This document shows, piece by piece, positions 1 through 64,000 of a stretch of 64,000 nt of DNA. Under the pieces are notes generated by a model. The model searched no databases. It saw only the letters and a program-made list of their open reading frames with translations, and was not told where the DNA came from. The position numbers and the translations under genes are program-made. The DNA is taken from positions 62,001-126,000 of the forward strand of contig JADFLR010000008.1 in the NCBI GenBank assembly GCA_022564295.1, written 5' to 3'. The stretch comes from Bacteroidota bacterium (GTDB lineage Bacteria > Bacteroidota > Ignavibacteria > Ignavibacteriales > Ignavibacteriaceae). The number at the start of each line of letters is the position of its first letter. Within the stretch, counting starts at the first letter, position 1.

Positions 1-235
1 TTTTAGAGAAATGTCTATTTCAATTTCTGAAAATAATGATTACCTATTTGTCTCAATTGTTTCATTATAATATATTTAACACAATCGTATGATTATCACT
101 CATTTTAGATCGAAATTCAATTTTAATTGATTAGTTATCTTAATCATTTACAGAGTAGATAGCATATCAAATTTCAAAAAATAAATATTTAATATTATCG
201 GTAATCAAAGAGTGAAGAAGGATTCTTAATTCTAA
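1..235. other. AT-rich non-coding leader at window edge
   Basis: No open frame with coding character is visible here. The stretch is very AT-rich and probably holds the promoter of the following membrane protein gene. I see no convincing promoter pair, hairpin or RNA gene. Confidence 0.5.
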
Positions 236-1258
236 GTGAAAAAATCGCAGACCATAATTATTCTTGTAAGCTTAATTATAATTTCTATACCGAGGTTCAA
301 TTGGGACGAATTTTGTAATGTAAATGCCTTAATCGGGAGGGAAAAGAGTAAAAAGACACTTGATGTAAACCAGTATATTGCTTATACAGAATACTTCAGA
401 GGAAAGTCTAATATGCAATCTCAACTTTTAGAACCGTTTACTTATCGTCCATTTGTACCTTTTCTGGCTTCTTTCCTACCATTTAAAGCAATAACATCAA
501 TAAATCTGGTTAACTTGATTGCTTTACTACTCACGGTTTTTGTTCTTCAAAAATTATTAAAGGAATTTAATTTTAGTCGGAGATATATTTTTTATGGTGA
601 AATTCTATTTGTCTACTCTTTCCCGGTTTTTTATTACAGTACGCTGGGTTATGTTGATCCTGTCTTGATATTGTTTCTTACAATGGCTTTATATTTACTT
701 ATCAAGGGAAAATTTATCAGTTTTATTTTAGTATTTATTCTAGGTCTTACGGTTAAGGAAACAATGGTTATCCTAATTCCTGTTGCAGGTGTATATTTGT
801 CATTGCAGGAAGATTTATCACTCTCCAGGAAAATTTTATTATTTTTAATTATTATTGTAATATATTTATTAGAAAGTATTGTGATAAGAAATTATGTTCC
901 GGGGAAAGGTACTTATCTTTGGATTCCACAATCAGATAAACTTTTGTACAATCTAAAGAGGGTAGCAGGTTACATCACTACAATTATTGTATTTGGAGTT
1001 CCTGGAATAGGAGCAATTCTATTTTTAACATGTTCAGAGTGCAAGAAACATATTGGCAGAATCAAATATGTTTTGTTAACAGGAATGGTTTTTTCTATAT
1101 TAGTTTCGATCTTCGCGATATTTTCCGCTTATGCTGAGGGAAGATATATTTGGATAACATATCCTTTTACAATACCTCTTGCAGTTGCATATCTGAAATT
1201 TTTTATAGAAAGGAAAAAATCAGTTTCAGCTAACGTTCCAATTGATTTGCATCAATAA
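236..1258 (+). CDS. multi-pass membrane protein, GT-C glycosyltransferase-like
   Basis: This 340-residue protein starts with GTG. It has about eight to nine hydrophobic segments separated by short basic loops. The first segment follows the lysines at the N-terminus and is followed by a long extracytoplasmic loop that contains acidic residues (NWDE near residue 24). Small acidic loops of this kind and a conserved-looking EGRYIW segment before the last membrane helix are typical of GT-C lipid-linked sugar transferases, which move sugars onto lipids or proteins at the outer face of the inner membrane. I infer only the fold class; no specific family is recognised. It stands alone, with a strong AT hairpin downstream. 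Confidence 0.55.
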   Translation: MKKSQTIIILVSLIIISIPRFNWDEFCNVNALIGREKSKKTLDVNQYIAYTEYFRGKSNMQSQLLEPFTYRPFVPFLASFLPFKAITSINLVNLIALLLTVFVLQKLLKEFNFSRRYIFYGEILFVYSFPVFYYSTLGYVDPVLILFLTMALYLLIKGKFISFILVFILGLTVKETMVILIPVAGVYLSLQEDLSLSRKILLFLIIIVIYLLESIVIRNYVPGKGTYLWIPQSDKLLYNLKRVAGYITTIIVFGVPGIGAILFLTCSECKKHIGRIKYVLLTGMVFSILVSIFAIFSAYAEGRYIWITYPFTIPLAVAYLKFFIERKKSVSANVPIDLHQ

Positions 1259-1277
1259 TTTTGCTGAACGGATAAAC

Positions 1278-1304
1278 CACATTATTTTTTTTAAAAATAA
1301 TGTG
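1278..1304 (+). terminator. 12-bp perfect AT-rich hairpin, possible terminator
   Basis: CACATTATTTTT (1278-1289) and its exact reverse complement (1293-1304) are separated by three T. It lies 19 bases after the stop of the membrane protein and before the C25 peptidase gene. The stem is almost all A-T and the following sequence is GCAACA rather than a T-run, so terminator function is uncertain. Confidence 0.35.
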
Positions 1305-1398
1305 CAACAACGTTTGAATTGAGATATTTTTTTTCCCCTTGCCTCGCTTTTACCATTATGCTAAGTTTCGAGCAAATTTTCAACCTATAAGGAATTTA

Positions 1399-4300
1399 AT
1401 GCAATCAATTTCCCGGTCTCTTTTTCAGATAATTATTGTATTACTAACCTTTACGTTTCTCTCTTCCGCACAAAATTTTAAAATTATTGAATCAACTCAG
1501 AATCATATAACGATTGAGTTTGATTTTTCAAATTTATACACGGTTTCTGATACTTTGGTTGATGGGAGAAAATATCAGATAATTAGAGGTGATGAGAACT
1601 ATTTTAGAAACCCCGGTGATCCATGGCTTCCTTTAGTTAACCTGAGCATTGGCATTCCTCACGATATAAATCCAACTATGCAGATTTTAAAAAATGACAG
1701 AGTATCTTATAGTAATAAGTTTATAATGCCATATCCTGAAACTGACCCTATTTTTGAAGAGCCGGATGTTGAAAAGATTAATAAAGAGATCTACTCAAAA
1801 AGCCAATTTTTCCCCATTGAAATTGTTCAATTAAATTCTTCGTATGATTTCAGATATGCAAAGATTTTACCAATTGCTGCTTCACCTTATCAATTTAATC
1901 CTGTTACAAGGGAGCTAGTATTTAATAAAAAATTTGTAGTGAAAATAAATTTTAATTTTAAGCGTGAAACGATAAGAATCGCTATTTCGGATGCTATGAC
2001 TATCAGTTATATAGAAACCGCAGTAATAAATACAGAAAATGCGAAAAACTGGATCAGTAAGCCAGCGCCAGCATTTGATCCCCCGCCTAACAGCAATGAT
2101 TCGTGGTATGATCCTGATAAGAATTATTTTAAAATTTATCTGAAAGAAAAAGGAGTTTACAGGGTTAATTATAGTGAGTTAATATCAGCGGGTGTACCGC
2201 TTGGTAACAATACACCAATTGAAAAATTGGAATTATTTAATAATGGAAATCCTATCCCCATTGATATAATAGACACTAATAACGACCAAATTTTTAATGG
2301 TAATGATTACGTACAATTTGTTGGTTATCCTGCACCTGCTAGTCCTAATGCTTATGTGAACCTATATAACCTTAGCAATGTTTACTGGTTTTCTTACGAA
2401 AGTGATTCGACCGGCAACATATATAATGATGTGGGTGGTTTTCCACAGAACTTTGAGCAAACAATTGCTTCTACCAAACATACAATTCACTTTGAAAAGG
2501 ATTCGATTTTTGAAAGAATGGGTTATTCTACTACAGCGGAGATAGATCATTGGTTTTGGGGTAGAGCTACGGCACAGGATGGGCGCGCTGTTTTCGGATT
2601 TGAAGATAGATTTGATGGATTTTCCAACAGGGCACAAGATTCAAATTATGTCACTCTTCGGGTTAAAATGCATGGAATGACCAACAGTTCATTTTGCAAT
2701 ACTGACCATAAAGCTGAAATTTATTTGACCGATCAGCCTTTAGGTAATGTAATTTGGGATGGTCAGGAAGTTGAACTTTTCCAAAAAGAGTTTTATGTAT
2801 CTGCAGATAGTATAAGCATATTTCCAACTGGTAATAGGTTAAACATTTGGGTACGCGGGCAAATTTGTTCACGTGTACATAGTGATGAAATAAGAATCAA
2901 CTGGTATGAGTTTGAATACTGGAGAGCTCTCAAAACAAATTCGGATAATTTTATTTTCAAAACTAACAAAGGCGGGAATATAAGATTCTGGACTTTTGGA
3001 TGGTTGAGAAACAATATGAAGATCTATATTCCCGAAAGGAATAAGATGATTAGCAATCCCAATATAACCAATGATCAATTCAATTCTGTTTTCTTTGTTG
3101 ATACTGCAAATGTTGGAACCGAATATTTTTGTGTTGCAGATAATTATTATTTTTCGGTAGATTCTATCGTTAACGATCAACCATCAAATTTAAGAGATAT
3201 ATCTAACGGTGCTGATTATATAATCATTTCACATCCTGATTTTTTGAGTGCTGCTCAGGATCTGGCTGATTTCAGGAGTGCTAATTTTCCTGATCCCGAT
3301 ATTGAAAATGCACGTACGGTTGTTGTAGATGTGACGCAGATCTATGATGAATTCTCATATGGTTTACTAGAACCAAATGCTTTAAGAGATTTTGTAAAAT
3401 ATACCTTTCAAAATTGGCAGAGTCCAGCTCCTTCTTATGTGGTTCTATTGGGCGATATGAGTTACGATTATCGTGGGATATTAGAAAATGCTTATAGGAA
3501 TTTTATTCCTTCTATAAAATTCTTTGCTTATTCGTACGGGTGGTCAGCTAGTGATAATTTAATTGTTGCAATTTCAGGTACAGATGTGGCACCAGATTTG
3601 GCTATTGGGAGAATGTCCTGTGAAACTCCTGAGGAAGCTAATATTTTAGTTGATAAAATTATTCGATACCCTGAGGATAATACAAAACCCTGGAAACAAA
3701 ATACTATTTTCCTTGCCTCAGGATTAAGCGAAAATGATGAAAATAGTTTTGGATTTAATGATGCAAGTTTATTATTAGCCAATACATACGTCTTACCATT
3801 TGGCTATACTGCTGATTTTGTGCTTAGATATCCCACCAAACCCGTGCATGAACCTCATCAGGGAGAGGGGCCCAGAATGCGGGATGAAATTAATGAGGGA
3901 GCTGCATTAGTTAATTATTACGGGCATGGTGGCGGATTGCAATGGGATCTTGTTTTTCTGGATGATGATATTGACTTATTAGAAAATGGCGGAAGACTGC
4001 CTGTGGTTTTAAGTGTAACGTGCTACACGGCGCACTTCGATAATCAAAAAGTATTTGGTGAACATTTTAACCTTGTACAAAACAAGGGCAGCATAGGATT
4101 TTATGGAAGTTCGGGATTGACCTATTGGGGTATTGGCAAGGCTATTAACAATAAATTATTTAATGAATTATTTGTTAATAAAAATTTAATTATTGGTAAG
4201 GCAATAATGAATTCAAAAAATCAAGTGTCATCTTCAGGAATTTACGGCACACAAATTAATTTACTTGTTTATTTGGGTGATCCTGCAATGAGTATAACAT

Positions 4301-7119
4301 TCCCTTTACTCCCTGATTTTGTAGTATCGTCTTCTGATATAACAATTTCACCTGAAAATCCGCTCGTAGATGACACGATAACAGTAAAAATAAACATTAG
4401 GAACGTCGGCAGGACTTTTCCAAACGACTCTGTCACCGTTGAATTGTTTATTAGTTCATCAGATACAAGTTTTCAGGTTGGATCAATCACTCGTCCTAAT
4501 TTTGGAGAGAATGATTCGGTTTATTTTACCTGGGTTCCTGTCAAGGGTAATCTATTTAAATTAACTGCAAAAGTTAATTTGACAGAGATTATTGATGAGA
4601 TGGATCATTCGGATAATATCGCAGAGCAGTTTTTCTTAGTCTTTAATCTTAGTGAACCAAATGTGCTTAAACCAATTGATGGCTTTTCAACAGATGAATC
4701 TTCTGTAATATTTCTTTTATCAGATGTAGGTCATTACCTAAAGATGAATTTAATTTACTCTGTAGAAATTGACACAACGTTGAATTTTGAAAACCCTTTA
4801 ATTAGTTCTCCTGAATTAACTTCCACCGATGCTATAATTCAATGGCAATCACCAAATCTTACAACGGGTGTTTATTTTTGGAGAGCAAGAATTTTCGATG
4901 GGACAGAATACGGTAACTGGAGCGCGATTAGGAGCTTTTCTATATCGGATATTGCTGTTAATGGTTATCTTGCTAAAGAGAAAATTCTTAAAACATTTGA
5001 AACTCATAATGTAAATTATTCAGATTCTGCAAAAAGTTTAAGTTTAAATACAGAATTGCTTCCAGCTAAACCCTCAAATACTACTTTTGTTGGAGATATT
5101 GAATTACTTTCTCCGTTACCTGGCTCTCTTAATTTAACATCTATTACAACAGACGGAACATACTTGTATTTCGGAAGCATAAGCTTTTTTATTGGCAATG
5201 GTCCATCACCAATTTATAAAGTTGGTACCGGTTATAATGGAACAATTAGAGGGGAATTATATGGGCAATTTTCAGAGTTTTATGATAGGATATTTAATTC
5301 AATGGTATTTCATAGCGATGGTAATATATATGTTCCAACCGGAAATTCTTTTCAAATTACCAGGATTAATGTCGCAACGGAAGAAATTGATACAGTTGAA
5401 GTCCCACCAGGAATGTTGCGATGGGAAAATTCCACAACATCTAATGGGCCGGTGTATTTAACTTCAGATGGTCAATATATTTATAATATTACTTTATTTG
5501 ATGAACAAGGGAATTCAAAATACACTCTTAGGACATTTGATCCTGCAAATGGTTGGGCATTAGCCAAACCTGATTTAGTCCTATCAGGCACAAGCTATCA
5601 AGGATTTACAGGATTTTTTGTTTTTGATGGATATGTCTATCCTTCGGAAAGTTTTTTCTCAAACTTTATTAGAAGAATTAGATTAGATGACGGCTTCTTT
5701 GAAGAGGAATGGTTAAGCTATTTACCTTTTCAGAGTTACTTTAGCTGGTGCACGGATTGGGAAAACAACCGGATTTATTCATCCGTGTATCGTGCTTCAG
5801 GGTTTGAACCCAAATTTTCTGAGTTTGTTGGTAATTATATAGATGCAAGCGGTTCAATAACTACTAAACCTGTTGGACCGGTTGCATGGTGGAACAATAT
5901 GTCGTACGATTTATATAAACCAACGGAAACAGGCGAATATCAGGCAAATTTGTTTGGATTAAATAGTACATCAAAATTTTGGGATACACTAAAAGTAGAT
6001 GTACCTCCACTCTATTCATTATCCGATGTTAGTGCAAACGAGTATCCCAAACTCAGACTTAATTTTTCATTATCAGATTCAAGTCTGGGGGCTACAAAAG
6101 CAATGGAATTGAGAAGTGTGAATTTCGATTACCAGCAGTTACCTGATGTATTGTTTGTAAGAGATGATTTGCAATTTTCTCCCGATTCGATTCTGCAGGG
6201 TTTTCCGATTTCAATGAGTTTTAAAGCAAAAAATTATGGTTCAATAAGCATTGATAGTCTAAACGTTTCATTCTATTTAAATGGAGAAGACACGGTAATC
6301 TACTCCAAAGTTGTAAGCATACCTGCAGATTCTATCTCGGAAAACATCTCATATATTATTGAATCCGATCATCTACTATTTGAGAATGACATAAGGGCAT
6401 TTGGAACTACCGATCAATTGGAATACTTCACTTTTGATAATCTTATTGAAAATCAATTTTTCGTTGTAAGGGATTCCATAAAACCAGTATTCTCGGTTAC
6501 TTTTGATGGAGCTGAAATTATTAATGGTGATATTGTTTCTGCTAAACCAGATGTTAAAATTATTTTGGATGATAATAGTCCTCTTCCACTCGATACAAGC
6601 TTTTTCACAATAGTATATGATAATAATCCATTATATTTTGCTCAATCTGACCTAAGCTATGAATATACTCCATATCCGGATTCAAGGGTGGAGATTCATT
6701 GGACTCCTGAATTACCAGATGGTAAACATAAACTTGAGATATTAGCTAAAGATGCATCGGGTAACTTTTTTGATTCAACATCATCGCGAACAACATTTTT
6801 TGTTTTTAATGAATCTGATTTAACAGATGTTTTTAATTATCCAAATCCCTTTACTAATGAGACAAATTTTACTTTTTCGTTGAGAGGAACTGAAATACCG
6901 GAAGAAGTAAAGATAAAGGTTTATACTATTACAGGAAGATTAATACTTGATATTAATTTGCCACTAACCGATCTTACTATTGGATTTAATAAGATTTATT
7001 GGAATGGCAGAGATCAGGATGGTGACGAAATTGCCAATGGTGTTTATCTTTATAAAGTCATTGCGAAGTTTCAGGATAAAACAAAAGCTGTAACTCAAAA
7101 ACTTGCTCGTGTGCGGTAA
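1399..7119 (+). CDS. secreted C25 (gingipain-type) peptidase with T9SS sorting domain
   Basis: The frame is open from a TTG at 1339, but ATG 1399 has a good ribosome site (AAGGA at 1389-1393) and begins a clean signal peptide ending near SSAQ, so 1399 is preferred (1906 residues). Layout: an N-terminal beta-rich prodomain; a C25 cysteine peptidase domain at about 600-980 with the catalytic pair visible as His843 (YGHGG) and Cys875 (VTCYT); a CARDB-like Ig domain near 970-1065; a propeller-like region near 1250-1535; a second CARDB-like domain near 1580-1680; and a C-terminal sorting domain from about 1810 beginning NYPNPF with a final KVYTITGR...NGVYLYK pattern. The protein should be exported by Sec and then by T9SS. 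It is a paralogue of the PorU at 45244 but much longer, so it is more likely a secreted effector than the sortase. Confidence 0.85.
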   Translation: MQSISRSLFQIIIVLLTFTFLSSAQNFKIIESTQNHITIEFDFSNLYTVSDTLVDGRKYQIIRGDENYFRNPGDPWLPLVNLSIGIPHDINPTMQILKNDRVSYSNKFIMPYPETDPIFEEPDVEKINKEIYSKSQFFPIEIVQLNSSYDFRYAKILPIAASPYQFNPVTRELVFNKKFVVKINFNFKRETIRIAISDAMTISYIETAVINTENAKNWISKPAPAFDPPPNSNDSWYDPDKNYFKIYLKEKGVYRVNYSELISAGVPLGNNTPIEKLELFNNGNPIPIDIIDTNNDQIFNGNDYVQFVGYPAPASPNAYVNLYNLSNVYWFSYESDSTGNIYNDVGGFPQNFEQTIASTKHTIHFEKDSIFERMGYSTTAEIDHWFWGRATAQDGRAVFGFEDRFDGFSNRAQDSNYVTLRVKMHGMTNSSFCNTDHKAEIYLTDQPLGNVIWDGQEVELFQKEFYVSADSISIFPTGNRLNIWVRGQICSRVHSDEIRINWYEFEYWRALKTNSDNFIFKTNKGGNIRFWTFGWLRNNMKIYIPERNKMISNPNITNDQFNSVFFVDTANVGTEYFCVADNYYFSVDSIVNDQPSNLRDISNGADYIIISHPDFLSAAQDLADFRSANFPDPDIENARTVVVDVTQIYDEFSYGLLEPNALRDFVKYTFQNWQSPAPSYVVLLGDMSYDYRGILENAYRNFIPSIKFFAYSYGWSASDNLIVAISGTDVAPDLAIGRMSCETPEEANILVDKIIRYPEDNTKPWKQNTIFLASGLSENDENSFGFNDASLLLANTYVLPFGYTADFVLRYPTKPVHEPHQGEGPRMRDEINEGAALVNYYGHGGGLQWDLVFLDDDIDLLENGGRLPVVLSVTCYTAHFDNQKVFGEHFNLVQNKGSIGFYGSSGLTYWGIGKAINNKLFNELFVNKNLIIGKAIMNSKNQVSSSGIYGTQINLLVYLGDPAMSITFPLLPDFVVSSSDITISPENPLVDDTITVKINIRNVGRTFPNDSVTVELFISSSDTSFQVGSITRPNFGENDSVYFTWVPVKGNLFKLTAKVNLTEIIDEMDHSDNIAEQFFLVFNLSEPNVLKPIDGFSTDESSVIFLLSDVGHYLKMNLIYSVEIDTTLNFENPLISSPELTSTDAIIQWQSPNLTTGVYFWRARIFDGTEYGNWSAIRSFSISDIAVNGYLAKEKILKTFETHNVNYSDSAKSLSLNTELLPAKPSNTTFVGDIELLSPLPGSLNLTSITTDGTYLYFGSISFFIGNGPSPIYKVGTGYNGTIRGELYGQFSEFYDRIFNSMVFHSDGNIYVPTGNSFQITRINVATEEIDTVEVPPGMLRWENSTTSNGPVYLTSDGQYIYNITLFDEQGNSKYTLRTFDPANGWALAKPDLVLSGTSYQGFTGFFVFDGYVYPSESFFSNFIRRIRLDDGFFEEEWLSYLPFQSYFSWCTDWENNRIYSSVYRASGFEPKFSEFVGNYIDASGSITTKPVGPVAWWNNMSYDLYKPTETGEYQANLFGLNSTSKFWDTLKVDVPPLYSLSDVSANEYPKLRLNFSLSDSSLGATKAMELRSVNFDYQQLPDVLFVRDDLQFSPDSILQGFPISMSFKAKNYGSISIDSLNVSFYLNGEDTVIYSKVVSIPADSISENISYIIESDHLLFENDIRAFGTTDQLEYFTFDNLIENQFFVVRDSIKPVFSVTFDGAEIINGDIVSAKPDVKIILDDNSPLPLDTSFFTIVYDNNPLYFAQSDLSYEYTPYPDSRVEIHWTPELPDGKHKLEILAKDASGNFFDSTSSRTTFFVFNESDLTDVFNYPNPFTNETNFTFSLRGTEIPEEVKIKVYTITGRLILDINLPLTDLTIGFNKIYWNGRDQDGDEIANGVYLYKVIAKFQDKTKAVTQKLARVR

Positions 7120-7204
7120 TCTAACTTCATTTTTTATAAACTCTCAAAAAACTTTATATTACTTGTATTAATTTAATAATTATTAATAATTTTAAGGGAT
7201 ATAT

Positions 7205-9037
7205 ATGTGTGGAATAATTGGCTACATTGGAGAGAAGAATTGTGTTCCCATACTCATTAACGGATTGAAAAGACTTGAATATCGTGGTTATGATTCTGCT
7301 GGCATTGGAATCATTGCTAATGGTAATTCGGAAATTGTTAAAAACAAGGGTAAAGTATCTTTACTTGAACATAAAATGAAAGACTTACAGCTATACGCTA
7401 ATTTGGGTATTGGGCATACAAGATGGGCAACGCACGGAATACCGAATGAAATTAATGCTCATCCCCACAGCAACCTAAGTAACACTCTCTTCCTGATACA
7501 TAATGGTATTATAGAAAACTACCGTGTTATAAAGAAGGAGCTTGAAAACCAGGGTTACCATTTTAAAAGCGATACAGATTCCGAAGTGTTGGTTCATCTT
7601 ATCGATCGTTTTTTAACATTGGGTTTTGATCTTTGCAAATCAGTTCAATTGGCATTAAATGAGGTAGTTGGAACGTACGGAATAGCTGTTATTTATAAAG
7701 ATGAACCGGATAAGATAATTGCAGCTCGTAAAGGTTCTCCACTTGTTGTAGGATTAGGGAACAATGAAAATTTTATAGCTTCCGATGTTTCTGCAATTCT
7801 TGCACATACTAAGCAGGTAGTTTATCTGGATGACGGCGAACTTGCCGTAATCAGTAAAGATAATTTTATTGTTAAAAATATTTCCGATATTGAAATTGAA
7901 AAAGAAGTTCATGAAATAAGCACTACTTTGGAGGAAATTGATAAAGGCGGCTATTCACATTTTATGTTGAAAGAAATTATGGAACAGCCGGAATCTGTCA
8001 GGAATTCGATGAGAGGAAGATTATTGCCGGAAGATGGTACAGCCAAGTTAGGTGGAATCTCCGAAGTAGTTGACCGGCTTGTAAATTCAAAAAGAATTAT
8101 TATTACTGCTTGCGGAACTTCGTGGCACGCTGCTTTAGTTGGCGAATATATGATTGAAAACTTTGCTCAAATTCCCACAGAGATTGAATATGCATCGGAA
8201 TTCCGGTATCGTAATCCAATTATAAATAAAGATGATACAGTACTTGTTATATCGCAAAGCGGTGAAACAGCTGATACACTTGCTGCTATGCGAGAGGCAA
8301 AAAGCAGGGGTGCACTTGTTTTAGGCATCTGCAATGTTGTTGGCAGTACTATTGCGCGAGAAAGTATGGCTGGTGTTTATATTCACGCTGGGCCTGAAAT
8401 TGGTGTTGCTTCTACAAAAGCATTTACAGCGCAATTGGTTGTTCTCTCTTTAATTACTTTGCTTATTGCACGAAGGAAAAATTTGAGTATGGCTGAAGGC
8501 AAGAAGATTGTAGAAGCATTGAATAGCCTTCCGGATAAGATAACAGATATTCTGAAATTAAATGATAGAATTGAGCAATTAGCTGAAAAATTTAAAGATG
8601 CAAATAATTTCCTTTATTTAGGAAGAGGATACCAATTTCCTGTTGCGTTAGAAGGAGCTTTAAAGCTGAAAGAAATTTCATATATACATGCCGAAGGATA
8701 TCCTGCTGCTGAAATGAAGCATGGACCAATTGCATTGATAGATGAAAATATGCCCGTTGTATTTATTGCACCTAAAGATTCGGCTTATGATAAGGTAGTA
8801 AGCAATATTGAGGAAGTAAGAGCACGCGGCGGCAGATTGATAGCAATTGCAAGTGAAAACGATAATGACATTGATCGCCTTGTTGATGACACGATTAAAA
8901 TACCTGATACAGTTGAAATGTTAAGACCAATTCTTACATCAATACCGCTTCAATTGTTAGCTTATCACATAGCTGTTAAAAAAGAACTGAATGTAGACCA
9001 GCCAAGAAATTTAGCTAAAAGTGTAACCGTAGAGTAA
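7205..9037 (+). CDS. glmS: glutamine--fructose-6-phosphate aminotransferase (isomerizing)
   Basis: It makes glucosamine-6-phosphate from fructose-6-phosphate and glutamine, the entry step to UDP-GlcNAc for peptidoglycan and lipopolysaccharide. The 610-residue length is standard. The N-terminal glutaminase begins MCGIIGY, with Cys2 as nucleophile after Met removal, and carries TRWATHG at 72-78. Two SIS sugar-isomerase domains follow, with TACGTSWHA and SQSGETADT in the first. The C-terminus LAKSVTVE contains the conserved lysine used in isomerisation. An AAGGGA ribosome site precedes the ATG. No glmS ribozyme-like leader can be recognised in the short upstream gap. Confidence 0.97.
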   Translation: MCGIIGYIGEKNCVPILINGLKRLEYRGYDSAGIGIIANGNSEIVKNKGKVSLLEHKMKDLQLYANLGIGHTRWATHGIPNEINAHPHSNLSNTLFLIHNGIIENYRVIKKELENQGYHFKSDTDSEVLVHLIDRFLTLGFDLCKSVQLALNEVVGTYGIAVIYKDEPDKIIAARKGSPLVVGLGNNENFIASDVSAILAHTKQVVYLDDGELAVISKDNFIVKNISDIEIEKEVHEISTTLEEIDKGGYSHFMLKEIMEQPESVRNSMRGRLLPEDGTAKLGGISEVVDRLVNSKRIIITACGTSWHAALVGEYMIENFAQIPTEIEYASEFRYRNPIINKDDTVLVISQSGETADTLAAMREAKSRGALVLGICNVVGSTIARESMAGVYIHAGPEIGVASTKAFTAQLVVLSLITLLIARRKNLSMAEGKKIVEALNSLPDKITDILKLNDRIEQLAEKFKDANNFLYLGRGYQFPVALEGALKLKEISYIHAEGYPAAEMKHGPIALIDENMPVVFIAPKDSAYDKVVSNIEEVRARGGRLIAIASENDNDIDRLVDDTIKIPDTVEMLRPILTSIPLQLLAYHIAVKKELNVDQPRNLAKSVTVE

Positions 9038-9041
9038 TCTT

Positions 9042-9069
9042 TTGAGATTAAAATGAATTTAATTATTTT
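9042..9069 (+). promoter_or_regulatory. putative sigma-70-type promoter of tRNA-Phe
   Basis: TTGAGA (9042-9047), a 16-base spacer, then TATTTT (9064-9069), which ends 16 bases before the mature tRNA. The spacing and the TATTTT box match the promoter proposed for tRNA-Leu in this window. Inferred from sequence only. Confidence 0.4.
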
Positions 9070-9085
9070 TGTTTTTTAATTTTTT

Positions 9086-9161
9086 GGGCAGATAGCTCAG
9101 TTGGTAGAGCAATGGACTGAAAATCCATGTGTCGGCGGTTCAATTCCGTCTCTGCCCACCA
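9086..9161 (+). tRNA. tRNA-Phe (GAA), CCA encoded
   Basis: A full cloverleaf can be drawn: acceptor GGGCAGA/TCTGCCC, D-arm GCTC/GAGC, anticodon stem ATGGA/TCCAT around CTGAAAA giving anticodon GAA, T-stem GGCGG/CCGTC (one G-T pair) with loop TTCAATT, discriminator A. CCA is encoded at 9159-9161, unlike the other tRNAs in this window. Confidence 0.97.
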
Positions 9162-9167
9162 CATTTC

Positions 9168-9196
9168 GGGAAGATGAAAATCATCCCCTTTTATTA
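9168..9196 (+). terminator. possible terminator after tRNA-Phe
   Basis: GGGAAGATGA and TCATCCCC form a stem with a two-base bulge and an AAA loop, followed by TTTTATTATT. It sits just after the tRNA and could end its transcript. Confidence 0.4.
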
Positions 9197-9201
9197 TTAG
9201 G

Positions 9202-9260
9202 TGGACTGAATACAACAAACTTGTCCGGTGCATTGAAACGAAGACAGATCTCTGCCCACA
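9202..9260 (+). pseudogene. degenerate copy of the tRNA-Phe 3' half
   Basis: TGGACTGAA (9202-9210) repeats the anticodon-arm segment of the intact tRNA-Phe (9113-9121), and TCTCTGCCCAC (9249-9259) repeats its 3' acceptor end (9149-9159) exactly, 100 bp further on. The material between is only loosely alike and no cloverleaf can be formed. It looks like an old partial duplication or an attachment-site scar. Confidence 0.55.
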
Positions 9261-9264
9261 ATTA

Positions 9265-9293
9265 AAGCCGTGTTTTGTAAACGCGACTTTTTT
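9265..9293 (+). terminator. intrinsic terminator
   Basis: AAGCCGTGTTT pairs with AAACGCGACTT (one C-A mismatch, one G-T pair) around a TGT loop, and a run of T follows directly. This is the strongest terminator in the tRNA-Phe region. It follows the tRNA 3'-half remnant. Confidence 0.6.
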
Positions 9294-9421
9294 GTATTAA
9301 ATTGCAATTTTTAACACAGTGCAGAATTACTGTAACTCACCATACATTAAATCAAATTAAATAAAATAATAGTTGAATAGAATCACATTATTTACTATTA
9401 TTGAATCAAAAAGGAGATATT

Positions 9422-9868
9422 ATGGAAACCATTCGTCAGATAATTAGCAAAAAGGGAAATCAAATATTTTCTGTTACACCGGAAACGACAGTTTACGATA
9501 CACTAAAGCTTATGGCTGATAAGAATATAGGTGCTGTGTTGGTTCTTGATGAGGGAAAATTGGTCGGAATAATGAGTGAGAGAGATTACGCACGTTAAGT
9601 TGTATTGAAAGGAAAATTTTCAAAAGAAATTCCGGTAAAAGAAATTATGTCTCACAATGTTATCTGCATTGATCCGGACCAAACAATTAATAATACAAAA
9701 GCGGTTATGATACAAAAACGTATAAGGCATTTGCCTGTTATGGAAAATGATAAATTGCTTGGAATTGTTTCCATTGGTGATGTTGTTAATGCGGTGCTTG
9801 AAGAAAACACTTTTATGATTGATCAGCTTGCTACTTATATAAAAGGAATACCGGAAACAGGAGATTAA
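9422..9868 (+). pseudogene. tandem CBS-domain protein interrupted by one in-frame TAA
   Basis: The start is ATG 9422 with a strong ribosome site AAGGAGA (9411-9417). Codons 1-58 encode the first CBS domain, ending GIMSERDYAR; codon 59 (9596-9598) is TAA; the same frame then continues VVLKGKF and a second intact CBS domain (VKEIMS..., HLPVMENDKLLGIVSIGDVV) to the stop at 9866-9868. Family members usually read RDYARK at the junction, so a single AAA or AAG to TAA change explains the break. CBS pairs bind adenine nucleotides and regulate partners. As written, only half-domains could be made, the second perhaps restarting at the TTG at 9605. A sequencing error or strain polymorphism is possible. 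Confidence 0.75.
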
Positions 9869-9925
9869 ATCCCGGCATTCTTGTTTTAATCAATATTTAG
9901 CAAATGTGAAGTTGAATAGAATTTA

Positions 9926-11455
9926 TTATTTCTTTTTTATCACCATTCTGTCATATAGTAATATCAGCATTGCGCTAAGAAATGCGATTGCCCCAAAAAT
10001 AAACCACATTATATCCGGGCGTTGCATATCTCTAGCAAAAGCAGCGTAAAGTTGCCCGGAAAGAATACCTCCGAATAAATTTCCGAGAGCAACACACCAA
10101 TAAAAATAACCCATGTAAAGTGCAACCTTTCCCGGCGGTGCAATTTTTCCGGTATATTCTTTTGATTTTGGACTTGCCATCATTTCGCCGAATGAAAAGA
10201 CAATTATTCCAACTATTACAACCCAACCAAGAGTACCGAAAATTAATATTGAAAAGCTAACGACCGTTATCATCACACCCCAAAAAATTGTTGTGAAGGG
10301 TTTTAACCTTGTAACTAAGTAGGAAACAATAAGCTGGAAAAATATTATTGCTCCGGCATTTATGTTTATTATGTATTCAGGATTTATTTGCCCGGCAACT
10401 GCCATGGAATTTTTAAATCCTTCAATTGATGACCCGAGACCAATCGTGCTCATGAATCCCGTAAAGGAGTTCATTAAATCGGTGGTATCTACAAAGTCTC
10501 TTATATAAAGGGGAAGAGTATAAAATATTTGATTAAAGCTCGTCCAAAAACCGGACATAAGTAAAAGGAATAATCCAAAACGCCAGTCACCAAGTTTCAT
10601 AGGAGAAAGGAACCATGATCCGTTTTCTTTTGCACCGGTTTTTCTCAGAATCACATCGAATAAAAAATTAATTACAACCCATAAAAGTGAAATTAAAGTA
10701 ATATCTCCCCACGTAAACGAACCATCTGAAGTAAACTTTGAACCCATTACAAGAATAATCAACAAACCAAAAACAAACAGAAAAAATCTTCCGTTGCCAA
10801 GTACCTCAACCATATCCGTCAGCACTTTTTTAAGGGATCTTACATCCTTAGTATCACCTGAAATTTCTGGCTCTTTATAAAAGATACTTACAATAATGAG
10901 GTTAACTGCAATCCATCCTGCAGAAGCATAGAATACATATTCCCAGGATATTGCACGGACAATCCCGGCTACAATTGGTCCTATGAATCCTCCAATGTTA
11001 ACCATCATATAAAATATACCGAATCCCATTGATGCAGTTTTATCATTTGTAGTTTTCGAAACCGTTCCTATAATAACGGGTTTAAACATGGCTGCACCCA
11101 GGGCAACAAGCATAAATGCTAAAAAGAATGTGGGAAATGTTTTTAACTGACCAAGCAGATAGTAAGCAGGTATCAGTACAATAAAAGCGGTAATCAGCAT
11201 CTTTTTAAATCCGTATCGATCTGCAAGAGCACCTGTTACAACCGGAAAAAGATACAGGAAAAAAGTAACCACTCCTTGTAATACGCCTCTGTCTTCATCT
11301 GTAAAACCCAAACCGCCTTCACCAATTGCCCCGGTTATATAAAGTGATGAAACAGCAAAAAAACCATACCATGCCATTCGTTCAAATATTTCTAATGTGT
11401 TTGCGACCCAAAATGTACTTGGAAATTCTTTGAGACGGATTTTACTGGAAGACAT
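9926..11455 (-). CDS. MFS transporter, POT (peptide) type-like
   Basis: An inner-membrane carrier of 509 residues with about twelve to fourteen hydrophobic helices. The N-terminal half has the MFS loop motif GALADRYGFKKM after helix 2 and a POT-like segment (FYMMVNIGGFIGPIVAG) in helix 5. The N-terminal EIFERMAWYGFF resembles the ExxERFxYYG signature of proton-dependent oligopeptide carriers, which import di- and tripeptides. The ATG follows AGAGG on the minus strand. It is divergent from purC across a 213-base gap that should hold both promoters. Transport of another small solute cannot be excluded. Confidence 0.75.
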   Translation of the reverse strand: MSSSKIRLKEFPSTFWVANTLEIFERMAWYGFFAVSSLYITGAIGEGGLGFTDEDRGVLQGVVTFFLYLFPVVTGALADRYGFKKMLITAFIVLIPAYYLLGQLKTFPTFFLAFMLVALGAAMFKPVIIGTVSKTTNDKTASMGFGIFYMMVNIGGFIGPIVAGIVRAISWEYVFYASAGWIAVNLIIVSIFYKEPEISGDTKDVRSLKKVLTDMVEVLGNGRFFLFVFGLLIILVMGSKFTSDGSFTWGDITLISLLWVVINFLFDVILRKTGAKENGSWFLSPMKLGDWRFGLFLLLMSGFWTSFNQIFYTLPLYIRDFVDTTDLMNSFTGFMSTIGLGSSIEGFKNSMAVAGQINPEYIININAGAIIFFQLIVSYLVTRLKPFTTIFWGVMITVVSFSILIFGTLGWVVIVGIIVFSFGEMMASPKSKEYTGKIAPPGKVALYMGYFYWCVALGNLFGGILSGQLYAAFARDMQRPDIMWFIFGAIAFLSAMLILLYDRMVIKKK

Positions 11456-11668
11456 AAGGACCTCTAATTAATTCAGAATTGTTTTAGATGAGATATTTCA
11501 CAAAAAGATTACCATAAATGTGAGAGTAAAGTAATCATCCTGAAATATCAAAGCAAACCTTATAATGATCTTTGCAAAAGTTGAATAATCAAACCTGTGT
11601 AACTATATTTCGCAGCACTAATTAATCATAACTGTGCAGTTAATTTATTATCACCCAAAAGGGAAAAG

Positions 11669-12565
11669 ATGGGAACAAAAGTTATACTTGATACAAATTT
11701 TTACAAGCTAAAACTTTTTGCAAAAGGGAAGGTAAGGGATATTTACGAAGTTGGAGATAATCTTTTGTTAGTTTCAACCGATCGCATTTCTGCTTTTGAT
11801 GTGATAATGGGACAGGGTATTCCGTACAAAGGAATGGTACTCACAAAAATTTCAGAGTTTTGGTTCAATTATACAAAAGATGTAATTCCAAATCATTTTA
11901 TAACAACAAATGTTGATGAATATCCCAGTGAGTGTAAAGATTATGTGGATGATCTTAGAGGAAGATCAATGCTTGTTAAAAAAGCTAAGGTTGTACCGAT
12001 TGAATGCATTGTAAGAGGTTATATTACCGGTTCAGGTTGGAAAGATTATATGGCTACAGGTGAAATTTCAGGAATTAAACTCGCCGGAGGATTACAGGAA
12101 TCTGAAAAATTTCCTAATCCAATCTTTACTCCTTCCACCAAAGCTGAAATTGGTGAGCACGATGAAAATATTTCGGCAGAGCAGGCAATGAAGATTACAG
12201 ACGAAAACACTTTTAAAATACTTGAAGAAAAAACATTAAAGATTTATAAAAAAGCTTCAGAGTTTGCACTTGAAAAAGGAATTATTGTTGCCGATACTAA
12301 AATGGAATTTGGTTTCTATAACAACGATATTATTTTGGTAGATGAACTTCTTACTCCTGATTCTTCGCGCTTTTGGTCGGTAGATAAATATGAAAAAGGA
12401 AGAGGGCAGGAAAGCTATGATAAACAGTTTGTCCGTGATTACCTTTTATCGATCAACTTTAATAAACAGCCGCCTCCGCCTGAATTACCTGATGAAATAA
12501 TTAAAAAAACGAGTGAAAAATATTTAGATATTTATGAAAAATTAACCGGTGAAAAGATAGAATAA
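11669..12565 (+). CDS. purC: phosphoribosylaminoimidazole-succinocarboxamide synthase
   Basis: SAICAR synthetase joins CAIR to aspartate using ATP in purine synthesis. At 298 residues it is of the longer PurC type. Visible signatures are GKVRDIYEVGDNLLLVSTDRI near the N-terminus (nucleotide loop and STDR), the VECIVRGYITGSGWK-type block (here PIECIVRG), and the DTKMEFG and DELLTPDSSRFW metal/substrate region. An AAGGGA ribosome site precedes the ATG. It heads a run of eight co-directional genes; the next gene starts directly after its stop codon. Confidence 0.96.
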   Translation: MGTKVILDTNFYKLKLFAKGKVRDIYEVGDNLLLVSTDRISAFDVIMGQGIPYKGMVLTKISEFWFNYTKDVIPNHFITTNVDEYPSECKDYVDDLRGRSMLVKKAKVVPIECIVRGYITGSGWKDYMATGEISGIKLAGGLQESEKFPNPIFTPSTKAEIGEHDENISAEQAMKITDENTFKILEEKTLKIYKKASEFALEKGIIVADTKMEFGFYNNDIILVDELLTPDSSRFWSVDKYEKGRGQESYDKQFVRDYLLSINFNKQPPPPELPDEIIKKTSEKYLDIYEKLTGEKIE

Positions 12566-12871
12566 ATGCATCCCGAAAAGATTAAAATATTAGAAAACAA
12601 ATATTTGTGGATTAAATGGAGTGATGACACGGAATCAAAAATAAATCTTCAAAAGATGAGGGAATTATGTCCGTGTGCTACATGTCTTGCCAAAAGAGAT
12701 AATCAAAGCAAGAGCTATATCCCATCATTAATAAGCAATCAAATTACTGTCTCCGGTATTGAAGCCGTGGGAAGTTATGCAATTCAAATAATCTGGCAGG
12801 ATGGACACAATACTGGAATTTACGAGTATCCTTTTTTGAAGAATCTTGCAGCAGATTCAATTCAAACTTAA
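12566..12871 (+). CDS. DUF971 (GBBH-like N-terminal domain) protein
   Basis: A 101-residue protein consisting of one DUF971 domain, the fold also found at the N-terminus of gamma-butyrobetaine hydroxylases. The motif LRELCPCATC-like segment (RELCPCATCLAK) is present, with the two cysteines that could bind a metal, followed by the W-x-DGHNTGIYEYPFL tail typical of the family. The ATG abuts the purC stop, so the two are translated together. Members are often linked to iron-sulfur assembly genes, but the role here is unknown. Confidence 0.85.
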   Translation: MHPEKIKILENKYLWIKWSDDTESKINLQKMRELCPCATCLAKRDNQSKSYIPSLISNQITVSGIEAVGSYAIQIIWQDGHNTGIYEYPFLKNLAADSIQT

Positions 12872-12876
12872 ACCAA

Positions 12877-13464
12877 ATGATTTTGCCAAACCAGTTAACA
12901 ATTTTACGGATCGTTCTTACTCCAGTCTTCCTTTATTTTTTCATTTCGCCTCATTTGCTTATGAAACAAATATCGCTTGCTATTTTTTTTGTTGCAGCTC
13001 TATCAGATTGGTATGATGGATGGCTTGCACGTAAGTTCAACTACATAACCGAATGGGGAAAATTTATGGATCCGTTAGCTGATAAGATTTTAACATCTGC
13101 GGCATTTATCGGATTTGTTTTGGTAGGATTGCTTGAATGGTGGATGGTAGCAGTTATTTTAATTAGAGATTTTACAATTACATTTCTTCGAATTTATACG
13201 AACAGAAAAGGCTTCATGTTTACAACAAGTAATTACGCTAAGTGGAAAACTTTTTTGCAAATGTTTTTCCTCTATTATTTATTAATACTTTATATCGGTA
13301 GTGTAACTCCTGAACTGAACTTACAGTTTAGTAGAGTATTTCAAGCTCTTTTGAATCCGGATCTACTCTATTTTATCTTATTGTTGATTACCATCATCAC
13401 AGTTCATTCCGGTTTATATTATATAAATAAGAATAAGGAAGTTATAAGAAAAATCTTTTCATGA
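12877..13464 (+). CDS. pgsA: CDP-diacylglycerol--glycerol-3-phosphate 3-phosphatidyltransferase
   Basis: A 195-residue integral membrane enzyme that makes phosphatidylglycerol phosphate from CDP-diacylglycerol. The CDP-alcohol phosphotransferase motif DGx2ARx8Gx3Dx3D is complete: DGWLAR, then G of EWGKFMD and PLAD. Four or more membrane helices are seen. It lies 5 bases after the DUF971 gene and overlaps the next gene, pgpA, which performs the following step. Confidence 0.95.
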   Translation: MILPNQLTILRIVLTPVFLYFFISPHLLMKQISLAIFFVAALSDWYDGWLARKFNYITEWGKFMDPLADKILTSAAFIGFVLVGLLEWWMVAVILIRDFTITFLRIYTNRKGFMFTTSNYAKWKTFLQMFFLYYLLILYIGSVTPELNLQFSRVFQALLNPDLLYFILLLITIITVHSGLYYINKNKEVIRKIFS

Positions 13465-13922
13465 TAAAATTAAGTCTTATAGAAAAGTTATTAGGTTCAG
13501 GATTCTATACAGGATATATTCCGTTTGCTTCAGGTACTTTTGGCACTTTAGCTGCTTTAATTATTTATCTAATACCCGGATTTGAAAATCCATATGTAAT
13601 AGTTCCTGCAATCATTATATTTTTTATTTACGGCATTTATGTGGGGAACAAGTTCGAAAATGTTTATGGTAAAGATCCATCAGAATGTACAATCGATGAG
13701 TTTGTTGGAACATGGATATCGTATTTATTACTGCCAAAAACAATTGGAATTATTATCATAACATTTTTTCTTTGGCGGGCATCAGATATATTTAAGCCGT
13801 ATCCAGCGCGAAAACTTGAAAATTTAAATGGTGGCATAGGAATAATGATAGATGATGTAGTATCAGGATTTTATACTCTTATCATTATGCATCTTGTGGT
13901 ATATTTCTTTGGTAAATTTTAA
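13461..13922 (+). CDS. pgpA: phosphatidylglycerophosphatase A
   Basis: A 153-residue membrane phosphatase that removes the phosphate from phosphatidylglycerol phosphate. Family blocks seen are GSGFYTGYIPFASGTFGTL at the N-terminus, DPSECTIDEFVGTW in the middle, and the C-terminal NGGIGIMIDDVVSG metal-site segment. Its ATG overlaps the pgsA stop by four bases, so the two steps of phosphatidylglycerol synthesis are translationally coupled. Confidence 0.95.
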   Translation: MIKLSLIEKLLGSGFYTGYIPFASGTFGTLAALIIYLIPGFENPYVIVPAIIIFFIYGIYVGNKFENVYGKDPSECTIDEFVGTWISYLLLPKTIGIIIITFFLWRASDIFKPYPARKLENLNGGIGIMIDDVVSGFYTLIIMHLVVYFFGKF

Positions 13923-13945
13923 TCTCTTTTTACGGAACACAAAAA

Positions 13946-15202
13946 ATGAATGCTTATATAATATCTATTGGTGATGAACTTTTAATTGGGCAAACAACTA
14001 ACACAAATGCTGTATTTATAGGAGAAAAACTTTCTGAAATTAATATAAATATAATTAAAATTGTTACGGTTGCAGACGATGAATCCTCAATAATGGATGA
14101 ATTTAAACTTGGCATTGAAAAGAGCGATCTTGTAATGGTAACGGGTGGTTTGGGTCCTACGCATGACGATGTTACACGTACTTGTGTTGTTAAGTTTTTC
14201 GATACCGAATTAGTAGAAAACGAAGAAGTGTTAGAAAACATAAAAATGTTGTTTTCCAAAAGAAACAGAGAACTTACCGAAGTAAACCGTGCTCAGGCAT
14301 TAGTGCCTATCATTTCGGAACCAATTAAAAATACCCACGGAACTGCACCGGGAATGTGGATTGAGAAAAATAATAAATTATTTATAGTAATGCCGGGTGT
14401 TCCTTACGAGATGAAAGCAATGATGAATAATTTTATTCTCCCAAAACTTTCTGAAATGCTTAAAGAAAGCGGCATTGCAATTAAGCGAAGCATTCTTCAA
14501 ACAACAGGAATAGCTGAATCAACTTTATCCGAAAGATTAGGCGACCTTGATAAAATATTAGATGGAGCTAAGCTTGCGTTTCTGCCATCAATTGTAGGTG
14601 TAAAATTAAGAATTACAGTTGAAGCAGAAGATGAAGAAAAGGCAAAAAACAAGCTAGTAGAGATCGAGCAAAAGATCAGAACCAAAGTAGGAAGGTTCAT
14701 ATACGGTACGGATGAAGAAACATTAGAAGAAGTTGTTGGAAGACTTCTGATAGAACGAGATATGAAAATATCAACAGCGGAATCCTGCACGGGTGGATTA
14801 ATTGCCAGTACTCTCACAAACATAAGCGGAAGCAGTGCTTACTTTGAAAGAGGTATTGTTTGTTACAGCAATGCTTCAAAGGTTGAAATACTTAGAGTTG
14901 ATGAAGATACAATTGCCGAGCACGGAGCAGTTAGTATGGAAGTTGCAATGCAAATGGCTGATGGTGTGAAATCAACAAGTGGTTCGGATATAGGAATTGC
15001 CGTTACAGGAATAATGGGACCCACAGGCGCATCTACTGATAAGCCGGTAGGGTTGGTTTATATTGGTTACTGTGATGAAAAAGTTTGTACGGGAAAAAAG
15101 TTTATTTTCGGGAATGAACGATTGCTGAATAAGCAAAGAACAATGCAAGCCGCACTCAATATGGTTCGAAAGCAGCTTCTTGGAATCTCGTTGGATGAGT
15201 AG
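13946..15202 (+). CDS. cinA: CinA family protein (nicotinamide mononucleotide deamidase / competence-damage protein)
   Basis: A 418-residue two-domain CinA. The N-terminal molybdopterin-binding-like domain begins with SIGDELLIGQTTNTN and carries VTGGLGPTHDDVT, which resembles ADP-ribose pyrophosphatase-type CinA enzymes. The C-terminal domain carries ISTAESCTGGLIA and the AVTGIMGPTGAS block of NMN amidohydrolases that recycle pyridine nucleotides. As in many bacteria it lies upstream of recA. It overlaps the following gene by eight bases. Confidence 0.94.
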   Translation: MNAYIISIGDELLIGQTTNTNAVFIGEKLSEININIIKIVTVADDESSIMDEFKLGIEKSDLVMVTGGLGPTHDDVTRTCVVKFFDTELVENEEVLENIKMLFSKRNRELTEVNRAQALVPIISEPIKNTHGTAPGMWIEKNNKLFIVMPGVPYEMKAMMNNFILPKLSEMLKESGIAIKRSILQTTGIAESTLSERLGDLDKILDGAKLAFLPSIVGVKLRITVEAEDEEKAKNKLVEIEQKIRTKVGRFIYGTDEETLEEVVGRLLIERDMKISTAESCTGGLIASTLTNISGSSAYFERGIVCYSNASKVEILRVDEDTIAEHGAVSMEVAMQMADGVKSTSGSDIGIAVTGIMGPTGASTDKPVGLVYIGYCDEKVCTGKKFIFGNERLLNKQRTMQAALNMVRKQLLGISLDE

Positions 15203-15743
15203 ACTTTTTATTGCATTAAAAATTCCAGACGACGTTAAATATAAGCTTCTCGATGTTTGCTATGAGTTAAGTGAATCATCTGAGTTATTGAAATGGGAAA
15301 AACCAGAGAAAATTCATCTTACCTTAAAATTTATTGGTGAGGTAGAAGAAGAATTAGTAAGTTCGATTGCAAAGGAAATCGCTTTTGTTGAAGAATATAA
15401 TTCCTTCAATTTTAATATTACAAAGTTTGGATTCTTTTTTCGAAAAGGCACACCAGGCATTCTTTGGGTCGGATTGCAAATAGATGAAAGTATTCATAGG
15501 ATGGTTGAGGAACTTAATGAGAGATTAAGTATATTTTCCATCCCCGTTGAAAGAAGAAAATTTAAGCCGCATTTGACAATGCTTAGAATAAAAAAAAATA
15601 CGGGTAAAAAATTTATATTCAATTTTAAAGAACATTCATTTGATAATTGGATTTTTAACTCAAGTGAAATAATACTTATTAAAAGCGAACTTTTTCCGAC
15701 AGGAGCTCGCTATACAGATATTAAAAAATATAATTTAAAGTAA
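15195..15743 (+). CDS. thpR: RNA 2',3'-cyclic phosphodiesterase (2H family)
   Basis: A 182-residue 2H phosphoesterase. Both catalytic HxT motifs are present (HLTLKFIG near residue 43 and HLTML near residue 124). It begins [11 protein letters not shown], typical of ThpR/LigT. The frame is open from a TTG at 15180, but ATG 15195, overlapping the cinA stop by eight bases, gives the family N-terminus. It opens or closes 2',3'-cyclic ends of RNA; the cellular role is uncertain. Confidence 0.92.
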
Positions 15744-15753
15744 CGGAGGGTTT

Positions 15754-16818
15754 ATGCCTACTGAGAGAGAACAAAAAATGAAAATAATTGATGATGCAAT
15801 TTTAAGCATAGAGAAAACCTACGGCAAAGGTTCTATTATGAAACTTGGCGATGGTGTGGTTCACGATATTGAATCGATACCAACTGGTGCACTTTCTTTA
15901 GATCATGCTCTGGGAATCGGCGGAATACCAAGAGGAAGAGTTACCGAAGTATACGGTCCTGAATCAAGTGGAAAAACCACACTTTGTTTACATATAATTG
16001 CTGAAGCACAAAAACTTGGCGGACTTGCTGCTTTTATTGATGCTGAGCATGCGTTGGATGTTAACTATGCTAAAAAGTTAGGTGTTGATACACCAAACCT
16101 TTTAATTTCGCAGCCGGATTTTGGAGAGCAGGCATTAGAGATAACAGATACTTTAGTGAGAAGTAATGCACTCGATATAATCGTTATCGATTCTGTTGCT
16201 GCTCTTGTTCCGCGCGCTGAAATTGAGGGTGAAATGGGAGATGCTCCAATGGCTATGCAGGCAAGATTGATGTCGCAGGCATTAAGAAAATTAACTGGTG
16301 CAATCTCAAAATCGAAAACTGCCGTTGTTTTCATTAATCAATTAAGAAGTAAAATTGGTGTTATGTTCGGTAATCCTGAAACTACAACCGGCGGTAATGC
16401 ACTCAAGTTTTATGCTTCGATAAGGATTGATATCAGAAGAATTGGAGCAATTAAAGATGGTGACCAGGTAATTGGTAATCGAACAAAAGTTAAAATTGTA
16501 AAAAGCAAAGTCGCACCGCCATTTAAGCAGGTTGAGTTTGATATTCTTTACGATGAAGGAATAAGTAAAACAGGCGACCTGATTGACCTTGGAGTTAATC
16601 ATGGAATAATTAAGAAGAGCGGAGCATGGTTTACATACGGCGAAGACCGTTTCCAGGGAAGGGAAGGATTTCGCCAAAAATTAAGGGAGATGGAAGATGT
16701 CCAAAAGAAACTTGAGCAGGAAGTACGGGAAAAATTAGGTATGAAGAAAAATGGAGAAGATCAATCATCTGTAAATGAGAAGAATGAAAAACCGAAAGAG
16801 AAAAAAGTAGTGAAATAA
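15754..16818 (+). CDS. recA: recombinase RecA
   Basis: The strand-exchange protein for homologous recombination and SOS signalling, 354 residues. Walker A GPESSGKT lies at 68-75, Walker B is the [12 protein letters not shown] segment, and the L2 loop [22 protein letters not shown] is intact. The C-terminus is acidic then lysine-rich, as usual. A strong CGGAGG ribosome site precedes the ATG. recX follows 12 bases downstream. No SOS box could be assigned since the whole run seems to be read through from upstream. Confidence 0.99.
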
Positions 16819-16830
16819 GATTGTTGATTA

Positions 16831-17472
16831 ATGATAGTATCAAGAATTGTTAAGAAGGGTGCAAAAAATGTGGCTGTACATTGTGATAATGATGAAGTAT
16901 TATTCCTCTCAGTAGATATATTTTATAAAAGTGGTCTGAAGAAAAATGATGAAATTTCTGATGAGCGTTTTTCTTCTTTAATAAAAGAAAACAGATTATT
17001 CCACATCAAGCAAAGAGCGTTCAGATACTTGGGCAGAAGGCAGCACTCTATTTGCGAACTACGCATAAAGTTAAAACAAAAGGGATATGAAACAGAATTA
17101 ATTAATCAAGTCTTAGATGTTCTGAAACAGAAAAACTATCTGGACGATACAAAGTTTGCGGAAATCTTTGTTGAAGAGAAAATAAAACTAAAACTTTGGA
17201 GCGAACAAAAATTAAGAAGTGAATTAATTAAAAGAGGGATTGAATCCGAAATAATTTCAGATGTATTAGTCAATAAAATTTCTGAGGAAGACAAACTAAA
17301 TAATGCTTTGATAATTGCATCAAAAAAATACGATACTTTAAGAAACAGAAACGTGGATAAAGATGTAATTAAAAGGAAGCTTATTACGTTTCTAAATTCT
17401 CGCGGATATAACTATGATGTGATAAAAGAAGTTTGTGAGGAGTTGATTATTGAAGACGATAATTATGATTGA
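16831..17472 (+). CDS. recX: regulatory protein RecX
   Basis: A 213-residue, helix-rich and lysine-rich protein of the RecX family that blocks RecA filament growth. The blocks AFRYLGRRQHSICELRIKLKQKGY, LKQKNYLDDTKFAE and LRSELIKRGIESEII are the three repeated three-helix units of the family. It sits 12 bases after recA, the usual arrangement, and its last ten bases overlap the end of the convergent NUDIX gene. Confidence 0.94.
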   Translation: MIVSRIVKKGAKNVAVHCDNDEVLFLSVDIFYKSGLKKNDEISDERFSSLIKENRLFHIKQRAFRYLGRRQHSICELRIKLKQKGYETELINQVLDVLKQKNYLDDTKFAEIFVEEKIKLKLWSEQKLRSELIKRGIESEIISDVLVNKISEEDKLNNALIIASKKYDTLRNRNVDKDVIKRKLITFLNSRGYNYDVIKEVCEELIIEDDNYD

Positions 17473-17885
17473 CTAGCTTTAATTTCTACCGCCAATGTTT
17501 CAATCATCTCAACAACTTCAGGAATGCTAACAATATCAACTGCTTCTTCAACTGTATACCATTTTCTTTTTCGTAAATTCTTTTCAGGGTAGTCATCTTT
17601 AATCTTCTCAACTTCCATTGAATAAACAACAATATTTGTTCTACCGCCGTATTTCTTGATTGTGAAAGATCCCAACTCAATTGTTTCATTAGTTCCGATA
17701 ACGCCTGCTTCTTCAAATGCTTCCTTCTTTGCAGATTCAAAAGCGGAAAGGTTAAACTCTATAAATCCTTTGGGAACTATCCATTTCTTTTTTCTGATTG
17801 AAGTGATCAGTAATATTTGTAATTCACCATCCTTAATATTGTAAGGGATGATTGCGGATTGTGTAAAATCAAATTCTTCAGCCAA
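17463..17885 (-). CDS. NUDIX hydrolase
   Basis: A 140-residue protein with a Nudix box at about 38-62: PKGFIEFNLSAFESAKKEA then FEEAGV. The core KExxEExG is kept, but the usual first glutamate of GX5E is leucine and RE is KE; this variant is known in small Nudix proteins similar to diadenosine-polyphosphate hydrolases. The likely start is TTG (17883-17885). It shares its direction with the upstream SDR gene and converges on recX with a ten-base overlap. The substrate is not predictable. Confidence 0.87.
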   Translation of the reverse strand: MAEEFDFTQSAIIPYNIKDGELQILLITSIRKKKWIVPKGFIEFNLSAFESAKKEAFEEAGVIGTNETIELGSFTIKKYGGRTNIVVYSMEVEKIKDDYPEKNLRKRKWYTVEEAVDIVSIPEVVEMIETLAVEIKASQS

Positions 17886-17916
17886 AATTTATTACTCTGT
17901 TATAGTCTAAAATATT

Positions 17917-18741
17917 TTATTTTATGTTTTTAATATTAGAAAAATTATCGGTATTTAAAAATTTCTTTTTAGACTGTAGCCAGTTAACAATTTTCATTGA
18001 AACTTTACTCGGACTTATTTTAGAACCCATCACAATTATTTTGTTCATTGCTCCAGCAATTATAACGGGTTTACCTTTCATCAAACCATTATAACCTATC
18101 TGTGCAACTTCTTCAGCGCTCATTGTAAATCCTTTTTTTAATAAATTTACATCTTCCATATTAGCACGAATCTGAAACTCTGTTAAAGTAGGCCCCGGGC
18201 AAAGAGTTGAAACCTGAACGCCTTTCTTCCTTAATTCAAAATCAACTGACTGAGAATAGCTAAGTACAAATGCTTTGGATGCATAATAACCTGCCATGGT
18301 TGGTCCCGGCTGGAAAGCAGCGGTTGATGCAACATTCAAAATTTTTCCGCCGCCGCGGTGCACCATATCCTTCGCAAAAAGATTTGTGAGTTCTGTGAGT
18401 GCCATAATATTTACCTGCAGCATATTTTGTTCATCCTGCAATTCAATATTCCAATAATTATCAAACACTCCCAAACCAGCATTGTTAATTAGAATATCAG
18501 TAACAATTTTTTCATTTTTTAATTCATTAAAAATTTCTTCACCGGCATTTTGTTTTGATAAGTCTTTAGTCAGTACTTTAACATTTACATTATGATTATT
18601 TTTTAATTTGTTTGCAAGCTCATTTAATTTTGTTCCATTGCGTGCGGTAATAACGAGATCATATTTTTCTTTTGCAAATATTATTGCAAACTCTAAACCA
18701 ATTCCTGCTGATGCGCCTGTTATTAATGCTGTTTTACTCAT
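17917..18741 (-). CDS. short-chain dehydrogenase/reductase (classical SDR)
   Basis: A 274-residue NAD(P)-dependent oxidoreductase. The nucleotide-binding TGASAGIG lies at 8-15, NNAG near 86-89, and the catalytic set is Ser139, Tyr152 and Lys156 (YYASK). The arginine after the second strand (TARN) suggests NADPH preference. The C-terminus resembles DltE/YqjQ-like SDRs with a weakly hydrophobic tail. The substrate is unknown. It lies 31 bases upstream of the NUDIX gene on the same strand. Confidence 0.9.
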   Translation of the reverse strand: MSKTALITGASAGIGLEFAIIFAKEKYDLVITARNGTKLNELANKLKNNHNVNVKVLTKDLSKQNAGEEIFNELKNEKIVTDILINNAGLGVFDNYWNIELQDEQNMLQVNIMALTELTNLFAKDMVHRGGGKILNVASTAAFQPGPTMAGYYASKAFVLSYSQSVDFELRKKGVQVSTLCPGPTLTEFQIRANMEDVNLLKKGFTMSAEEVAQIGYNGLMKGKPVIIAGAMNKIIVMGSKISPSKVSMKIVNWLQSKKKFLNTDNFSNIKNIK

Positions 18742-18937
18742 TTTGATTATTCTATGTTAGAATGAATTAATATGTAATGCGAAATTATTTTGTAAATTAA
18801 TGAACAATTATTGTTTGTAAAATTAAATTCGGTATAAAGTTAAACTTAGTTGAAAATAGAGACTCCATTAAATTAAGCTAGTCTTGGTTGTTTAATTTTC
18901 AATTCAACCTCATTATTTAATATAATTATAATTATTG

Positions 18938-19957
18938 ATGAAGGTAGTAAAAAATATTTCACTAAAAAATCTCAACACATTCGGTGTTGATGTGAAATCA
19001 AAATACTTTGTAGAAATTTATTCGGAAGAAGAACTTAAACAAGCATTAAATTCAGGGGAATATTCTAATCATCAAAAATTAATATTAGGCGGCGGAAGTA
19101 ATATACTCTTCACAAAAGATTATGATGGACTGGTAATTAAAAATTCAATTCCCGGAATAAAATTATTAGATGAAGATAGTAAAAAAGTAATTGTGGAAGC
19201 AGGCGCCGGAGTTATTTGGGATGAACTTGTGAAATATTGCGTAGATTATAATTTTGGTGGAATAGAAAATCTTTCTTACATTCCGGGAACGGTTGGTGCG
19301 GCACCAATTCAAAACATAGGTGCTTACGGGCAGGAATTAGAAGAAATATTTTACGAGTTGAATGGGATCTACATTGATAGTTGTGAAACTAAAAATTTTA
19401 ATAAATCAGAGTGTAGTTTTTCCTACCGTAGCAGCATTTTTAAGAATGAATTAAAAAATAAATTTATCATCACTTCAGTGAAACTAAAATTAAATAAAAA
19501 TCCTAATGTAAACCTTTCGTACAATTCTGTAAAAAAAGAAGTTGAAAAGAAAAATATCAAACAACCAACAATTAAGGATATTAGAGAGATTGTGATTGCT
19601 ATTCGCAAAAGTAAATTACCCGATCCGGTTGAGATAGGCAATGCGGGAAGTTTCTTTAAAAATCCTGTAATTACAAAAGAAAAATTTAAGGTATTAAAAG
19701 AAGAATATCCGGATTTAAAGCACTTCTTTGTAGATGAAAATAATGTAAAAATTTTTGCAGCATGGTTAATAGAAAAATGTGGATGGAAAGGTAAGAGATT
19801 TGGTGATACAGGTACACATAAACTGCAGCCTCTGGTAATTGTTAATTATGGAAATGCTTCCGGAAAAGAGATTTATGAAATATCTAAGATGATAAAAAGC
19901 GATGTTAAAACAATCTTTTATATCACATTGAAAAATGAAGTGAATATAATAAACTGA
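18938..19957 (+). CDS. murB: UDP-N-acetylenolpyruvoylglucosamine reductase
   Basis: FAD-dependent enzyme that completes UDP-N-acetylmuramic acid for peptidoglycan, 339 residues from ATG 18938 (a TTG three bases earlier is also open). FAD-domain motifs LGGGSNILFT and the PIQNIGAYGQE block are present. SYRSSIFKN and the long C-terminal region mark the E. coli-like type I. The catalytic serine is in GNAGSFFKNP. It stands apart from other cell-wall genes; a cyclase gene starts 5 bases downstream. Confidence 0.96.
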   Translation: MKVVKNISLKNLNTFGVDVKSKYFVEIYSEEELKQALNSGEYSNHQKLILGGGSNILFTKDYDGLVIKNSIPGIKLLDEDSKKVIVEAGAGVIWDELVKYCVDYNFGGIENLSYIPGTVGAAPIQNIGAYGQELEEIFYELNGIYIDSCETKNFNKSECSFSYRSSIFKNELKNKFIITSVKLKLNKNPNVNLSYNSVKKEVEKKNIKQPTIKDIREIVIAIRKSKLPDPVEIGNAGSFFKNPVITKEKFKVLKEEYPDLKHFFVDENNVKIFAAWLIEKCGWKGKRFGDTGTHKLQPLVIVNYGNASGKEIYEISKMIKSDVKTIFYITLKNEVNIIN

Positions 19958-19962
19958 CAAAT

Positions 19963-21078
19963 ATGGATCGAAATCTTATTAAAATAAAGTCCGCTTTGTT
20001 AAAAATACTTTTTCTTGCAATAGGATGGGGAATAGCAGGAGCAGTATTTGCGATAAATGATTATATGAGTGTCGCACATTTTGCAAAAGACCTGGGAACT
20101 AATAATGAGATTAACTTTTTAAGGAATTTTGTCACATCTGTATTTATAGCATCGGTTGGGGGCATCTTGATTGGTGCAACAGAAGTTTTTTATTTTCAAA
20201 AAAAATTCCGAAAACTTTCGTTGGGTAAAGCTCTTTCGATGAAAACATTTTTTTATTCGGCAGCATTGGTATTGTTGATACTTTTCGGCTCTATTATCTA
20301 TCACAGTTTTTTCAGCAATAAAAGTATTTTTAATCCTGAAGTTATTGCAGGTGTTCAAAATCATATGTTCAGTAATCTTTTCTGGTCTCAGGTTATAACC
20401 TGGAGCGGAGTAATCCTAATAACCCAATTCGTTTTAGCAGTAAACGATAAATTTGGACAGGGTGTGCTGGTACAATTTCTGTTAGGTAAATATCATAAGC
20501 CGAAAGAAGAAACCAGGATATTTATGTTCCTCGATATAAAATCAGCAACCGCAATTGCCGAAAAACTGAAGCATAAAAAATATTTTGAATTGCTGAATGA
20601 TTTTTTTAGCGATGTGACAGACCCGATAATTTTTAATAAAGGTGAAATATACCAATACGTTGGTGATGAAATAACGGTTTCCTGGAAACTTGAAAACGGA
20701 ATCGAAAATAATAACTGTATAAATTGTTTTTTTGAAATCAAGGATGTAATTAAAAATGTAAATGCACGATACATCGAGAATTATGATCTTGTGCCGGATT
20801 TTAAAGCTGGGATTCATGTTGGCGAATTAATAACAGGTGAAATAGGAGTTGTGAAAAAAGATATTGTTTTTAGCGGAGATGTTCTTAACACTACATCCAG
20901 AATACAGGCTGAATGTAATAAATTAAACAGCAGTTTATTAATTTCAGAAGATCTTTTTACGGTATTACCCGGAAGTAAATACCGCTATGAAGACCGGGGA
21001 AATATAAAATTAAGAGGTAAAGATGAGATGATCAGATTATATTCCGTAACAAAACATAACCATACTTTTGTTCGTTGA
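19963..21078 (+). CDS. membrane-anchored class III adenylate/guanylate cyclase
   Basis: A 371-residue protein with four membrane helices in the first 165 residues and a class III cyclase domain at about 184-340. Metal aspartates are Asp191 (FLDIKS) and Asp235 (YVGDEI); the transition-state pair is Asn309 and Arg313 in GDVLNTTSRIQ. This layout matches the short membrane cyclases that make cAMP or cGMP. Base specificity cannot be assigned by eye. It begins only 5 bases after murB, so the two are probably co-transcribed, an unexpected pairing of cell-wall synthesis and second messenger. Confidence 0.88.
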   Translation: MDRNLIKIKSALLKILFLAIGWGIAGAVFAINDYMSVAHFAKDLGTNNEINFLRNFVTSVFIASVGGILIGATEVFYFQKKFRKLSLGKALSMKTFFYSAALVLLILFGSIIYHSFFSNKSIFNPEVIAGVQNHMFSNLFWSQVITWSGVILITQFVLAVNDKFGQGVLVQFLLGKYHKPKEETRIFMFLDIKSATAIAEKLKHKKYFELLNDFFSDVTDPIIFNKGEIYQYVGDEITVSWKLENGIENNNCINCFFEIKDVIKNVNARYIENYDLVPDFKAGIHVGELITGEIGVVKKDIVFSGDVLNTTSRIQAECNKLNSSLLISEDLFTVLPGSKYRYEDRGNIKLRGKDEMIRLYSVTKHNHTFVR

Positions 21079-21142
21079 ATTTATAATCCATAATAATTAA
21101 CTTCAAGCAAGATTCTTCACAATAAAAGAAAGCAGGAACAAA

Positions 21143-21961
21143 ATGAAGAATAATCAGGATGATAATAAAAATTTATCTGCATATGAAAAAGCGGCTGAAG
21201 AAGGAGTAGACCCAAGGTGTATTCCACAAAGATTAGAAGGACCTGTTCCCGAACATGATGATGTTACGTATCCAGATTATCCGGAATCCGATCAGGAGAC
21301 GTGGAAATTTTTATATAACCGGCAAGTTAAATTATTACCGGGATCAGCTTGCGATGAATACCTCGAAGGTGCGAGAAGATTAAATCTTTCTGCTGATAGA
21401 ATACCATATCTAAAAGAACTTAGTCATGTTTTTAATGATTTTACCGGCTGGAGAATTGCAAGGATTCCAGGATTAATTCACGAACAGGATTTCTTCGGAT
21501 TGCTGCAAAGAAAAATGTTTCCCTCAACCGATTACATACGCGGTAAAGATGAATTAGATTACACACCTGCTCCTGATCTTTTTCACGATATTTTCGGGCA
21601 TATGCCGTTACTTACTAATAAAAACTTTGCATCATTCTACCAGATGTTTGGCGAAGCAGCCCTTAATGCTAAAGGTAAAGATAGAGTTAAGCTCGAAGCT
21701 CTTCATTGGTTTACCGTTGAGTTTGGATTAATTAAAAGTGCAGAAGGAATGCGTTTTTATGGTGCAGGCGTTGCATCATCCCATAAGGAAATCATTAATG
21801 CGCTTTCCGATCAGGTAGAGGTTATTGATTTTGATCCCGAACAAGTTGTCAGCCAGCAGTATGATGTTTGGCATCTTCAGCCGATATTATTTGCAATTGA
21901 ATCATTCGAACACCTTGAAACCGGTTTTTATGATTGGACAAAGAAATTGGGATTGCTGTGA
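21143..21961 (+). CDS. phhA: phenylalanine 4-monooxygenase
   Basis: A 272-residue monomeric bacterial type of the pterin-dependent aromatic amino acid hydroxylases, converting phenylalanine to tyrosine with O2 and tetrahydropterin. The iron ligands are visible: His148 and His153 (FHDIFGHMP) and Glu193 (FTVEFGL). There is no regulatory ACT domain. It needs a reduced pterin, which the PTPS-folE-SDR genes 1.3 kb downstream could supply. The ATG follows a purine-rich AAAGAAAGCAGGA stretch. Confidence 0.94.
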   Translation: MKNNQDDNKNLSAYEKAAEEGVDPRCIPQRLEGPVPEHDDVTYPDYPESDQETWKFLYNRQVKLLPGSACDEYLEGARRLNLSADRIPYLKELSHVFNDFTGWRIARIPGLIHEQDFFGLLQRKMFPSTDYIRGKDELDYTPAPDLFHDIFGHMPLLTNKNFASFYQMFGEAALNAKGKDRVKLEALHWFTVEFGLIKSAEGMRFYGAGVASSHKEIINALSDQVEVIDFDPEQVVSQQYDVWHLQPILFAIESFEHLETGFYDWTKKLGLL

Positions 21962-22237
21962 GTGGTGTCTATTTGTATTGCCTCTTACTATCCTCAAACT
22001 GGCAGGACTTCTGAGGAAATGAATTTATGAAATAACAAGTGCTAGTCAACTCTAAGTAAATTTGCGCAGAGGAAACTAGTGCATAATTTTGTGATTAATT
22101 TCACCGATACTTTAAGCTAATTGGTAAACACATTATTAGTTTGTAAATTTCCATATCAATTTTGAACTGCTTTTATACTAATCCCGAAAAGTTTTCAATA
22201 AAAATTTATTCAACTGAAAAAGTATAAGGAGACAATT

Positions 22238-22717
22238 ATGTCTATAAATGTAGGAGACAAAGCCCCAGAATTTACACTTTTCAATCAGGATACCGAAAAA
22301 GTATCTTTAGGTGATTTTAAGGGAAAAAATGTTGTGTTATTATTCTTTCCACTGGCAAATACTGGAGTTTGTACAAAAGAAATGTGTACATTCAGAGATG
22401 AACTAAAAGCTTATGAAGTTCTTAATGCACAGGTACTTGGAGTTAGTATTGATAGTCCGTTTACTCTTAAAATGTGGCAGGAAAAGAACAATTATAATTT
22501 TCCACTATTAAGTGATTTTAATAGGGAAGTATCACGAAATTACGATTCACTTTATGATGTTTTTGCCCCTGGCAAATTTGATTTTAAAGGCGTTTCAAAA
22601 CGGTCTGCGTTTGTAATTGATAAAGAGGGTGTCATTAAGCACTCAGAAGTCCTAGAAGATTTTACTAAAGAACCAAGTTATGAAGCGATAAAAAAGACTT
22701 TGGAAGAAATTAAGTAA
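22238..22717 (+). CDS. peroxiredoxin (AhpC/TSA, BCP/AhpE-like)
   Basis: A 159-residue thiol peroxidase. The active-site segment PLANTGVCTKEMC has the peroxidatic Cys45 and a possible resolving Cys50 five residues later. The TSVCT-like context and the FxPxDFxxK-type remainder are standard. It reduces hydroperoxides in the cytoplasm. A strong AAGGAGA ribosome site precedes the ATG. It is followed by a second, distinct peroxiredoxin, suggesting a shared oxidative-stress role. Confidence 0.9.
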   Translation: MSINVGDKAPEFTLFNQDTEKVSLGDFKGKNVVLLFFPLANTGVCTKEMCTFRDELKAYEVLNAQVLGVSIDSPFTLKMWQEKNNYNFPLLSDFNREVSRNYDSLYDVFAPGKFDFKGVSKRSAFVIDKEGVIKHSEVLEDFTKEPSYEAIKKTLEEIK

Positions 22718-22837
22718 AAACTTTAGCAGAATAATGAACAGTGATTAACGATTTTTGAATTATAAATTATTTCCTTCTCCATTAGTAAATCGTTGGTCGT
22801 TGTTCTATATTTAAATTTTTATTCGGGAGATTTGGTT

Positions 22838-23302
22838 ATGATTGATGAAGGCAAGAAAGCGCCCGCTGTTAGTTTAAAAGATCAGGATGGCAAAAAAGTT
22901 TCATTGAATGATTTCAAAGGAAATAATATTGTTCTTTATTTTTATCCGAAGGATAACACTTCCGGCTGCACAAAGGAAGCTTGTAATTTCAGGGATGATT
23001 TCCCGGATTTCAAAAAGTTAAAAGCTGTAATTCTCGGTATAAGTCCTGATTCTATTGAATCACATAAAAAGTTTGCTGAGAAATTTAAATTGCCTTTCAA
23101 TTTATTAAGTGATGAGAAAAAGCAGGTGCTTGAAAAATATGGAGTTTGGAAAGAGAAAAGCATGTACGGCAGAAAATATATGGGTGTGGAACGATCAACT
23201 TTCATAATTGATAAAACAGGTAAGGTGAGAAAAATTTTCAGAAAAGTTAAAGTTGCTGATCATAACAAAGAAGTGACGGAAGCTTTAAAGGAGCTAAAGT
23301 AA
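22838..23302 (+). CDS. bcp: thioredoxin-dependent thiol peroxidase, BCP type
   Basis: A 154-residue bacterioferritin-comigratory-type peroxiredoxin. YPKDNTSGCTKEACNFRD holds the peroxidatic Cys44 and the resolving Cys49, the pattern of atypical 2-Cys BCPs. The frame is open from 22793, but ATG 22838 has GGGAGA at 22825-22830 and gives the normal N-terminus. The next gene (PTPS) starts one base from its stop with a ribosome site inside the bcp end, so they are coupled. Confidence 0.92.
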   Translation: MIDEGKKAPAVSLKDQDGKKVSLNDFKGNNIVLYFYPKDNTSGCTKEACNFRDDFPDFKKLKAVILGISPDSIESHKKFAEKFKLPFNLLSDEKKQVLEKYGVWKEKSMYGRKYMGVERSTFIIDKTGKVRKIFRKVKVADHNKEVTEALKELK

Positions 23303-23719
23303 TTGGCAGGTGTTGTTTACATAACCCGCCGCGAAACATTCGCGGCAGCACACCGCTTGTTCAGACCGGAATTATCCGATGAAGAAAACCTAAAGCTTTT
23401 TGGCAAATGCAGTCATCCGAATTGGCATGGGCATAATTATACTTTGGAAGTTATTGTTACAGGCGAAGTTGATACTGATACTGGATTCGTAATGGATCTA
23501 AAAGATTTAAAAGAAATAGTGCGAAAGAATGTAATTTCAAAAGTTGATCATAAAAACCTGAACTTGGATACTGATTTTATGAAAGGTAAAATTCCTACTT
23601 CGGAAAATATTGTAATTGCTATATGGAATGAATTGGAAGACAAAATAACCAAAGGAAAATTATTTTCTATCAAACTTTATGAAACAGAAAATAATTATTT
23701 TGAATACAAAGGAGAATAA
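23303..23719 (+). CDS. ptpS: 6-pyruvoyl tetrahydropterin synthase
   Basis: A 138-residue protein starting with TTG behind AAAGGAG (23287-23293). Zinc ligands His17 (AAAHR), His42 and His44 (HGHNY), catalytic Cys36 in LFGKCSHPN, the Asp82-His83 pair in DHKNLNLD, and Glu127 in YETENN are all present. The runs [12 protein letters not shown] and the YETENN end are strikingly like animal PTPS and less like short bacterial QueD proteins. It converts dihydroneopterin triphosphate to 6-pyruvoyl tetrahydropterin. It is followed directly by folE, which makes its substrate, and an SDR that could reduce its product. A QueD-like role in queuosine synthesis is the alternative. Confidence 0.88.
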
Positions 23720-23721
23720 AA

Positions 23722-24288
23722 GTGAATCAGGAAAAAGTTAAAGACCTGGTAAAAACTTTACTTACTGAAATTGGCGAAGACCCCGAAAGAGAAGGGCTGT
23801 TAAGCACTCCGATTCGTGTTGCAAAAGCGTATGAGTTTTTAACAAGAGGATATAATCAGGATATAGGTGAAGTGATGAACAAAGCTATCTTTAATGAAAG
23901 ATACGATGAGATGGTTCTGGTTAAAAACATAGATTTTTACAGCATGTGCGAACATCACTTGCTTCCATTTTACGGTAAAGTGCACATTGCATACATTCCG
24001 AACGGTAAAATTATTGGTTTAAGCAAAATCCCAAGAATTGTTGAAGTGTTTTCTAGAAGGCTTCAGGTGCAGGAAAGAATGACGCAGCAGATTGCTGATA
24101 CAATTGAAAAATATTTGCAGCCGAATGGTGTTGCCGTTGTTGCTGAAGCATTTCATATGTGTATGATGATGCGAGGTGTTGAAAAGCAAAACTCATCTGC
24201 TACCACGAGTGCAGTGCATGGCGTATTTAAAGAAGATGCACGTACTCGTATGGAATTCCTCGATTTAATCTCGCATAAAAATCTTTAA
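23722..24288 (+). CDS. folE: GTP cyclohydrolase I
   Basis: A 188-residue type I enzyme that makes 7,8-dihydroneopterin triphosphate from GTP. Zinc ligands Cys76 and His79 lie in [10 protein letters not shown] and Cys147 in [12 protein letters not shown] start with AAGGAGA just upstream. It lies 2 bases after ptpS and 2 bases before an SDR gene, so it is firmly part of a pterin operon; it can also feed folate synthesis. Confidence 0.97.
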
Positions 24289-24290
24289 TT

Positions 24291-24998
24291 ATGGATAAAG
24301 AAAGAGCCGGAATATGGATAACCGGTGCAAACTCCGGAATTGGGAAAGCTACTGTAAAAGAATTTGTTTCGGTTGGCTGTAATGTTTTTGCATCTGCACG
24401 AAGAGTAAGTGAACTTAATAGATTAACTGAAAATGACAGTGAATCTCAAATTGGCATCTATCCTTGTAACGTTGCTTCCCGTGCGAATGTTGATCAAACA
24501 TTTAAGAAAATTTCTGCTGAGTATAATATTAATTGCTTAATTAATAATGCAGGAATAACTTCCTTCAAATCTGTGGAAGAAAATTCTGTTAAAGAAATTG
24601 ATGAGGTGATCAACACAAATCTTCTTGGTTCCATTTATACAATCAAAGCTGTCTTACCTCATTTTATAAAGATTAGCGGCGGAACGATAATTAATGTTCT
24701 TTCGATTGTAACTGAAAAAACGTTTACAAATAGTTCTGTTTATTCAGCTTCTAAAATGGGATTGCTCGGCTATGCAAGAGTTTTAAGGGAAGAGGTTAGA
24801 AAATATAATATTCGAGTAATTAATGTTATTCCCGGTGTTACTGAAACTCCGATATGGACAAGAGAAATGAGAGAAGAAAACAGTGAGAGAATGATGAACC
24901 CTGAAAGCATCGCGAGGTTAATGGTTTCTGCTTTTCTTCAATCGGATAATTTAGTCACGGAAGAAATTGTTGTTCGTCCTATTCAAGGTGATTTATAA
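24291..24998 (+). CDS. short-chain dehydrogenase, candidate sepiapterin reductase
   Basis: A 235-residue classical SDR with TGANSGIG at 11-18, an NNAGI block at 85-89, and catalytic Ser138, Tyr151 and Lys155 (YSASK). The ASARR segment after strand 2 suggests NADPH. It begins 2 bases after folE and ends the ptpS-folE-SDR operon, where the expected missing step is reduction of 6-pyruvoyl tetrahydropterin to tetrahydrobiopterin. The function is inferred from context; the fold is certain. Chlorobium tepidum is known to make L-threo-tetrahydrobiopterin with a sepiapterin reductase of this superfamily. Confidence 0.8.
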   Translation: MDKERAGIWITGANSGIGKATVKEFVSVGCNVFASARRVSELNRLTENDSESQIGIYPCNVASRANVDQTFKKISAEYNINCLINNAGITSFKSVEENSVKEIDEVINTNLLGSIYTIKAVLPHFIKISGGTIINVLSIVTEKTFTNSSVYSASKMGLLGYARVLREEVRKYNIRVINVIPGVTETPIWTREMREENSERMMNPESIARLMVSAFLQSDNLVTEEIVVRPIQGDL

Positions 24999-25022
24999 AA
25001 AAGCCGACAAATAATAGCCGGT
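24998..25022 (-). terminator. minus-strand terminator between convergent genes
   Basis: Read on the minus strand, CCGGC and GTCGG form a short stem (one G-T pair) around TATTATTT, then CTTTTTT. It would end the transcript of the Spy-like gene at 25045-25509. Confidence 0.45.
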
Positions 25023-25044
25023 TAACTATCAACAACTACTTTAC

Positions 25045-25509
25045 TTATGACTTATCCATCATTTTTCTCTGTTTCATCTTTTTCATTTTATTTCCCATAC
25101 GACCCTGCGTTTCATCAAAAGTCTTTCTTTGCTCTTCAGTCAATAAGTCATAAACATCCATTCTGTGGTTAGCTTTTGCGAATGCTATTTTTTCTTTAGC
25201 ATCGTTAATCGTTTTAACTTTGCCCAGGTAATCATCTCTAGTGTAATTCCCCTTGCTTAATAGTTCTTGCATATCAAGCTTATCCTTTTCGACAGCAGCT
25301 TTAAGATCTATCATTTCTCTTTTATGGCTGAAACTAAGTTCTTCAACTGCCTCTTTTTGTGTGTCAGATAAGTTTAAATTTTCAATCATCATTTTGTGAT
25401 GATCATCCCGATGCATTCCACGTCTTTCCATTTGACCATAGCTAAATTGTGTGGAAATTAATACAATAAAAAGAATTACCGCGATTCCGGCTAAATTAAG
25501 TTTTTTCAA
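25045..25509 (-). CDS. periplasmic Spy/CpxP-like (LTXXQ) protein
   Basis: A 154-residue exported protein with a signal peptide ending near FSYGQ. The mature part is helical, rich in Met, Lys, His and Asp, with paired LTxxQ-type motifs (LNLSDTQKEAVEEL and LLTEEQRKTFDE). Spy and CpxP proteins of this fold are periplasmic chaperones or metal/stress sensors. TTG start with AAAGGAG upstream. It is divergent from an ECF sigma operon that encodes a second protein of similar type, and a perfect dyad lies between them, so it is a likely target of that sigma factor. Confidence 0.85.
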   Translation of the reverse strand: MKKLNLAGIAVILFIVLISTQFSYGQMERRGMHRDDHHKMMIENLNLSDTQKEAVEELSFSHKREMIDLKAAVEKDKLDMQELLSKGNYTRDDYLGKVKTINDAKEKIAFAKANHRMDVYDLLTEEQRKTFDETQGRMGNKMKKMKQRKMMDKS

Positions 25510-25569
25510 TTTTTTTCTCCTTTGTTTTTTTTAATGAATTATGACCTTTAGACAGTCCTGCTTTTTCAA

Positions 25570-25593
25570 AGGTTTAAAAGTATATTTAAACCT
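25570..25593. promoter_or_regulatory. perfect 9-bp dyad in divergent promoter region
   Basis: AGGTTTAAA (25570-25578) and TTTAAACCT (25585-25593) are exact inverted repeats six bases apart. They lie between the start of the Spy-like gene and the start of the sigma gene, where an operator or paired ECF promoters would be expected. Confidence 0.5.
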
Positions 25594-25622
25594 AAAATGA
25601 ATTTTTATTGTCCAATTGATGC

Positions 25623-26186
25623 ATGTTCGAATATCGAATGACTGAAATTAAAAATGATCAGAAACTTGTTAAAGAATTTATTTCCGGTAATGAAAGCGCC
25701 TTTAATCGTTTGGCTAAACGTTACCAGGAAAAAATCTATTGGCATGCAAGACGGATGACAGGCAATCATCTTGATGCCGATGATATTGTTCAGCAGGTTT
25801 TATTAGTAATGTACAAAAAATTGAAAACATTTAATTTTGATTCATCCATATACACATGGATTTATAAAATTACATCAACAAGAAGTTTAAACCTAATAAA
25901 ACGAAACAAGCTAAGATCTTTTATCTCAATTGATAATATCATTGAAACCAGGGTTACAGCAAAAGAAGATATAATTTCAGATTTAGAGACTAAAGAAAGA
26001 TTGGAAAAAGTTGAAAGATTATTGCAGAGAATTTCACCGAAACAAAGAGAGGTTTTTATCTTCAGAAAATTTGATGAACTTTCTTACGAAGAGATTTCGG
26101 GGATAACCGGGAAAAGCATTGGTGCTCTCAAGGCAAATTATTTTCATGCCTTCAATAAATTAAAGGAGCTGATAAAAAATGAATAA
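25623..26186 (+). CDS. ECF-type RNA polymerase sigma factor
   Basis: A 187-residue sigma-70 family protein of the extracytoplasmic-function group. Region 2 runs about 12-85 with the DADDIVQQVLL core-binding segment and WIYKITSTRSLNLIKR; region 4 at about 130-185 has SPKQREVFIFRKFDELSYEEISGITGKS as helix-turn-helix. The start may be ATG 25623 or 25638; neither has a clear ribosome site. It overlaps the next gene by eight bases. Controlled by the downstream anti-sigma factor, it most likely senses envelope or metal stress. Confidence 0.92.
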   Translation: MFEYRMTEIKNDQKLVKEFISGNESAFNRLAKRYQEKIYWHARRMTGNHLDADDIVQQVLLVMYKKLKTFNFDSSIYTWIYKITSTRSLNLIKRNKLRSFISIDNIIETRVTAKEDIISDLETKERLEKVERLLQRISPKQREVFIFRKFDELSYEEISGITGKSIGALKANYFHAFNKLKELIKNE

Positions 26187-26808
26187 ATATGATGAATTAA
26201 TTATAAAATATTTTGATGAGCAGCTATCTGTTGATGAAAGAAAAGAATTCGAACACGAATTGGAAATCAATGCAGAATTGAAAGATGCTTTTAAGAACTA
26301 CAAAAAAGTGAATGAAAGGTTCTCAACTAAAGATTTTCTGCTTACTAACCAGGATTATTTTAACGAAATTGTTTCGCGATTCAGACAGAAGTTAGATAAA
26401 GAATCTTACGTTTCCCCAGTTAGGAAAATCGGTTTTACCTTTGCAGCAATTCTGCTGATTATTTCATCGTACTTACTATTTCAGAATTATTTCTTTAATC
26501 AAGGCGTAACAAATTATTCAATTGAGTCTATTACCGATAATTTATCGGAAAAAGAGATGAATGAATTAGCAGATTATATTTCAGATGATTTTTGGAATCC
26601 TATTTCCGGTGGAGAAAAACTTCCGATATTGGAAGAAACTGATTTAAGTTTGGAAGGAGTGATTGCAAATGTATCAATTGAAGAAGGTGTGAAGATTTTA
26701 TCCGATTACCAGATAAATGATTTATATTCACTTGCTAATGAAGATGAATTAGAAATAGCTTACAACGAAATTTTACAAAAAGGATTTATTAAAGAGGTAA
26801 TTAAATGA
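26179..26808 (+). CDS. membrane anti-sigma factor (putative)
   Basis: A 209-residue protein with a cytoplasmic N-terminal part of about 80 residues, one membrane helix at about 83-104, and a 105-residue periplasmic part. The N-terminus MNKYDELIIKYFDEQLSVDERKEFE resembles the short helical sigma-binding domain of Bacteroidota anti-sigma factors. It overlaps the sigma gene by 8 bases and the next gene by 4. The class is inferred from layout and topology; sequence alone would not name it. Confidence 0.75.
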   Translation: MNKYDELIIKYFDEQLSVDERKEFEHELEINAELKDAFKNYKKVNERFSTKDFLLTNQDYFNEIVSRFRQKLDKESYVSPVRKIGFTFAAILLIISSYLLFQNYFFNQGVTNYSIESITDNLSEKEMNELADYISDDFWNPISGGEKLPILEETDLSLEGVIANVSIEEGVKILSDYQINDLYSLANEDELEIAYNEILQKGFIKEVIK

Positions 26809-27281
26809 AATTTTTATTTTTAGGGGTATGTCTTATTCTAGTTTCTTCAATCGAATCCTTTTCGCAGATGCATGATAAACCGCCGCAACATATGCGCGAT
26901 AAACTGATTCAATTGGAAAACATAAAAATAATTGAAGTGCTTGATATGGATGAAGAAACAACGCTCAGATTTTTTTCAAGGCGGAACGAACTACATACGA
27001 AAGCAGATAATTTAACCAAACGCTCGGATGAAATTATTGCTCAGATGGAACTAATTTTTAAAGCTGGAAAAGTTTATACTGAAAAAGAATTAAAATCTCT
27101 GATTGTGGAAGCTAATAATATTCACACAGAAATTGTGAAAACAAAATCAGAGTTCATCAATTCATTAGATGATATTTTAACGACAGAACAAATTGCAAAG
27201 CTTATAATTTTTGAACGCCGATTTAGGGATGAGCTAAAACGAGCCATGTTTAAGGGGAGAAAATATAGAAATCGGAATTAA
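26805..27281 (+). CDS. periplasmic helical protein, Spy/CnrX-like sensor (putative)
   Basis: A 158-residue exported protein with a signal peptide ending near ESFSQ. The mature part is a long four-helix pattern with MHDKPPQHMRDKLIQLENIKIIEVLDM at the start and LDDILTTEQIAKLIIFERRF near the end, the same plan as Spy/CpxP and the metal sensor CnrX. It is the third gene of a sigma/anti-sigma unit with a 4-base overlap, as in the cnrYXH systems, where such a protein releases the anti-sigma factor on metal binding. Function is inferred. Confidence 0.7.
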   Translation: MKFLFLGVCLILVSSIESFSQMHDKPPQHMRDKLIQLENIKIIEVLDMDEETTLRFFSRRNELHTKADNLTKRSDEIIAQMELIFKAGKVYTEKELKSLIVEANNIHTEIVKTKSEFINSLDDILTTEQIAKLIIFERRFRDELKRAMFKGRKYRNRN

Positions 27282-27329
27282 TTTTAAGCAATTAATGCAT
27301 TTAAAAACTAATAATACTTAAAATAAGTA

Positions 27330-27358
27330 TTGATTTTAAAGTACTGCTTGAATATTTT
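27330..27358 (+). promoter_or_regulatory. putative sigma-70-type promoter of tRNA-Leu
   Basis: TTGATT (27330-27335), a 17-base spacer, TATTTT (27353-27358), 16 bases before the mature tRNA. It matches the box pair and spacing upstream of tRNA-Gln. Confidence 0.5.
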
Positions 27359-27374
27359 TACCATCTGTAATTTT

Positions 27375-27459
27375 GCGGAAGTGGTGGAATTTGGTAGACA
27401 CGCTATCTTGAGGGGGTAGTGCCTTAATTGGTGTACGGGTTCAAGTCCCGTCTTCCGCA
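27375..27459 (+). tRNA. tRNA-Leu (GAG)
   Basis: A class II tRNA with long variable arm. Acceptor GCGGAAG/CTTCCGC, anticodon stem CTATC/GGTAG around TTGAGGG giving GAG, T-arm ACGGG/CCCGT with loop TTCAAGT, discriminator A. CCA is not encoded. Confidence 0.96.
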
Positions 27460-27496
27460 CATCTCAAATTTCATAAATAGAAAAAGGATGATACTT

Positions 27497-28258
27497 ATGA
27501 AAAAAATCGTAATGCTGATGTTGGGTGTGTTTTTGTATTTATTCATTAGCACTGGATATCCTCAGGATATGAGTCCTGAGGCAGGAAAGTTATACAATGC
27601 CGGAAATAAACTTCTTAAAGAAGGTAATTATAACGGCGCCATTGAAAATTATAATAACGCTCTTGCAATTGAAAAAGATTACAGAATGTTCTATCAGAGA
27701 GGTGTAGCACAGAAAAAAACCAGGAATTTAGAAGATGCAAAAATCTCTTTTGAAGAGTGTCTTAATTTGAATAAAGACTTTTACGGTGGTTACAATGCTC
27801 TCGGTGGTGTTTATTTTCAGATGGGAGATTATACTGAAGCAATTAATAATTTTGAAAAAGTTTTAAAGCTAACTGATAAAGCAAAAACCCAGAAAAAAGT
27901 TAAGAAGAATCTTTCGTTAGCTTATGCAAAGTTAGGAAATCAGGCGTTAACAAACGGTAATGCCACTAAAGGTATTGATTACCTATCCAAAGCTGTAGAA
28001 TATAATAATTATGATGCTGCTTATCTTTCACTTGCTAAGATTTATTCAGAAATAGGTGAGTGGGATAAATCAATTACTGCTTCCTTTGATGCATTACAAT
28101 ATCGTTCGAAGATTAGCAAAGGCGGTCCATATTTTTATATGGGAGTTTCATACAAAGGGAAAGGCGAAAACGATAAAGCAAAAGAAATGTTCAATAAAGC
28201 AAAAGGCGATGCAACTTATAAAAAGACGGCAGAGTATGAACTGAGTCTCTTAAATTAA
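27497..28258 (+). CDS. exported TPR-repeat protein
   Basis: A 253-residue protein with signal peptide (ending near TGYPQ) and about six tetratricopeptide repeats, for example AGNKLLKEGNYNGAIENYNNAL, YNALGGVYFQMGDYTEAINNFEK and YFYMGVSYKGKGENDKAKEMF. ATG 27497 has AAAAAGG nine bases upstream and gives the signal peptide; upstream in-frame starts would run into the tRNA-Leu gene. It is a periplasmic scaffold of unknown partners. A strong terminator follows. Confidence 0.88.
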   Translation: MKKIVMLMLGVFLYLFISTGYPQDMSPEAGKLYNAGNKLLKEGNYNGAIENYNNALAIEKDYRMFYQRGVAQKKTRNLEDAKISFEECLNLNKDFYGGYNALGGVYFQMGDYTEAINNFEKVLKLTDKAKTQKKVKKNLSLAYAKLGNQALTNGNATKGIDYLSKAVEYNNYDAAYLSLAKIYSEIGEWDKSITASFDALQYRSKISKGGPYFYMGVSYKGKGENDKAKEMFNKAKGDATYKKTAEYELSLLN

Positions 28259-28287
28259 TTTTTAACTTACTTGTACTATATTTGACC

Positions 28288-28313
28288 CTCGTAATAACGA
28301 GGGTTTTTTTTGT
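28288..28313 (+). terminator. intrinsic terminator
   Basis: CCCTCG and CGAGGG pair perfectly around TAATAA and eight T follow. It ends the transcript of the TPR gene. Confidence 0.85.
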
Positions 28314-28331
28314 CCTTATTTTGCAACATTT

Positions 28332-28979
28332 ATGTCATCAAAAAAAATTAATAATACTCATCTCGAAAAATTGGGGAAAAATGATTTCATTCCTCTCATC
28401 TGTGCGGCTGCGGCTTTAAGAAAAGAGAATCATCTTAAAGCTTTACTTGAAAAATCGAAACTGCATGGAATAAAAGAAAAACCGTTGTATGAATCTCTTC
28501 TGCAAAATTATCTTTTTACAGGTTATCCATCCGCTATGATATCATTAAAAATATTAAAAGAATATTATCCGAAATTGGAAAACCTTTTGCACGAGAGCTG
28601 GGACTTAAATAAATACAGAGCAAGGGGGACTAAAAATTGTAAAAAGATCTACGGAAGAAAGTTTGATAAATTGATATCAAATATAAAAAGTTTCTCTCCG
28701 GAATTATCTGATTGGCTTTTGCTGGAGGGCTACGGAAAAGTAATGGGAAGAAAAGGGTTATCGTTAAAACAAAGAGAATTAAATAATGTTTCTGTTTTAA
28801 CTGCATTGAAATTTGAAGATCAGCTTTATTCCCACATCAACGGTGCATTTAGAACTAATTCATCAAAGCAGCAAATTGAAAGAGTAATTAATAATTTAGA
28901 TTTTCTGGATGATAAAAAAATAAGCAAGTTCGGGATGAAAGTTTTGAAGACCTATTTACAACAAAAAAGTTTTGTTTAG
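28332..28979 (+). CDS. carboxymuconolactone decarboxylase (CMD) family protein
   Basis: A 215-residue all-helical protein. The C-terminal half shows the CMD/AhpD-like signature: YGKVMGRKGLSLKQRELNNV, then QLYSHINGAFRTNSSKQQIERVI. There is no CxxC pair, so AhpD-type peroxidase activity is unlikely. An N-terminal extension of about 90 residues is unassigned. The gene stands alone between a terminator and a convergent barrel gene. Confidence 0.75.
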   Translation: MSSKKINNTHLEKLGKNDFIPLICAAAALRKENHLKALLEKSKLHGIKEKPLYESLLQNYLFTGYPSAMISLKILKEYYPKLENLLHESWDLNKYRARGTKNCKKIYGRKFDKLISNIKSFSPELSDWLLLEGYGKVMGRKGLSLKQRELNNVSVLTALKFEDQLYSHINGAFRTNSSKQQIERVINNLDFLDDKKISKFGMKVLKTYLQQKSFV

Positions 28980-28997
28980 GAGTAGTAATTAAAATCA

Positions 28998-29031
28998 ATT
29001 CCGACCACCCCTTTTTAGGGAAGGTCGGAAT
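28998..29031. terminator. hairpin between convergent genes
   Basis: ATTCCGACC (28998-29006) pairs exactly with GGTCGGAAT (29023-29031), with an inner CCCT/AGGG pairing. It sits between the ends of two convergent genes and may stop transcripts from both sides, although neither side has a strong T-run. Confidence 0.45.
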
Positions 29032-29074
29032 CGAAATGCAAACTTTTCCTTTAAATTTAATCTCTAAGTTTTTC

Positions 29075-29713
29075 TTATAAAAAATTAAACATTAAAAACA
29101 AATCCAGAACAAAAGCGCTCACAGTTTCTTCGCCATCTTCTTTTCCTGTAAGGTTGAACCAATTATATCCGGCAAAAACATCAAGGTTAATCAGTGGAAT
29201 AATTGTTACTTCTGTACCTATACCAAGTTGCAATCCAGTTCTGGAACCATTAACAGCTAAAAGATCAGCGGGAAGAGTTCCTTCAAAATCTCCAAAATTG
29301 TTAAAAGTAACATCCAAAGAAAGATAAGGATCAAATCCTACAGGAACCGGAATGAAACCGTATTGTACACCAAGTCCAAACGACAAAATAGATTGTGAGA
29401 ATTCAGCAATATTACTTACATCATTACCTTTTGATAAAGTTGCAAAAGAAACTGCGCTGTTCATTTTGTGATAAAGGATGAAAACTCTTGGAGCTAAAGG
29501 GATCACCGGTAATCCAACTTTGGCAATTATACCAAAATTGTATTCGGAAGAAAAACCTAATCCGCCGTTAAGAATATCATCTGTATAAGAATCAGGTCCT
29601 AAAACCTGAGTTAAGCCGCCGCCCACACCTATGCTTACTAATTGTGCTTGAACTTTTGTGTTAATGGAAAGTATAAAGAAAACTGAAAAAAGAATAATTG
29701 TAATTTTCTTCAT
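29075..29713 (-). CDS. small outer-membrane beta-barrel protein
   Basis: A 212-residue exported protein with a clear signal peptide ending KVQAQ, then alternating hydrophobic strands rich in Gly and aromatic residues and a terminal phenylalanine region (LFLMFNFL), as expected of an eight-stranded OmpA/OmpX-like barrel. Good ribosome site AAAAGGAG. Its function is not recognised; no OmpA peptidoglycan-binding domain is present. Confidence 0.75.
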   Translation of the reverse strand: MKKITIILFSVFFILSINTKVQAQLVSIGVGGGLTQVLGPDSYTDDILNGGLGFSSEYNFGIIAKVGLPVIPLAPRVFILYHKMNSAVSFATLSKGNDVSNIAEFSQSILSFGLGVQYGFIPVPVGFDPYLSLDVTFNNFGDFEGTLPADLLAVNGSRTGLQLGIGTEVTIIPLINLDVFAGYNWFNLTGKEDGEETVSAFVLDLFLMFNFL

Positions 29714-30090
29714 TATTTGCTCCTTTTAATAGATTGTGTAAAAGTAATATTCAAAATAAGCTTAAAATTGAATAAATGGCAAACCTAAAATTTATAATTA
29801 TTGCTAAAATCCTTATAGAAAGATTTTTCGCTTTTAATAAATATCTTTAAGTAATCATTTTAATTCATTATTTCCCTTGATTTTATGGGGATTATAAATT
29901 TATATTTAATTAGATTAATTATAATGTTTCTTAAAATTGGCAAATTACTTTTCTTTAGAAACAATATTCTAATAAAAGGGTGTTTGTGAACAATATTAAA
30001 CATTTTTAATGAGGAACAAGTCTAAGTAATGTTGCAAAATAAAATAAATTTAATTTGCTAAAAATTATCACTTAATAAAGCTTAATTATA
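29714..30090. other. AT-rich divergent intergenic region
   Basis: About 375 bases between the barrel gene (minus) and the large TPR gene (plus). It must hold both promoters. No open frame, RNA gene or strong hairpin was found, and no box pair stands out from the A+T background. Confidence 0.5.
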
Positions 30091-33081
30091 TTGAAATTTA
30101 TACACAAAATAACCGGGAAAACAATTTACTTATCTGTGCTATTCTTAATTTCTCCAGCATTGTCTCAAAGCATTTCAGAAAAATTCACATTAGCGTTGGA
30201 AGAATATTATCAGGCAAGATATGCCGATGCTTATGTTTTATTTAATGATGTTGCAGATGATTATGGTATTAATGATGAACTTTACGCTTCATCAAAATAT
30301 TATGCTGCCGATGCTTTACTTAAGTTGGGTCAAAAAGAACTAGCCGCAGCAGAATTAGAATACATTGTTAATCATATTATCTGGTCAAATTTCAGGGAGG
30401 AAGCATTTTATCACCTTGGATTGATTTATTATGAATTTGAAAAATACTCAGTTGCCAGGGCAAGGTTTGAATCTTTGTTAAATGAATATCGTGGTGGAAA
30501 ATATTCCGGTTCGGCAATGTACTGGATTGGAGAATCTTACTCAGAAGAAAATAAACTCGATGAAGCGATTGAATTTCTTCATAGAGCGATTAAAGATAAG
30601 CAAAGCAACAGTTATAGAGATTATACAATTTACACCCTTGCAACTGTGTATGAGAAAAAAGGTGATTACGAAAATGCGGTTAAATATTACGATCAACTGC
30701 TTTCTTATTATCGCAACAGTTCTTTACTAGTATCTGCGCAAATAAGAATTGGTGTATGCTATTTTTATTTGAAGGATTACCAATCTTCTATACTTGAATT
30801 GAATAATCCTCTTTTGGATGATCTTCCCGACAACTTTTATTCTGAAAGTCTTTATTTACTTGCAAACTCGTATTACAGAGTGCAGGAATATAACGAAGCA
30901 GAAAAAGTTTATTCGGAATTGATGGAAAAATTCCCGGGCACTGATTTTATTCGTGATGCAAAATATGGTTTAGCGTGGTCGTTATTTCAGCAAAATAAAT
31001 ACAACGATGCTTTTAGAGTTTTCGATCATCTATCAGCTGGTGCGGATAGCATTGCCGTTGAATCATACTACTGGAAAGGCGAAGCAAAAAGGTATTCGGG
31101 TAAAAACAAGGAAGCAATAAAAATTTACCGCAATCTGCTATCTGAACATTCATCAAGTTTTATTGTTCCCAGGGTTGAATATCAGCTCGGGTTACTTTAT
31201 TTCAGTTCAAAAGATATTAATTCATCTAAGCGATACCTACTTACCGCTGCATCATCAAAAGAAGCTGATGTACGAGCGCGTGCATATACTCTTTTAGGTG
31301 AACTTGAATTAGATAGTAAAAAATATGCCTCTGCTAAGAATTATTTTGAGCAGGGATTGAATATTAGCGCAGAAAATTCAGATGTACAGCTTCGTTCGAT
31401 GTTGGGATTAGGTGCGGCACTTTATTATATGGAAAAAAATGATGATGCAATGGAATATCTGAATAAGATTTTAGCTGCTTCACCCGATTTTGAGAGAGAC
31501 AGGGTAAACTACTACCTTGCGGAAAACTATTTTGCTATGCAGAAGTATAACCAGGCACTCGAACGCTTTAAAGGGATTAACACGCAGGAAGAAGACATAA
31601 AAAGATTAACCCTATACGGCACAGCTTACTGTTATTTTAATTTGGGAGATTATGAAAACGCTGCATTCCGTTTTGCTGAATACGTAAAGATTTATCCGTA
31701 TGATGAACGTGTTACGGATGCAAAGTTAAGACTTGCCGACAGCTATTTTGGAAGTAAAAATTATACAGCGTCTTACAAGGTTTATAAAGATTTGTTCATC
31801 TCTCAAAAGTTATCGCTTGATGATCCGTATGTATATTATCAATATGCACAAGCACTCTATAAATCGGGTAAAACCGAATCTGCCGTTAAAGAGTTTTCCA
31901 ATCTTCAAAAGAAGTTCCCGAATTCAAGTTATGCTGATGTTTCTCTTTATACAATTGGCTGGATACATTTTCAACAGGGAGATTTTAAAACTGCCATTGA
32001 TAAATACAGAAGAGTAATGCGTGTATATACAAAAACATCTTTAGCGCCTGTTATTTATTATTCAATCGGAGATGCGTTTTTCAATATGGGCAGTTACGAT
32101 TCAGCAATTGTTAATTATCGAAAAGTTCTTACAAATTATCCTTCTTCCGATTATGTGTTTGATGCAGTTAACGGAATACAATATAGTTATGTTGCAAAAG
32201 GTAAGCCCGAAAAAGCCATTGCATTGATTGACGGATTTGTTAACGAAAATCCATCTTTAAAATTTTCCGATCAGATATATTTTAAGAAGGCGGAAATTTA
32301 TTACAGCAATCGTGAGTATGAATCGGCTAAAGAAAGTTACAAAGATTTTATTGAGAAATTCAGTAACAGCAAATTTATACCCGAAGCATATTTCTGGTTA
32401 GGTAAAAGTGCCGATAATCTTGAACAGTACGAAGAAGCAATAATTTATTTTAACACTGCATTCCAAAAATATTCGAAGTCGGAGATTGCCGCATCATCGG
32501 TTCTTGAAATGGGTTCAATCTATAATTCTTTAGAAAACTATGGAGCTGCAATTTCAATTTATAATCAGGCAATCGAAAAAATTAAAGGTTCGCCAGGCAT
32601 TCCTGAAATATTGTATATGAAGGGATTAACTTACATCAATGCGGATAGTTTACAGCAAGCATACGAAGTGTTTTCTGATGTTTCGTACTATTACCGTGAG
32701 ACAATATTTGCAGATAAATCAAAATTTGAATCAGGATTGATCGATCTTGCTGCCGGCAGGTATGAAAATTCGGATAATAACTTTCTTGAACTCGCGGAGA
32801 AGCGAAACGATGAACTTGGTGCGAAGGGACAATATCATTACGGTTTATCATTATACGAACAGAGTAAATATACAGATGCAATATCTGCACTAGTGAGAGT
32901 TCGCACGGTTTTTTCTATGTATGATGAATGGCTGACTAAATCTTATATGGCGCTCGGAGATTGTTATGTTAAACTTGATGATAATAGAAAAGCTAAGGAG
33001 ATGTATCGTATAGTGATAAGCAAACATAAAAACGATTCTTATGGAAAGGAAGCAAGAAAAAAAGTAAGGGAATTAAAATGA
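30091..33081 (+). CDS. large periplasmic TPR-repeat protein
   Basis: A 996-residue protein with a TTG start, signal peptide ending SPALSQ, and some two dozen TPR-like units through its whole length (for example AFYHLGLIYYEFEKYSVARARFE, AYFWLGKSADNLEQYEEAIIYFN, YMALGDCYVKLDDNRKAKEMYR). The style (paired helices with FPNSSYA-type linkers) resembles YbgF/CpoB and BamD TPR domains that act in the periplasm beside Tol-Pal or outer-membrane assembly. It leads a co-directional set with a barrel, an HU-SPOR protein and ExbB/ExbD/TonB, so a scaffold role in that envelope machine is likely. No ribosome site is seen before the TTG, and no other start exists nearby. Confidence 0.85.
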   Translation: MKFIHKITGKTIYLSVLFLISPALSQSISEKFTLALEEYYQARYADAYVLFNDVADDYGINDELYASSKYYAADALLKLGQKELAAAELEYIVNHIIWSNFREEAFYHLGLIYYEFEKYSVARARFESLLNEYRGGKYSGSAMYWIGESYSEENKLDEAIEFLHRAIKDKQSNSYRDYTIYTLATVYEKKGDYENAVKYYDQLLSYYRNSSLLVSAQIRIGVCYFYLKDYQSSILELNNPLLDDLPDNFYSESLYLLANSYYRVQEYNEAEKVYSELMEKFPGTDFIRDAKYGLAWSLFQQNKYNDAFRVFDHLSAGADSIAVESYYWKGEAKRYSGKNKEAIKIYRNLLSEHSSSFIVPRVEYQLGLLYFSSKDINSSKRYLLTAASSKEADVRARAYTLLGELELDSKKYASAKNYFEQGLNISAENSDVQLRSMLGLGAALYYMEKNDDAMEYLNKILAASPDFERDRVNYYLAENYFAMQKYNQALERFKGINTQEEDIKRLTLYGTAYCYFNLGDYENAAFRFAEYVKIYPYDERVTDAKLRLADSYFGSKNYTASYKVYKDLFISQKLSLDDPYVYYQYAQALYKSGKTESAVKEFSNLQKKFPNSSYADVSLYTIGWIHFQQGDFKTAIDKYRRVMRVYTKTSLAPVIYYSIGDAFFNMGSYDSAIVNYRKVLTNYPSSDYVFDAVNGIQYSYVAKGKPEKAIALIDGFVNENPSLKFSDQIYFKKAEIYYSNREYESAKESYKDFIEKFSNSKFIPEAYFWLGKSADNLEQYEEAIIYFNTAFQKYSKSEIAASSVLEMGSIYNSLENYGAAISIYNQAIEKIKGSPGIPEILYMKGLTYINADSLQQAYEVFSDVSYYYRETIFADKSKFESGLIDLAAGRYENSDNNFLELAEKRNDELGAKGQYHYGLSLYEQSKYTDAISALVRVRTVFSMYDEWLTKSYMALGDCYVKLDDNRKAKEMYRIVISKHKNDSYGKEARKKVRELK

Positions 33082-33160
33082 AACGAGCAAGAAAAACCAT
33101 TTACAAACACTTCCGAGGGAATACCTTCGGCAAAAGAAATGATTATAATGCGAGTTCTAT

Positions 33161-34783
33161 ATGACCTTAATTAGAAATTATATACATATAAAAAAAATCT
33201 TATTGCTAATATTATTCCCCGCAGTTTTAATTTTCTCACAGGATGATAAAACAAAAAATCCAAATGTAGAGCTTCCTGATTTTGTTATAACGGGAGAGGA
33301 TGTAATATCAATTAAAAGAGCAGATAAGATAAAACCGGATTTCATTTCAACTGTTACTGAAAGATTTGTAAAACCTGTTCATTCACCTGAGGAACTTGGT
33401 TTAAGGCAGCTATCCGATCCTATAAAAGAAGACCTTGCACTTCTTGATTCAACAGCATTTTCAAACGGCGGTTTAAGTGCCGGCGCGGGAATTTATATTT
33501 TACCCGATGCAAATTTTAATTATACTTATCCATTTCATAATGGAATCCTTAAAGCCGACCTTGGTGGAATGTATCAGCGAGATTATATCGAAAACAGCGA
33601 CAGATATTCTTTCTATGGCGGAGCCGGAATTGAGTATTCGCTTGGTGTAATTGATAAATCATTACCGGGCACACGTTTTTTGCTTGGCGGTGATTATAAA
33701 TCATTAGCGTATAAATTATTTGCGTCAGACGATCCTTCACAAAAGCGAACAAAAAATGAAGGTAATTATTATCTGGGAATTAAAAGTACCGCAGGTAAAG
33801 TTTTTATTTTCGATCTTCAATTTGATGATTATGTTACATCACTTGTTGAAGATAATTTTAATGAAAATCTTATCAATCTAAATGGCTTCGTACGTCTTCA
33901 GCTTTCAGATATCGGATTAGGAATAAAAACAAATTATCAAAAACAATTTTTTACCACTGATTCAATAAACAATGCCGGTTTAAATTATTTCTTTTTCAGA
34001 CCAACTGTTTCGTTCGAGTTATTCAATTCTGTTAAGGCAGAAGTTGGATATACTTTTACAAATTCCGGTGGTCAAAATTTCAATAAAATTTTTGCTTCAT
34101 TTGGTTTAAGAATATCAAAAAACATGATACTCCTGGGTGAGTTTTCACCTAATGCTGAGTTTGTAACTTCAGGATTGCTATTACGGAAAAATGATTATTT
34201 CAATCCAATAATGTTTGATAATCTCTTCTATAGAAAATCAAATTACTTTGATGTGGCAGTTAAATATGAATATGAAAGATATTATCAGATAGATGCTGGT
34301 TTGCGATACTTCAAATCGGGTAATCTTCCTTACTTTATTGAATCAAACAACTCCGGGCAGTTTGATATTGCAACGACAGATGCGGAAAATTACAACGCTT
34401 ATCTAAATATGTCTTTTCATTTTGGTCCTTATGGTGTTCTATATAGCAGCTTCGATTATTTTAGAGTTAGAGATAACAACGGTAATAAAATTCCGTATCA
34501 ACCAAATCTTAAGGGAAATATAACTTACGGTTATGAATTTAAAAGAGGGATGCTCGGCGAAGTTTTGGTTGATTATTATTCCGATAGATTTACCGATATA
34601 CCAAACACAACTATGTTAAATTCGTTTTTTAATTTAGGTTTTAAACTAACATATAAACTTCAGGAAACGTTTATTCTAAAACTTGAAATGTGTAACCTGT
34701 TAAACCGGGATATCTTTTTATGGCAAGGGTATATGGAAAAGCCGTTCGATGTTATGCTAGGGTTCAATTTGTTGTTCGATTGA
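33161..34783 (+). CDS. outer-membrane beta-barrel protein, TonB-dependent receptor-like
   Basis: A 540-residue exported protein. After a signal peptide ending LIFSQ comes an N-terminal segment NPNVELPDFVITGEDVISI, similar to the box near the N-terminus of TonB-dependent receptors, then about 400 residues of alternating strands with aromatic girdles and a C-terminal aromatic end (VMLGFNLLFD). There is no full plug domain, so it is not a standard receptor. The TonB gene lies in the same operon. Confidence 0.75.
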   Translation: MTLIRNYIHIKKILLLILFPAVLIFSQDDKTKNPNVELPDFVITGEDVISIKRADKIKPDFISTVTERFVKPVHSPEELGLRQLSDPIKEDLALLDSTAFSNGGLSAGAGIYILPDANFNYTYPFHNGILKADLGGMYQRDYIENSDRYSFYGGAGIEYSLGVIDKSLPGTRFLLGGDYKSLAYKLFASDDPSQKRTKNEGNYYLGIKSTAGKVFIFDLQFDDYVTSLVEDNFNENLINLNGFVRLQLSDIGLGIKTNYQKQFFTTDSINNAGLNYFFFRPTVSFELFNSVKAEVGYTFTNSGGQNFNKIFASFGLRISKNMILLGEFSPNAEFVTSGLLLRKNDYFNPIMFDNLFYRKSNYFDVAVKYEYERYYQIDAGLRYFKSGNLPYFIESNNSGQFDIATTDAENYNAYLNMSFHFGPYGVLYSSFDYFRVRDNNGNKIPYQPNLKGNITYGYEFKRGMLGEVLVDYYSDRFTDIPNTTMLNSFFNLGFKLTYKLQETFILKLEMCNLLNRDIFLWQGYMEKPFDVMLGFNLLFD

Positions 34784-34863
34784 TAATAATCACTTTTTTT
34801 AATTAGTTTTGTAAGTGGTTGATTTTTAAGTAGATACAGATTACTGAATTATATCTTTGAAAG

Positions 34864-36720
34864 ATGAAGAAAGCTGAATTAGTAAAAATAATTTCGAAAA
34901 AAGCAGCGATTTCCGAATCGTCGTCTAAAGAATTATTCGATTTGTTCTTGCGGAAAATTGCAGATGAATTACACGCGGGGGAATCTGCACAGTTCAGCAA
35001 TGTTGGATATTTTCATCTGAGAAAAGGTAAAATTAAAAAAGATAGCAAAGCCGCTAATGGTTCGAAGATTGAATATCTTGACCTGATAATCTTTACCTCT
35101 TCCATGCAGTTCAATATTAAATCCCCTGATAATCTGGTGTTCAGTGTTCCCGAACCGGAAGATACAGATCTAAATAACCTTGATGAACACTTTAGTCTTA
35201 GTGCAGATAAACCTGTGCTGCCAGATTTAGATAGTAAAAACACTTTCGCCGCAGATTTACATGAAGTTGATGTAGATAAAATATTAAATCGCAAAGTAGA
35301 AAGTTTGATGGTAAATCTTCAGAAGGAAGAAAGAATTCAAGCAGACAGCGAATTTTTGCTTGTAGATATGAAAATTATTGATGAAGACCAATTTGAACTT
35401 GAATTAGATGAAGAATCAAAAAGAAAGAATTCGGAGAAGATATCTGATAGCACTATCCATAGTTCCGAAAAATTAAAAAGTCGGGCATGGGATTTTGGTA
35501 AAGATCTTACAAAGCAGATAAAGGAAGAATCAATTTCTGAAGTAGATAAAGATAAAAAAGTAACAAAAGTTAAAGATGAAATTACAGGTTGGGATTTTGG
35601 TAAAAGATTTTGGGGTACTCCTCCTCCTTTAGCTATAAAAAGTAAAATAGAATTAGATAAAACTGAACTGAAAGAAACTTCCGTTAAGAAAAAAGTTTTT
35701 GATGATAAGAAGTTAAAGGATAAAAAAGAACCTGCCGATAAAATTATTAAGAAAAGAGAAATTGAGAATCTTGAAATTGAAATGGATGACTTTCAGGTAT
35801 CCCATAAGGAAGAAAAAATTGGGAAGTTTGAAAGAGTTCGTTCTATTACATCTTCTCTTAACGTGGAAGCTTCATTGGAGGAAGTTAGAGGTTTTGAAGA
35901 ATTTCTGGATGATAATATTAATACAGAAGACGAAGAGATTGATTATGATAACGAATTTAAAAAGATTACAAGCAAAGCCGAACAATTCCGTTCAGAAGAA
36001 ACAAAAAAGTCGTTAGAAAAAACTGCTGTTATTGAAGAGAAAAAAAGTTATATCCAAAAGGATATTAAACTTAACAGGGTAGAGGCGGTAAGAAAACACA
36101 GAAGAGAATCAAAAAAAATTTCTGCAAAAAAATTTCTTACTGTTACGGGTATATTTATAATAGTAGCAGGTGTATTTTTTTTACTGATGAAGAACAGAAG
36201 CACAACGGAAATTATTGAAGAAACATTACCTCCTATTGAAAGGATTGAGAATGCTACCTACATAGAAAGATCCTATGATCTACCAGTTACTTATCCTTAT
36301 TTAAAACCAGAAACGGATATGGGGGTAATCGGTTTTAGCTCAACAGATTATAAGGATGTAAAACCTGAAAAAATAATTGGGGATAAATTACCTCCCAAAA
36401 AAGTATTGGAAACCAAACTTCCAATTAAAAAAGAAGTAGCTGTAGAAAAACCGAAAGTCAGTTTCCCGGTTAAAAAACCTTCGGGAACTCCTGTACAGTC
36501 GGCTTACAATATTTACAAATATGAAGACATATACATTGTGCAGGTTGCTGCGTTTCGAAAGGAAAACTCTGCTGAAAAGGAAGCGGCAAAGCATATTGCC
36601 AAAGGTTATAATGCTTTCCTTGAAGAAGCAATAATAGATGGAGTTACCTGGCACAGGGTTAGAATTGGTAATTTTGAGACTTTGGAAAAAGCAAAACAAT
36701 TTAGAAAATCAAATAATTAA
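34864..36720 (+). CDS. HU-domain / transmembrane / SPOR-domain fusion protein
   Basis: A 618-residue protein in four parts. Residues 1-95 form an HU/IHF-like domain (KKAELVKIISKKAAISESS, NVGYFHLRKG). Residues 100-420 are charged and poorly ordered, with a WDFGK motif twice (209-213, 243-247). A membrane helix lies at 424-443. The C-terminal SPOR domain (about 556-616, YIVQVAAFRKENSAEKEA ... WHRVRIGNF) binds denuded glycan strands at division sites. So a DNA-binding-type domain faces the cytoplasm and a peptidoglycan-binding domain the periplasm. Comparable HU-CCDC81-SPOR proteins are known from Bacteroidota and were predicted to tie nucleoid to envelope. It precedes ExbB/ExbD/TonB by 12 bases, suggesting joint action. 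Confidence 0.88.
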   Translation: MKKAELVKIISKKAAISESSSKELFDLFLRKIADELHAGESAQFSNVGYFHLRKGKIKKDSKAANGSKIEYLDLIIFTSSMQFNIKSPDNLVFSVPEPEDTDLNNLDEHFSLSADKPVLPDLDSKNTFAADLHEVDVDKILNRKVESLMVNLQKEERIQADSEFLLVDMKIIDEDQFELELDEESKRKNSEKISDSTIHSSEKLKSRAWDFGKDLTKQIKEESISEVDKDKKVTKVKDEITGWDFGKRFWGTPPPLAIKSKIELDKTELKETSVKKKVFDDKKLKDKKEPADKIIKKREIENLEIEMDDFQVSHKEEKIGKFERVRSITSSLNVEASLEEVRGFEEFLDDNINTEDEEIDYDNEFKKITSKAEQFRSEETKKSLEKTAVIEEKKSYIQKDIKLNRVEAVRKHRRESKKISAKKFLTVTGIFIIVAGVFFLLMKNRSTTEIIEETLPPIERIENATYIERSYDLPVTYPYLKPETDMGVIGFSSTDYKDVKPEKIIGDKLPPKKVLETKLPIKKEVAVEKPKVSFPVKKPSGTPVQSAYNIYKYEDIYIVQVAAFRKENSAEKEAAKHIAKGYNAFLEEAIIDGVTWHRVRIGNFETLEKAKQFRKSNN

Positions 36721-36732
36721 CAGGAAATAAAG

Positions 36733-37389
36733 ATGAATTTTTTTGAAATATTTTTAAAAGGCGGCGTTGTAATGTGGTTGATATTAGCTAGTTCTGTTAT
36801 AGGACTAAGCGTAGTTTTCGACCGATTTTTATTTTTAAGAAAATCAAAAATAAATGTTCCAGCTTTTATGGTAAGGTTACGCGGTTTAATTAAAAAGAAA
36901 GATATAAGCGGTGCGGTTTCGGTTTGCATGGAGGAAAAATCTCCTATTGCAAATATCGTAAGAAAAGGTTTGAAGAAATATAAGTACGGACACGACCGGG
37001 TAAAAGAGGCAATTGAAAATGCAGGCACCCAGGAAATAAACAAACTGGAAAAGGGGTTATCAATATTGGCAACTGTTGCAGGTATAGCTCCTCTTTTAGG
37101 ATTCCTCGGAACTGTAACCGGTATGATAACTGCATTTATGACTATTGAAGACCTTGCAGGTTCTGCAAACCCAAGTGACCTTGCAGGAGGAATTTGGGAA
37201 GCGTTAATTACTACTGCATTTGGTTTAATTGTCGGCATCTTTGCTTTGGCATTTTACAATTACTTTCTCAGTTCAGTTAAAAGACTTGTCGGCGATATGG
37301 AAACAGTTGCAAATGATGTCGTTGATACGATACAGGATATATCGGAAAATAAAGATATAGCAGAAGACGAACTTGAATTAGAAATTTAG
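36733..37389 (+). CDS. MotA/TolQ/ExbB proton channel family protein
   Basis: A 218-residue inner-membrane protein with three helices: one near 13-33, then a large cytoplasmic loop, then two near 108-135 and 155-180. The TolQ/ExbB block GLSILATVAGIAPLLGFLGTVTGMI and the following AGGIWEALITTAFGLIVGI are complete. With the next gene it forms the proton-driven motor that energises TonB- or Tol-type periplasmic work. AGGA ribosome site. Confidence 0.95.
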   Translation: MNFFEIFLKGGVVMWLILASSVIGLSVVFDRFLFLRKSKINVPAFMVRLRGLIKKKDISGAVSVCMEEKSPIANIVRKGLKKYKYGHDRVKEAIENAGTQEINKLEKGLSILATVAGIAPLLGFLGTVTGMITAFMTIEDLAGSANPSDLAGGIWEALITTAFGLIVGIFALAFYNYFLSSVKRLVGDMETVANDVVDTIQDISENKDIAEDELELEI

Positions 37390-37400
37390 GAAGGATAGAA

Positions 37401-37802
37401 ATGAAATTTGAAATTTCAAATAAACCATTGGCAGTTTTTAGTTACTCATCTTTAACAGATATTGTTTTATTATTGGTTATTTTCTTTTTGTTAACGAGTC
37501 AGTTTGTTATTCATACAGGAGTAAAAGTAAAACTGCCGGGTTCGCGAACAAATGATCAAGCTGAACCAACCCAGCTTGTTGTTACTATCACTTCGGAAAA
37601 TGCAGTCTATATTGGATCTGAGCAAATAGGAATAGACCAGCTTGCTTTGAAAATAAATGAGAGCTTACAAATAAACGATCAAAATAATCTTGTGATTCGT
37701 GCCGATAAAACTGTTCAAATTGATATAGTAATAAAAGTCATAGATGCTGCAAAATCTGTTGGCATCGGTAAGTTTACAATTGAAACTGAAAAAGAACAAT
37801 AA
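37401..37802 (+). CDS. ExbD/TolR family biopolymer transport protein
   Basis: A 133-residue protein with one N-terminal membrane helix (about 19-40) carrying the essential proton-path Asp20 (SSLTDIVLLLVIF) and a periplasmic C-terminal domain (VVTITSENAVYIGSEQIG ... VVIRADKTVQIDIVIKVID-like). It partners the ExbB/TolQ protein encoded just upstream; 11-base gap with AAGGAT. Confidence 0.95.
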   Translation: MKFEISNKPLAVFSYSSLTDIVLLLVIFFLLTSQFVIHTGVKVKLPGSRTNDQAEPTQLVVTITSENAVYIGSEQIGIDQLALKINESLQINDQNNLVIRADKTVQIDIVIKVIDAAKSVGIGKFTIETEKEQ

Positions 37803-37813
37803 GAGGATTTGCT

Positions 37814-38512
37814 ATGTCCGATAAGAAAATTTCAAGTGCTTCGTTTACGGTTTCAGTCCTGTTTCATGCTGTTTTGCTGTCATTGTTTATGTTACTTAAT
37901 CTTTCATTTGATTATGAACCTTCGGAATATATAGAACTTTCTTTTGGTGTATCGAGTGAAACCGGGTCATCCGGTTCTCAAGGCAGCCAGATTGACATGG
38001 TAGAAGAAGTATCTAAACCGGAGGTTGAAAACCTAACCGAAGATAAAAGCAAAGAAGTGAAAGAAGTTGATTTACCCCTTGCCGTAAATACCTCTGAAGA
38101 AAATGTAATTAAACCTGCCGAAAAAGATAAAGAAGTATCCGAGGAAAGCAGCACGGAGAATAATGATCCTGATCTTTCAAGTGTTACATCAACAGGACAA
38201 GGTAATTTGGCTGAAGGTGATGGAAGTTTTGGCTTTGATATTGAATGGGGTGGTAAAGGAATTAGAAAGATATATAGTTTCACTCTTCCAAAATATCCAG
38301 AGGGTGTAAAAAAAGAAATTGATATTAAACTTCAGTTTACAATTTTACCAGATGGTACAATCGGGACAATCTTTCCTAAGATTAAAGCCGATACAAGACT
38401 TGAAAATGCTGCGATAAATTCTTTACGGCAATGGAGATTTGAAGCTTTAGACCCATCGCAAAAACAAATAGAACAGACGGCTGTTATCGTGTTTCCTTAC
38501 CGTCTTCAGTAA
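37814..38512 (+). CDS. TonB family energy transducer
   Basis: A 232-residue protein with an N-terminal anchor helix (about 10-31), an acidic Glu/Ser/Val-rich spacer (instead of the usual proline-rich one), and a C-terminal TonB domain at about 150-232 (EIDIKLQFTILPDGTIGTI, AINSLRQWRFEAL). It carries energy from ExbB/ExbD to outer-membrane partners, probably the barrel of this operon. The spacer composition and setting leave open a TolA-like role. Its last 29 bases overlap the end of a convergent gene. Confidence 0.88.
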   Translation: MSDKKISSASFTVSVLFHAVLLSLFMLLNLSFDYEPSEYIELSFGVSSETGSSGSQGSQIDMVEEVSKPEVENLTEDKSKEVKEVDLPLAVNTSEENVIKPAEKDKEVSEESSTENNDPDLSSVTSTGQGNLAEGDGSFGFDIEWGGKGIRKIYSFTLPKYPEGVKKEIDIKLQFTILPDGTIGTIFPKIKADTRLENAAINSLRQWRFEALDPSQKQIEQTAVIVFPYRLQ

Positions 38513-38783
38513 CAGTATCTCTATAATAAAAACGGTAAAAGAACACTTCCATAATTGTGAGAAGTGTTAGGGAAAAAGTATCACGGTCAAAATAAATTCC
38601 CAACCCTTCCTGTTCCATCAAAATTTTCGCAATTATGCTGGTCAATGTCCATCCAACTGCAAATAAAATAACAATCAATCCAACATTCATCCATGCAGAA
38701 GGAAATCCTTCCTCCTGCCATTTTTTTGTAAAAATAATAAGTGTGAAAATAAAATGTGCGAAAAAAATGATTGCAGTTATCAT
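38484..38783 (-). CDS. small membrane protein of unknown function
   Basis: A 99-residue protein with three probable helices (about 2-19, 31-53, 70-90). I do not recognise a family. It converges on tonB with a 29-base overlap and follows a DUF4199-like gene on the minus strand 11 bases upstream, so the four minus-strand genes 38484-40675 may be one transcript. Confidence 0.7.
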   Translation of the reverse strand: MITAIIFFAHFIFTLIIFTKKWQEEGFPSAWMNVGLIVILFAVGWTLTSIIAKILMEQEGLGIYFDRDTFSLTLLTIMEVFFYRFYYRDTVTEDGKETR

Positions 38784-38794
38784 CTTTTATTATA

Positions 38795-39304
38795 TTAAAA
38801 TTTAGGACGGTTTTTTTTATTCAGAACAGCCATACCCAATAATCCGCCGAGCATGCCGAAAACAGAAAAAATAAAAAAGTTACTGATAGTAATCATAACA
38901 GTATAAAGTGCTGAGAATCCTGTTGCTTCAATTTCTTTAACCATAGTACGCATTATTTCCATTGATGCATCCATCAGTGCCCCAAAATTAAGTTCATGCA
39001 TCATTTCTTCGGTTTGTTCTAATCCCACAACCAAATCATTTGAGTGAGTGATAAAAGTTATCAGTATGTCGAACAAACTTGAAAACAATGCTGCAATTAA
39101 CCCTGTTATCAAACCATAACTAAGTGCTTTATTTAATTTTATAGGAGAGTCATTTCCTGTTGATTTATTATAGAGATATAACGAAAGGAAAGCTGCTGCC
39201 GGAATAATTAAGCAACAATTTAAATTTTTTATTCCCGGTATAGTTGATAAAACCGCTGCCCCAAAACCTGTAATAATTGATGGTAGATATTTATTGTAAT
39301 CCAT
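38795..39304 (-). CDS. DUF4199-like membrane protein
   Basis: A 169-residue protein with four membrane helices and a soluble loop between helices 3 and 4 (LEQTEEMMHELNFGALMDASMEI). The plan, with a YGLITGLIAALFSSLFD helix and a C-terminal glycine-rich helix, is that of DUF4199 proteins common in Bacteroidota. No function is known. ATG with AAGGAAAT upstream; overlaps the next gene (DUF2085) by 14 bases. Confidence 0.7.
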   Translation of the reverse strand: MDYNKYLPSIITGFGAAVLSTIPGIKNLNCCLIIPAAAFLSLYLYNKSTGNDSPIKLNKALSYGLITGLIAALFSSLFDILITFITHSNDLVVGLEQTEEMMHELNFGALMDASMEIMRTMVKEIEATGFSALYTVMITISNFFIFSVFGMLGGLLGMAVLNKKNRPKF

Positions 39305-39818
39305 ATTTCCTTTTATACAACAAGTTAAATGAATTTTCGATGGTTTCTAAAATGTATATTAATACAATTGCTCCGCACAATAAACCAGTTATAAAAGCAA
39401 TTGTTTTTGAATAAGCATAGATATTAAATCTGACAGCAAATGCATCAATAACTAAAGGTGCAGAAAATATTAGTAATGGCATTAAACTTAGTTTTAGTTT
39501 GAGAAAATTAAATAACATAATTATTATTATAAATAACGCACCAAGGTATATTCCAGCACACCTTGCGCAAACCAGCAAATATGCATTGCCAAAATTTATT
39601 TGAGATGATTCTGACTGATGACAAACTATTGAGTAATTGTAATTGAGCAATTGATTAACAAATGGTTTGCCGGTGAATGATGGACTTAACACCGGGAATA
39701 AAAATCCCGCACTCCAAAATAACAGCAAAAAAAAGAATAAGTATTTTATTGCTTTAAACTTTTTGTTATCTGTGTGCAATCTGTCTTCAATCCGGTTATA
39801 TATCATAGATGGATTCAA
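39291..39818 (-). CDS. DUF2085 family membrane protein
   Basis: A 175-residue protein with four to five helices. The family signature is clear: CHQ (SIVCHQSESS) followed by VCARCAGIYLG, with histidine and cysteines that may bind a metal. The start may be TTG 39818 or ATG 39806; the choice is not settled by a ribosome site. Unknown function. In the same direction as its neighbours with short gaps. Confidence 0.82.
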   Translation of the reverse strand: MNPSMIYNRIEDRLHTDNKKFKAIKYLFFFLLLFWSAGFLFPVLSPSFTGKPFVNQLLNYNYSIVCHQSESSQINFGNAYLLVCARCAGIYLGALFIIIIMLFNFLKLKLSLMPLLIFSAPLVIDAFAVRFNIYAYSKTIAFITGLLCGAIVLIYILETIENSFNLLYKRKYGLQ

Positions 39819-39826
39819 ACTGCAAT

Positions 39827-40675
39827 CTATTGAGGAGAAAAGATTAAAATATATTTTGGAGTAAGTACATATAACTTTGCATTAAAAACCAATGAAGAAA
39901 CAATTTTAAATTCATCATCGTAGCCGTTAAGTATCACTTCCATTAATTTATGTTCTTTAGAATTTAAATTTGAAATATATATTTTCTTATAAGAGTTGAT
40001 TGTAAGCCATTGAAAGATGATCCTTATACTTCGCATTTCTCCAGGGATTTCAATATCGCCAATTGCTGTTCCATAATTATCGTATATATAAATATCTTTT
40101 CCATCTAACACATAAATATTATTCTGCATTGATATTGCTAATTGTATAGGATCCTGAAGATAGTAGCTGCCGTAATCATATCCACCAATATCCATTATGA
40201 AATTTCCAAAAAGATCAAATTTTAGTATCCTGTTGTTATCGGAATCCAATATAAACACATCACCTAAATTAGATGGAACGGCACTTAACGGATAACCAAA
40301 TCTTTCCGCTTCAATATCGCTTTCGACTGTTTGAAACTGGAATATGAAATTTAGGTTTTTATCAAACCTTTGTATTCTGTGATTATTTTTATCCGTAACA
40401 AATACTTTTAGCGCATCGGCAAAAACATCCACCGGATCATCAAATGCGTTTATCTCCCAACCGTAACCGCCAATTAAGTTTAATAGATTACCAAGAGTAT
40501 CAATCTGATATACTTCATCTGTTACATCATCGGTAATATAAACCACACCTGCTGAATTAATATAAAAGGAAGTCGCGTTATTAAACGTACCGAATGATCG
40601 TTCGTATTGAAAGTTCTGCGAATATCCCGTAGAACAAAAGAAAATAAAAATGTAATATAGATGGCTTAATTTCAT
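39827..40675 (-). CDS. exported NHL-type beta-propeller protein
   Basis: A 282-residue protein with signal peptide ending near GYSQ, then about five to six blades of the NHL/6-bladed propeller type (GVVYITDDVTDEVYQIDTLG, LKVFVTDKNNHRIQRFDKN, GDVFILDSDNNRILKFDLFG). These usually serve as binding scaffolds outside the cytoplasm. First gene of the minus-strand group. Confidence 0.82.
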   Translation of the reverse strand: MKLSHLYYIFIFFCSTGYSQNFQYERSFGTFNNATSFYINSAGVVYITDDVTDEVYQIDTLGNLLNLIGGYGWEINAFDDPVDVFADALKVFVTDKNNHRIQRFDKNLNFIFQFQTVESDIEAERFGYPLSAVPSNLGDVFILDSDNNRILKFDLFGNFIMDIGGYDYGSYYLQDPIQLAISMQNNIYVLDGKDIYIYDNYGTAIGDIEIPGEMRSIRIIFQWLTINSYKKIYISNLNSKEHKLMEVILNGYDDEFKIVSSLVFNAKLYVLTPKYILIFSPQ

Positions 40676-40836
40676 TTAAAATTATATTAATTCTCCATTT
40701 AATATTAAGTAATATTGTTAAAAAATGAAACAGAATTTTGAATTGGAGATTTGTAGTTCTCCACTCTGATATCGATCAGATAAATTTTACTAATTGATTT
40801 TGCATCATCGCATATTTTTGTTTAGCGATCAATAAA

Positions 40837-40885
40837 TGTCACGTGGTGTGATTGGCAACACTTCTGATTCTGAATCAGAATAGAA
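40837..40885 (+). pseudogene. truncated tRNA-Gln (CTG) copy
   Basis: The 5' acceptor strand TGTCACG, the D-arm GTGT/ACAC and an anticodon arm TCTGA-TTCTGAA-TCAGA (anticodon CTG) line up with the intact tRNA-Gln at 42862. The T-arm and 3' acceptor strand are missing. About 46 bases upstream are also shared, including TTGATT, but the -10 region reads TTTGTT in place of TATATT. Two base pairs of the anticodon stem differ from the intact gene in a compensated way. Confidence 0.7.
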
Positions 40886-40887
40886 GT

Positions 40888-40913
40888 GGGGAATTCCCAA
40901 AAGAATTCCTTTT
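40888..40913 (+). terminator. hairpin with T-run after the tRNA-Gln remnant
   Basis: GGAATTC (40890-40896) and GAATTCC (40903-40909) pair around CCAAAA and are followed by TTTTATT; G-T pairs can extend the stem outwards. Confidence 0.55.
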
Positions 40914-40928
40914 ATTCAACATGGTGAT

Positions 40929-40953
40929 AAGTGAATTGGTCAGTAATTCACTT
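40929..40953. repeat. 9-bp hairpin
   Basis: AAGTGAATT and AATTCACTT pair perfectly around GGTCAGT. No T-run follows, so it is not a typical terminator. Confidence 0.5.
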
Positions 40954-40999
40954 CATTTTAATCAATTTAAAGAACAAAACGAAAAAGCCCAAGAGGCGG

Positions 41000-41086
41000 A
41001 TTCAAGAAAGATGAGTTCCTTACTTTAAGGACTCAAGCTCTTTCAATTAAATTCATTTTTTATACTCATCTTTTGAATCCTTATAC
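41000..41086. repeat. nested imperfect inverted repeat, possible structured RNA
   Basis: GGATTCAAGAAAGATGAG near the left end pairs with CTCATCTTTTGAATCC at the right end (two unpaired bases). Inside, GTTCCTTA pairs with TAAGGAC around CTT. The outer stem of about 16 pairs encloses an inner hairpin and an AT-rich arm. Confidence 0.5.
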
Positions 41087-41296
41087 TAAAAAATCATTTT
41101 TAATGGCAAATTCCGGAGACAATTTGTCTTATCTCAATAAGTAATTAATTTCCAATGAGTTACATACATAAAGAAATTATAACCATTTAGATTTAAAATA
41201 ATTATTTCACCTGCATATTAAAAGATATATATTCTATCAGTCTTTAATTTAGATAGTGCATTACAGAGTTCGTATAAAGCTCAGAGGATGTAAATA

Positions 41297-41485
41297 ATGG
41301 ATAATACCACTTTGAACTATTCCAAGAATGCAATACTCTTTGAACTAAGCTTCCTGAATGAACAGGAGTGTTTTTGTTTTGAGTGTTACGATAAAAGAAG
41401 AAGGATCAAGAATGAATTGAAGGAGATTTTTAGCATAGATGTAAATTCACTTATAAGTAATAGATGCTTGCTATTAAGCGGTTGA
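41297..41485 (+). CDS. hypothetical small Cys-containing protein
   Basis: A 62-residue frame with ATG behind AGAGG (41283-41287, nine bases). It has a cysteine cluster QECFCFECYDKRRR (Cys25, Cys27, Cys30) followed by a basic helix-like segment. I recognise no family. It shares direction with the STAS gene 46 bases downstream. Coding status is plausible but unproven. Confidence 0.45.
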   Translation: MDNTTLNYSKNAILFELSFLNEQECFCFECYDKRRRIKNELKEIFSIDVNSLISNRCLLLSG

Positions 41486-41531
41486 CAATTTAACTTTAAG
41501 ATAAGAACCATAATAATATTTAGGAGCTCTC

Positions 41532-41894
41532 TTGGAGGATTTCGAAAAAATCTATCTCGATGGTGTGTTTGTTATAGCGGTTAACCTAAATCGTTCAACT
41601 ATAAATGAAGCAATTATATTTAGAAAGATATTAAAAGAGGAGATTAATTCCGGTCACACTAAATTAGTAATTGATCTCAGCAAATGTGTCTATATTGACT
41701 CGACTTTCTTTGGGGCGATCATAGTGGCATCGAGGATGCTGAATGACATCGGCTATAAGTTGAAAGTAGTAAAACCAGCCATTGCAGGAGAATATATATT
41801 TACTCACACAAATACTCTAAAATTATTTGATAAATATAAAACAAGGGAAGAAGCTATCAAGAGTTTTGATGAAGATATTCAACCTGAAAGTTGA
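41532..41894 (+). CDS. STAS-domain protein (anti-sigma factor antagonist type)
   Basis: A 120-residue single STAS domain. The core TKLVIDLSKCVYIDSTFFGAIIVASRML carries the DST segment where the serine (or threonine) is phosphorylated by a partner kinase in SpoIIAA/RsbV proteins. TTG start with TAGGAG at 41521-41526. No RsbW-type kinase, phosphatase or alternative sigma gene is adjacent, so the partner must be encoded elsewhere. Confidence 0.85.
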   Translation: MEDFEKIYLDGVFVIAVNLNRSTINEAIIFRKILKEEINSGHTKLVIDLSKCVYIDSTFFGAIIVASRMLNDIGYKLKVVKPAIAGEYIFTHTNTLKLFDKYKTREEAIKSFDEDIQPES

Positions 41895-42245
41895 TCGCTA
41901 AACTCAACGGAAATTCTCAACGAAAATGAAAAGTGCACAGGTACAAAACAAAGGGTATGGATTGTTAACGTAAAGCGCGTATCCATATTCTACGCCATAT
42001 TGTCATAATTCACTAACATAGATGTAATAGTTCTTCTCGATTCGAGATGAAAATTCACACCTAAATGTAATTAATTAATAAGCATTAGCCAATTAATACT
42101 TAAATATAAAATTGAAATTACTAGTCTGTGTTCGGCTTATTTAATGATTTAATGAGAATGGATAAATTTAATTGAAAACTATTAGATGGATTATGTTAAA
42201 AGTACTGAAGAAATGATTTGCATAGTGCAAATTAAATGGATTGTT
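41895..42245. other. non-coding stretch with small hairpins
   Basis: About 350 bases without a credible gene. Visible structures: TATGGAT...ATCCATA near 41956-41987, an odd palindrome TCTCGA-T-TCGAGA (42035-42047), and ATTTGCA-TAG-TGCAAAT (42216-42232) just past the end of the minus-strand ORF, which might end its transcript. None is strong enough to name. Confidence 0.4.
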
Positions 42246-42485
42246 CTAATCTTCCTTAATCAAAATTAGTATGTCTTTATAAGATAATGGGGTAAATATA
42301 GTCTGTCCGCTGACTGTATATATTGAACATCCCGTATGTGATAGTTGCTCAAACAAAAATACGATCTTATCCACAAAAATTGTAGCGAATGCTTCAGTTT
42401 CCATTGGCCTTGTACCCAGCATTTCACTTTTTTCTACGTCTTCAACGTCGTTAACATAAATCGGTATTTCTATTGTTTTGATCAA
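42246..42485 (-). CDS. hypothetical small protein
   Basis: A 79-residue frame with a TTG start. The composition (IEIPIYVNDVEDVEKSEMLG ... TPLSYKDILILIKED) looks like a soluble alpha/beta protein rather than a shadow frame, and the opposite strand is not coding. No family recognised and no clear ribosome site. Confidence 0.4.
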   Translation of the reverse strand: MIKTIEIPIYVNDVEDVEKSEMLGTRPMETEAFATIFVDKIVFLFEQLSHTGCSIYTVSGQTIFTPLSYKDILILIKED

Positions 42486-42818
42486 GTTAAGCTACTATTT
42501 ATTTGATAATATATTTTCATTTTATGTATATAAGCAGTTTCAATGTTAAGCAAAACAAATAATATGCCAGCAATATTTTGTTCTAACGCATCTCATTTAT
42601 AGCATTTGTTTCGAAATCGAAATCTTTTTGACCAATAAGATTATCACTTTAATACAGATTGCTTTATTGATTTAAATTTGGGGTTTTTTATGAGATATCT
42701 GATACTAACTCAGATGCAATACTTTGATCTAAATTATGTTTAGAATTTCTTGATTACAATTTTGATTACTTAAGATCTATTTTTTAAGATAATTCTCTCA
42801 GAGGATAAAATATATTAA
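42486..42818. other. AT-rich non-coding stretch upstream of tRNA-Gln/Glu
   Basis: No frame with coding character. Apart from a six-base-pair hairpin ATCTGA/TCAGAT near 42697-42715, I see nothing notable until the tRNA promoter. Confidence 0.45.
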
Positions 42819-42847
42819 TTGATTTTACATCATCACATATTTATATT
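42819..42847 (+). promoter_or_regulatory. putative promoter of the tRNA-Gln/tRNA-Glu unit
   Basis: TTGATT (42819-42824), a 17-base spacer, TATATT (42842-42847), ending 14 bases before tRNA-Gln. The same -35 box and spacer length occur upstream of tRNA-Leu. Confidence 0.55.
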
Positions 42848-42861
42848 TCACAATTAAAAAT

Positions 42862-42934
42862 TGTCCCGTGGTGTAATTGGCAACACGTCGCACTCTGGAT
42901 GCGAAGAGTCCAGGTTCGAACCCTGGCGGGACAA
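42862..42934 (+). tRNA. tRNA-Gln (CTG)
   Basis: Complete cloverleaf: acceptor TGTCCCG/CGGGACA, D-arm GTGT/ACAC, anticodon stem TCGCA/TGCGA around CTCTGGA giving CTG, T-arm CCAGG/CCTGG with loop TTCGAAC, discriminator A. CCA not encoded. Confidence 0.96.
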
Positions 42935-42948
42935 CATTAATATACATA

Positions 42949-43022
42949 GGCGCGTTCGTCTAGTGGCTTAGGACGCCGCCCTCTCAAGGCGGAGATCACG
43001 GGTTCGAATCCCGTACGCGCTA
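42949..43022 (+). tRNA. tRNA-Glu (CTC)
   Basis: Acceptor GGCGCGT/ACGCGCT (first pair G-T, normal for tRNA-Glu), anticodon stem CCGCC/GGCGG around CTCTCAA giving CTC, T-arm ACGGG/CCCGT with loop TTCGAAT. CCA not encoded. It lies 14 bases after tRNA-Gln, so the two share a transcript. Confidence 0.96.
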
Positions 43023-43085
43023 CATTTTGAAGTGAACAATAGTTCGCTTTTTTTTATCACTTTCATTCTTACTTTTGTCTCCTTA

Positions 43086-43421
43086 ATGAAACGATTTGAA
43101 AAACATATTTTTGTATGTGAAAACGTAAGACCAAAAGATCATCCCCGCGGATGCTGTTCAGAAAAAGGAAGCAGGGAGCTCCGCCAGATTTTTAAAAAAC
43201 GATTGAAAGAACTAGGATTAAATACTCAGGTAAGAGCTAATGCAGCCGGATGCTTAGATGCTTGTGAGTATGGTATTACTGTATTAGTTTATCCTGAGCA
43301 AATATGGTATGGTGGAGTTACTGAAAATGATGTTGATGAAATAATTCAAAAACATATAATTGAAAACAAACCGGTTGAAAGATTAATGATTAAAGACAAA
43401 AGATTTAACAGGGATGAGTGA
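43086..43421 (+). CDS. thioredoxin-fold (2Fe-2S) ferredoxin-like protein
   Basis: A 111-residue protein. Cys11, Cys23 or Cys24, Cys56 and Cys60 (VCEN, GCCSEKGS, AAGCLDACEYG) match the cluster ligands of thioredoxin-like 2Fe-2S ferredoxins; the C-terminal VLVYPEQIWYGGVTENDVDEII is the family end. The frame is open from GTG 43032, but the extra N-terminus is hydrophobic and untypical, so ATG 43086 is chosen. Overlaps nth by eight bases. Confidence 0.85.
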   Translation: MKRFEKHIFVCENVRPKDHPRGCCSEKGSRELRQIFKKRLKELGLNTQVRANAAGCLDACEYGITVLVYPEQIWYGGVTENDVDEIIQKHIIENKPVERLMIKDKRFNRDE

Positions 43422-44061
43422 TAGAAAAGAAAGTCAAAGAGCCGAACAGGTATTAAAAAAATTAAAGAAAGCTTATCCTAAAGTTGAATCTGCATTGGAG
43501 TACCAATCACCATTTGAATTATTAATATCTACAATACTTTCTGCACAATGTACAGATAAGCGTGTAAATATTATTACCAAAACTTTATTTAAAAAATATA
43601 AAAAACCGAAAGATTACCTTAAGGTTTCAAATTCGGAATTGGAAAAAGATATTTACTCCACCGGATTTTACAGGCAGAAAACAAGAAGCATAAAAAAGTG
43701 TTGTTCAATTTTAATTGAAAAATATAATGGCAAAATTCCATCTGATTTTGATGAGATAACTAAACTTCCCGGCGTGGGAAGAAAAACTGCGTCGGTTGTT
43801 GCAGGTAATGCTTTCGGTATTCCTGCAATTGCTGTTGATACGCACGTAATAAGGCTATCGAATTTGCTCGGTTTTGTAGAAACTGCAAATCCTGAAGCTA
43901 TTGAAAAACGATTGAAAGAATTATTACCTAAAAAAGATTGGGTAAAAATATCCCATCTGTTAGCTACTCACGGCAGAAATATTTGTATTGCAAGAAGACC
44001 AAAATGCGATGAATGTTTTTTAGCAGACATGTGTCCGGGTTTTCAATCGAATAATAAATAA
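43414..44061 (+). CDS. nth: endonuclease III
   Basis: Base-excision repair DNA glycosylase/AP lyase for oxidised pyrimidines, 215 residues. The HhH motif LPGVGRKTASVV holds catalytic Lys124, and Asp142 lies in AVDTHVIRLSN. The 4Fe-4S ligands are Cys191, Cys198, Cys201 and Cys207 (C-x6-C-x2-C-x5-C). It overlaps the ferredoxin-like gene by eight bases. Confidence 0.97.
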   Translation: MSDRKESQRAEQVLKKLKKAYPKVESALEYQSPFELLISTILSAQCTDKRVNIITKTLFKKYKKPKDYLKVSNSELEKDIYSTGFYRQKTRSIKKCCSILIEKYNGKIPSDFDEITKLPGVGRKTASVVAGNAFGIPAIAVDTHVIRLSNLLGFVETANPEAIEKRLKELLPKKDWVKISHLLATHGRNICIARRPKCDECFLADMCPGFQSNNK

Positions 44062-44080
44062 CAATTTACAGGAGTAGTAA

Positions 44081-44647
44081 ATGAGTGACATTACAAGAAA
44101 TAGAGAAGCTTGTTGGAACATTTTAACTGAGTACACAAAAAGCGAAGCATTAATTAAACATGCTTTATCTGTTGAAACCTGCGTACGTGCCTATGCACAA
44201 AAATTTAATGAAGATGAAGAGTATTGGGGAAACGTTGCACTGCTTCACGATTTTGATTATGAAATGTATCCCACTGCAGAAGAACATCCGTATAAAGGTT
44301 CTGAAATTCTAAAAGAAAAAGGATTTGATGAGGAGTTCAGAAAAGCAATATTATCTCATGCAGATTATACCGGCATTGCAAGGGAAACCCTCCTCCAAAA
44401 AGTTTTATTTGCTTGTGATGAATTAGCTGGATTTATTACAGCAGTTACTTATGTAAGACCATCAAAAACTGTAGATGAAGTTGAAGTAAAATCCGTAAAG
44501 AAAAAACTAAAGGATAAAGCATTTGCACGTGCCGTCAGCAGAGAAGATATACGAAATGGAGCAGAGGAGTTAGACGTTCCCCTAGAGGAACACATCGAAT
44601 TTTGCATTATTGCAATGAGAAAAAATAAAGAGGCGTTGGGATTATAG
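44081..44647 (+). CDS. HD-domain hydrolase
   Basis: A 188-residue metal-dependent phosphohydrolase of the HDIG group. Ligands visible: His27 (LIKHALS), His56-Asp57 (LLHDFDYE), His69 (EEHPYKG) and His93 (LSHADYTG). The pattern is common in small stand-alone HD proteins of unknown substrate, often nucleotides. ATG with AGGAG upstream; the next gene begins within its stop codon. Confidence 0.9.
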   Translation: MSDITRNREACWNILTEYTKSEALIKHALSVETCVRAYAQKFNEDEEYWGNVALLHDFDYEMYPTAEEHPYKGSEILKEKGFDEEFRKAILSHADYTGIARETLLQKVLFACDELAGFITAVTYVRPSKTVDEVEVKSVKKKLKDKAFARAVSREDIRNGAEELDVPLEEHIEFCIIAMRKNKEALGL

Positions 44648-45078
44648 TGGTTGGCGATATTGCGAAGAATTTTTCATTAAAAGATCAGCATGGAGATGAA
44701 TTTGAGCTTTATAAATATCTTGATAAAAGAATTCTTCTTGTTTTTTACCCAAGAGATGACTCACCGGTGTGTACATTGCAATTATCAAATTATGAGAAAT
44801 ATTTGAATGAATTTGAAAAAAATAACATAAATGTTGTTGGAATTAACACCGCAGCCAAAGATTCACATTTTTCATTTTGTAACAAATTGAAGTTAAATTT
44901 CCCTGTTTTAAGTGATATATCTAAGCAAATCAGCAAAAATTATAAGGCATTGAATTTGTTAGGGATCAATAAACGAAAACTTGTTCTTATTGATACAAAT
45001 AAACGAATAATATTTGAAAAAACAATTTTACCGTTTTATTATTTAAAAGCCGGTCAAATAATAAGTGAAGTAAATTAA
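44647..45078 (+). CDS. peroxiredoxin-like protein without the usual resolving Cys
   Basis: A 143-residue AhpC/TSA-family protein with GTG start overlapping the previous stop by one base. The active-site segment YPRDDSPVCTLQLSNYE has the peroxidatic Cys42, but the position five residues later (Cys in BCPs) is Ser47; Cys78 might serve instead. It is the third peroxiredoxin-type gene in the window. Confidence 0.85.
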   Translation: MVGDIAKNFSLKDQHGDEFELYKYLDKRILLVFYPRDDSPVCTLQLSNYEKYLNEFEKNNINVVGINTAAKDSHFSFCNKLKLNFPVLSDISKQISKNYKALNLLGINKRKLVLIDTNKRIIFEKTILPFYYLKAGQIISEVN

Positions 45079-45098
45079 AATAATTTCACATAATTGAC

Positions 45099-45128
45099 TT
45101 GACTAAATATCCATTTATTGCATAATTT
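45099..45128 (+). promoter_or_regulatory. candidate promoter of the porU cluster
   Basis: TTGACT (45099-45104), an 18-base spacer and TAATTT (45123-45128) lie in the 165-base gap before porU. Sequence inference only. Confidence 0.35.
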
Positions 45129-45243
45129 TACCATAAAATTATAGGAGTATTGTTAGAAACTTTTTGCTACAAATATTTTACTGAAAATTTTCTTGAAATA
45201 AATAAAAGATTCTGAATTGTTTCACTTTTTGAAGTTCAGGGCG

Positions 45244-48200
45244 ATGAAGAGCAAAATCTCTATAGTACTCTTTATTCTCACGATTACTGTATATCCACAG
45301 GATGATTACCGCATTCTTTCATCCGATCAAAACTCAATTGTAATTGAGTACTCGCCCGTATATTCCGATACCTCCGTAAGAAGGATTGATAATCAGGAAT
45401 TTAGAAATATTGTTCTTAGTCTTGGTTACATTCCCGAACCCGAAATTTGGGGTATTCCGTCTATTCCTGAAAGAAGAATGAACATTGGTGTACCTTCGGA
45501 GTTTGGAAACACAATAGAAGTTTTAACTACGCAGTACATAGAGTTGGATGGCTTAATTATTCCTAAACCGGAATTAGTTGAAGATGAAACACTTTATAAA
45601 TATGAATTTAAAATCGGTGAGGGATATTTTGATTACGTGGATTATCTGGAATTAGTTACGTTCGGTGACTTTGGAATTACAAGAGGAATAAAAAATCAAT
45701 CAATAAAAATTTTCCCCGTAAGGTTCGATCCCGCACAAAGAAAAATAAAATTATTTAAGCGAATTGTATTCCGTGTAAACTATGCTAAAGGCGGAACATT
45801 TTCGCAGCTGCCATACGATGAACTTCTGAGTTCTGCATTTATAAATTATGATGTTGCGCGTTATTGGCAGAAACAAAAGATACCTCTTAATAAAGTAACT
45901 GTTACAAACAGTGTTTTAGCTGTTGGTGAGTGGGTTAAATTTGAAACGGAAGAAGAAGGAATTTATAAGATAGATTTTAATTTGATCTCAGCAATGGGAA
46001 TTGATCCGGCTTCAGTTGATCCGCGAACAATTAAAATTTATAACAATGGAGGAAAGATTCTTTCTGAAAATGTAAATGATCCAAGACCTATTGATTTGGT
46101 TGAAAACGCTATTAAAGTAATTGGAGAAGATGATGGTAATTTCGATCAGGGTGATTACATATTATTTTATGGAAGAGGAAGCAGTTTTTGGGATTATGAT
46201 ACATCTGCGCGGGAAATAAAGCGTTACAACCACACATATTCTAACCATAATTATTATTGGCTAACGTATGCTGGTGTTAACGGTAAGCGTATGCAGGATA
46301 ATCCCGGTTTGAATACAACTTCTGAATTTAATCAAAACAACACATTTGCTTTTGCAGATCTTGAAGAGGACAAAATTAATATCGCAAGAACAGGAAGAGA
46401 TTATTATGGTGATGATTTTTCTCAGGCAATCTTATCGCGTACATACTTAAACACACTTAATGGCAGATTATCATCAAAACCAATTAATTATCATTTCCGG
46501 TTCACAAATGGCTCATCCGGTAGCTTAACGCTAAAAATTATGGAGAACAATTCGGTCATCTTAAATCAGGTTTTGAGTGGGTATGGAGGAAGTTCATATG
46601 TTGTTGGTGTTGTGTATGAAAAAAATGCTGTGTTCACATCTTCATTGCCTGATAACAGAAGTGTTCTGAATTTTAATATTGTTCCCACTTCCGTTACTAC
46701 TGTTGGATATTTGGATTACTTTGAAATTTCCTATACAAAAGATTTGAAAGCATTTAACGACAGAGTGATGTTTTTTTCAAAGGATACTACAGCTATTATT
46801 GAATATTATTTACACGATTTTACTTCTACAAATATAGAAGTTTTTGATGTAACCGATAATGCGAATGTTAAGATAATTACAAACTTTACTTTACTAAGCG
46901 GCGGTGATAGTAAATTCCAGATTTCAGAAACTGAAGGAAAAGTTTCGAAATATTTTTCTGTTGGAAGCCAAAAATATTATACTCCAATTAATCCGGTATC
47001 GGTCGAAAATTCAAATCTTAGAGGGATACAGGAGGGAGCAAAATATATAATCATCGCACCAAAATTATTAATAAATTCAGCGAACAGATTAAAAACCTAT
47101 AGAGAAGATGAAGCTTTAATACCGATTTCTACAATTGTTGTTGATGTTGAACAGATATACAACGAGTTCTCTTGCGGTGTTCTTGATGTCAGTGCTGTCC
47201 GCGATTTTATAAAATATGCTTACGATAATTGGGAAATTACTCCCCAATATGTTTTATTGTTCGGCAAAGGAACGTATGACTATAAAAATATTGCAGGATT
47301 CGACGATAATTTTATTCCTACCTGGCAGACAAAGGAATCACTGCGACTATTAAGCTCATATACTAGTGACGATTTTTTTGTTAATGTTGATGGAACTGAT
47401 GCAAACATTGATATAGCACCGGGAAGAATTACAGCTAGTGATGAAACAGAAGCAAATAATTATATAACAAAAGTTATCGATTACGAGCAAAACAGTAAAC
47501 GAGGATTATGGAAAAATCTCATCACTCTTGTTGCAGATGATGGTTTTACCTCAACTTCCTATGAAGGTCCGGAGCATACAAGACCATCTGAATGGATTGC
47601 AAACAATGTGCTTCCCAAATCTTTTGATATCAAAAAGATATATCTTGCCGATTACCCGCTTGTAATTACAGGTGCAGGAAGACGGAAACCAGATGTAAAT
47701 GAAGATATAATTAATACAATGAATAACGGAACATTAATTGTAAATTACATCGGGCACGGAAACCCTGAAATTTGGGCGCACGAAGTTGTTTTCGAAAAAA
47801 GTGTTTCGATACCCCAGTTGCATAATTCCGAATACTTTTTCCTAATAGCAGCAACCTGCGATTTTGCTTATTACGATATTCCGAATTTTGAAAGCGGTGC
47901 GGAGGAATTGCTCTTTCTAAAAAATTCTGGTTCAATAGGAAGTTTTAATTCTGCAAGATTGGTTTTTTCAGGTCTTAATCACCAACTAAATTACCAGTTT
48001 TTAGCCGATGTACTTGCTTCTCCCAGAGATACATTAAATCTTATCAGAACTTTAGGCGTAAGTTATTTTAATACAAGACAAATTTATAATGGGACCAACG
48101 ATAAAAAATATCATTTGTTTGGAGACCCTGCTTTAAGATTGCAGGTACCACAGTATGCAGGTAAAATTGATACGATAAATGGTCAGCCGCTTGTTGCCGA

Positions 48201-49215
48201 TGTTCAAATTAGAGCACTTAGTAAGACTGAAATAGCAGGAACAATTCTCACACCTGAAAATGAAAAATGGGAAGATTTTAATGGCGAGGGAATACTAACA
48301 ATTTTTGATTCCGAAAGAATAAAATTATTAGAGCAGATAGATAATTATCCCATGGTTATTCAGGGCGGTGTTATTTTCAGAGGAAGTGTTTCTGTAAACA
48401 ATGGTGAATTCACTACAAGTTTTGTTGTTCCAAAAGATATCTCTTACGAAAATAAAAATGGTAAAGTTATTTTTTACTTTTTCGATGAAGATGAAGACGG
48501 ACTTGCTTTTACAAAGAATATAATTGTTGGCGGAACAGATACAACTGCAGTAAATGATGGCAATGGACCTGAAATAGAAATATTTTTTGATGATGCAACT
48601 TTTTATAATGCTTATTTGGTTGGTCCCGAGCCTACCTTAATAGTTAAACTTACTGATGATACAGGATTGAATACTACCGGAACAGGAGTAGGCCACAAGT
48701 TAGAAGGTATATTGAACGATAATGAAGCAGCACCGATTGACTTTACAAACTTTTTTAAAGGCGATTTGGATGCAGGTGGTACAGCAGGCGAGATTAATTA
48801 TAAATTTGTTAGAATGGATGAGGGAGACTATAGTTTGTTGGTAAAAGCGTGGGATGTGTTTAATAATTTCTCCAGCGAAGAATCATTTTTTACGGTGGTA
48901 AGTGATGACCAGCTTGTTGTAAGGGATGTTTATAACTATCCCAATCCATTTAGTAATAATACTACGTTTACGTTTCAGCATAATCTTAATAGAACAATTG
49001 ATGTAAACGTTAAAGTTTATACGATTGCCGGAAGAATGATAAAACATCTTGATGTTGAAAATGTTGAACAAAAATTTGTAAAGATAAACTGGGATGGCAG
49101 AGATGAAGATGGTGATATTCTTGCTAACGGAACTTATTTATACAAAATAATTGTAAAAACACAGGATGGAGATTTCAGCCAGAGCGTGATTGGTAAAATG
49201 GCTGTAATCAGATAA
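45244..49215 (+). CDS. porU: type IX secretion system sortase PorU
   Basis: A 1323-residue C25-family protein. ATG 45244 begins a clean signal peptide (to VYPQ); the frame is open to a TTG at 45217. The C25 domain has His838 (YIGHGNP) and Cys872 (AATCDF), in the order of the catalytic pair. A C-terminal sorting-type domain starts near 1230 (NYPNPF, KVYTIAGRM, DEDGDILANGTYLYK). PorU sits on the cell surface, cuts the sorting domain from T9SS cargo and attaches the cargo to lipopolysaccharide. The next gene is porV, the same order as in Porphyromonas gingivalis, which separates it from the C25 paralogue at 1399. Confidence 0.93.
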   Translation: MKSKISIVLFILTITVYPQDDYRILSSDQNSIVIEYSPVYSDTSVRRIDNQEFRNIVLSLGYIPEPEIWGIPSIPERRMNIGVPSEFGNTIEVLTTQYIELDGLIIPKPELVEDETLYKYEFKIGEGYFDYVDYLELVTFGDFGITRGIKNQSIKIFPVRFDPAQRKIKLFKRIVFRVNYAKGGTFSQLPYDELLSSAFINYDVARYWQKQKIPLNKVTVTNSVLAVGEWVKFETEEEGIYKIDFNLISAMGIDPASVDPRTIKIYNNGGKILSENVNDPRPIDLVENAIKVIGEDDGNFDQGDYILFYGRGSSFWDYDTSAREIKRYNHTYSNHNYYWLTYAGVNGKRMQDNPGLNTTSEFNQNNTFAFADLEEDKINIARTGRDYYGDDFSQAILSRTYLNTLNGRLSSKPINYHFRFTNGSSGSLTLKIMENNSVILNQVLSGYGGSSYVVGVVYEKNAVFTSSLPDNRSVLNFNIVPTSVTTVGYLDYFEISYTKDLKAFNDRVMFFSKDTTAIIEYYLHDFTSTNIEVFDVTDNANVKIITNFTLLSGGDSKFQISETEGKVSKYFSVGSQKYYTPINPVSVENSNLRGIQEGAKYIIIAPKLLINSANRLKTYREDEALIPISTIVVDVEQIYNEFSCGVLDVSAVRDFIKYAYDNWEITPQYVLLFGKGTYDYKNIAGFDDNFIPTWQTKESLRLLSSYTSDDFFVNVDGTDANIDIAPGRITASDETEANNYITKVIDYEQNSKRGLWKNLITLVADDGFTSTSYEGPEHTRPSEWIANNVLPKSFDIKKIYLADYPLVITGAGRRKPDVNEDIINTMNNGTLIVNYIGHGNPEIWAHEVVFEKSVSIPQLHNSEYFFLIAATCDFAYYDIPNFESGAEELLFLKNSGSIGSFNSARLVFSGLNHQLNYQFLADVLASPRDTLNLIRTLGVSYFNTRQIYNGTNDKKYHLFGDPALRLQVPQYAGKIDTINGQPLVADVQIRALSKTEIAGTILTPENEKWEDFNGEGILTIFDSERIKLLEQIDNYPMVIQGGVIFRGSVSVNNGEFTTSFVVPKDISYENKNGKVIFYFFDEDEDGLAFTKNIIVGGTDTTAVNDGNGPEIEIFFDDATFYNAYLVGPEPTLIVKLTDDTGLNTTGTGVGHKLEGILNDNEAAPIDFTNFFKGDLDAGGTAGEINYKFVRMDEGDYSLLVKAWDVFNNFSSEESFFTVVSDDQLVVRDVYNYPNPFSNNTTFTFQHNLNRTIDVNVKVYTIAGRMIKHLDVENVEQKFVKINWDGRDEDGDILANGTYLYKIIVKTQDGDFSQSVIGKMAVIR

Positions 49216-49324
49216 TTAATTATTATTTATGAAATTATTTTAGTTGTATTTTTTTATATTTCTTAATTAAATTGGTGATAATATGAAATGCCATGAACCA
49301 AAATTTCATCGGAGGAAAAAAAAG

Positions 49325-50500
49325 ATGAAAACATTAATTAGTCTATTTATGATCAGCATCATGTTTTTGGCGCTCCCGAAAATAAATTATGCTCAAGGTG
49401 AAGCTGCTGTACCATTCTTATTGTTAGCTCCCGATTCACGCGCAGGTGGTATTGGTGAATCTGGTACGGGATTAGCCGATAACTCTGCGGCTATTTTCTG
49501 GAACCCGGCAGGAATCGCATTTTTAACCGGAACAGAATTAAGCATTACGCATAGTAACTGGCTCCCGGCATTTAATCTCGATCTGTTTTACGATTATCTA
49601 ACATATAGAACTTATGTGGAAGGTATCGGTGGAAGTATTACAGGTAGTATTACATACATGAACTTTGGAGAGTTTGTTAGAACAGGTCCAGTCGATCCGA
49701 CACCAATCGGAACATTCCGCTCTTTTGATGCAGCTTTAACTTTAGGTTATGCAACTAAACTCGGAACGGATTGGGGACTTGGTTTTAACTTCAGGGTAAT
49801 TCATAGCCGTCTTTCCGATGAAGCAGTTGGTGAAGAGGAAGGTACCGGTGTTGCAACTTCAGTAAGTTTTGATATTGCAGGGATGTGGAGAGTATCCACG
49901 TTAAATATATTCGGTGCAGAATTTGGGAACAGGTTTAGTATTGGTGCAAACCTAAGTAATCTTGGTCCTAAAATTACTTATATAGATCAAGCTCAGTCCG
50001 ATCCTATCCCTACAAATTTTCGTCTCGGTTTTGCTTTTCAATTAATAAGTGATGAATTTAATTCTCTTATTTATACTCTGGATTTTAGCAAATTGCTTGT
50101 GAGTAAAACAACCAAAACTGTGATTAATGGTAATGATACTTCTACAGTTTCCGAATCAGATGAATGGTATCAGGCAATCTTCACTGCATGGGGTGATCAA
50201 TCATTCAGCGAAGAGTTAAGAGATGTTGTTACATCTATGGGATTAGAATACTGGTATGGTACTCCGGGTGATTTTCTGTTTGCTCTTAGAACAGGATTTT
50301 TCTATGAAGATCCATCTTTTGGTAACAGGAAATTCTATACTTTCGGTGCTGGGTTAAGGTACGATATTTATGGTTTCGATTTCAGTTATCTAAGTTCAGT
50401 AGAAAGTAATCATCCATTGGATGATACGTTAAGATTTACTATAATCATTGGATGGGGTTCAATACCGGATCAGGTAAGGGGATTCCCTCGAGGTATCTAA
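49325..50500 (+). CDS. porV: type IX secretion system outer-membrane protein PorV
   Basis: A 391-residue outer-membrane barrel of the PorV/LptO (FadL-like) type. The start ATG 49325 has GGAGG nine bases upstream and yields the signal peptide ending INYAQ; the frame is also open from 49283. The N-terminal block FLLLAPDSRAGGIGESGTGLADNSAAIFWNPAG is the family hallmark. PorV carries cargo from the secretion channel to PorU. It lies 110 bases after porU. Confidence 0.95.
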   Translation: MKTLISLFMISIMFLALPKINYAQGEAAVPFLLLAPDSRAGGIGESGTGLADNSAAIFWNPAGIAFLTGTELSITHSNWLPAFNLDLFYDYLTYRTYVEGIGGSITGSITYMNFGEFVRTGPVDPTPIGTFRSFDAALTLGYATKLGTDWGLGFNFRVIHSRLSDEAVGEEEGTGVATSVSFDIAGMWRVSTLNIFGAEFGNRFSIGANLSNLGPKITYIDQAQSDPIPTNFRLGFAFQLISDEFNSLIYTLDFSKLLVSKTTKTVINGNDTSTVSESDEWYQAIFTAWGDQSFSEELRDVVTSMGLEYWYGTPGDFLFALRTGFFYEDPSFGNRKFYTFGAGLRYDIYGFDFSYLSSVESNHPLDDTLRFTIIIGWGSIPDQVRGFPRGI

Positions 50501-50505
50501 TTTAA

Positions 50506-53500
50506 ATGATGAAAATATCTCTTCCGGTTTTTATTCTATTAATAAGCTTGGGCAGTTTATCTGCCCAATCTTTTAAAGTTAATTTTAAAGTTCAGCCAGC
50601 GGCAAATGTTAATGCTGAGGTTATTGATACTTTAAAAATTCTTGCCATAATGGTCAACTTTCAGGAGGACAGGGATGGTGCAACATTTGGTAACGGAAAG
50701 TTTGGTTCAATCTATTCAGTAGATTACGGTAGCACAATTTTAGATCCTTTACCTCACGATGCACAATATTTTAAGGATCATCTTTTATTTGTACGTAACT
50801 ATTTTCAAAAGGTTTCCAACAATATACTATATATTGAGTTTGAAGTTTTACCCGATACATTTTCAGTTAAACAAACAATGAGGAATTATTCTCCACTGCC
50901 GGGTTCGGATGACTTCACTCCACTTGGAAATTTTGCTGTTGAAGCCTGGACACTCGCCGATCAGTTATACCCCGGGTTTGATTTCAGTGCTTACGATCTT
51001 TTTACAATTTTTCATGCTGGTGTGGGTAGAGATATTTCTTTACCCGGAAGTATTGGAAATGAAAGAGACCTGCCTTCAGTTTATTTAAGTGAAATGGCAT
51101 TCAAAGATATTTTCGGTGAAAGCTTTGATGGCATTCCTGTTTCAGGTGGCTCGTTCAAAATTACAAACAGCATGATAATGCCCGAAACTGAAAGCAGGGA
51201 ACTGGAAACAATTTCAGGAACTTTTCTTTTTGAAATTACAATTAACGGATTGCTTTGTGCAAGCGTTGGCAGCCATTTAGGTTTACCCGATTTGTTCGAT
51301 ACAGAAACCGGTTTAAGTGCAATAGGAAGATTTGGTTTAATGGATGGGCAGGGAATATTTGCGTTCGGCGGAACTTACCCGCCGGAACCGTGTCCCTGGT
51401 CAAAAATATTTTTAGGATGGGCTGAACCTGTAACTGTTGAATTAGATAATGCCGATGTTTCACTCGTAACAAAACTTGCAGCAGAAATTGGTGATACGGT
51501 AATTCTTAAAGTTCCGCTAAATTCATCCGAGTATTATTTAATCGAAAACAGAAACCGTGATGCTAACGATGATGGTTCAACAGTAACTTACATTGTTAAT
51601 GGTATTACGATAACAAGAACATTTACAAAAGATACAACCGGCTATCAAAGTTTTGATGTTGATTCTTTAGCGGGCGTTATTATAGATGTTGACGAGTTTG
51701 ATTGGGCAGTTCCCGGAAACGGCATTCTGATCTGGCACATTGATGAAAATATTATAAACGAAAAAATTGCTGAAAACAAAGTCAACACAGATAAAAAACG
51801 AAGAGGTGTTGATGTCGAAGAAGCTGATGGTGTGCAGGATATTGGTGAAGAGTTCCAAACAATTTTTGGTGATATTGTAATTGGTGAAGGTACAGATAGG
51901 GACTTCTGGTATTCATTAAATCCAGCCGAACTTTATCAAAACTTATTTAACAAAGAAACCCGCCCTAATACAAGAACAAACATAAATGCAAACAGTTTAA
52001 TTACAATAAAAGATTTTTCTGAAATTAGCAACCGGATGAGTTTTAAGCTTGAGTTTGGAGATTCTATTGTAAAGCCAATATTTTCCTCTAAGTTAAATAT
52101 TACACCTCCTGTTCAGGGACTATCAAATAGATATCCAGAATTGAAAAGTTTCAACTTGGTTGATAATGATTATCTTAGAATTATAATAAATGATTCAGTT
52201 TTTGTTTCTCTACCGGATTTCGCTTCATCAAAGGTTAGTTTTTTAGCTGGAGGTGAAACAGGAGCAAGACATACTTATGGAGTAATGGATTCTTCTTTAA
52301 ATTTCTATCTGACTTCTCTCGACTTTCCACCCCAGACATTCGAGGGCAAAGTTAATATCGGGGAACTTGTATCCTCACCGATTATAATAAATTCTACTGA
52401 TACTGGAATATATGAATTAATTTTTGGAACCCGAAATGGAAATATAATTTCTTATTCATTAGGATCATTTAGCACACTCCCCAATGAAAATCAACCACCA
52501 GAACTAAAAGATATTATTGAATTAAGTGTTGACCATGCGATTGAAAAGCTTGCATCAAATGGTGAGTTTGTCGCTGCAATTGGGCGGATGACATTAGAGA
52601 TATTTCCTCAAACACATCTTTATTATAGCACCGAGGGTGAGATACTTTTTGAAGATGAATTACCATTAGATTTAGTAATAACCAAGAATTCTGATGAAGA
52701 AAATCTGGCAGTTGTATTGACAGATGCAAAAAAGATATACATAATTATTGCTGGAAAAATTCAATCTGAATTTTCAGTTCGAGCAAATGATGAAATAGGT
52801 ACAATTTCTCTTACCGATTTAAAACAAGACGGTACAAACTATATTGTTCTAAATAACGGAAACAACATCGAAGCTTATAATTTAACCGGTGCTATGGCAG
52901 ACAATTTTCCGTTTACTGATCCGGAAGGAATTGGATTTATTGGAACACCTGTTATTGCTGATTTTGAAGGAGACAGCAAATCAGAAATTATAAGCATTAC
53001 TAAGGATGGAAGAATTTTTGCAATTGATGGAGGAACGGGTAAAGTTGTTACTGGGTTTCCGATTTCAACTGGTTCTGGTGTTCCTGTAACTCCTGTTTTA
53101 TACAATGCAAATGGTAAAACAAATTTAGCGGTAATAAATGATCAGAACGTTTTATCTGCATGGTCAATCAGTTCAATTGAAGGTAAACTTTATTGGTCTG
53201 AAGAATTTGGTAACCCTCAAAACACATCCTTTATTCCAGCGGCAGAAAATAGAAACAGGATAAATGAGTTCTTCCCGACAGACAGAGCTTACAATTATCC
53301 AAACCCTGTTTATGAAGGAACCACTAACATACGTTACTATGTTTCTGAAGATTCAAAAATCAATATTAAAATATTTGATCTTGCAGGTGATTTTGTTGCG
53401 GAATTAAATGATGATGCTACTGGAGGAATGGATAACGAAACTGTTTGGAATGTTGGAGATATTCAGAGTGGAGTTTATCTTACAAGAATTGAAGCTGTAA

Positions 53501-53553
53501 GTGCTTCAGGTAATTCAGAATTTGCAATAATTAAAATTGCAGTAGTTAAATAA
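50506..53553 (+). CDS. M6-like secreted protein with degenerate zinc site and T9SS sorting domain
   Basis: A 1015-residue exported protein (signal peptide to SLSAQ; ATG at 50506 or 50509). The N-terminal 400 residues follow the M6 (immune inhibitor A-like) metallopeptidase plan, with VGRFGLMDGQG-like block after the active site. But where active members read HExxHxLGLPD, this protein reads A252-S-V-G-S-H257-LGLPD, so the zinc-binding HExxH is gone. The middle holds propeller-like repeats; the C-terminus from about 929 is a T9SS sorting domain (YNYPNP). It is probably an inactive, surface-attached protein. It starts 5 bases after porV. Confidence 0.82.
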   Translation: MMKISLPVFILLISLGSLSAQSFKVNFKVQPAANVNAEVIDTLKILAIMVNFQEDRDGATFGNGKFGSIYSVDYGSTILDPLPHDAQYFKDHLLFVRNYFQKVSNNILYIEFEVLPDTFSVKQTMRNYSPLPGSDDFTPLGNFAVEAWTLADQLYPGFDFSAYDLFTIFHAGVGRDISLPGSIGNERDLPSVYLSEMAFKDIFGESFDGIPVSGGSFKITNSMIMPETESRELETISGTFLFEITINGLLCASVGSHLGLPDLFDTETGLSAIGRFGLMDGQGIFAFGGTYPPEPCPWSKIFLGWAEPVTVELDNADVSLVTKLAAEIGDTVILKVPLNSSEYYLIENRNRDANDDGSTVTYIVNGITITRTFTKDTTGYQSFDVDSLAGVIIDVDEFDWAVPGNGILIWHIDENIINEKIAENKVNTDKKRRGVDVEEADGVQDIGEEFQTIFGDIVIGEGTDRDFWYSLNPAELYQNLFNKETRPNTRTNINANSLITIKDFSEISNRMSFKLEFGDSIVKPIFSSKLNITPPVQGLSNRYPELKSFNLVDNDYLRIIINDSVFVSLPDFASSKVSFLAGGETGARHTYGVMDSSLNFYLTSLDFPPQTFEGKVNIGELVSSPIIINSTDTGIYELIFGTRNGNIISYSLGSFSTLPNENQPPELKDIIELSVDHAIEKLASNGEFVAAIGRMTLEIFPQTHLYYSTEGEILFEDELPLDLVITKNSDEENLAVVLTDAKKIYIIIAGKIQSEFSVRANDEIGTISLTDLKQDGTNYIVLNNGNNIEAYNLTGAMADNFPFTDPEGIGFIGTPVIADFEGDSKSEIISITKDGRIFAIDGGTGKVVTGFPISTGSGVPVTPVLYNANGKTNLAVINDQNVLSAWSISSIEGKLYWSEEFGNPQNTSFIPAAENRNRINEFFPTDRAYNYPNPVYEGTTNIRYYVSEDSKINIKIFDLAGDFVAELNDDATGGMDNETVWNVGDIQSGVYLTRIEAVSASGNSEFAIIKIAVVK

Positions 53554-53574
53554 TGATTTTTAAAGTTCAGGTGT

Positions 53575-53673
53575 AAGTTCAAGTTAAAGTAAATATTTTT
53601 AATCTTAAACTTGATCTTATGATTGAACTCAAACTTGTACACGATCTTAAACCAAAACCTAAACTTAATCTTG
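53575..53673. repeat. short imperfect repeats in the gap before the next gene
   Basis: AAGTTCAAGTT (53575-53585) and AACTTGATCTT (53608-53618) are inverted repeats with one mismatch. AAACTTGATCTT (53607-53618) recurs as AAACTTAATCTT (53661-53672), 54 bases on. The stretch between looks like further worn copies of the same unit. Confidence 0.45.
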
Positions 53674-56600
53674 AAAAATATTGCATTCTTCTTAGTCTTT
53701 ATTTCCTCCAATCTTTATGCACAGTTTACAGAATTTCATCCTGAATTGGATTGGTTTACGATTAAGGGGAAAAATATTGAAGTGCATTTTCATGCAGAAG
53801 CAAAACGTACTGCCGAGGTTGTTGCCAAAATTGCCAATGAGGTATGGGGCCCAATCACATCACTTTACCAATACGAACCGGATCTTGTTCATTATGTAAT
53901 TAAAGATATTGATGATTATTCAAACGGCGCTACGTATTTTTTCGATAATAAAATTGAAATTTGGACGAGCGCATTGGATTATGACCTGCGGGGTACACAC
54001 AACTGGCTGCGCAATGTAATATCGCACGAGTTTACTCACATGGTACAAATACAGGCAGCGATAAAAACTTCGCGCACAGTGCCCATTGCTTTTTTACAAT
54101 GGCTTAATTATGATGATGAAAGAAGACCTGATATTTTATACGGCTATCCGAATGTAGTTGTATCATATCCGCTCTCATCCATAAACGTCCCTGCGTGGTT
54201 TGCGGAAGGTACCGCTCAGTATATGCGCACCGAGTTTAATTACGATAATTGGGATTCACATCGCGATATGATCCTTCGCTCTTATGCTTTGGATGGAAAT
54301 ATGTTAACCTGGAATCAGATGGGAGTGTTTGGCAAAACAAGTCTTGGCAATGAATCAGTTTATAATTCCGGTTTTGCTCTAACAAGTTACATTGCACAAA
54401 AATATGGTGAAGATAAGCTGAGAGAAATAAATTTTGCGTTAAGTAATATAGGAACGTTCACAATTGATGCAGCTTTTGAGAAAGTGCTTGGTAAAGATGG
54501 AAACGAAATTTATGAGGAGTGGAAAAAATATATAACCGAGGATTATAAAAAACGTACTGAAGATGTTCTTTCAAATCTTGTTATTGGCGAAACCATTGCC
54601 GATGTTGGCTTTGGAAATTTCTATCCGTCTTTTTCACCGGATGGGAAGAAAATATTATACGTTTCAAATAAATCAGCAGATTACTTTGGTCTTTCCAGTA
54701 TCTATGAATATGATATTGCAACAAAAGAAAGTAAACCTTTAATTCCAGCTATTCGTTCTACATATGATTGGATTAAAGGCGAAAATAAATTAGTTTATTC
54801 AAGATTAACAGAAAAGAATCCGTACTGGTATAACGTGCATGATATTTTCATATATGATTTTGATAAGAAAAAAGAAAAACGATTAACTTCAAATTTAAGA
54901 GCCAACCAACCTTCAGTTTCACACGATGGGAAAAAGATAGTTTTCCTTTTTCAAAAAGATGGAACAACAAACCTTGGTATAATTGATATCGATGGAAAAA
55001 ACTTTAAGCAGATAACATTCTACGAGAACGGTGAACAGGTTTACAATCCAAAATTTTCAAATGATGATTTGTTTATAATTTTTGATTATTCATATGCTAA
55101 TACAAGAGACATCGCAATAGTAGATGTTAACGGTGGTGCAGTTGAATTTGTTATAGCAACTGATAAAGATGAACGACATCCGGTATTCGATGCAAAGGGT
55201 AATCTTATTTATGCTTCGGATGAAACAGGAATCTTTAACATTTACATGCTCGATCTTACGTCCGGAACGAAGGATCAATTAACAAATGTAGTTGGCGGTG
55301 CGTTCATGCCCAATGTAAATGAAAACGGTGATATAGTTTACGCAGGTTATACATCAACAGGATACAAAATTTTCCGTATCAATAATGAGAATCAGGAAAA
55401 AGTAATTGATGATAATTCTTATGTGTGGAAAGTTGATCCGCCTCTTGGTAAGAATAAACCTAACGGTGATATTCAAAATTTTAATATAGATTCGCTGCGA
55501 AACTATAATGATTATAACGTTAACAACTTTGATGTAGAAAAATATTCGGGTGCGTTTTCAAGTCTTACTGTTTTTCCGTATATCAGAATTGATGATTATA
55601 ATCTCGCAAATAATTTTTTCCAAAAAATAAAGCCCGGCTTATACGTCACCTCTACTGATATGTTAAACCGATTTTCGTTTTTTGCCGGTGCTGATATAAA
55701 TGCCCGGCTTGAAAGAGATCTCTTTTTCATTTTTGATTATAGGAACAAACTACCTCTTCTAAGCTTAATTGGAGTATATCCGGAGTTAGCTGTGGAATTA
55801 TATAGCGTAAGTCGTGTAGCAGATGTTGATATTTTCTTCGGAGCTGATACGGTAGATGGTGAAGTTAAGTATGATTTAACAATTCCTACCGATGTTACTT
55901 ATAACCTTTTTGAGTTTGATTTTGTTGCCAGACACAGAATTATCAATAGGTTTCAAAATATTGAGCTGCGGTTTATTTTCAGCAGATATACTGCAACGTT
56001 AGGCAGCTTTATTATACCAACACCCGGAGAACCGATTCTTTACCCAACAACCGATGATACATATTTCATCGGAAGAGATTTTAGAGTGAAGTATAATTGG
56101 TCATCCATAACACCAACAAGAGATAGAGAAATAAACCCCATAGGTTTTTCATTTGAGTTTACATATGATTATGAGTGGAATGAGTTTAACGAGAGTGGCG
56201 AGTTTATTATTGAAGACGGATTGCTTAAACCAAAATTCGGGCACTTCAATTTTCATAGGTTAGAACTAAATACAAGATTTTATTTCCCACTCTGGTCAGA
56301 TCATACTTTAACAGCACAGTTGAGAGCGGGTACTATTTTAGGACCTGAAGTGCCGGCTTTCTTTAATTTCTTTTTAGGCGGTTTGATTGGTATGAAAGCG
56401 TATCCATTCTATGCTATAGAAGGTAATGATTTAGCTTGGATCCATTTAGCATACAGGTTTCCGTTGGCGCGCGATATTGACGCGAAGTTTGGTCATCTTT
56501 ATATAGATAAAATATTCTTATCAATAAATTTTGATGTGGGAAATGCATGGACAGGAGAAGCATTGAAATTTGAAGGTACTAAAAAAGGTATTGGCGCTGA

Positions 56601-56790
56601 ACTTAGAATCCATATGAATTCGTATTATCTATTCCCAACAGACTTATTCTTTAATGCTTCTTACGGTTTGGATCAGTTTCAGAGAATTGTAAATAATCAA
56701 ATTATTACATACGGTAAAGAGTTCAGATTTTATGGCGGGATTCTTTTTGGCTTTGATATTGTGAATATTGATAACAATTTAAAATTTTGA
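53671..56790 (+). CDS. peptidase MA-like / PD40 repeat / outer-membrane barrel protein
   Basis: A 1039-residue protein if read from TTG 53671, which gives a clean signal peptide (to NLYAQ); an earlier TTG at 53623 adds repeat-derived residues. Residues 90-300 are a gluzincin (peptidase MA-like) domain with His119-Glu-x-x-His123 (HEFTH) and Glu179 (WFAEG), an apparently complete zinc site. Residues about 310-600 are TolB-like PD40 propeller blades (FSPDGKKILYVSN, SHDGKKIVFLF). The rest is a large beta-barrel ending in aromatic strands, resembling BamA-type surface antigens. It may be a surface protease tied to the outer membrane. Similar three-part proteins occur in Bacteroidota but none is well characterised. 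Confidence 0.8.
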   Translation: MKNIAFFLVFISSNLYAQFTEFHPELDWFTIKGKNIEVHFHAEAKRTAEVVAKIANEVWGPITSLYQYEPDLVHYVIKDIDDYSNGATYFFDNKIEIWTSALDYDLRGTHNWLRNVISHEFTHMVQIQAAIKTSRTVPIAFLQWLNYDDERRPDILYGYPNVVVSYPLSSINVPAWFAEGTAQYMRTEFNYDNWDSHRDMILRSYALDGNMLTWNQMGVFGKTSLGNESVYNSGFALTSYIAQKYGEDKLREINFALSNIGTFTIDAAFEKVLGKDGNEIYEEWKKYITEDYKKRTEDVLSNLVIGETIADVGFGNFYPSFSPDGKKILYVSNKSADYFGLSSIYEYDIATKESKPLIPAIRSTYDWIKGENKLVYSRLTEKNPYWYNVHDIFIYDFDKKKEKRLTSNLRANQPSVSHDGKKIVFLFQKDGTTNLGIIDIDGKNFKQITFYENGEQVYNPKFSNDDLFIIFDYSYANTRDIAIVDVNGGAVEFVIATDKDERHPVFDAKGNLIYASDETGIFNIYMLDLTSGTKDQLTNVVGGAFMPNVNENGDIVYAGYTSTGYKIFRINNENQEKVIDDNSYVWKVDPPLGKNKPNGDIQNFNIDSLRNYNDYNVNNFDVEKYSGAFSSLTVFPYIRIDDYNLANNFFQKIKPGLYVTSTDMLNRFSFFAGADINARLERDLFFIFDYRNKLPLLSLIGVYPELAVELYSVSRVADVDIFFGADTVDGEVKYDLTIPTDVTYNLFEFDFVARHRIINRFQNIELRFIFSRYTATLGSFIIPTPGEPILYPTTDDTYFIGRDFRVKYNWSSITPTRDREINPIGFSFEFTYDYEWNEFNESGEFIIEDGLLKPKFGHFNFHRLELNTRFYFPLWSDHTLTAQLRAGTILGPEVPAFFNFFLGGLIGMKAYPFYAIEGNDLAWIHLAYRFPLARDIDAKFGHLYIDKIFLSINFDVGNAWTGEALKFEGTKKGIGAELRIHMNSYYLFPTDLFFNASYGLDQFQRIVNNQIITYGKEFRFYGGILFGFDIVNIDNNLKF

Positions 56791-56811
56791 AAATGCAAAG
56801 GAATATCCGGG

Positions 56812-57687
56812 ATGAAAAAATCGATTTTTAAATATCATTTACTATCTCTCTTGTTTTTCGCAGTTAACTTTGCGCAAAATATCGAGTTAGAAAATTACAA
56901 ACTCACCGGTAATCTTTTAGCAGATTCAAAAATTGTATTGAATGATTATAATGAATTATCTGCTGTGTTTGCTTTAGATGATTTGCCCAATAAAAAGTCT
57001 CCTGCATTGGCAGGAGTTATGTCACTCGTTCTGCCCGGCTCGGGTGAGTTATATGTTGGTGAATATCTTAAGGCAGCAATCTTTTTTGCAGTAGAGGCAG
57101 CTTTAATTACTGTTGCAGTTGTTAATAATAACCAAGGGGACGATCTAACTGCTGAATTTGAAGCGTTTGCAGATGAGCACTGGAGTGTAGTTAAGTACGC
57201 TGAATATTTTAATGCACACAAAGATGAATTAGGGCTTCCTGAAGGATGTAATATTAATATTACGGAAGATCCAAATCTTCTCCCGTGGGAACAGATAGAT
57301 AATTGGAATGAGATAAACTTTTGTGAAAGCGTTTTCTCTCATCATTTACCTAAGTACGGTGAACAGCAGTATTACGAATTAATCGGAAAGTACCCTCAAT
57401 ACAGTACTGGGTGGGACGAGTTTGATCCTGCTGTGGACGTGTTTCGTTATGTTCCGCAAATTATGAAAGACTACTCGGCGATGCGAGGTAATGCAAATGA
57501 TGCTTATAACGTTGCTTCAAAAGCTGTGATAGGACTTTATATCAATCATCTTTTAAGCGCTATTGATGCTGTTTGGTCTGCAGCAACTTATAATAAAAAC
57601 CTGGCAATAACGATGAGGGTCCAAAATATTCAGTTTACCGATAAAATTGAGTTTGTTCCGACTTTAAATATCAGTTATAATTTTTAA
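56812..57687 (+). CDS. DUF5683-like exported/membrane protein
   Basis: A 291-residue protein with a signal peptide ending near VNFAQ and a block KSPALAGVMSLVLPGSGELYVGEYLKAAIFFAVEAALI, the PGxGxxYxGxxxKA hairpin of DUF5683 proteins. The middle is polar and rich in aromatic residues; the end has barrel-like strands (TLNISYNF). Function unknown. It is the last gene of the T9SS-adjacent run, 21 bases after the barrel protein. Confidence 0.65.
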   Translation: MKKSIFKYHLLSLLFFAVNFAQNIELENYKLTGNLLADSKIVLNDYNELSAVFALDDLPNKKSPALAGVMSLVLPGSGELYVGEYLKAAIFFAVEAALITVAVVNNNQGDDLTAEFEAFADEHWSVVKYAEYFNAHKDELGLPEGCNINITEDPNLLPWEQIDNWNEINFCESVFSHHLPKYGEQQYYELIGKYPQYSTGWDEFDPAVDVFRYVPQIMKDYSAMRGNANDAYNVASKAVIGLYINHLLSAIDAVWSAATYNKNLAITMRVQNIQFTDKIEFVPTLNISYNF

Positions 57688-57772
57688 TCTTCACAAAATT
57701 ACGATTCCGGAAGTTTATTAATCGGCATCATCGTTTATTCATTTCTTCTTAAAGAATCTTTATTTTTATTTT

Positions 57773-59083
57773 ATGAAAATTCCCTTAGTGGTAATAATCG
57801 GTCGTCCTAATGTTGGTAAATCAACTTTATATAACAGGTTAGTTGGGAAGCGCGGAGCCATAGTTGATGACATTAGCGGTGTAACCCGCGATAGAAATTA
57901 TGCCGAAGCGGAATGGGCCGGTAAAAAATATACTCTTATTGATACGGGTGGTTATGTCCCTGCATCGGAAAATGTTTTTGAAAAAGCAATAAAGGAACAA
58001 GTTGAAATTGCAATTGAAGAAGCTGATGCAATTTTGTTTATGGTTGATGTACGCACGGGGCTAAATCCTATGGATATTGATATTGCTAATATGCTAAGAA
58101 CCTCCGGCAGAGATTTTTATTTACTTGTTAATAAAGTTGATTCTGCAAGCTATGAAATAGCTGCAACAGAATTTTATGGTTTAGGTGTTGAAAAAATTTA
58201 TGATGTTTCTGCCTTAGGCGGAAGAAATATTGGTGATCTGCTTGATGATGTAACCTCCAGCTTTGATGAAACTTATTCCGAAGAAACTGATACACGATTG
58301 AAGATAGCAATTGTTGGAAGACCGAATGTAGGCAAATCATCTTTAACAAACGCCTTGCTCGGTGAAGAGAGAAGCATTGTTACGGATATACCAGGAACTA
58401 CCCGCGATAGTATAAACTCAATATTAAAGTACTACGGCGAAGAAATAATTTTGATTGATACGGCGGGTCTCCGTAAAAAGAAAAGAGTTCAGGAAAGTAT
58501 AGAGTTTTATTCCAACATTCGTACTTTAAAAGCAATTGGCGAGTGCGATGTTGCGGTTGTGATGATTGATGCTCAACCCGGATTGGAAAAGCAAGATCAA
58601 AAAATAATTGATGAAGTTGTACGCTGGAAAAAAGGTTTGGTAATTGCAATTAATAAGTGGGACCTCATTGAAAAAGATTCAAAAACAGCAGCCGGGTATG
58701 AACGAAATATGTTCGAAAAACTTGGCGCAGTAAATTATGCCGAAGTTATTTTTATATCTGCATTAACAAAACAACGTATTTATAAACTTCTTGAGATTTG
58801 TAAAAACATTGCAGTGACCAGAAAGTTTAAAATTCAAACTAACAAATTGAATGATGACCTTCTTCCTCTAATAAATGCAAATCCTCCGCCGGCAACTCGA
58901 TCGGGGAGGGAAGTTAAAATAAAATACATAACGCAAATGGGCGATTACTATCCTATCTTTGCTTTCTTCTGCAACTATCCAAAACATGTTGCCGATAATT
59001 ACAAACGATTTCTGGAAAATTTGATAAGAAAGCAATATGGTTTTAAGGGTGTTCCAATGACATTGAGTTTTAAAGAAAAATGA
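57773..59083 (+). CDS. der: ribosome-associated GTPase Der (EngA)
   Basis: Tandem-GTPase needed for 50S ribosome assembly, 436 residues. Both G1 motifs (GRPNVGKST and GRPNVGKSS) and both DTGG/DTAG G3 motifs are present, with NKVD and NKWD as the G4 motifs, and a C-terminal KH-like domain. The ATG has no strong ribosome site. Its stop overlaps the next gene's start by four bases. Confidence 0.97.
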   Translation: MKIPLVVIIGRPNVGKSTLYNRLVGKRGAIVDDISGVTRDRNYAEAEWAGKKYTLIDTGGYVPASENVFEKAIKEQVEIAIEEADAILFMVDVRTGLNPMDIDIANMLRTSGRDFYLLVNKVDSASYEIAATEFYGLGVEKIYDVSALGGRNIGDLLDDVTSSFDETYSEETDTRLKIAIVGRPNVGKSSLTNALLGEERSIVTDIPGTTRDSINSILKYYGEEIILIDTAGLRKKKRVQESIEFYSNIRTLKAIGECDVAVVMIDAQPGLEKQDQKIIDEVVRWKKGLVIAINKWDLIEKDSKTAAGYERNMFEKLGAVNYAEVIFISALTKQRIYKLLEICKNIAVTRKFKIQTNKLNDDLLPLINANPPPATRSGREVKIKYITQMGDYYPIFAFFCNYPKHVADNYKRFLENLIRKQYGFKGVPMTLSFKEK

Positions 59084-60447
59084 TATCAGGTAAAAGAATA
59101 ATTGTAGTGGGCGGAAACGCCGCAGGACCAGCTGCTGCAGCAAAAGCAAAAAGAGTTAATCCCAACGCAAAGGTAACTCTCTTTGAAGCAGCAAGTTTCA
59201 TATCAACGGGCACTTGCGAAATTCCTTACGTTTTATCGGGTGAAATCAATAGTTATGAAGATATCGTTTACTATTCAGCGGGAACTTTTTTAAATAAAAA
59301 AGGAGTGGGAGTTTTTATCAATCATCTTGTTGAAAGTATTGATAGACGTGGGAAAAACATAACTGTGAAAGATATTCAAACTGATAAAAAAATTATTCAT
59401 CCTTATGATTCACTTATTCTTTCAACCGGTTCTCTTGCAAGAAGAATTCCCGGTTTTTACAAAGAGTTAAAAAATGTTTTTCAGCTCAAAACTATTGATG
59501 ATTTAATTGAAGTTCAAAAATATATTGAGTTAAATTCAGTTCAAACGGTTACAATTATTGGTTCAGGATATATTGGTATTGAAGCATCTGAAGCATTAGA
59601 TAAAAAGGATCTAAAAGTAATATTACTTGAAAGAGAAAAATTACCGTTACCAAAATCTGAAGCAGAAATAAGTAAGAAAGTTTTAAATGAATTAGAAAAC
59701 AACTCCGTGCAATTTATTGGCGGCATCAAAAACATCGAACCGTTTATTAAAGAAGATGTAGTTATTTTTGTAAAATATGATGACGAGCACTTACAAACCG
59801 ATCTAATACTTTTAACCGTGGGCATCTCGCCAAATAATACATTAGCTGAAAAAGCAAAATTGGAGTTGGGCAAATTCGGTGGAATGAAAGTTGACAAGAA
59901 ACTAAGAACAGCCGATAGAAACATATTTGCAGCTGGTGATAACATTGAAATATTGAATGCAATTACAGGCAAACCGGATTACTTACCTTTTGCAACTTAT
60001 GCTCATGCATATGGGCATATTGCCGGAGAAAATGCAGCGGGCGGCAATGTTAATGTTGAACCAATAATTAAAAATGTGAGTGTAAAAATTTTCGCTAACT
60101 ATTTTGCTTCAGTTGGATTGAGCAGCATCGAAGCTGATATCAGCAGATTTAAGACTGATAGTGTTAGTGCGGAAGTTCCGAATCTTGTTAAAGTTATGCC
60201 CGAGAGCAGGAATGTATTTGGGAAAATAATTTATGATTTCGAAAGCAACAGGATTCTTGGAGGGTCATTTTTTGGAGGAAAAGAAGTTTCCGGTTATGCT
60301 GATTTAATTGCATCGGCAATTTATTCTAAACAAAAAATAGATTTTCTTGAAAAAGTAAATTATAATTATACTTCGCCGCTTTCGCCCTTTATTAATTTGT
60401 TATCGGTTCTTGGAAGAAAAGCTATTAGAAAAATAAAGAGAGTGTAG
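59080..60447 (+). CDS. FAD-dependent NAD(P)H disulfide reductase, CoA-disulfide reductase-like
   Basis: A 455-residue two-dinucleotide-binding-domain flavoprotein. FAD site GGNAAGPAAA near 11-20, redox Cys46 in STGTCEIPY (usually CGIPY or CGLPY), NAD site IIGSGYIGIEASEAL, and the second FAD motif IFAAGD. Members reduce coenzyme A disulfide, O2 (NADH oxidase) or polysulfide. With a single redox cysteine and no rhodanese domain, CoA-disulfide reductase or NADH oxidase is most likely. Confidence 0.88.
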   Translation: MISGKRIIVVGGNAAGPAAAAKAKRVNPNAKVTLFEAASFISTGTCEIPYVLSGEINSYEDIVYYSAGTFLNKKGVGVFINHLVESIDRRGKNITVKDIQTDKKIIHPYDSLILSTGSLARRIPGFYKELKNVFQLKTIDDLIEVQKYIELNSVQTVTIIGSGYIGIEASEALDKKDLKVILLEREKLPLPKSEAEISKKVLNELENNSVQFIGGIKNIEPFIKEDVVIFVKYDDEHLQTDLILLTVGISPNNTLAEKAKLELGKFGGMKVDKKLRTADRNIFAAGDNIEILNAITGKPDYLPFATYAHAYGHIAGENAAGGNVNVEPIIKNVSVKIFANYFASVGLSSIEADISRFKTDSVSAEVPNLVKVMPESRNVFGKIIYDFESNRILGGSFFGGKEVSGYADLIASAIYSKQKIDFLEKVNYNYTSPLSPFINLLSVLGRKAIRKIKRV

Positions 60448-60450
60448 AAC

Positions 60451-61089
60451 ATGAATAAAGCATTTATGAATTTTAATTTAATAGATCATCCACTTGTAAA
60501 AAGAAATATTACCATTCTTCGTGATGTTAACACAAACTGTGAAACCTTCAGATCTGCAATTTCCCGGCTTTCAAATATTATTGCCGTAAAGCTTTTTGTT
60601 GATCTTAAACTAACAGAAATTGAGGTACAAACTCCGTTAGAAAAAACAAAGGGTTTCAAACTTGCGCAGGAAGTCGTTATTGTCCCGGTGCTGCGGGCAG
60701 GATTGGGAATGGTAAACGGATTTTTGCAGGTTATACCTGATGCGAAAGTAGGTCACATTGGTTTGGAGCGTGATGAAGAAACACTTAAACCGGTTGAGTA
60801 TTATTACAAAACACCTGCTAATTTGATTCGGCACGAAATAATATTGGTTGATCCAATGTTAGCAACGGGCGGAAGTGGCTCGGCAGCAATTTCTTTCTTA
60901 AAAAAACGGGGTGCAGATAATATTATTTTTGCCTGTATTGTAGCTGCTCCTGAAGGAATAAATAAAATTAATGAAGACCATCCGGATGTAAAAATATTCG
61001 GTGCGGCTCTTGATAGAGAACTTAATGATAAAGGATATATTTTACCCGGATTGGGTGACGCAGGAGACAGAACATTTGGCACACTGTAG
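60451..61089 (+). CDS. upp: uracil phosphoribosyltransferase
   Basis: Pyrimidine-salvage enzyme making UMP from uracil and PRPP, 212 residues. The PRPP loop VDPMLATGGSGSAAI and the C-terminal YILPGLGDAGDRTFGTL uracil-binding block are intact, and RAGLGMVNG is present. The ATG lies 3 bases after the previous stop. Its last 14 bases overlap the next gene. Confidence 0.96.
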   Translation: MNKAFMNFNLIDHPLVKRNITILRDVNTNCETFRSAISRLSNIIAVKLFVDLKLTEIEVQTPLEKTKGFKLAQEVVIVPVLRAGLGMVNGFLQVIPDAKVGHIGLERDEETLKPVEYYYKTPANLIRHEIILVDPMLATGGSGSAAISFLKKRGADNIIFACIVAAPEGINKINEDHPDVKIFGAALDRELNDKGYILPGLGDAGDRTFGTL

Positions 61090-62095
61090 CTTTTTATCTT
61101 TAATAATATATTTCATTTTATTTAACTTTACTTTTGCACAGGATTTTCCTATTCAGCGAGTTGATTCTCTGCTTAAATCCGGTATAAGGAATATTGTTAA
61201 TCAGGAATACACTGAAGCGAACAAAAATTTTAAGCAGCTTGCATTAGAATATCCCGAAGTGCCGTTAGGCAAAATTTATCTTGCAGCAAGTAAAATTACG
61301 GAAGCGTACGATTACAAAAAGGAATATGATTCTGATTATATTGAATCAAATCTGCAAGAAGCGAGAGAACAGGCAGAAGAACTTCTTTCAACTGATGAAG
61401 ATAATTTGTGGTTCAATTATTATTACGCTTTGACTGAAGGTTTCATTGCGTATTATGATGCGATACGGGATAACTGGCTGTCCGCTCTTTCAATAGGAAT
61501 GAATTCAATTTCGGCTTTCGGTAAATGCATAAATATTGAAAATAATTTTTATGAAGCATATACTGCAATCGGAACTTATGAATACTGGATGAGCAGAAAA
61601 ACAGAATTTTTAGATTGGATGCCTTTTTATGAAGACGAAACTAAAATTGGAATCGAAAAACTCCGAACAGCAATTCAATCTGCTTCTTACAACTCTCATC
61701 TTGCTGTCAATTCACTCATTTGGATTTATATCGATCAGAAAGATTTTAACACTGCAATAGAAATAGGACAGAAAGCCGTAAATGAATTCCCAGATTCCAG
61801 ATATTTTAAATGGGGATTAGCCAGAGCTTACGAGGATGTAAATACTGATTCTTCAATACAGCTCTATTATGATTTACTCGAATCATTCAGGCAGGAGAAA
61901 GATCAGAACCGTATTAACGAAATTGTATTAAAACACATAATCGCACAACAGTATGTTAAAACAGGGGCGAAGGAAAAAGCTTTAATTTTATGTGATGAAA
62001 TTCTATCAATGAATGACCTGAATGATTATGAACTTTCAATGCTCGAAGAACGTCTGGAAAGAGTAAAAGAATTTAAAAATACTCTTATTCAATAG
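61076..62095 (+). CDS. exported TPR-like protein of unknown function
   Basis: A 339-residue helical protein. The frame is open from 61001, but TTG 61076 has AGGAGA (61062-61067) eight bases upstream and begins a signal peptide (to TFAQ), so it overlaps upp by only 14 bases. The mature part contains TPR-like helix pairs (NQEYTEANKNFKQLALEYPEVPLG, QKDFNTAIEIGQKAVNEFPDS). No specific family recognised. Confidence 0.8.
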   Translation: MAHCSFLSLIIYFILFNFTFAQDFPIQRVDSLLKSGIRNIVNQEYTEANKNFKQLALEYPEVPLGKIYLAASKITEAYDYKKEYDSDYIESNLQEAREQAEELLSTDEDNLWFNYYYALTEGFIAYYDAIRDNWLSALSIGMNSISAFGKCINIENNFYEAYTAIGTYEYWMSRKTEFLDWMPFYEDETKIGIEKLRTAIQSASYNSHLAVNSLIWIYIDQKDFNTAIEIGQKAVNEFPDSRYFKWGLARAYEDVNTDSSIQLYYDLLESFRQEKDQNRINEIVLKHIIAQQYVKTGAKEKALILCDEILSMNDLNDYELSMLEERLERVKEFKNTLIQ

Positions 62096-62190
62096 TTCGT
62101 AATTTATAACCCATCTCTGCCTGACTTTACCATCTCAAATAAAAAAGTTAAATTGTTACTTAATTAAAAAGTGAATTAATTAATAAGGTA

Positions 62191-64000
62191 ATGAGTTTGG
62201 ATAATCCCAGACATCAGCGAATGCTTTCGGAGCTTTTAAAGGTAAGCAGAGAATCTCTGCAAAAGGTAGATGATGAACTGATTACAAAAGCATTTACTTT
62301 TATGATCGAAGCACATAAGCACGATTTGCGAGCTTCAGGAGAGCCGTATTTTACTCATCCTTATGAAGTAGCACTTATTGTGGCTAAAGAATTTCCTCTC
62401 GATGATACATCAATTGTAAGTTCCTTGCTCCACGATGTAATTGAAGATACCGATTTTAACCTCGAAGTTCTTGCCGCCGAATTCAGCAAAGAAATTGCAG
62501 AGATTGTTGACGGTGTAACCAAAATAAGCAGCATTTTTACGGGGCAGGATTTTGCAAAAGCCGAAAATTACAGAAAATTACTCCTTTCGATGGTCCGTGA
62601 TGTAAGGGTTATCTTAGTAAAGTTTGCTGATAGATTGCACAACATGAGAACACTGGAATTTGTGAATCCCGATAAGCAAAGACGAATTGCTCTCGAAACC
62701 TTGGAAATATATGCTCCCTTTGCTCACCGTTTCGGTCTCGGTCGTGTAAAATGGGAGCTTGAAGATCTTTCATTTAAATATTTGAATAAAGAAGCATACG
62801 AAGACTTAGTACGAAAAATAAAAAGCAAAAGAAAAGAGAGAGAATCATACATTAAAAAATTTGCTGAGCCAATAACTAAACAACTTGGTGAATACAATAT
62901 CAAATACGATCTGAGTGGCAGAGCAAAGCATCTTTACAGCATTTACAGAAAAATGATAAAAAGGAATAAACCTTTTGAAGAAATATTTGATCTTTTTGCT
63001 GTAAGAATTATTCTTGATACGGAAAATAAGAATGATTGCTATACAACTCTTGGTATTGTAAATCAAATTTATCTTCCCGTTCCAGATAGATTTAAAGACT
63101 ACATCTCAATACCCAAGACAAATAATTATCAATCAATTCACACAACGGTTGTGGGGCCTGATGGAAGACTCGTAGAAGTGCAGATCAGAACTGAACAAAT
63201 GCATGAAATTGCTGAAAAAGGTGTGGCTGCACACTGGAGATATAAAGAAGATAAATCTGCCACGGATAAGGACCTTGAAGATTGGGCGAACTGGATAAGA
63301 GATATTTTTGAAAATGCCAGCAGAATTGATGCAAGGGAAGATTTGTTGGAAAGCTTTAAACTTAATCTCTACCAGGATGAAATTTATGCCTTTACTCCCA
63401 AAGGAGATTTGAGAAGGCTGCCGATTGATTCCACAACCGTCGATTTTGCTTTCGATATCCATAGTAAAGTTGGTTACCATTGTATAGGAGCTAAGATAAA
63501 TGGAAGAATAGTGCCACTCGATACCAAACTTAGTAGTGGAGACCAGGTTGAAATAATTACTTCTAAAAACCAGCAGCCAAATAAAAACTGGTTAAAATTT
63601 GTTATGACCCACAAAGCCAAATCAAATATTAGGCGATGGATAAATTCAGAAGAACAAAAGATTGTTGATGCAGGGAAGGAAATCTGGAATAAAAAAATAA
63701 AAAAACTTAAACTTTCTTTTTCTTCGGATGAAATTTCTAAAATTTCATCCGGTTTGAAATATGAAAATCACAGGCAGTTCTTCATTGCGATTTCACAGGG
63801 TAAATTTAATTTAGATGATGTACTATTACCTAAAGAAGAAGAGGATACCACTGTTGCAGAATCCCCATTGGAATTTGATGAATTTGCACAGATTACGAGA
63901 AAAGATGCGGGTGGCATTTTAGTAGAGGGGAAGAAAACTGAAATGCTTTATTCCTATGCTAAGTGCTGCAACCCAATTCCGGGTGATCCCATAATTGGTT
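62191..64000 (+). CDS. bifunctional (p)ppGpp synthetase/hydrolase, partial (runs off the window)
   Basis: A RelA/SpoT-family enzyme starting at ATG 62191 behind AAGG, open to the window end (603 codons, 3' end missing). The HD hydrolase domain is intact: His56 and HDVIEDT at 81-87. The synthetase domain shows GRAKHLYSIYRKM, IFDLFAVRII and DYISIPKTNNYQSIHTTV. A TGS domain (IYAFTPKGDLRRLP, TVDFAFDIHSKVG) follows, and the last codons enter the Cys-rich AKCCNPIPGD region. Both activities are therefore expected, setting the stringent-response alarmone level. Confidence 0.96.
   Translation, partial: MSLDNPRHQRMLSELLKVSRESLQKVDDELITKAFTFMIEAHKHDLRASGEPYFTHPYEVALIVAKEFPLDDTSIVSSLLHDVIEDTDFNLEVLAAEFSKEIAEIVDGVTKISSIFTGQDFAKAENYRKLLLSMVRDVRVILVKFADRLHNMRTLEFVNPDKQRRIALETLEIYAPFAHRFGLGRVKWELEDLSFKYLNKEAYEDLVRKIKSKRKERESYIKKFAEPITKQLGEYNIKYDLSGRAKHLYSIYRKMIKRNKPFEEIFDLFAVRIILDTENKNDCYTTLGIVNQIYLPVPDRFKDYISIPKTNNYQSIHTTVVGPDGRLVEVQIRTEQMHEIAEKGVAAHWRYKEDKSATDKDLEDWANWIRDIFENASRIDAREDLLESFKLNLYQDEIYAFTPKGDLRRLPIDSTTVDFAFDIHSKVGYHCIGAKINGRIVPLDTKLSSGDQVEIITSKNQQPNKNWLKFVMTHKAKSNIRRWINSEEQKIVDAGKEIWNKKIKKLKLSFSSDEISKISSGLKYENHRQFFIAISQGKFNLDDVLLPKEEEDTTVAESPLEFDEFAQITRKDAGGILVEGKKTEMLYSYAKCCNPIPGDPIIG

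Follow-up and report, generated by a model that had tools for sequence, protein, structure and literature searches.

Six open reading frames for envelope proteins lie in the window, the 64,000-nucleotide stretch of a Bacteroidota bacterium (Ignavibacteriaceae) that was analysed here. Reading of the window's frames placed all six on the same strand, in the order and at the positions given in Table 1, with intergenic gaps of 79, 80, 12, 11 and 11 bases. The six-gene operon proposed in the initial annotation was thus confirmed, and its description as an envelope-spanning set that brings together a proton motor, a SPOR domain, a TPR protein and an outer-membrane barrel was supported. The annotation knew of no described system with exactly this set, and the literature searched, which covered few subscription papers, gave no description of one. 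Upstream in the window lie the genes of an LTXXQ protein and of a regulator of the sigma-70 type, and homologs of this block were found in 54–61 loci.

Table 1. Genes and features of the operon, with positions in the window.
Feature	Position	Strand	Basis
Large TPR protein, 996 aa	30091..33081	+	Pfam, 12 TPR_6 stretches; TIGR02795
Outer-membrane barrel, 540 aa	33161..34783	+	Predicted fold: plugless TonB receptor, 22 strands
TonB-box-like motif VELPDFVITG in the barrel's flexible N-terminal tail	33266..33295	+	Conservation
HU-TM-SPOR protein, 618 aa	34864..36720	+	Pfam
HU-like part of HU-TM-SPOR protein	34864-35073	+	Pfam
TM of HU-TM-SPOR protein	about 36133-36192	+	By inspection
SPOR domain of HU-TM-SPOR protein	36532-36708	+	Pfam
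ExbB/TolQ family motor subunit	36733..37389	+	PF01618
ExbD/TolR family motor subunit	37401..37802	+	PF02472
TonB-like force transducer	37814..38512	+	TonB_C weak; predicted fold
S14/H18 of the TonB-like TM-helix motif	37853-37867	+	Sequence
TonB C-terminal domain of TonB-like protein	about 38255-38509	+	Predicted fold

Domains and predicted folds of the encoded proteins

The TPR protein has a signal-peptide-like N-terminus with no Cys in its first 40 residues and is taken as periplasmic. It passed the tol_pal_ybgF model TIGR02795 with 281.8 bits over nine stretches, as long TPR proteins can; with the narrower CpoB model NF008068, whose cut-off is 383, it gave 81.1 bits. The T9SS PorW/SprE model NF052312 reached 112.7 bits, below its cut-off of 250.

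The barrel has no Pfam match at E≤0.1. Its AlphaFold2 model (pLDDT 84.3, pTM 0.76) matched BtuB with E 1.3e-15 and both FhuA and BtuB with Z 22.7, and a hand count from the DSSP line gave 22 strands, with 322–328 and 331–336 merged as one. No plug (PF07715) was found at E≤0.1 in this barrel or in ten relatives. As modelled, the protein is a plugless 22-strand TonB-receptor fold. Residues 26–98 nearly all have pLDDT <50. The motif VELPDFVITG, which lies in the flexible N-terminal tail, is the most conserved ten-column window of 74 barrels (3.00 bits; mean 1.41). From its place, its pattern and the co-loss described below, we infer that this motif is a TonB box. The regular expression used to score the box was broadened after the data were seen and matches 4 of 146 control segments. 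The phylum's other families have a different tail motif, of the type E-I-E-I-V-K-x-R.

In the HU-TM-SPOR protein, Pfam assigns residues 1–70 to HU (PF00216, E 1.3e-8, 35.4 bits, cut-off 22.4) and residues 557–615 to SPOR (PF05036, E 6.1e-15, 55.8 bits, cut-off 21). FtsN, DamX and DedD are septal SPOR proteins, and they share with this protein a single TM, a cytoplasmic N-terminus and a periplasmic C-terminal SPOR domain. Unlike them, the operon protein may carry an HU-like cytoplasmic domain, which is optional, and is encoded in a Ton-type operon.

The assignment of the last protein to TonB is weak by sequence (TonB_C, E 2.5e-4, 21.9 bits, under the Pfam cut-off of 24.6) and holds by predicted fold. 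Its C-terminal domain model matched 6fip with E 9.7e-5 and 6i97_D with Z 10.1 (rmsd 2.2 over 85 aligned residues); TonB and TolA have related folds, and the model scored Z 10.1 with the former versus Z 6.3 with the latter. The TM helix carries the motor-contact motif S-x3-H, and its S14 and H18 are invariant across 49 aligned sequences. E. coli TonB shows this spacing at S16/H20. A motor-contact role is given to the His of the TonB TM helix in section 8 of PMC12204202. For the motor itself, the ExbB protein matched MotA_ExbB (PF01618) with E 1.6e-36 and the ExbD protein matched PF02472 with E 2.2e-27. The specific models all stayed under their cut-offs, with 110.1 bits for tolQ (cut-off 221) and 67.4 for exbB (206.2) on the first, and 56.4 bits for tolR (127.3) and 53.3 for ExbD on the second.

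Conservation and loss of parts in Ignavibacteria and beyond

Gene order was compared in overlapping sets of loci. The named-genome set comprises 80 loci collected by a barrel motif, 56 of them with more than 5.5 kb downstream. The class set comprises 73 loci recovered by barrel similarity (to a single protein or a profile) and picked across families, not at random, from records of at least 5 kb; its table covers the 64 loci with room on both sides, the other nine being cramped. Genomes came from families in which the barrel matched well, which sets f7, f14 and others aside; some were fetched twice, and L120 and L141 are a single 15,554-base record.

The exact order TPR-barrel-HU+SPOR-ExbB-ExbD-TonB was present at 46 of the 56 named-genome loci, which exceeds chance, and HU and SPOR were split in one more. 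The isolate Stygiobacter electus 09-Me has the complete operon (L207). Beside the barrel, the 64 class loci carry TPR in 62, SPOR in 58, TonB-like in 57, ExbB+ExbD in 28 and HU in 22; SPOR was not seen in six (L055, L220–L222, L224 and L227). In the phylum's other families, 20 loci gave TPR in 15, ExbB+ExbD in 14, TonB-like in 12, SPOR in 10 and HU in 5. Nine of the ten commonest flanking families were absent from these 20 loci, and the tenth, a small TPR, occurred in two. The order TPR, barrel, membrane SPOR, ExbB, ExbD, TonB thus recurs across Ignavibacteria and in other families while the flanks vary, and the genes are not scattered in relatives. HU is an optional member, and the operon with six genes represents one version of a broader set. 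The motor named in the initial annotation is present, but with ExbB+ExbD in 28 of 64 class loci against TonB-like in 57 it is not a constant part.

Barrel matches at E≤1e-3 were obtained in 348 of 391 class genomes and 353 of 395 phylum genomes. These tallies overstate the spread, because in 14 re-examined genomes most weak matches, including that in G288 of the window's own family, were C-terminal, in frames of about 570–890 aa that are probably ordinary TonB receptors. Matches better than 1e-15, read from the printed rows, number about 316 of 391 class genomes.

The motor-contact motif is commoner where the motor is local. S-x3-H is present at 83 of 86 loci with ExbB versus 12 of 42 without it, or 76 of 79 versus 12 of 42 with duplicates removed. 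On the TPR tree, [ST]-x3-H changes three times, each time in a lineage without local ExbB, and among seven independent pairs differing in ExbB it changed in the same direction in two, in the opposite direction in none and not at all in five. In the other families, the TonB-like proteins of L103, L104, L106, L107 and L115 have no S-x3-H despite ExbB. Altogether, ExbB/ExbD are optional, and S-x3-H was lost three times in lineages without them.

Furthermore, the TonB-like gene and the box largely occur together. Across the 73 class loci, 65 have both, four have neither, four have the box without a local gene and none has the gene without the box. The four boxless loci come from two genera, in genomes without a good TonB-like match: none at E≤0.01 genome-wide in G009 and G621, and partial matches only in G023 and G102 (best 2.0e-7 and 2.5e-6). 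Genome-wide follow-up of loci with box but no gene, L227 excepted, located the TonB-like gene elsewhere in G420 and G432 (4.5e-62 and 4.2e-64). At L168, neither a TonB-like nor an Exb gene is close by (genome best E 0.002) and Ser replaces the final Gly of the box, versus gene and box both present in its sister L165. L224, the one locus seen in family f11, has the box VEIPELIRVG and no local gene; its genome's best TonB-like match has E 8.4e-4, and no match at 1e-10 was seen in the nine listed f11 genomes. In the fragmented genome G060 (540 contigs), L027 has the box and the TonB-like gene was not found, and in G013 and G081 a TonB-like match is present and a barrel match absent. Gene and box changed in the same direction in 2–3 of five independent pairs and in opposite directions in none; here L233, whose TonB-like gene runs off the contig, was counted among the loci without it. 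Sign tests over such pairs were not significant (p 0.25–0.5), and there are too few independent co-losses to prove the association statistically. It is nonetheless likely that the TonB-like protein binds the barrel tail.

The TPR protein and the barrel can outlast this partner. Both persist without a TonB-like gene in L042, L057, L131 and L138, the barrel tails of L042 and L057 being boxless, and in L114 they stand alone, so the pair has a role independent of any tether.

Tol-Pal and a possible replacement

No TolB (PF04052 N-domain) was found at E≤1e-3 in the window's own genome. In the class, TolB_N was detected in 2 of 119 genomes, both times weakly (best 5.0e-4). Pal was not found in the operon by Pfam, and of nine OmpA-domain (PF00691) matches in the genome none is a short lipoprotein by its reading frame. 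No separate Tol-Pal operon was thus seen in this genome; as gene order is also conserved, neither observation that the initial annotation had named against its own reading was made. Its nucleoid link was not supported, and a Tol-Pal-like division role is a hypothesis.

Across the phylum sample, TolB_N was found in 24 of 395 genomes, 13 of them in one genus (g100), and none of these 13 has a barrel match better than 1e-7. This pattern was not counted as a test, because it concerns one lineage whose TolB-less members, too, have only weak barrel matches. GTDB places Chlorobi in the same phylum. They are reported to possess tol-pal (PMC7391070).

The reading we prefer, though tentatively, makes the operon's products a tether across the envelope that is often motorised and perhaps replaces Tol-Pal. 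The TonB-like protein would grip the barrel tail by strand addition, as TonB does on receptors, and through this grip the barrel would serve as an outer-membrane handle. SPOR would place the assembly at denuded, septal peptidoglycan, the TPR protein may serve as a periplasmic scaffold and close the open barrel from below, and ExbB/ExbD, where present, would pull the link. During division, its likeliest use would be to hold the outer membrane or draw it in, the task of Tol-Pal in other bacteria. That the system is a tether or force link instead of a substrate transporter comes close to an even call, and a septal, Tol-Pal-like role is a more guarded suggestion; these estimates were set slightly lower because polysaccharide genes are frequent near the operon. 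It is rather unlikely, if worth stating, that the set forms a third branch of TonB/TolA-type force transduction, spread through the Bacteroidota, with a plugless barrel as handle, a dedicated TonB-like protein that grips it by a TonB box, placement by SPOR on septal wall, motorised and passive forms, and the missing Tol-Pal as the system replaced.

Like Tol-Pal (TolQRA-TolB-Pal-CpoB), the operon combines motor genes of the ExbB/TolQ and ExbD/TolR types with genes for a TonB/TolA-type transducer, a TPR protein and a part that binds peptidoglycan, and its ExbB scores best, under the cut-off, with the TolQ model. In contrast to Tol-Pal, it has no TolB or Pal, an integral barrel whose tail is TonB-box-like serves as outer-membrane partner, its transducer's C-terminal fold is nearer TonB than TolA, a SPOR protein is added and the motor is optional. 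With the Ton system of BtuB, FhuA and Oar it has in common the 22-strand barrel fold, a TonB-box-like tail, a TonB-like C-terminal domain, ExbB/ExbD and S-x3-H; it differs in its plugless barrel, its dedicated operon with TPR and SPOR proteins, and the loss of both adjacent motor and motor-contact motif in several lineages. PorE, a fusion lipoprotein carrying an OmpA-type domain, is proposed in PMC12204202 as an outer membrane-peptidoglycan tether of Bacteroidetes and is, like the operon, a proposed answer to their missing Tol-Pal; by eye, no PorE-like protein stood among the nine OmpA-domain matches.

How Bacteroidota without Tol-Pal draw in or hold the outer membrane at division is described as open in section 10 of PMC12204202. 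As a specific and widely conserved gene set, the operon is a candidate for this function, with three predicted contacts: TonB-like domain with barrel tail, SPOR with the wall, and TM helix with ExbBD. It would represent a TonB partner without a plug to pull, so that force on the membrane would be separated from gating, and its motorised and apparently motorless versions form a natural series.

Alternative explanations

BcsC, PgaA and AlgK/AlgE typify the pairing of TPR protein and barrel in polysaccharide exporters. A close rival to the tether, held with much the same reserve as its septal role, is a gated outer-membrane channel, perhaps for exopolysaccharide, in which a glycan, protein or lipid passes through the barrel, substrate binding or periplasmic gating falls to the TPR protein, the TonB-like protein (with ExbBD where present) opens the channel by pulling the tail, and SPOR is a wall anchor. 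The TonB-receptor fold, the resemblance of the TPR scaffold and outer-membrane barrel to these exporters, and the persistence of these two parts beyond the others all favour it, as do polysaccharide genes near the operon in 26 class loci: 14 of these (f8, f15, f20) have a UDP-glucose/GDP-mannose dehydrogenase gene, and the other 12 (f4, f11, f13, f18) one for a sugar transferase. A precedent for a TonB receptor serving secretion is Oar/PopC (PMC6434023). If this reading is true, the operon would instead be a new type of TonB-linked exporter. The operon differs from the exporters named above in its TonB-receptor fold, TonB-box-like tail, TonB-like partner and SPOR protein. Several findings speak against the channel: clustering found none of these sugar genes beside the operon within the taxonomic order or in the 20 other-family loci; whole families without local ExbB/ExbD and the motor-contact motif keep the box and the TonB-like protein; and barrel matches better than 1e-15 are near-universal among the class genomes.

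Improbable is a general outer-membrane biogenesis factor, in which the TPR protein and barrel insert, fold or export envelope parts and SPOR and TonB are accessory. The five loci that retain this pair after other losses and the recurrent upstream regulator-LTXXQ block speak for it, but the barrel has a TonB-receptor fold, not that of Omp85, and the neighbour block was not seen in the 20 other-family loci apart from the small TPR in two.

The segregation machine suggested in the initial annotation, with the HU part holding DNA between nucleoid and outer membrane, is very improbable. NPxTG forms the arm tip of DNA-binding HU/IHF proteins. The HU fold is assigned by Pfam, and in some families a standalone HU gene lies ahead of HU-SPOR, with the arm kept in three f12 loci (short HU frames with the arm: 3 of 12); yet none of the 94 HU-SPOR fusions detected, 88 of them distinct, keeps it, and HU is found in about a third of the class loci (22/64). 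Because the DNA-binding arm is absent, a nucleoid tether via HU was rejected for the window protein; a weak form remains for families with standalone HU genes. HU/IHF clades, including HU-CCDC81 proteins of Bacteroidetes, were reportedly treated in a 2017 Cell Cycle paper from the Aravind group.

Equally improbable is an ordinary Ton nutrient-uptake or Tol-Pal operon, misread: the ExbB, ExbD and TonB families are present, but the barrel has no plug, TolB and Pal were not found in this genome, and the genome carries a separate ExbB-ExbD-ExbD set on contig C41 and further TonB_C proteins on C10, C39, C8 and C32.

Gene content and conservation of the operon

The six ORFs lie exactly where the initial annotation had placed them, on one strand and with short gaps. 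Pfam recognised TPR repeats in the first, HU and SPOR in the third, ExbB and ExbD in the next two, and a sub-threshold TonB_C domain in the last, while the barrel ORF matched no Pfam family. The order TPR - barrel - SPOR - (ExbB - ExbD) - TonB recurs across barrel loci, and the complete six-gene order, whose conservation had been put forward for testing, is present in 46 of 56 named-genome loci with downstream room; in one further locus HU and SPOR are on separate genes. The barrel search matched 60 of 119 genomes of the class, taken to be Ignavibacteria from named relatives that include Ignavibacterium sp., Melioribacter roseus, Stygiobacter electus and bacterium BMS3Abin03. Among the 64 class loci with space on both sides of the barrel, the TPR protein was its most constant partner (62), followed by SPOR (58), the TonB-like protein (57), ExbB with ExbD (28) and HU (22). 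In other families of the phylum (20 loci), the counts were TPR 15, ExbB with ExbD 14, TonB-like 12, SPOR 10 and HU 5. Nine of the ten commonest flanking families were missing from these 20 loci, which indicates that the operon block outlives its surroundings. In three loci of families f19 and f26 (L220-L222), the TonB-like gene is upstream of TPR (with ExbD too in L221) or the operon is SPOR-less, and the barrel tail carries a variant motif, L[DE]IPEITIVG.

Barrel tail, TonB-like protein and linked losses

The AlphaFold2 model of the barrel, built from 69 sequences, was confident (pLDDT 84.3; 382 residues at 90 or above), with 22 strands by our own count and a low-confidence tail (residues 26-98) preceding the barrel. 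The closest PDB structures were BtuB (E 1.3e-15) and, by Z score, FhuA and BtuB (Z 22.7). Neither this barrel nor any of ten relatives matched the Pfam Plug domain; a single one of these relatives, the boxless L057, passed the TonB-receptor barrel model. Across 74 barrels, the tail motif VELPDFVITG formed the most conserved ten columns (3.00 bits, against 2.34 for the next window and a mean of 1.41). Furthermore, a genome collection of 257 billion bases contained 110 stretches matching the pattern [VI]ELP[DE]F[VI]IT, and 104 of these encode a barrel relative. We take this motif to resemble TonB boxes in position and pattern. Just before the barrel gene lies a 28-codon frame whose ATG overlaps the stop codon of the TPR gene; L039 is among the relatives in which the barrel starts right at the TPR gene's end.

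The C-terminal domain of the TonB-like protein was well modelled and resembled TonB (6i97_D, Z 10.1) more closely than the best TolA (Z 6.3). Its profile matched 85 of 119 class genomes at E<=1e-10, and the motor-contact motif S-x3-H of its TM helix was invariant in 49 of 49 aligned sequences. Its linker holds a conserved VELPKAKNTD (alignment A4) that echoes the barrel tail, and the two stretches perhaps share one common binding partner.

Box and TonB-like gene were both present in 65 of 73 class loci and both absent in four, from two genera; four had the box without the gene, and none the gene without the box. Two of the four boxless genomes lack a TonB-like match at E<=0.01 and two have partial TonB matches only, and in two box-only cases the gene sits elsewhere in the genome. 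L168 has lost the gene and its box has changed to ELPDFVITS, while its sister L165 retains both. Counter-cases are L224 of family f11 (poorer box, no gene), G060 (a 540-contig assembly; box present, gene not found), and G013 and G081 (gene present, no barrel match). This pattern is as expected if the TonB-like C-terminal domain binds the box.

S-x3-H was similarly linked to the motor, occurring in 83 of 86 loci with ExbB versus 12 of 42 without (76 of 79 versus 12 of 42 after removal of duplicates). The TPR tree shows three changes of (S or T)-x3-H, all in lineages that lack local ExbB. Of the 12 loci keeping S-x3-H without ExbB, ten are on this tree, within clades holding ExbB-bearing loci. 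In family f4 the motif is kept in L229-L231, where ExbB is present, and gone in L051 and L228, where it is absent; family f9 keeps the His and not the Ser. The association weakens outside the class, where L103, L104, L106, L107 and L115 have ExbB without [ST]-x3-H. Such a distribution would be expected if the TonB-like TM helix binds the motor. Sign tests on both linked losses were not significant, the independent events being few.

Tether and channel readings

A Tol-Pal operon elsewhere, suggested earlier as a possible explanation of the motor, was not encountered: the genome (4.07 Mb, 59 contigs) had no TolB_N match, and none of its nine OmpA-domain proteins was Pal-like by eye; they include two MotB-like proteins encoded next to MotA/ExbB-family genes, as well as larger OmpA proteins. 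TolB_N matched 2 of 119 class genomes and 24 of 395 phylum-sample genomes. Elsewhere the genome has a separate ExbB-ExbD-ExbD set and further TonB_C proteins. The nearest published account states that identifiable tol-pal loci are lacking in Bacteroidetes, proposes PorE and anticipates further systems (PMC12204202, section 10); a term search of its text gave no mention of SPOR or Ignavibacteria.

The operon may tentatively be read as a trans-envelope tether, to which we assign somewhat less than an even chance, slightly lowered after polysaccharide neighbours were checked. An inner-membrane TonB-like rod would cross the wall and grip the flexible tail of a dedicated barrel. Because the barrel is plugless, the usual gating by pulling could not apply, and the grip may therefore serve to hold the outer membrane or to drag it. 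The TPR protein may act as periplasmic cap or scaffold, and ExbB/ExbD would give force in lineages having them; sequence patterns suggest a passive tether where local motor genes and S-x3-H are missing. SPOR domains recognise denuded septal glycan, as established for FtsN and DamX, and such binding would put the assembly at the site of division. The nucleoid link previously proposed was not supported: the HU part has the HU fold, but none of the 94 fusions (88 of them distinct) keeps the NPxTG arm of DNA-binding HU. A separate HU gene with this arm occurs in three loci of family f12. In several distant families, a short separate HU gene sits immediately ahead of HU-SPOR or SPOR (L044, L045, L046, L057, L138, L104-L107, L116), with the arm in L044-L046 only.

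A channel is a close rival, possible at appreciably under even chances and raised a little by the same check. TPR and barrel persist in several lineages when the remaining genes are lost, and polysaccharide genes near the operon in part of the class are expected of a glycan exporter: a UDP-glucose/GDP-mannose dehydrogenase in 14 class loci (L047, 200 bases past the TonB-like gene, L052, L053, L240, L243-L252) and a bacterial sugar transferase in 12 others (L049-L051, L057, L138, L224, L228-L231, L255, L256). However, neither kind of gene turned up next to the operon in the window's order or beyond the class, and motor coupling is lacking from whole families, which speaks against energised channel function as the role held in common. 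The part families are known; the literature searched gave no description of the gene combination, of a plugless barrel bearing the box or of the series with motorised and motorless forms.

Divergent from the TPR-barrel pair of L114 is an ABC ATPase gene that scores highest with the FtsE model of NCBIfam (242.5 bits against a cut-off of 264.85). Across the set, 54-61 loci carry homologs of neighbours like those in the upstream block.

Coordinates of features in the window and in two other loci
Feature	Sequence	Positions	Strand	Remark
LTXXQ protein	window	25045-25509	-	upstream of operon
Sigma-70 region 2/4 protein	window	25623-26186		upstream of operon
Pfam-less proteins (two)	window	26179-26808, 26805-27281		anti-sigma-like and Spy-like by eye
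Small TPR protein	window	within 25045-28258		within upstream block
28-codon frame	window	33078-33161		ends where barrel starts
TonB-like protein	window	37814-38512	+	
TPR and barrel, alone left	L114 (family f37, outside own family)	7761-13428		
Protein with OMP barrel, thrombospondin type 3, OmpA and C-terminal SPOR domains	L272 (own genome, contig C45)	6859-8562
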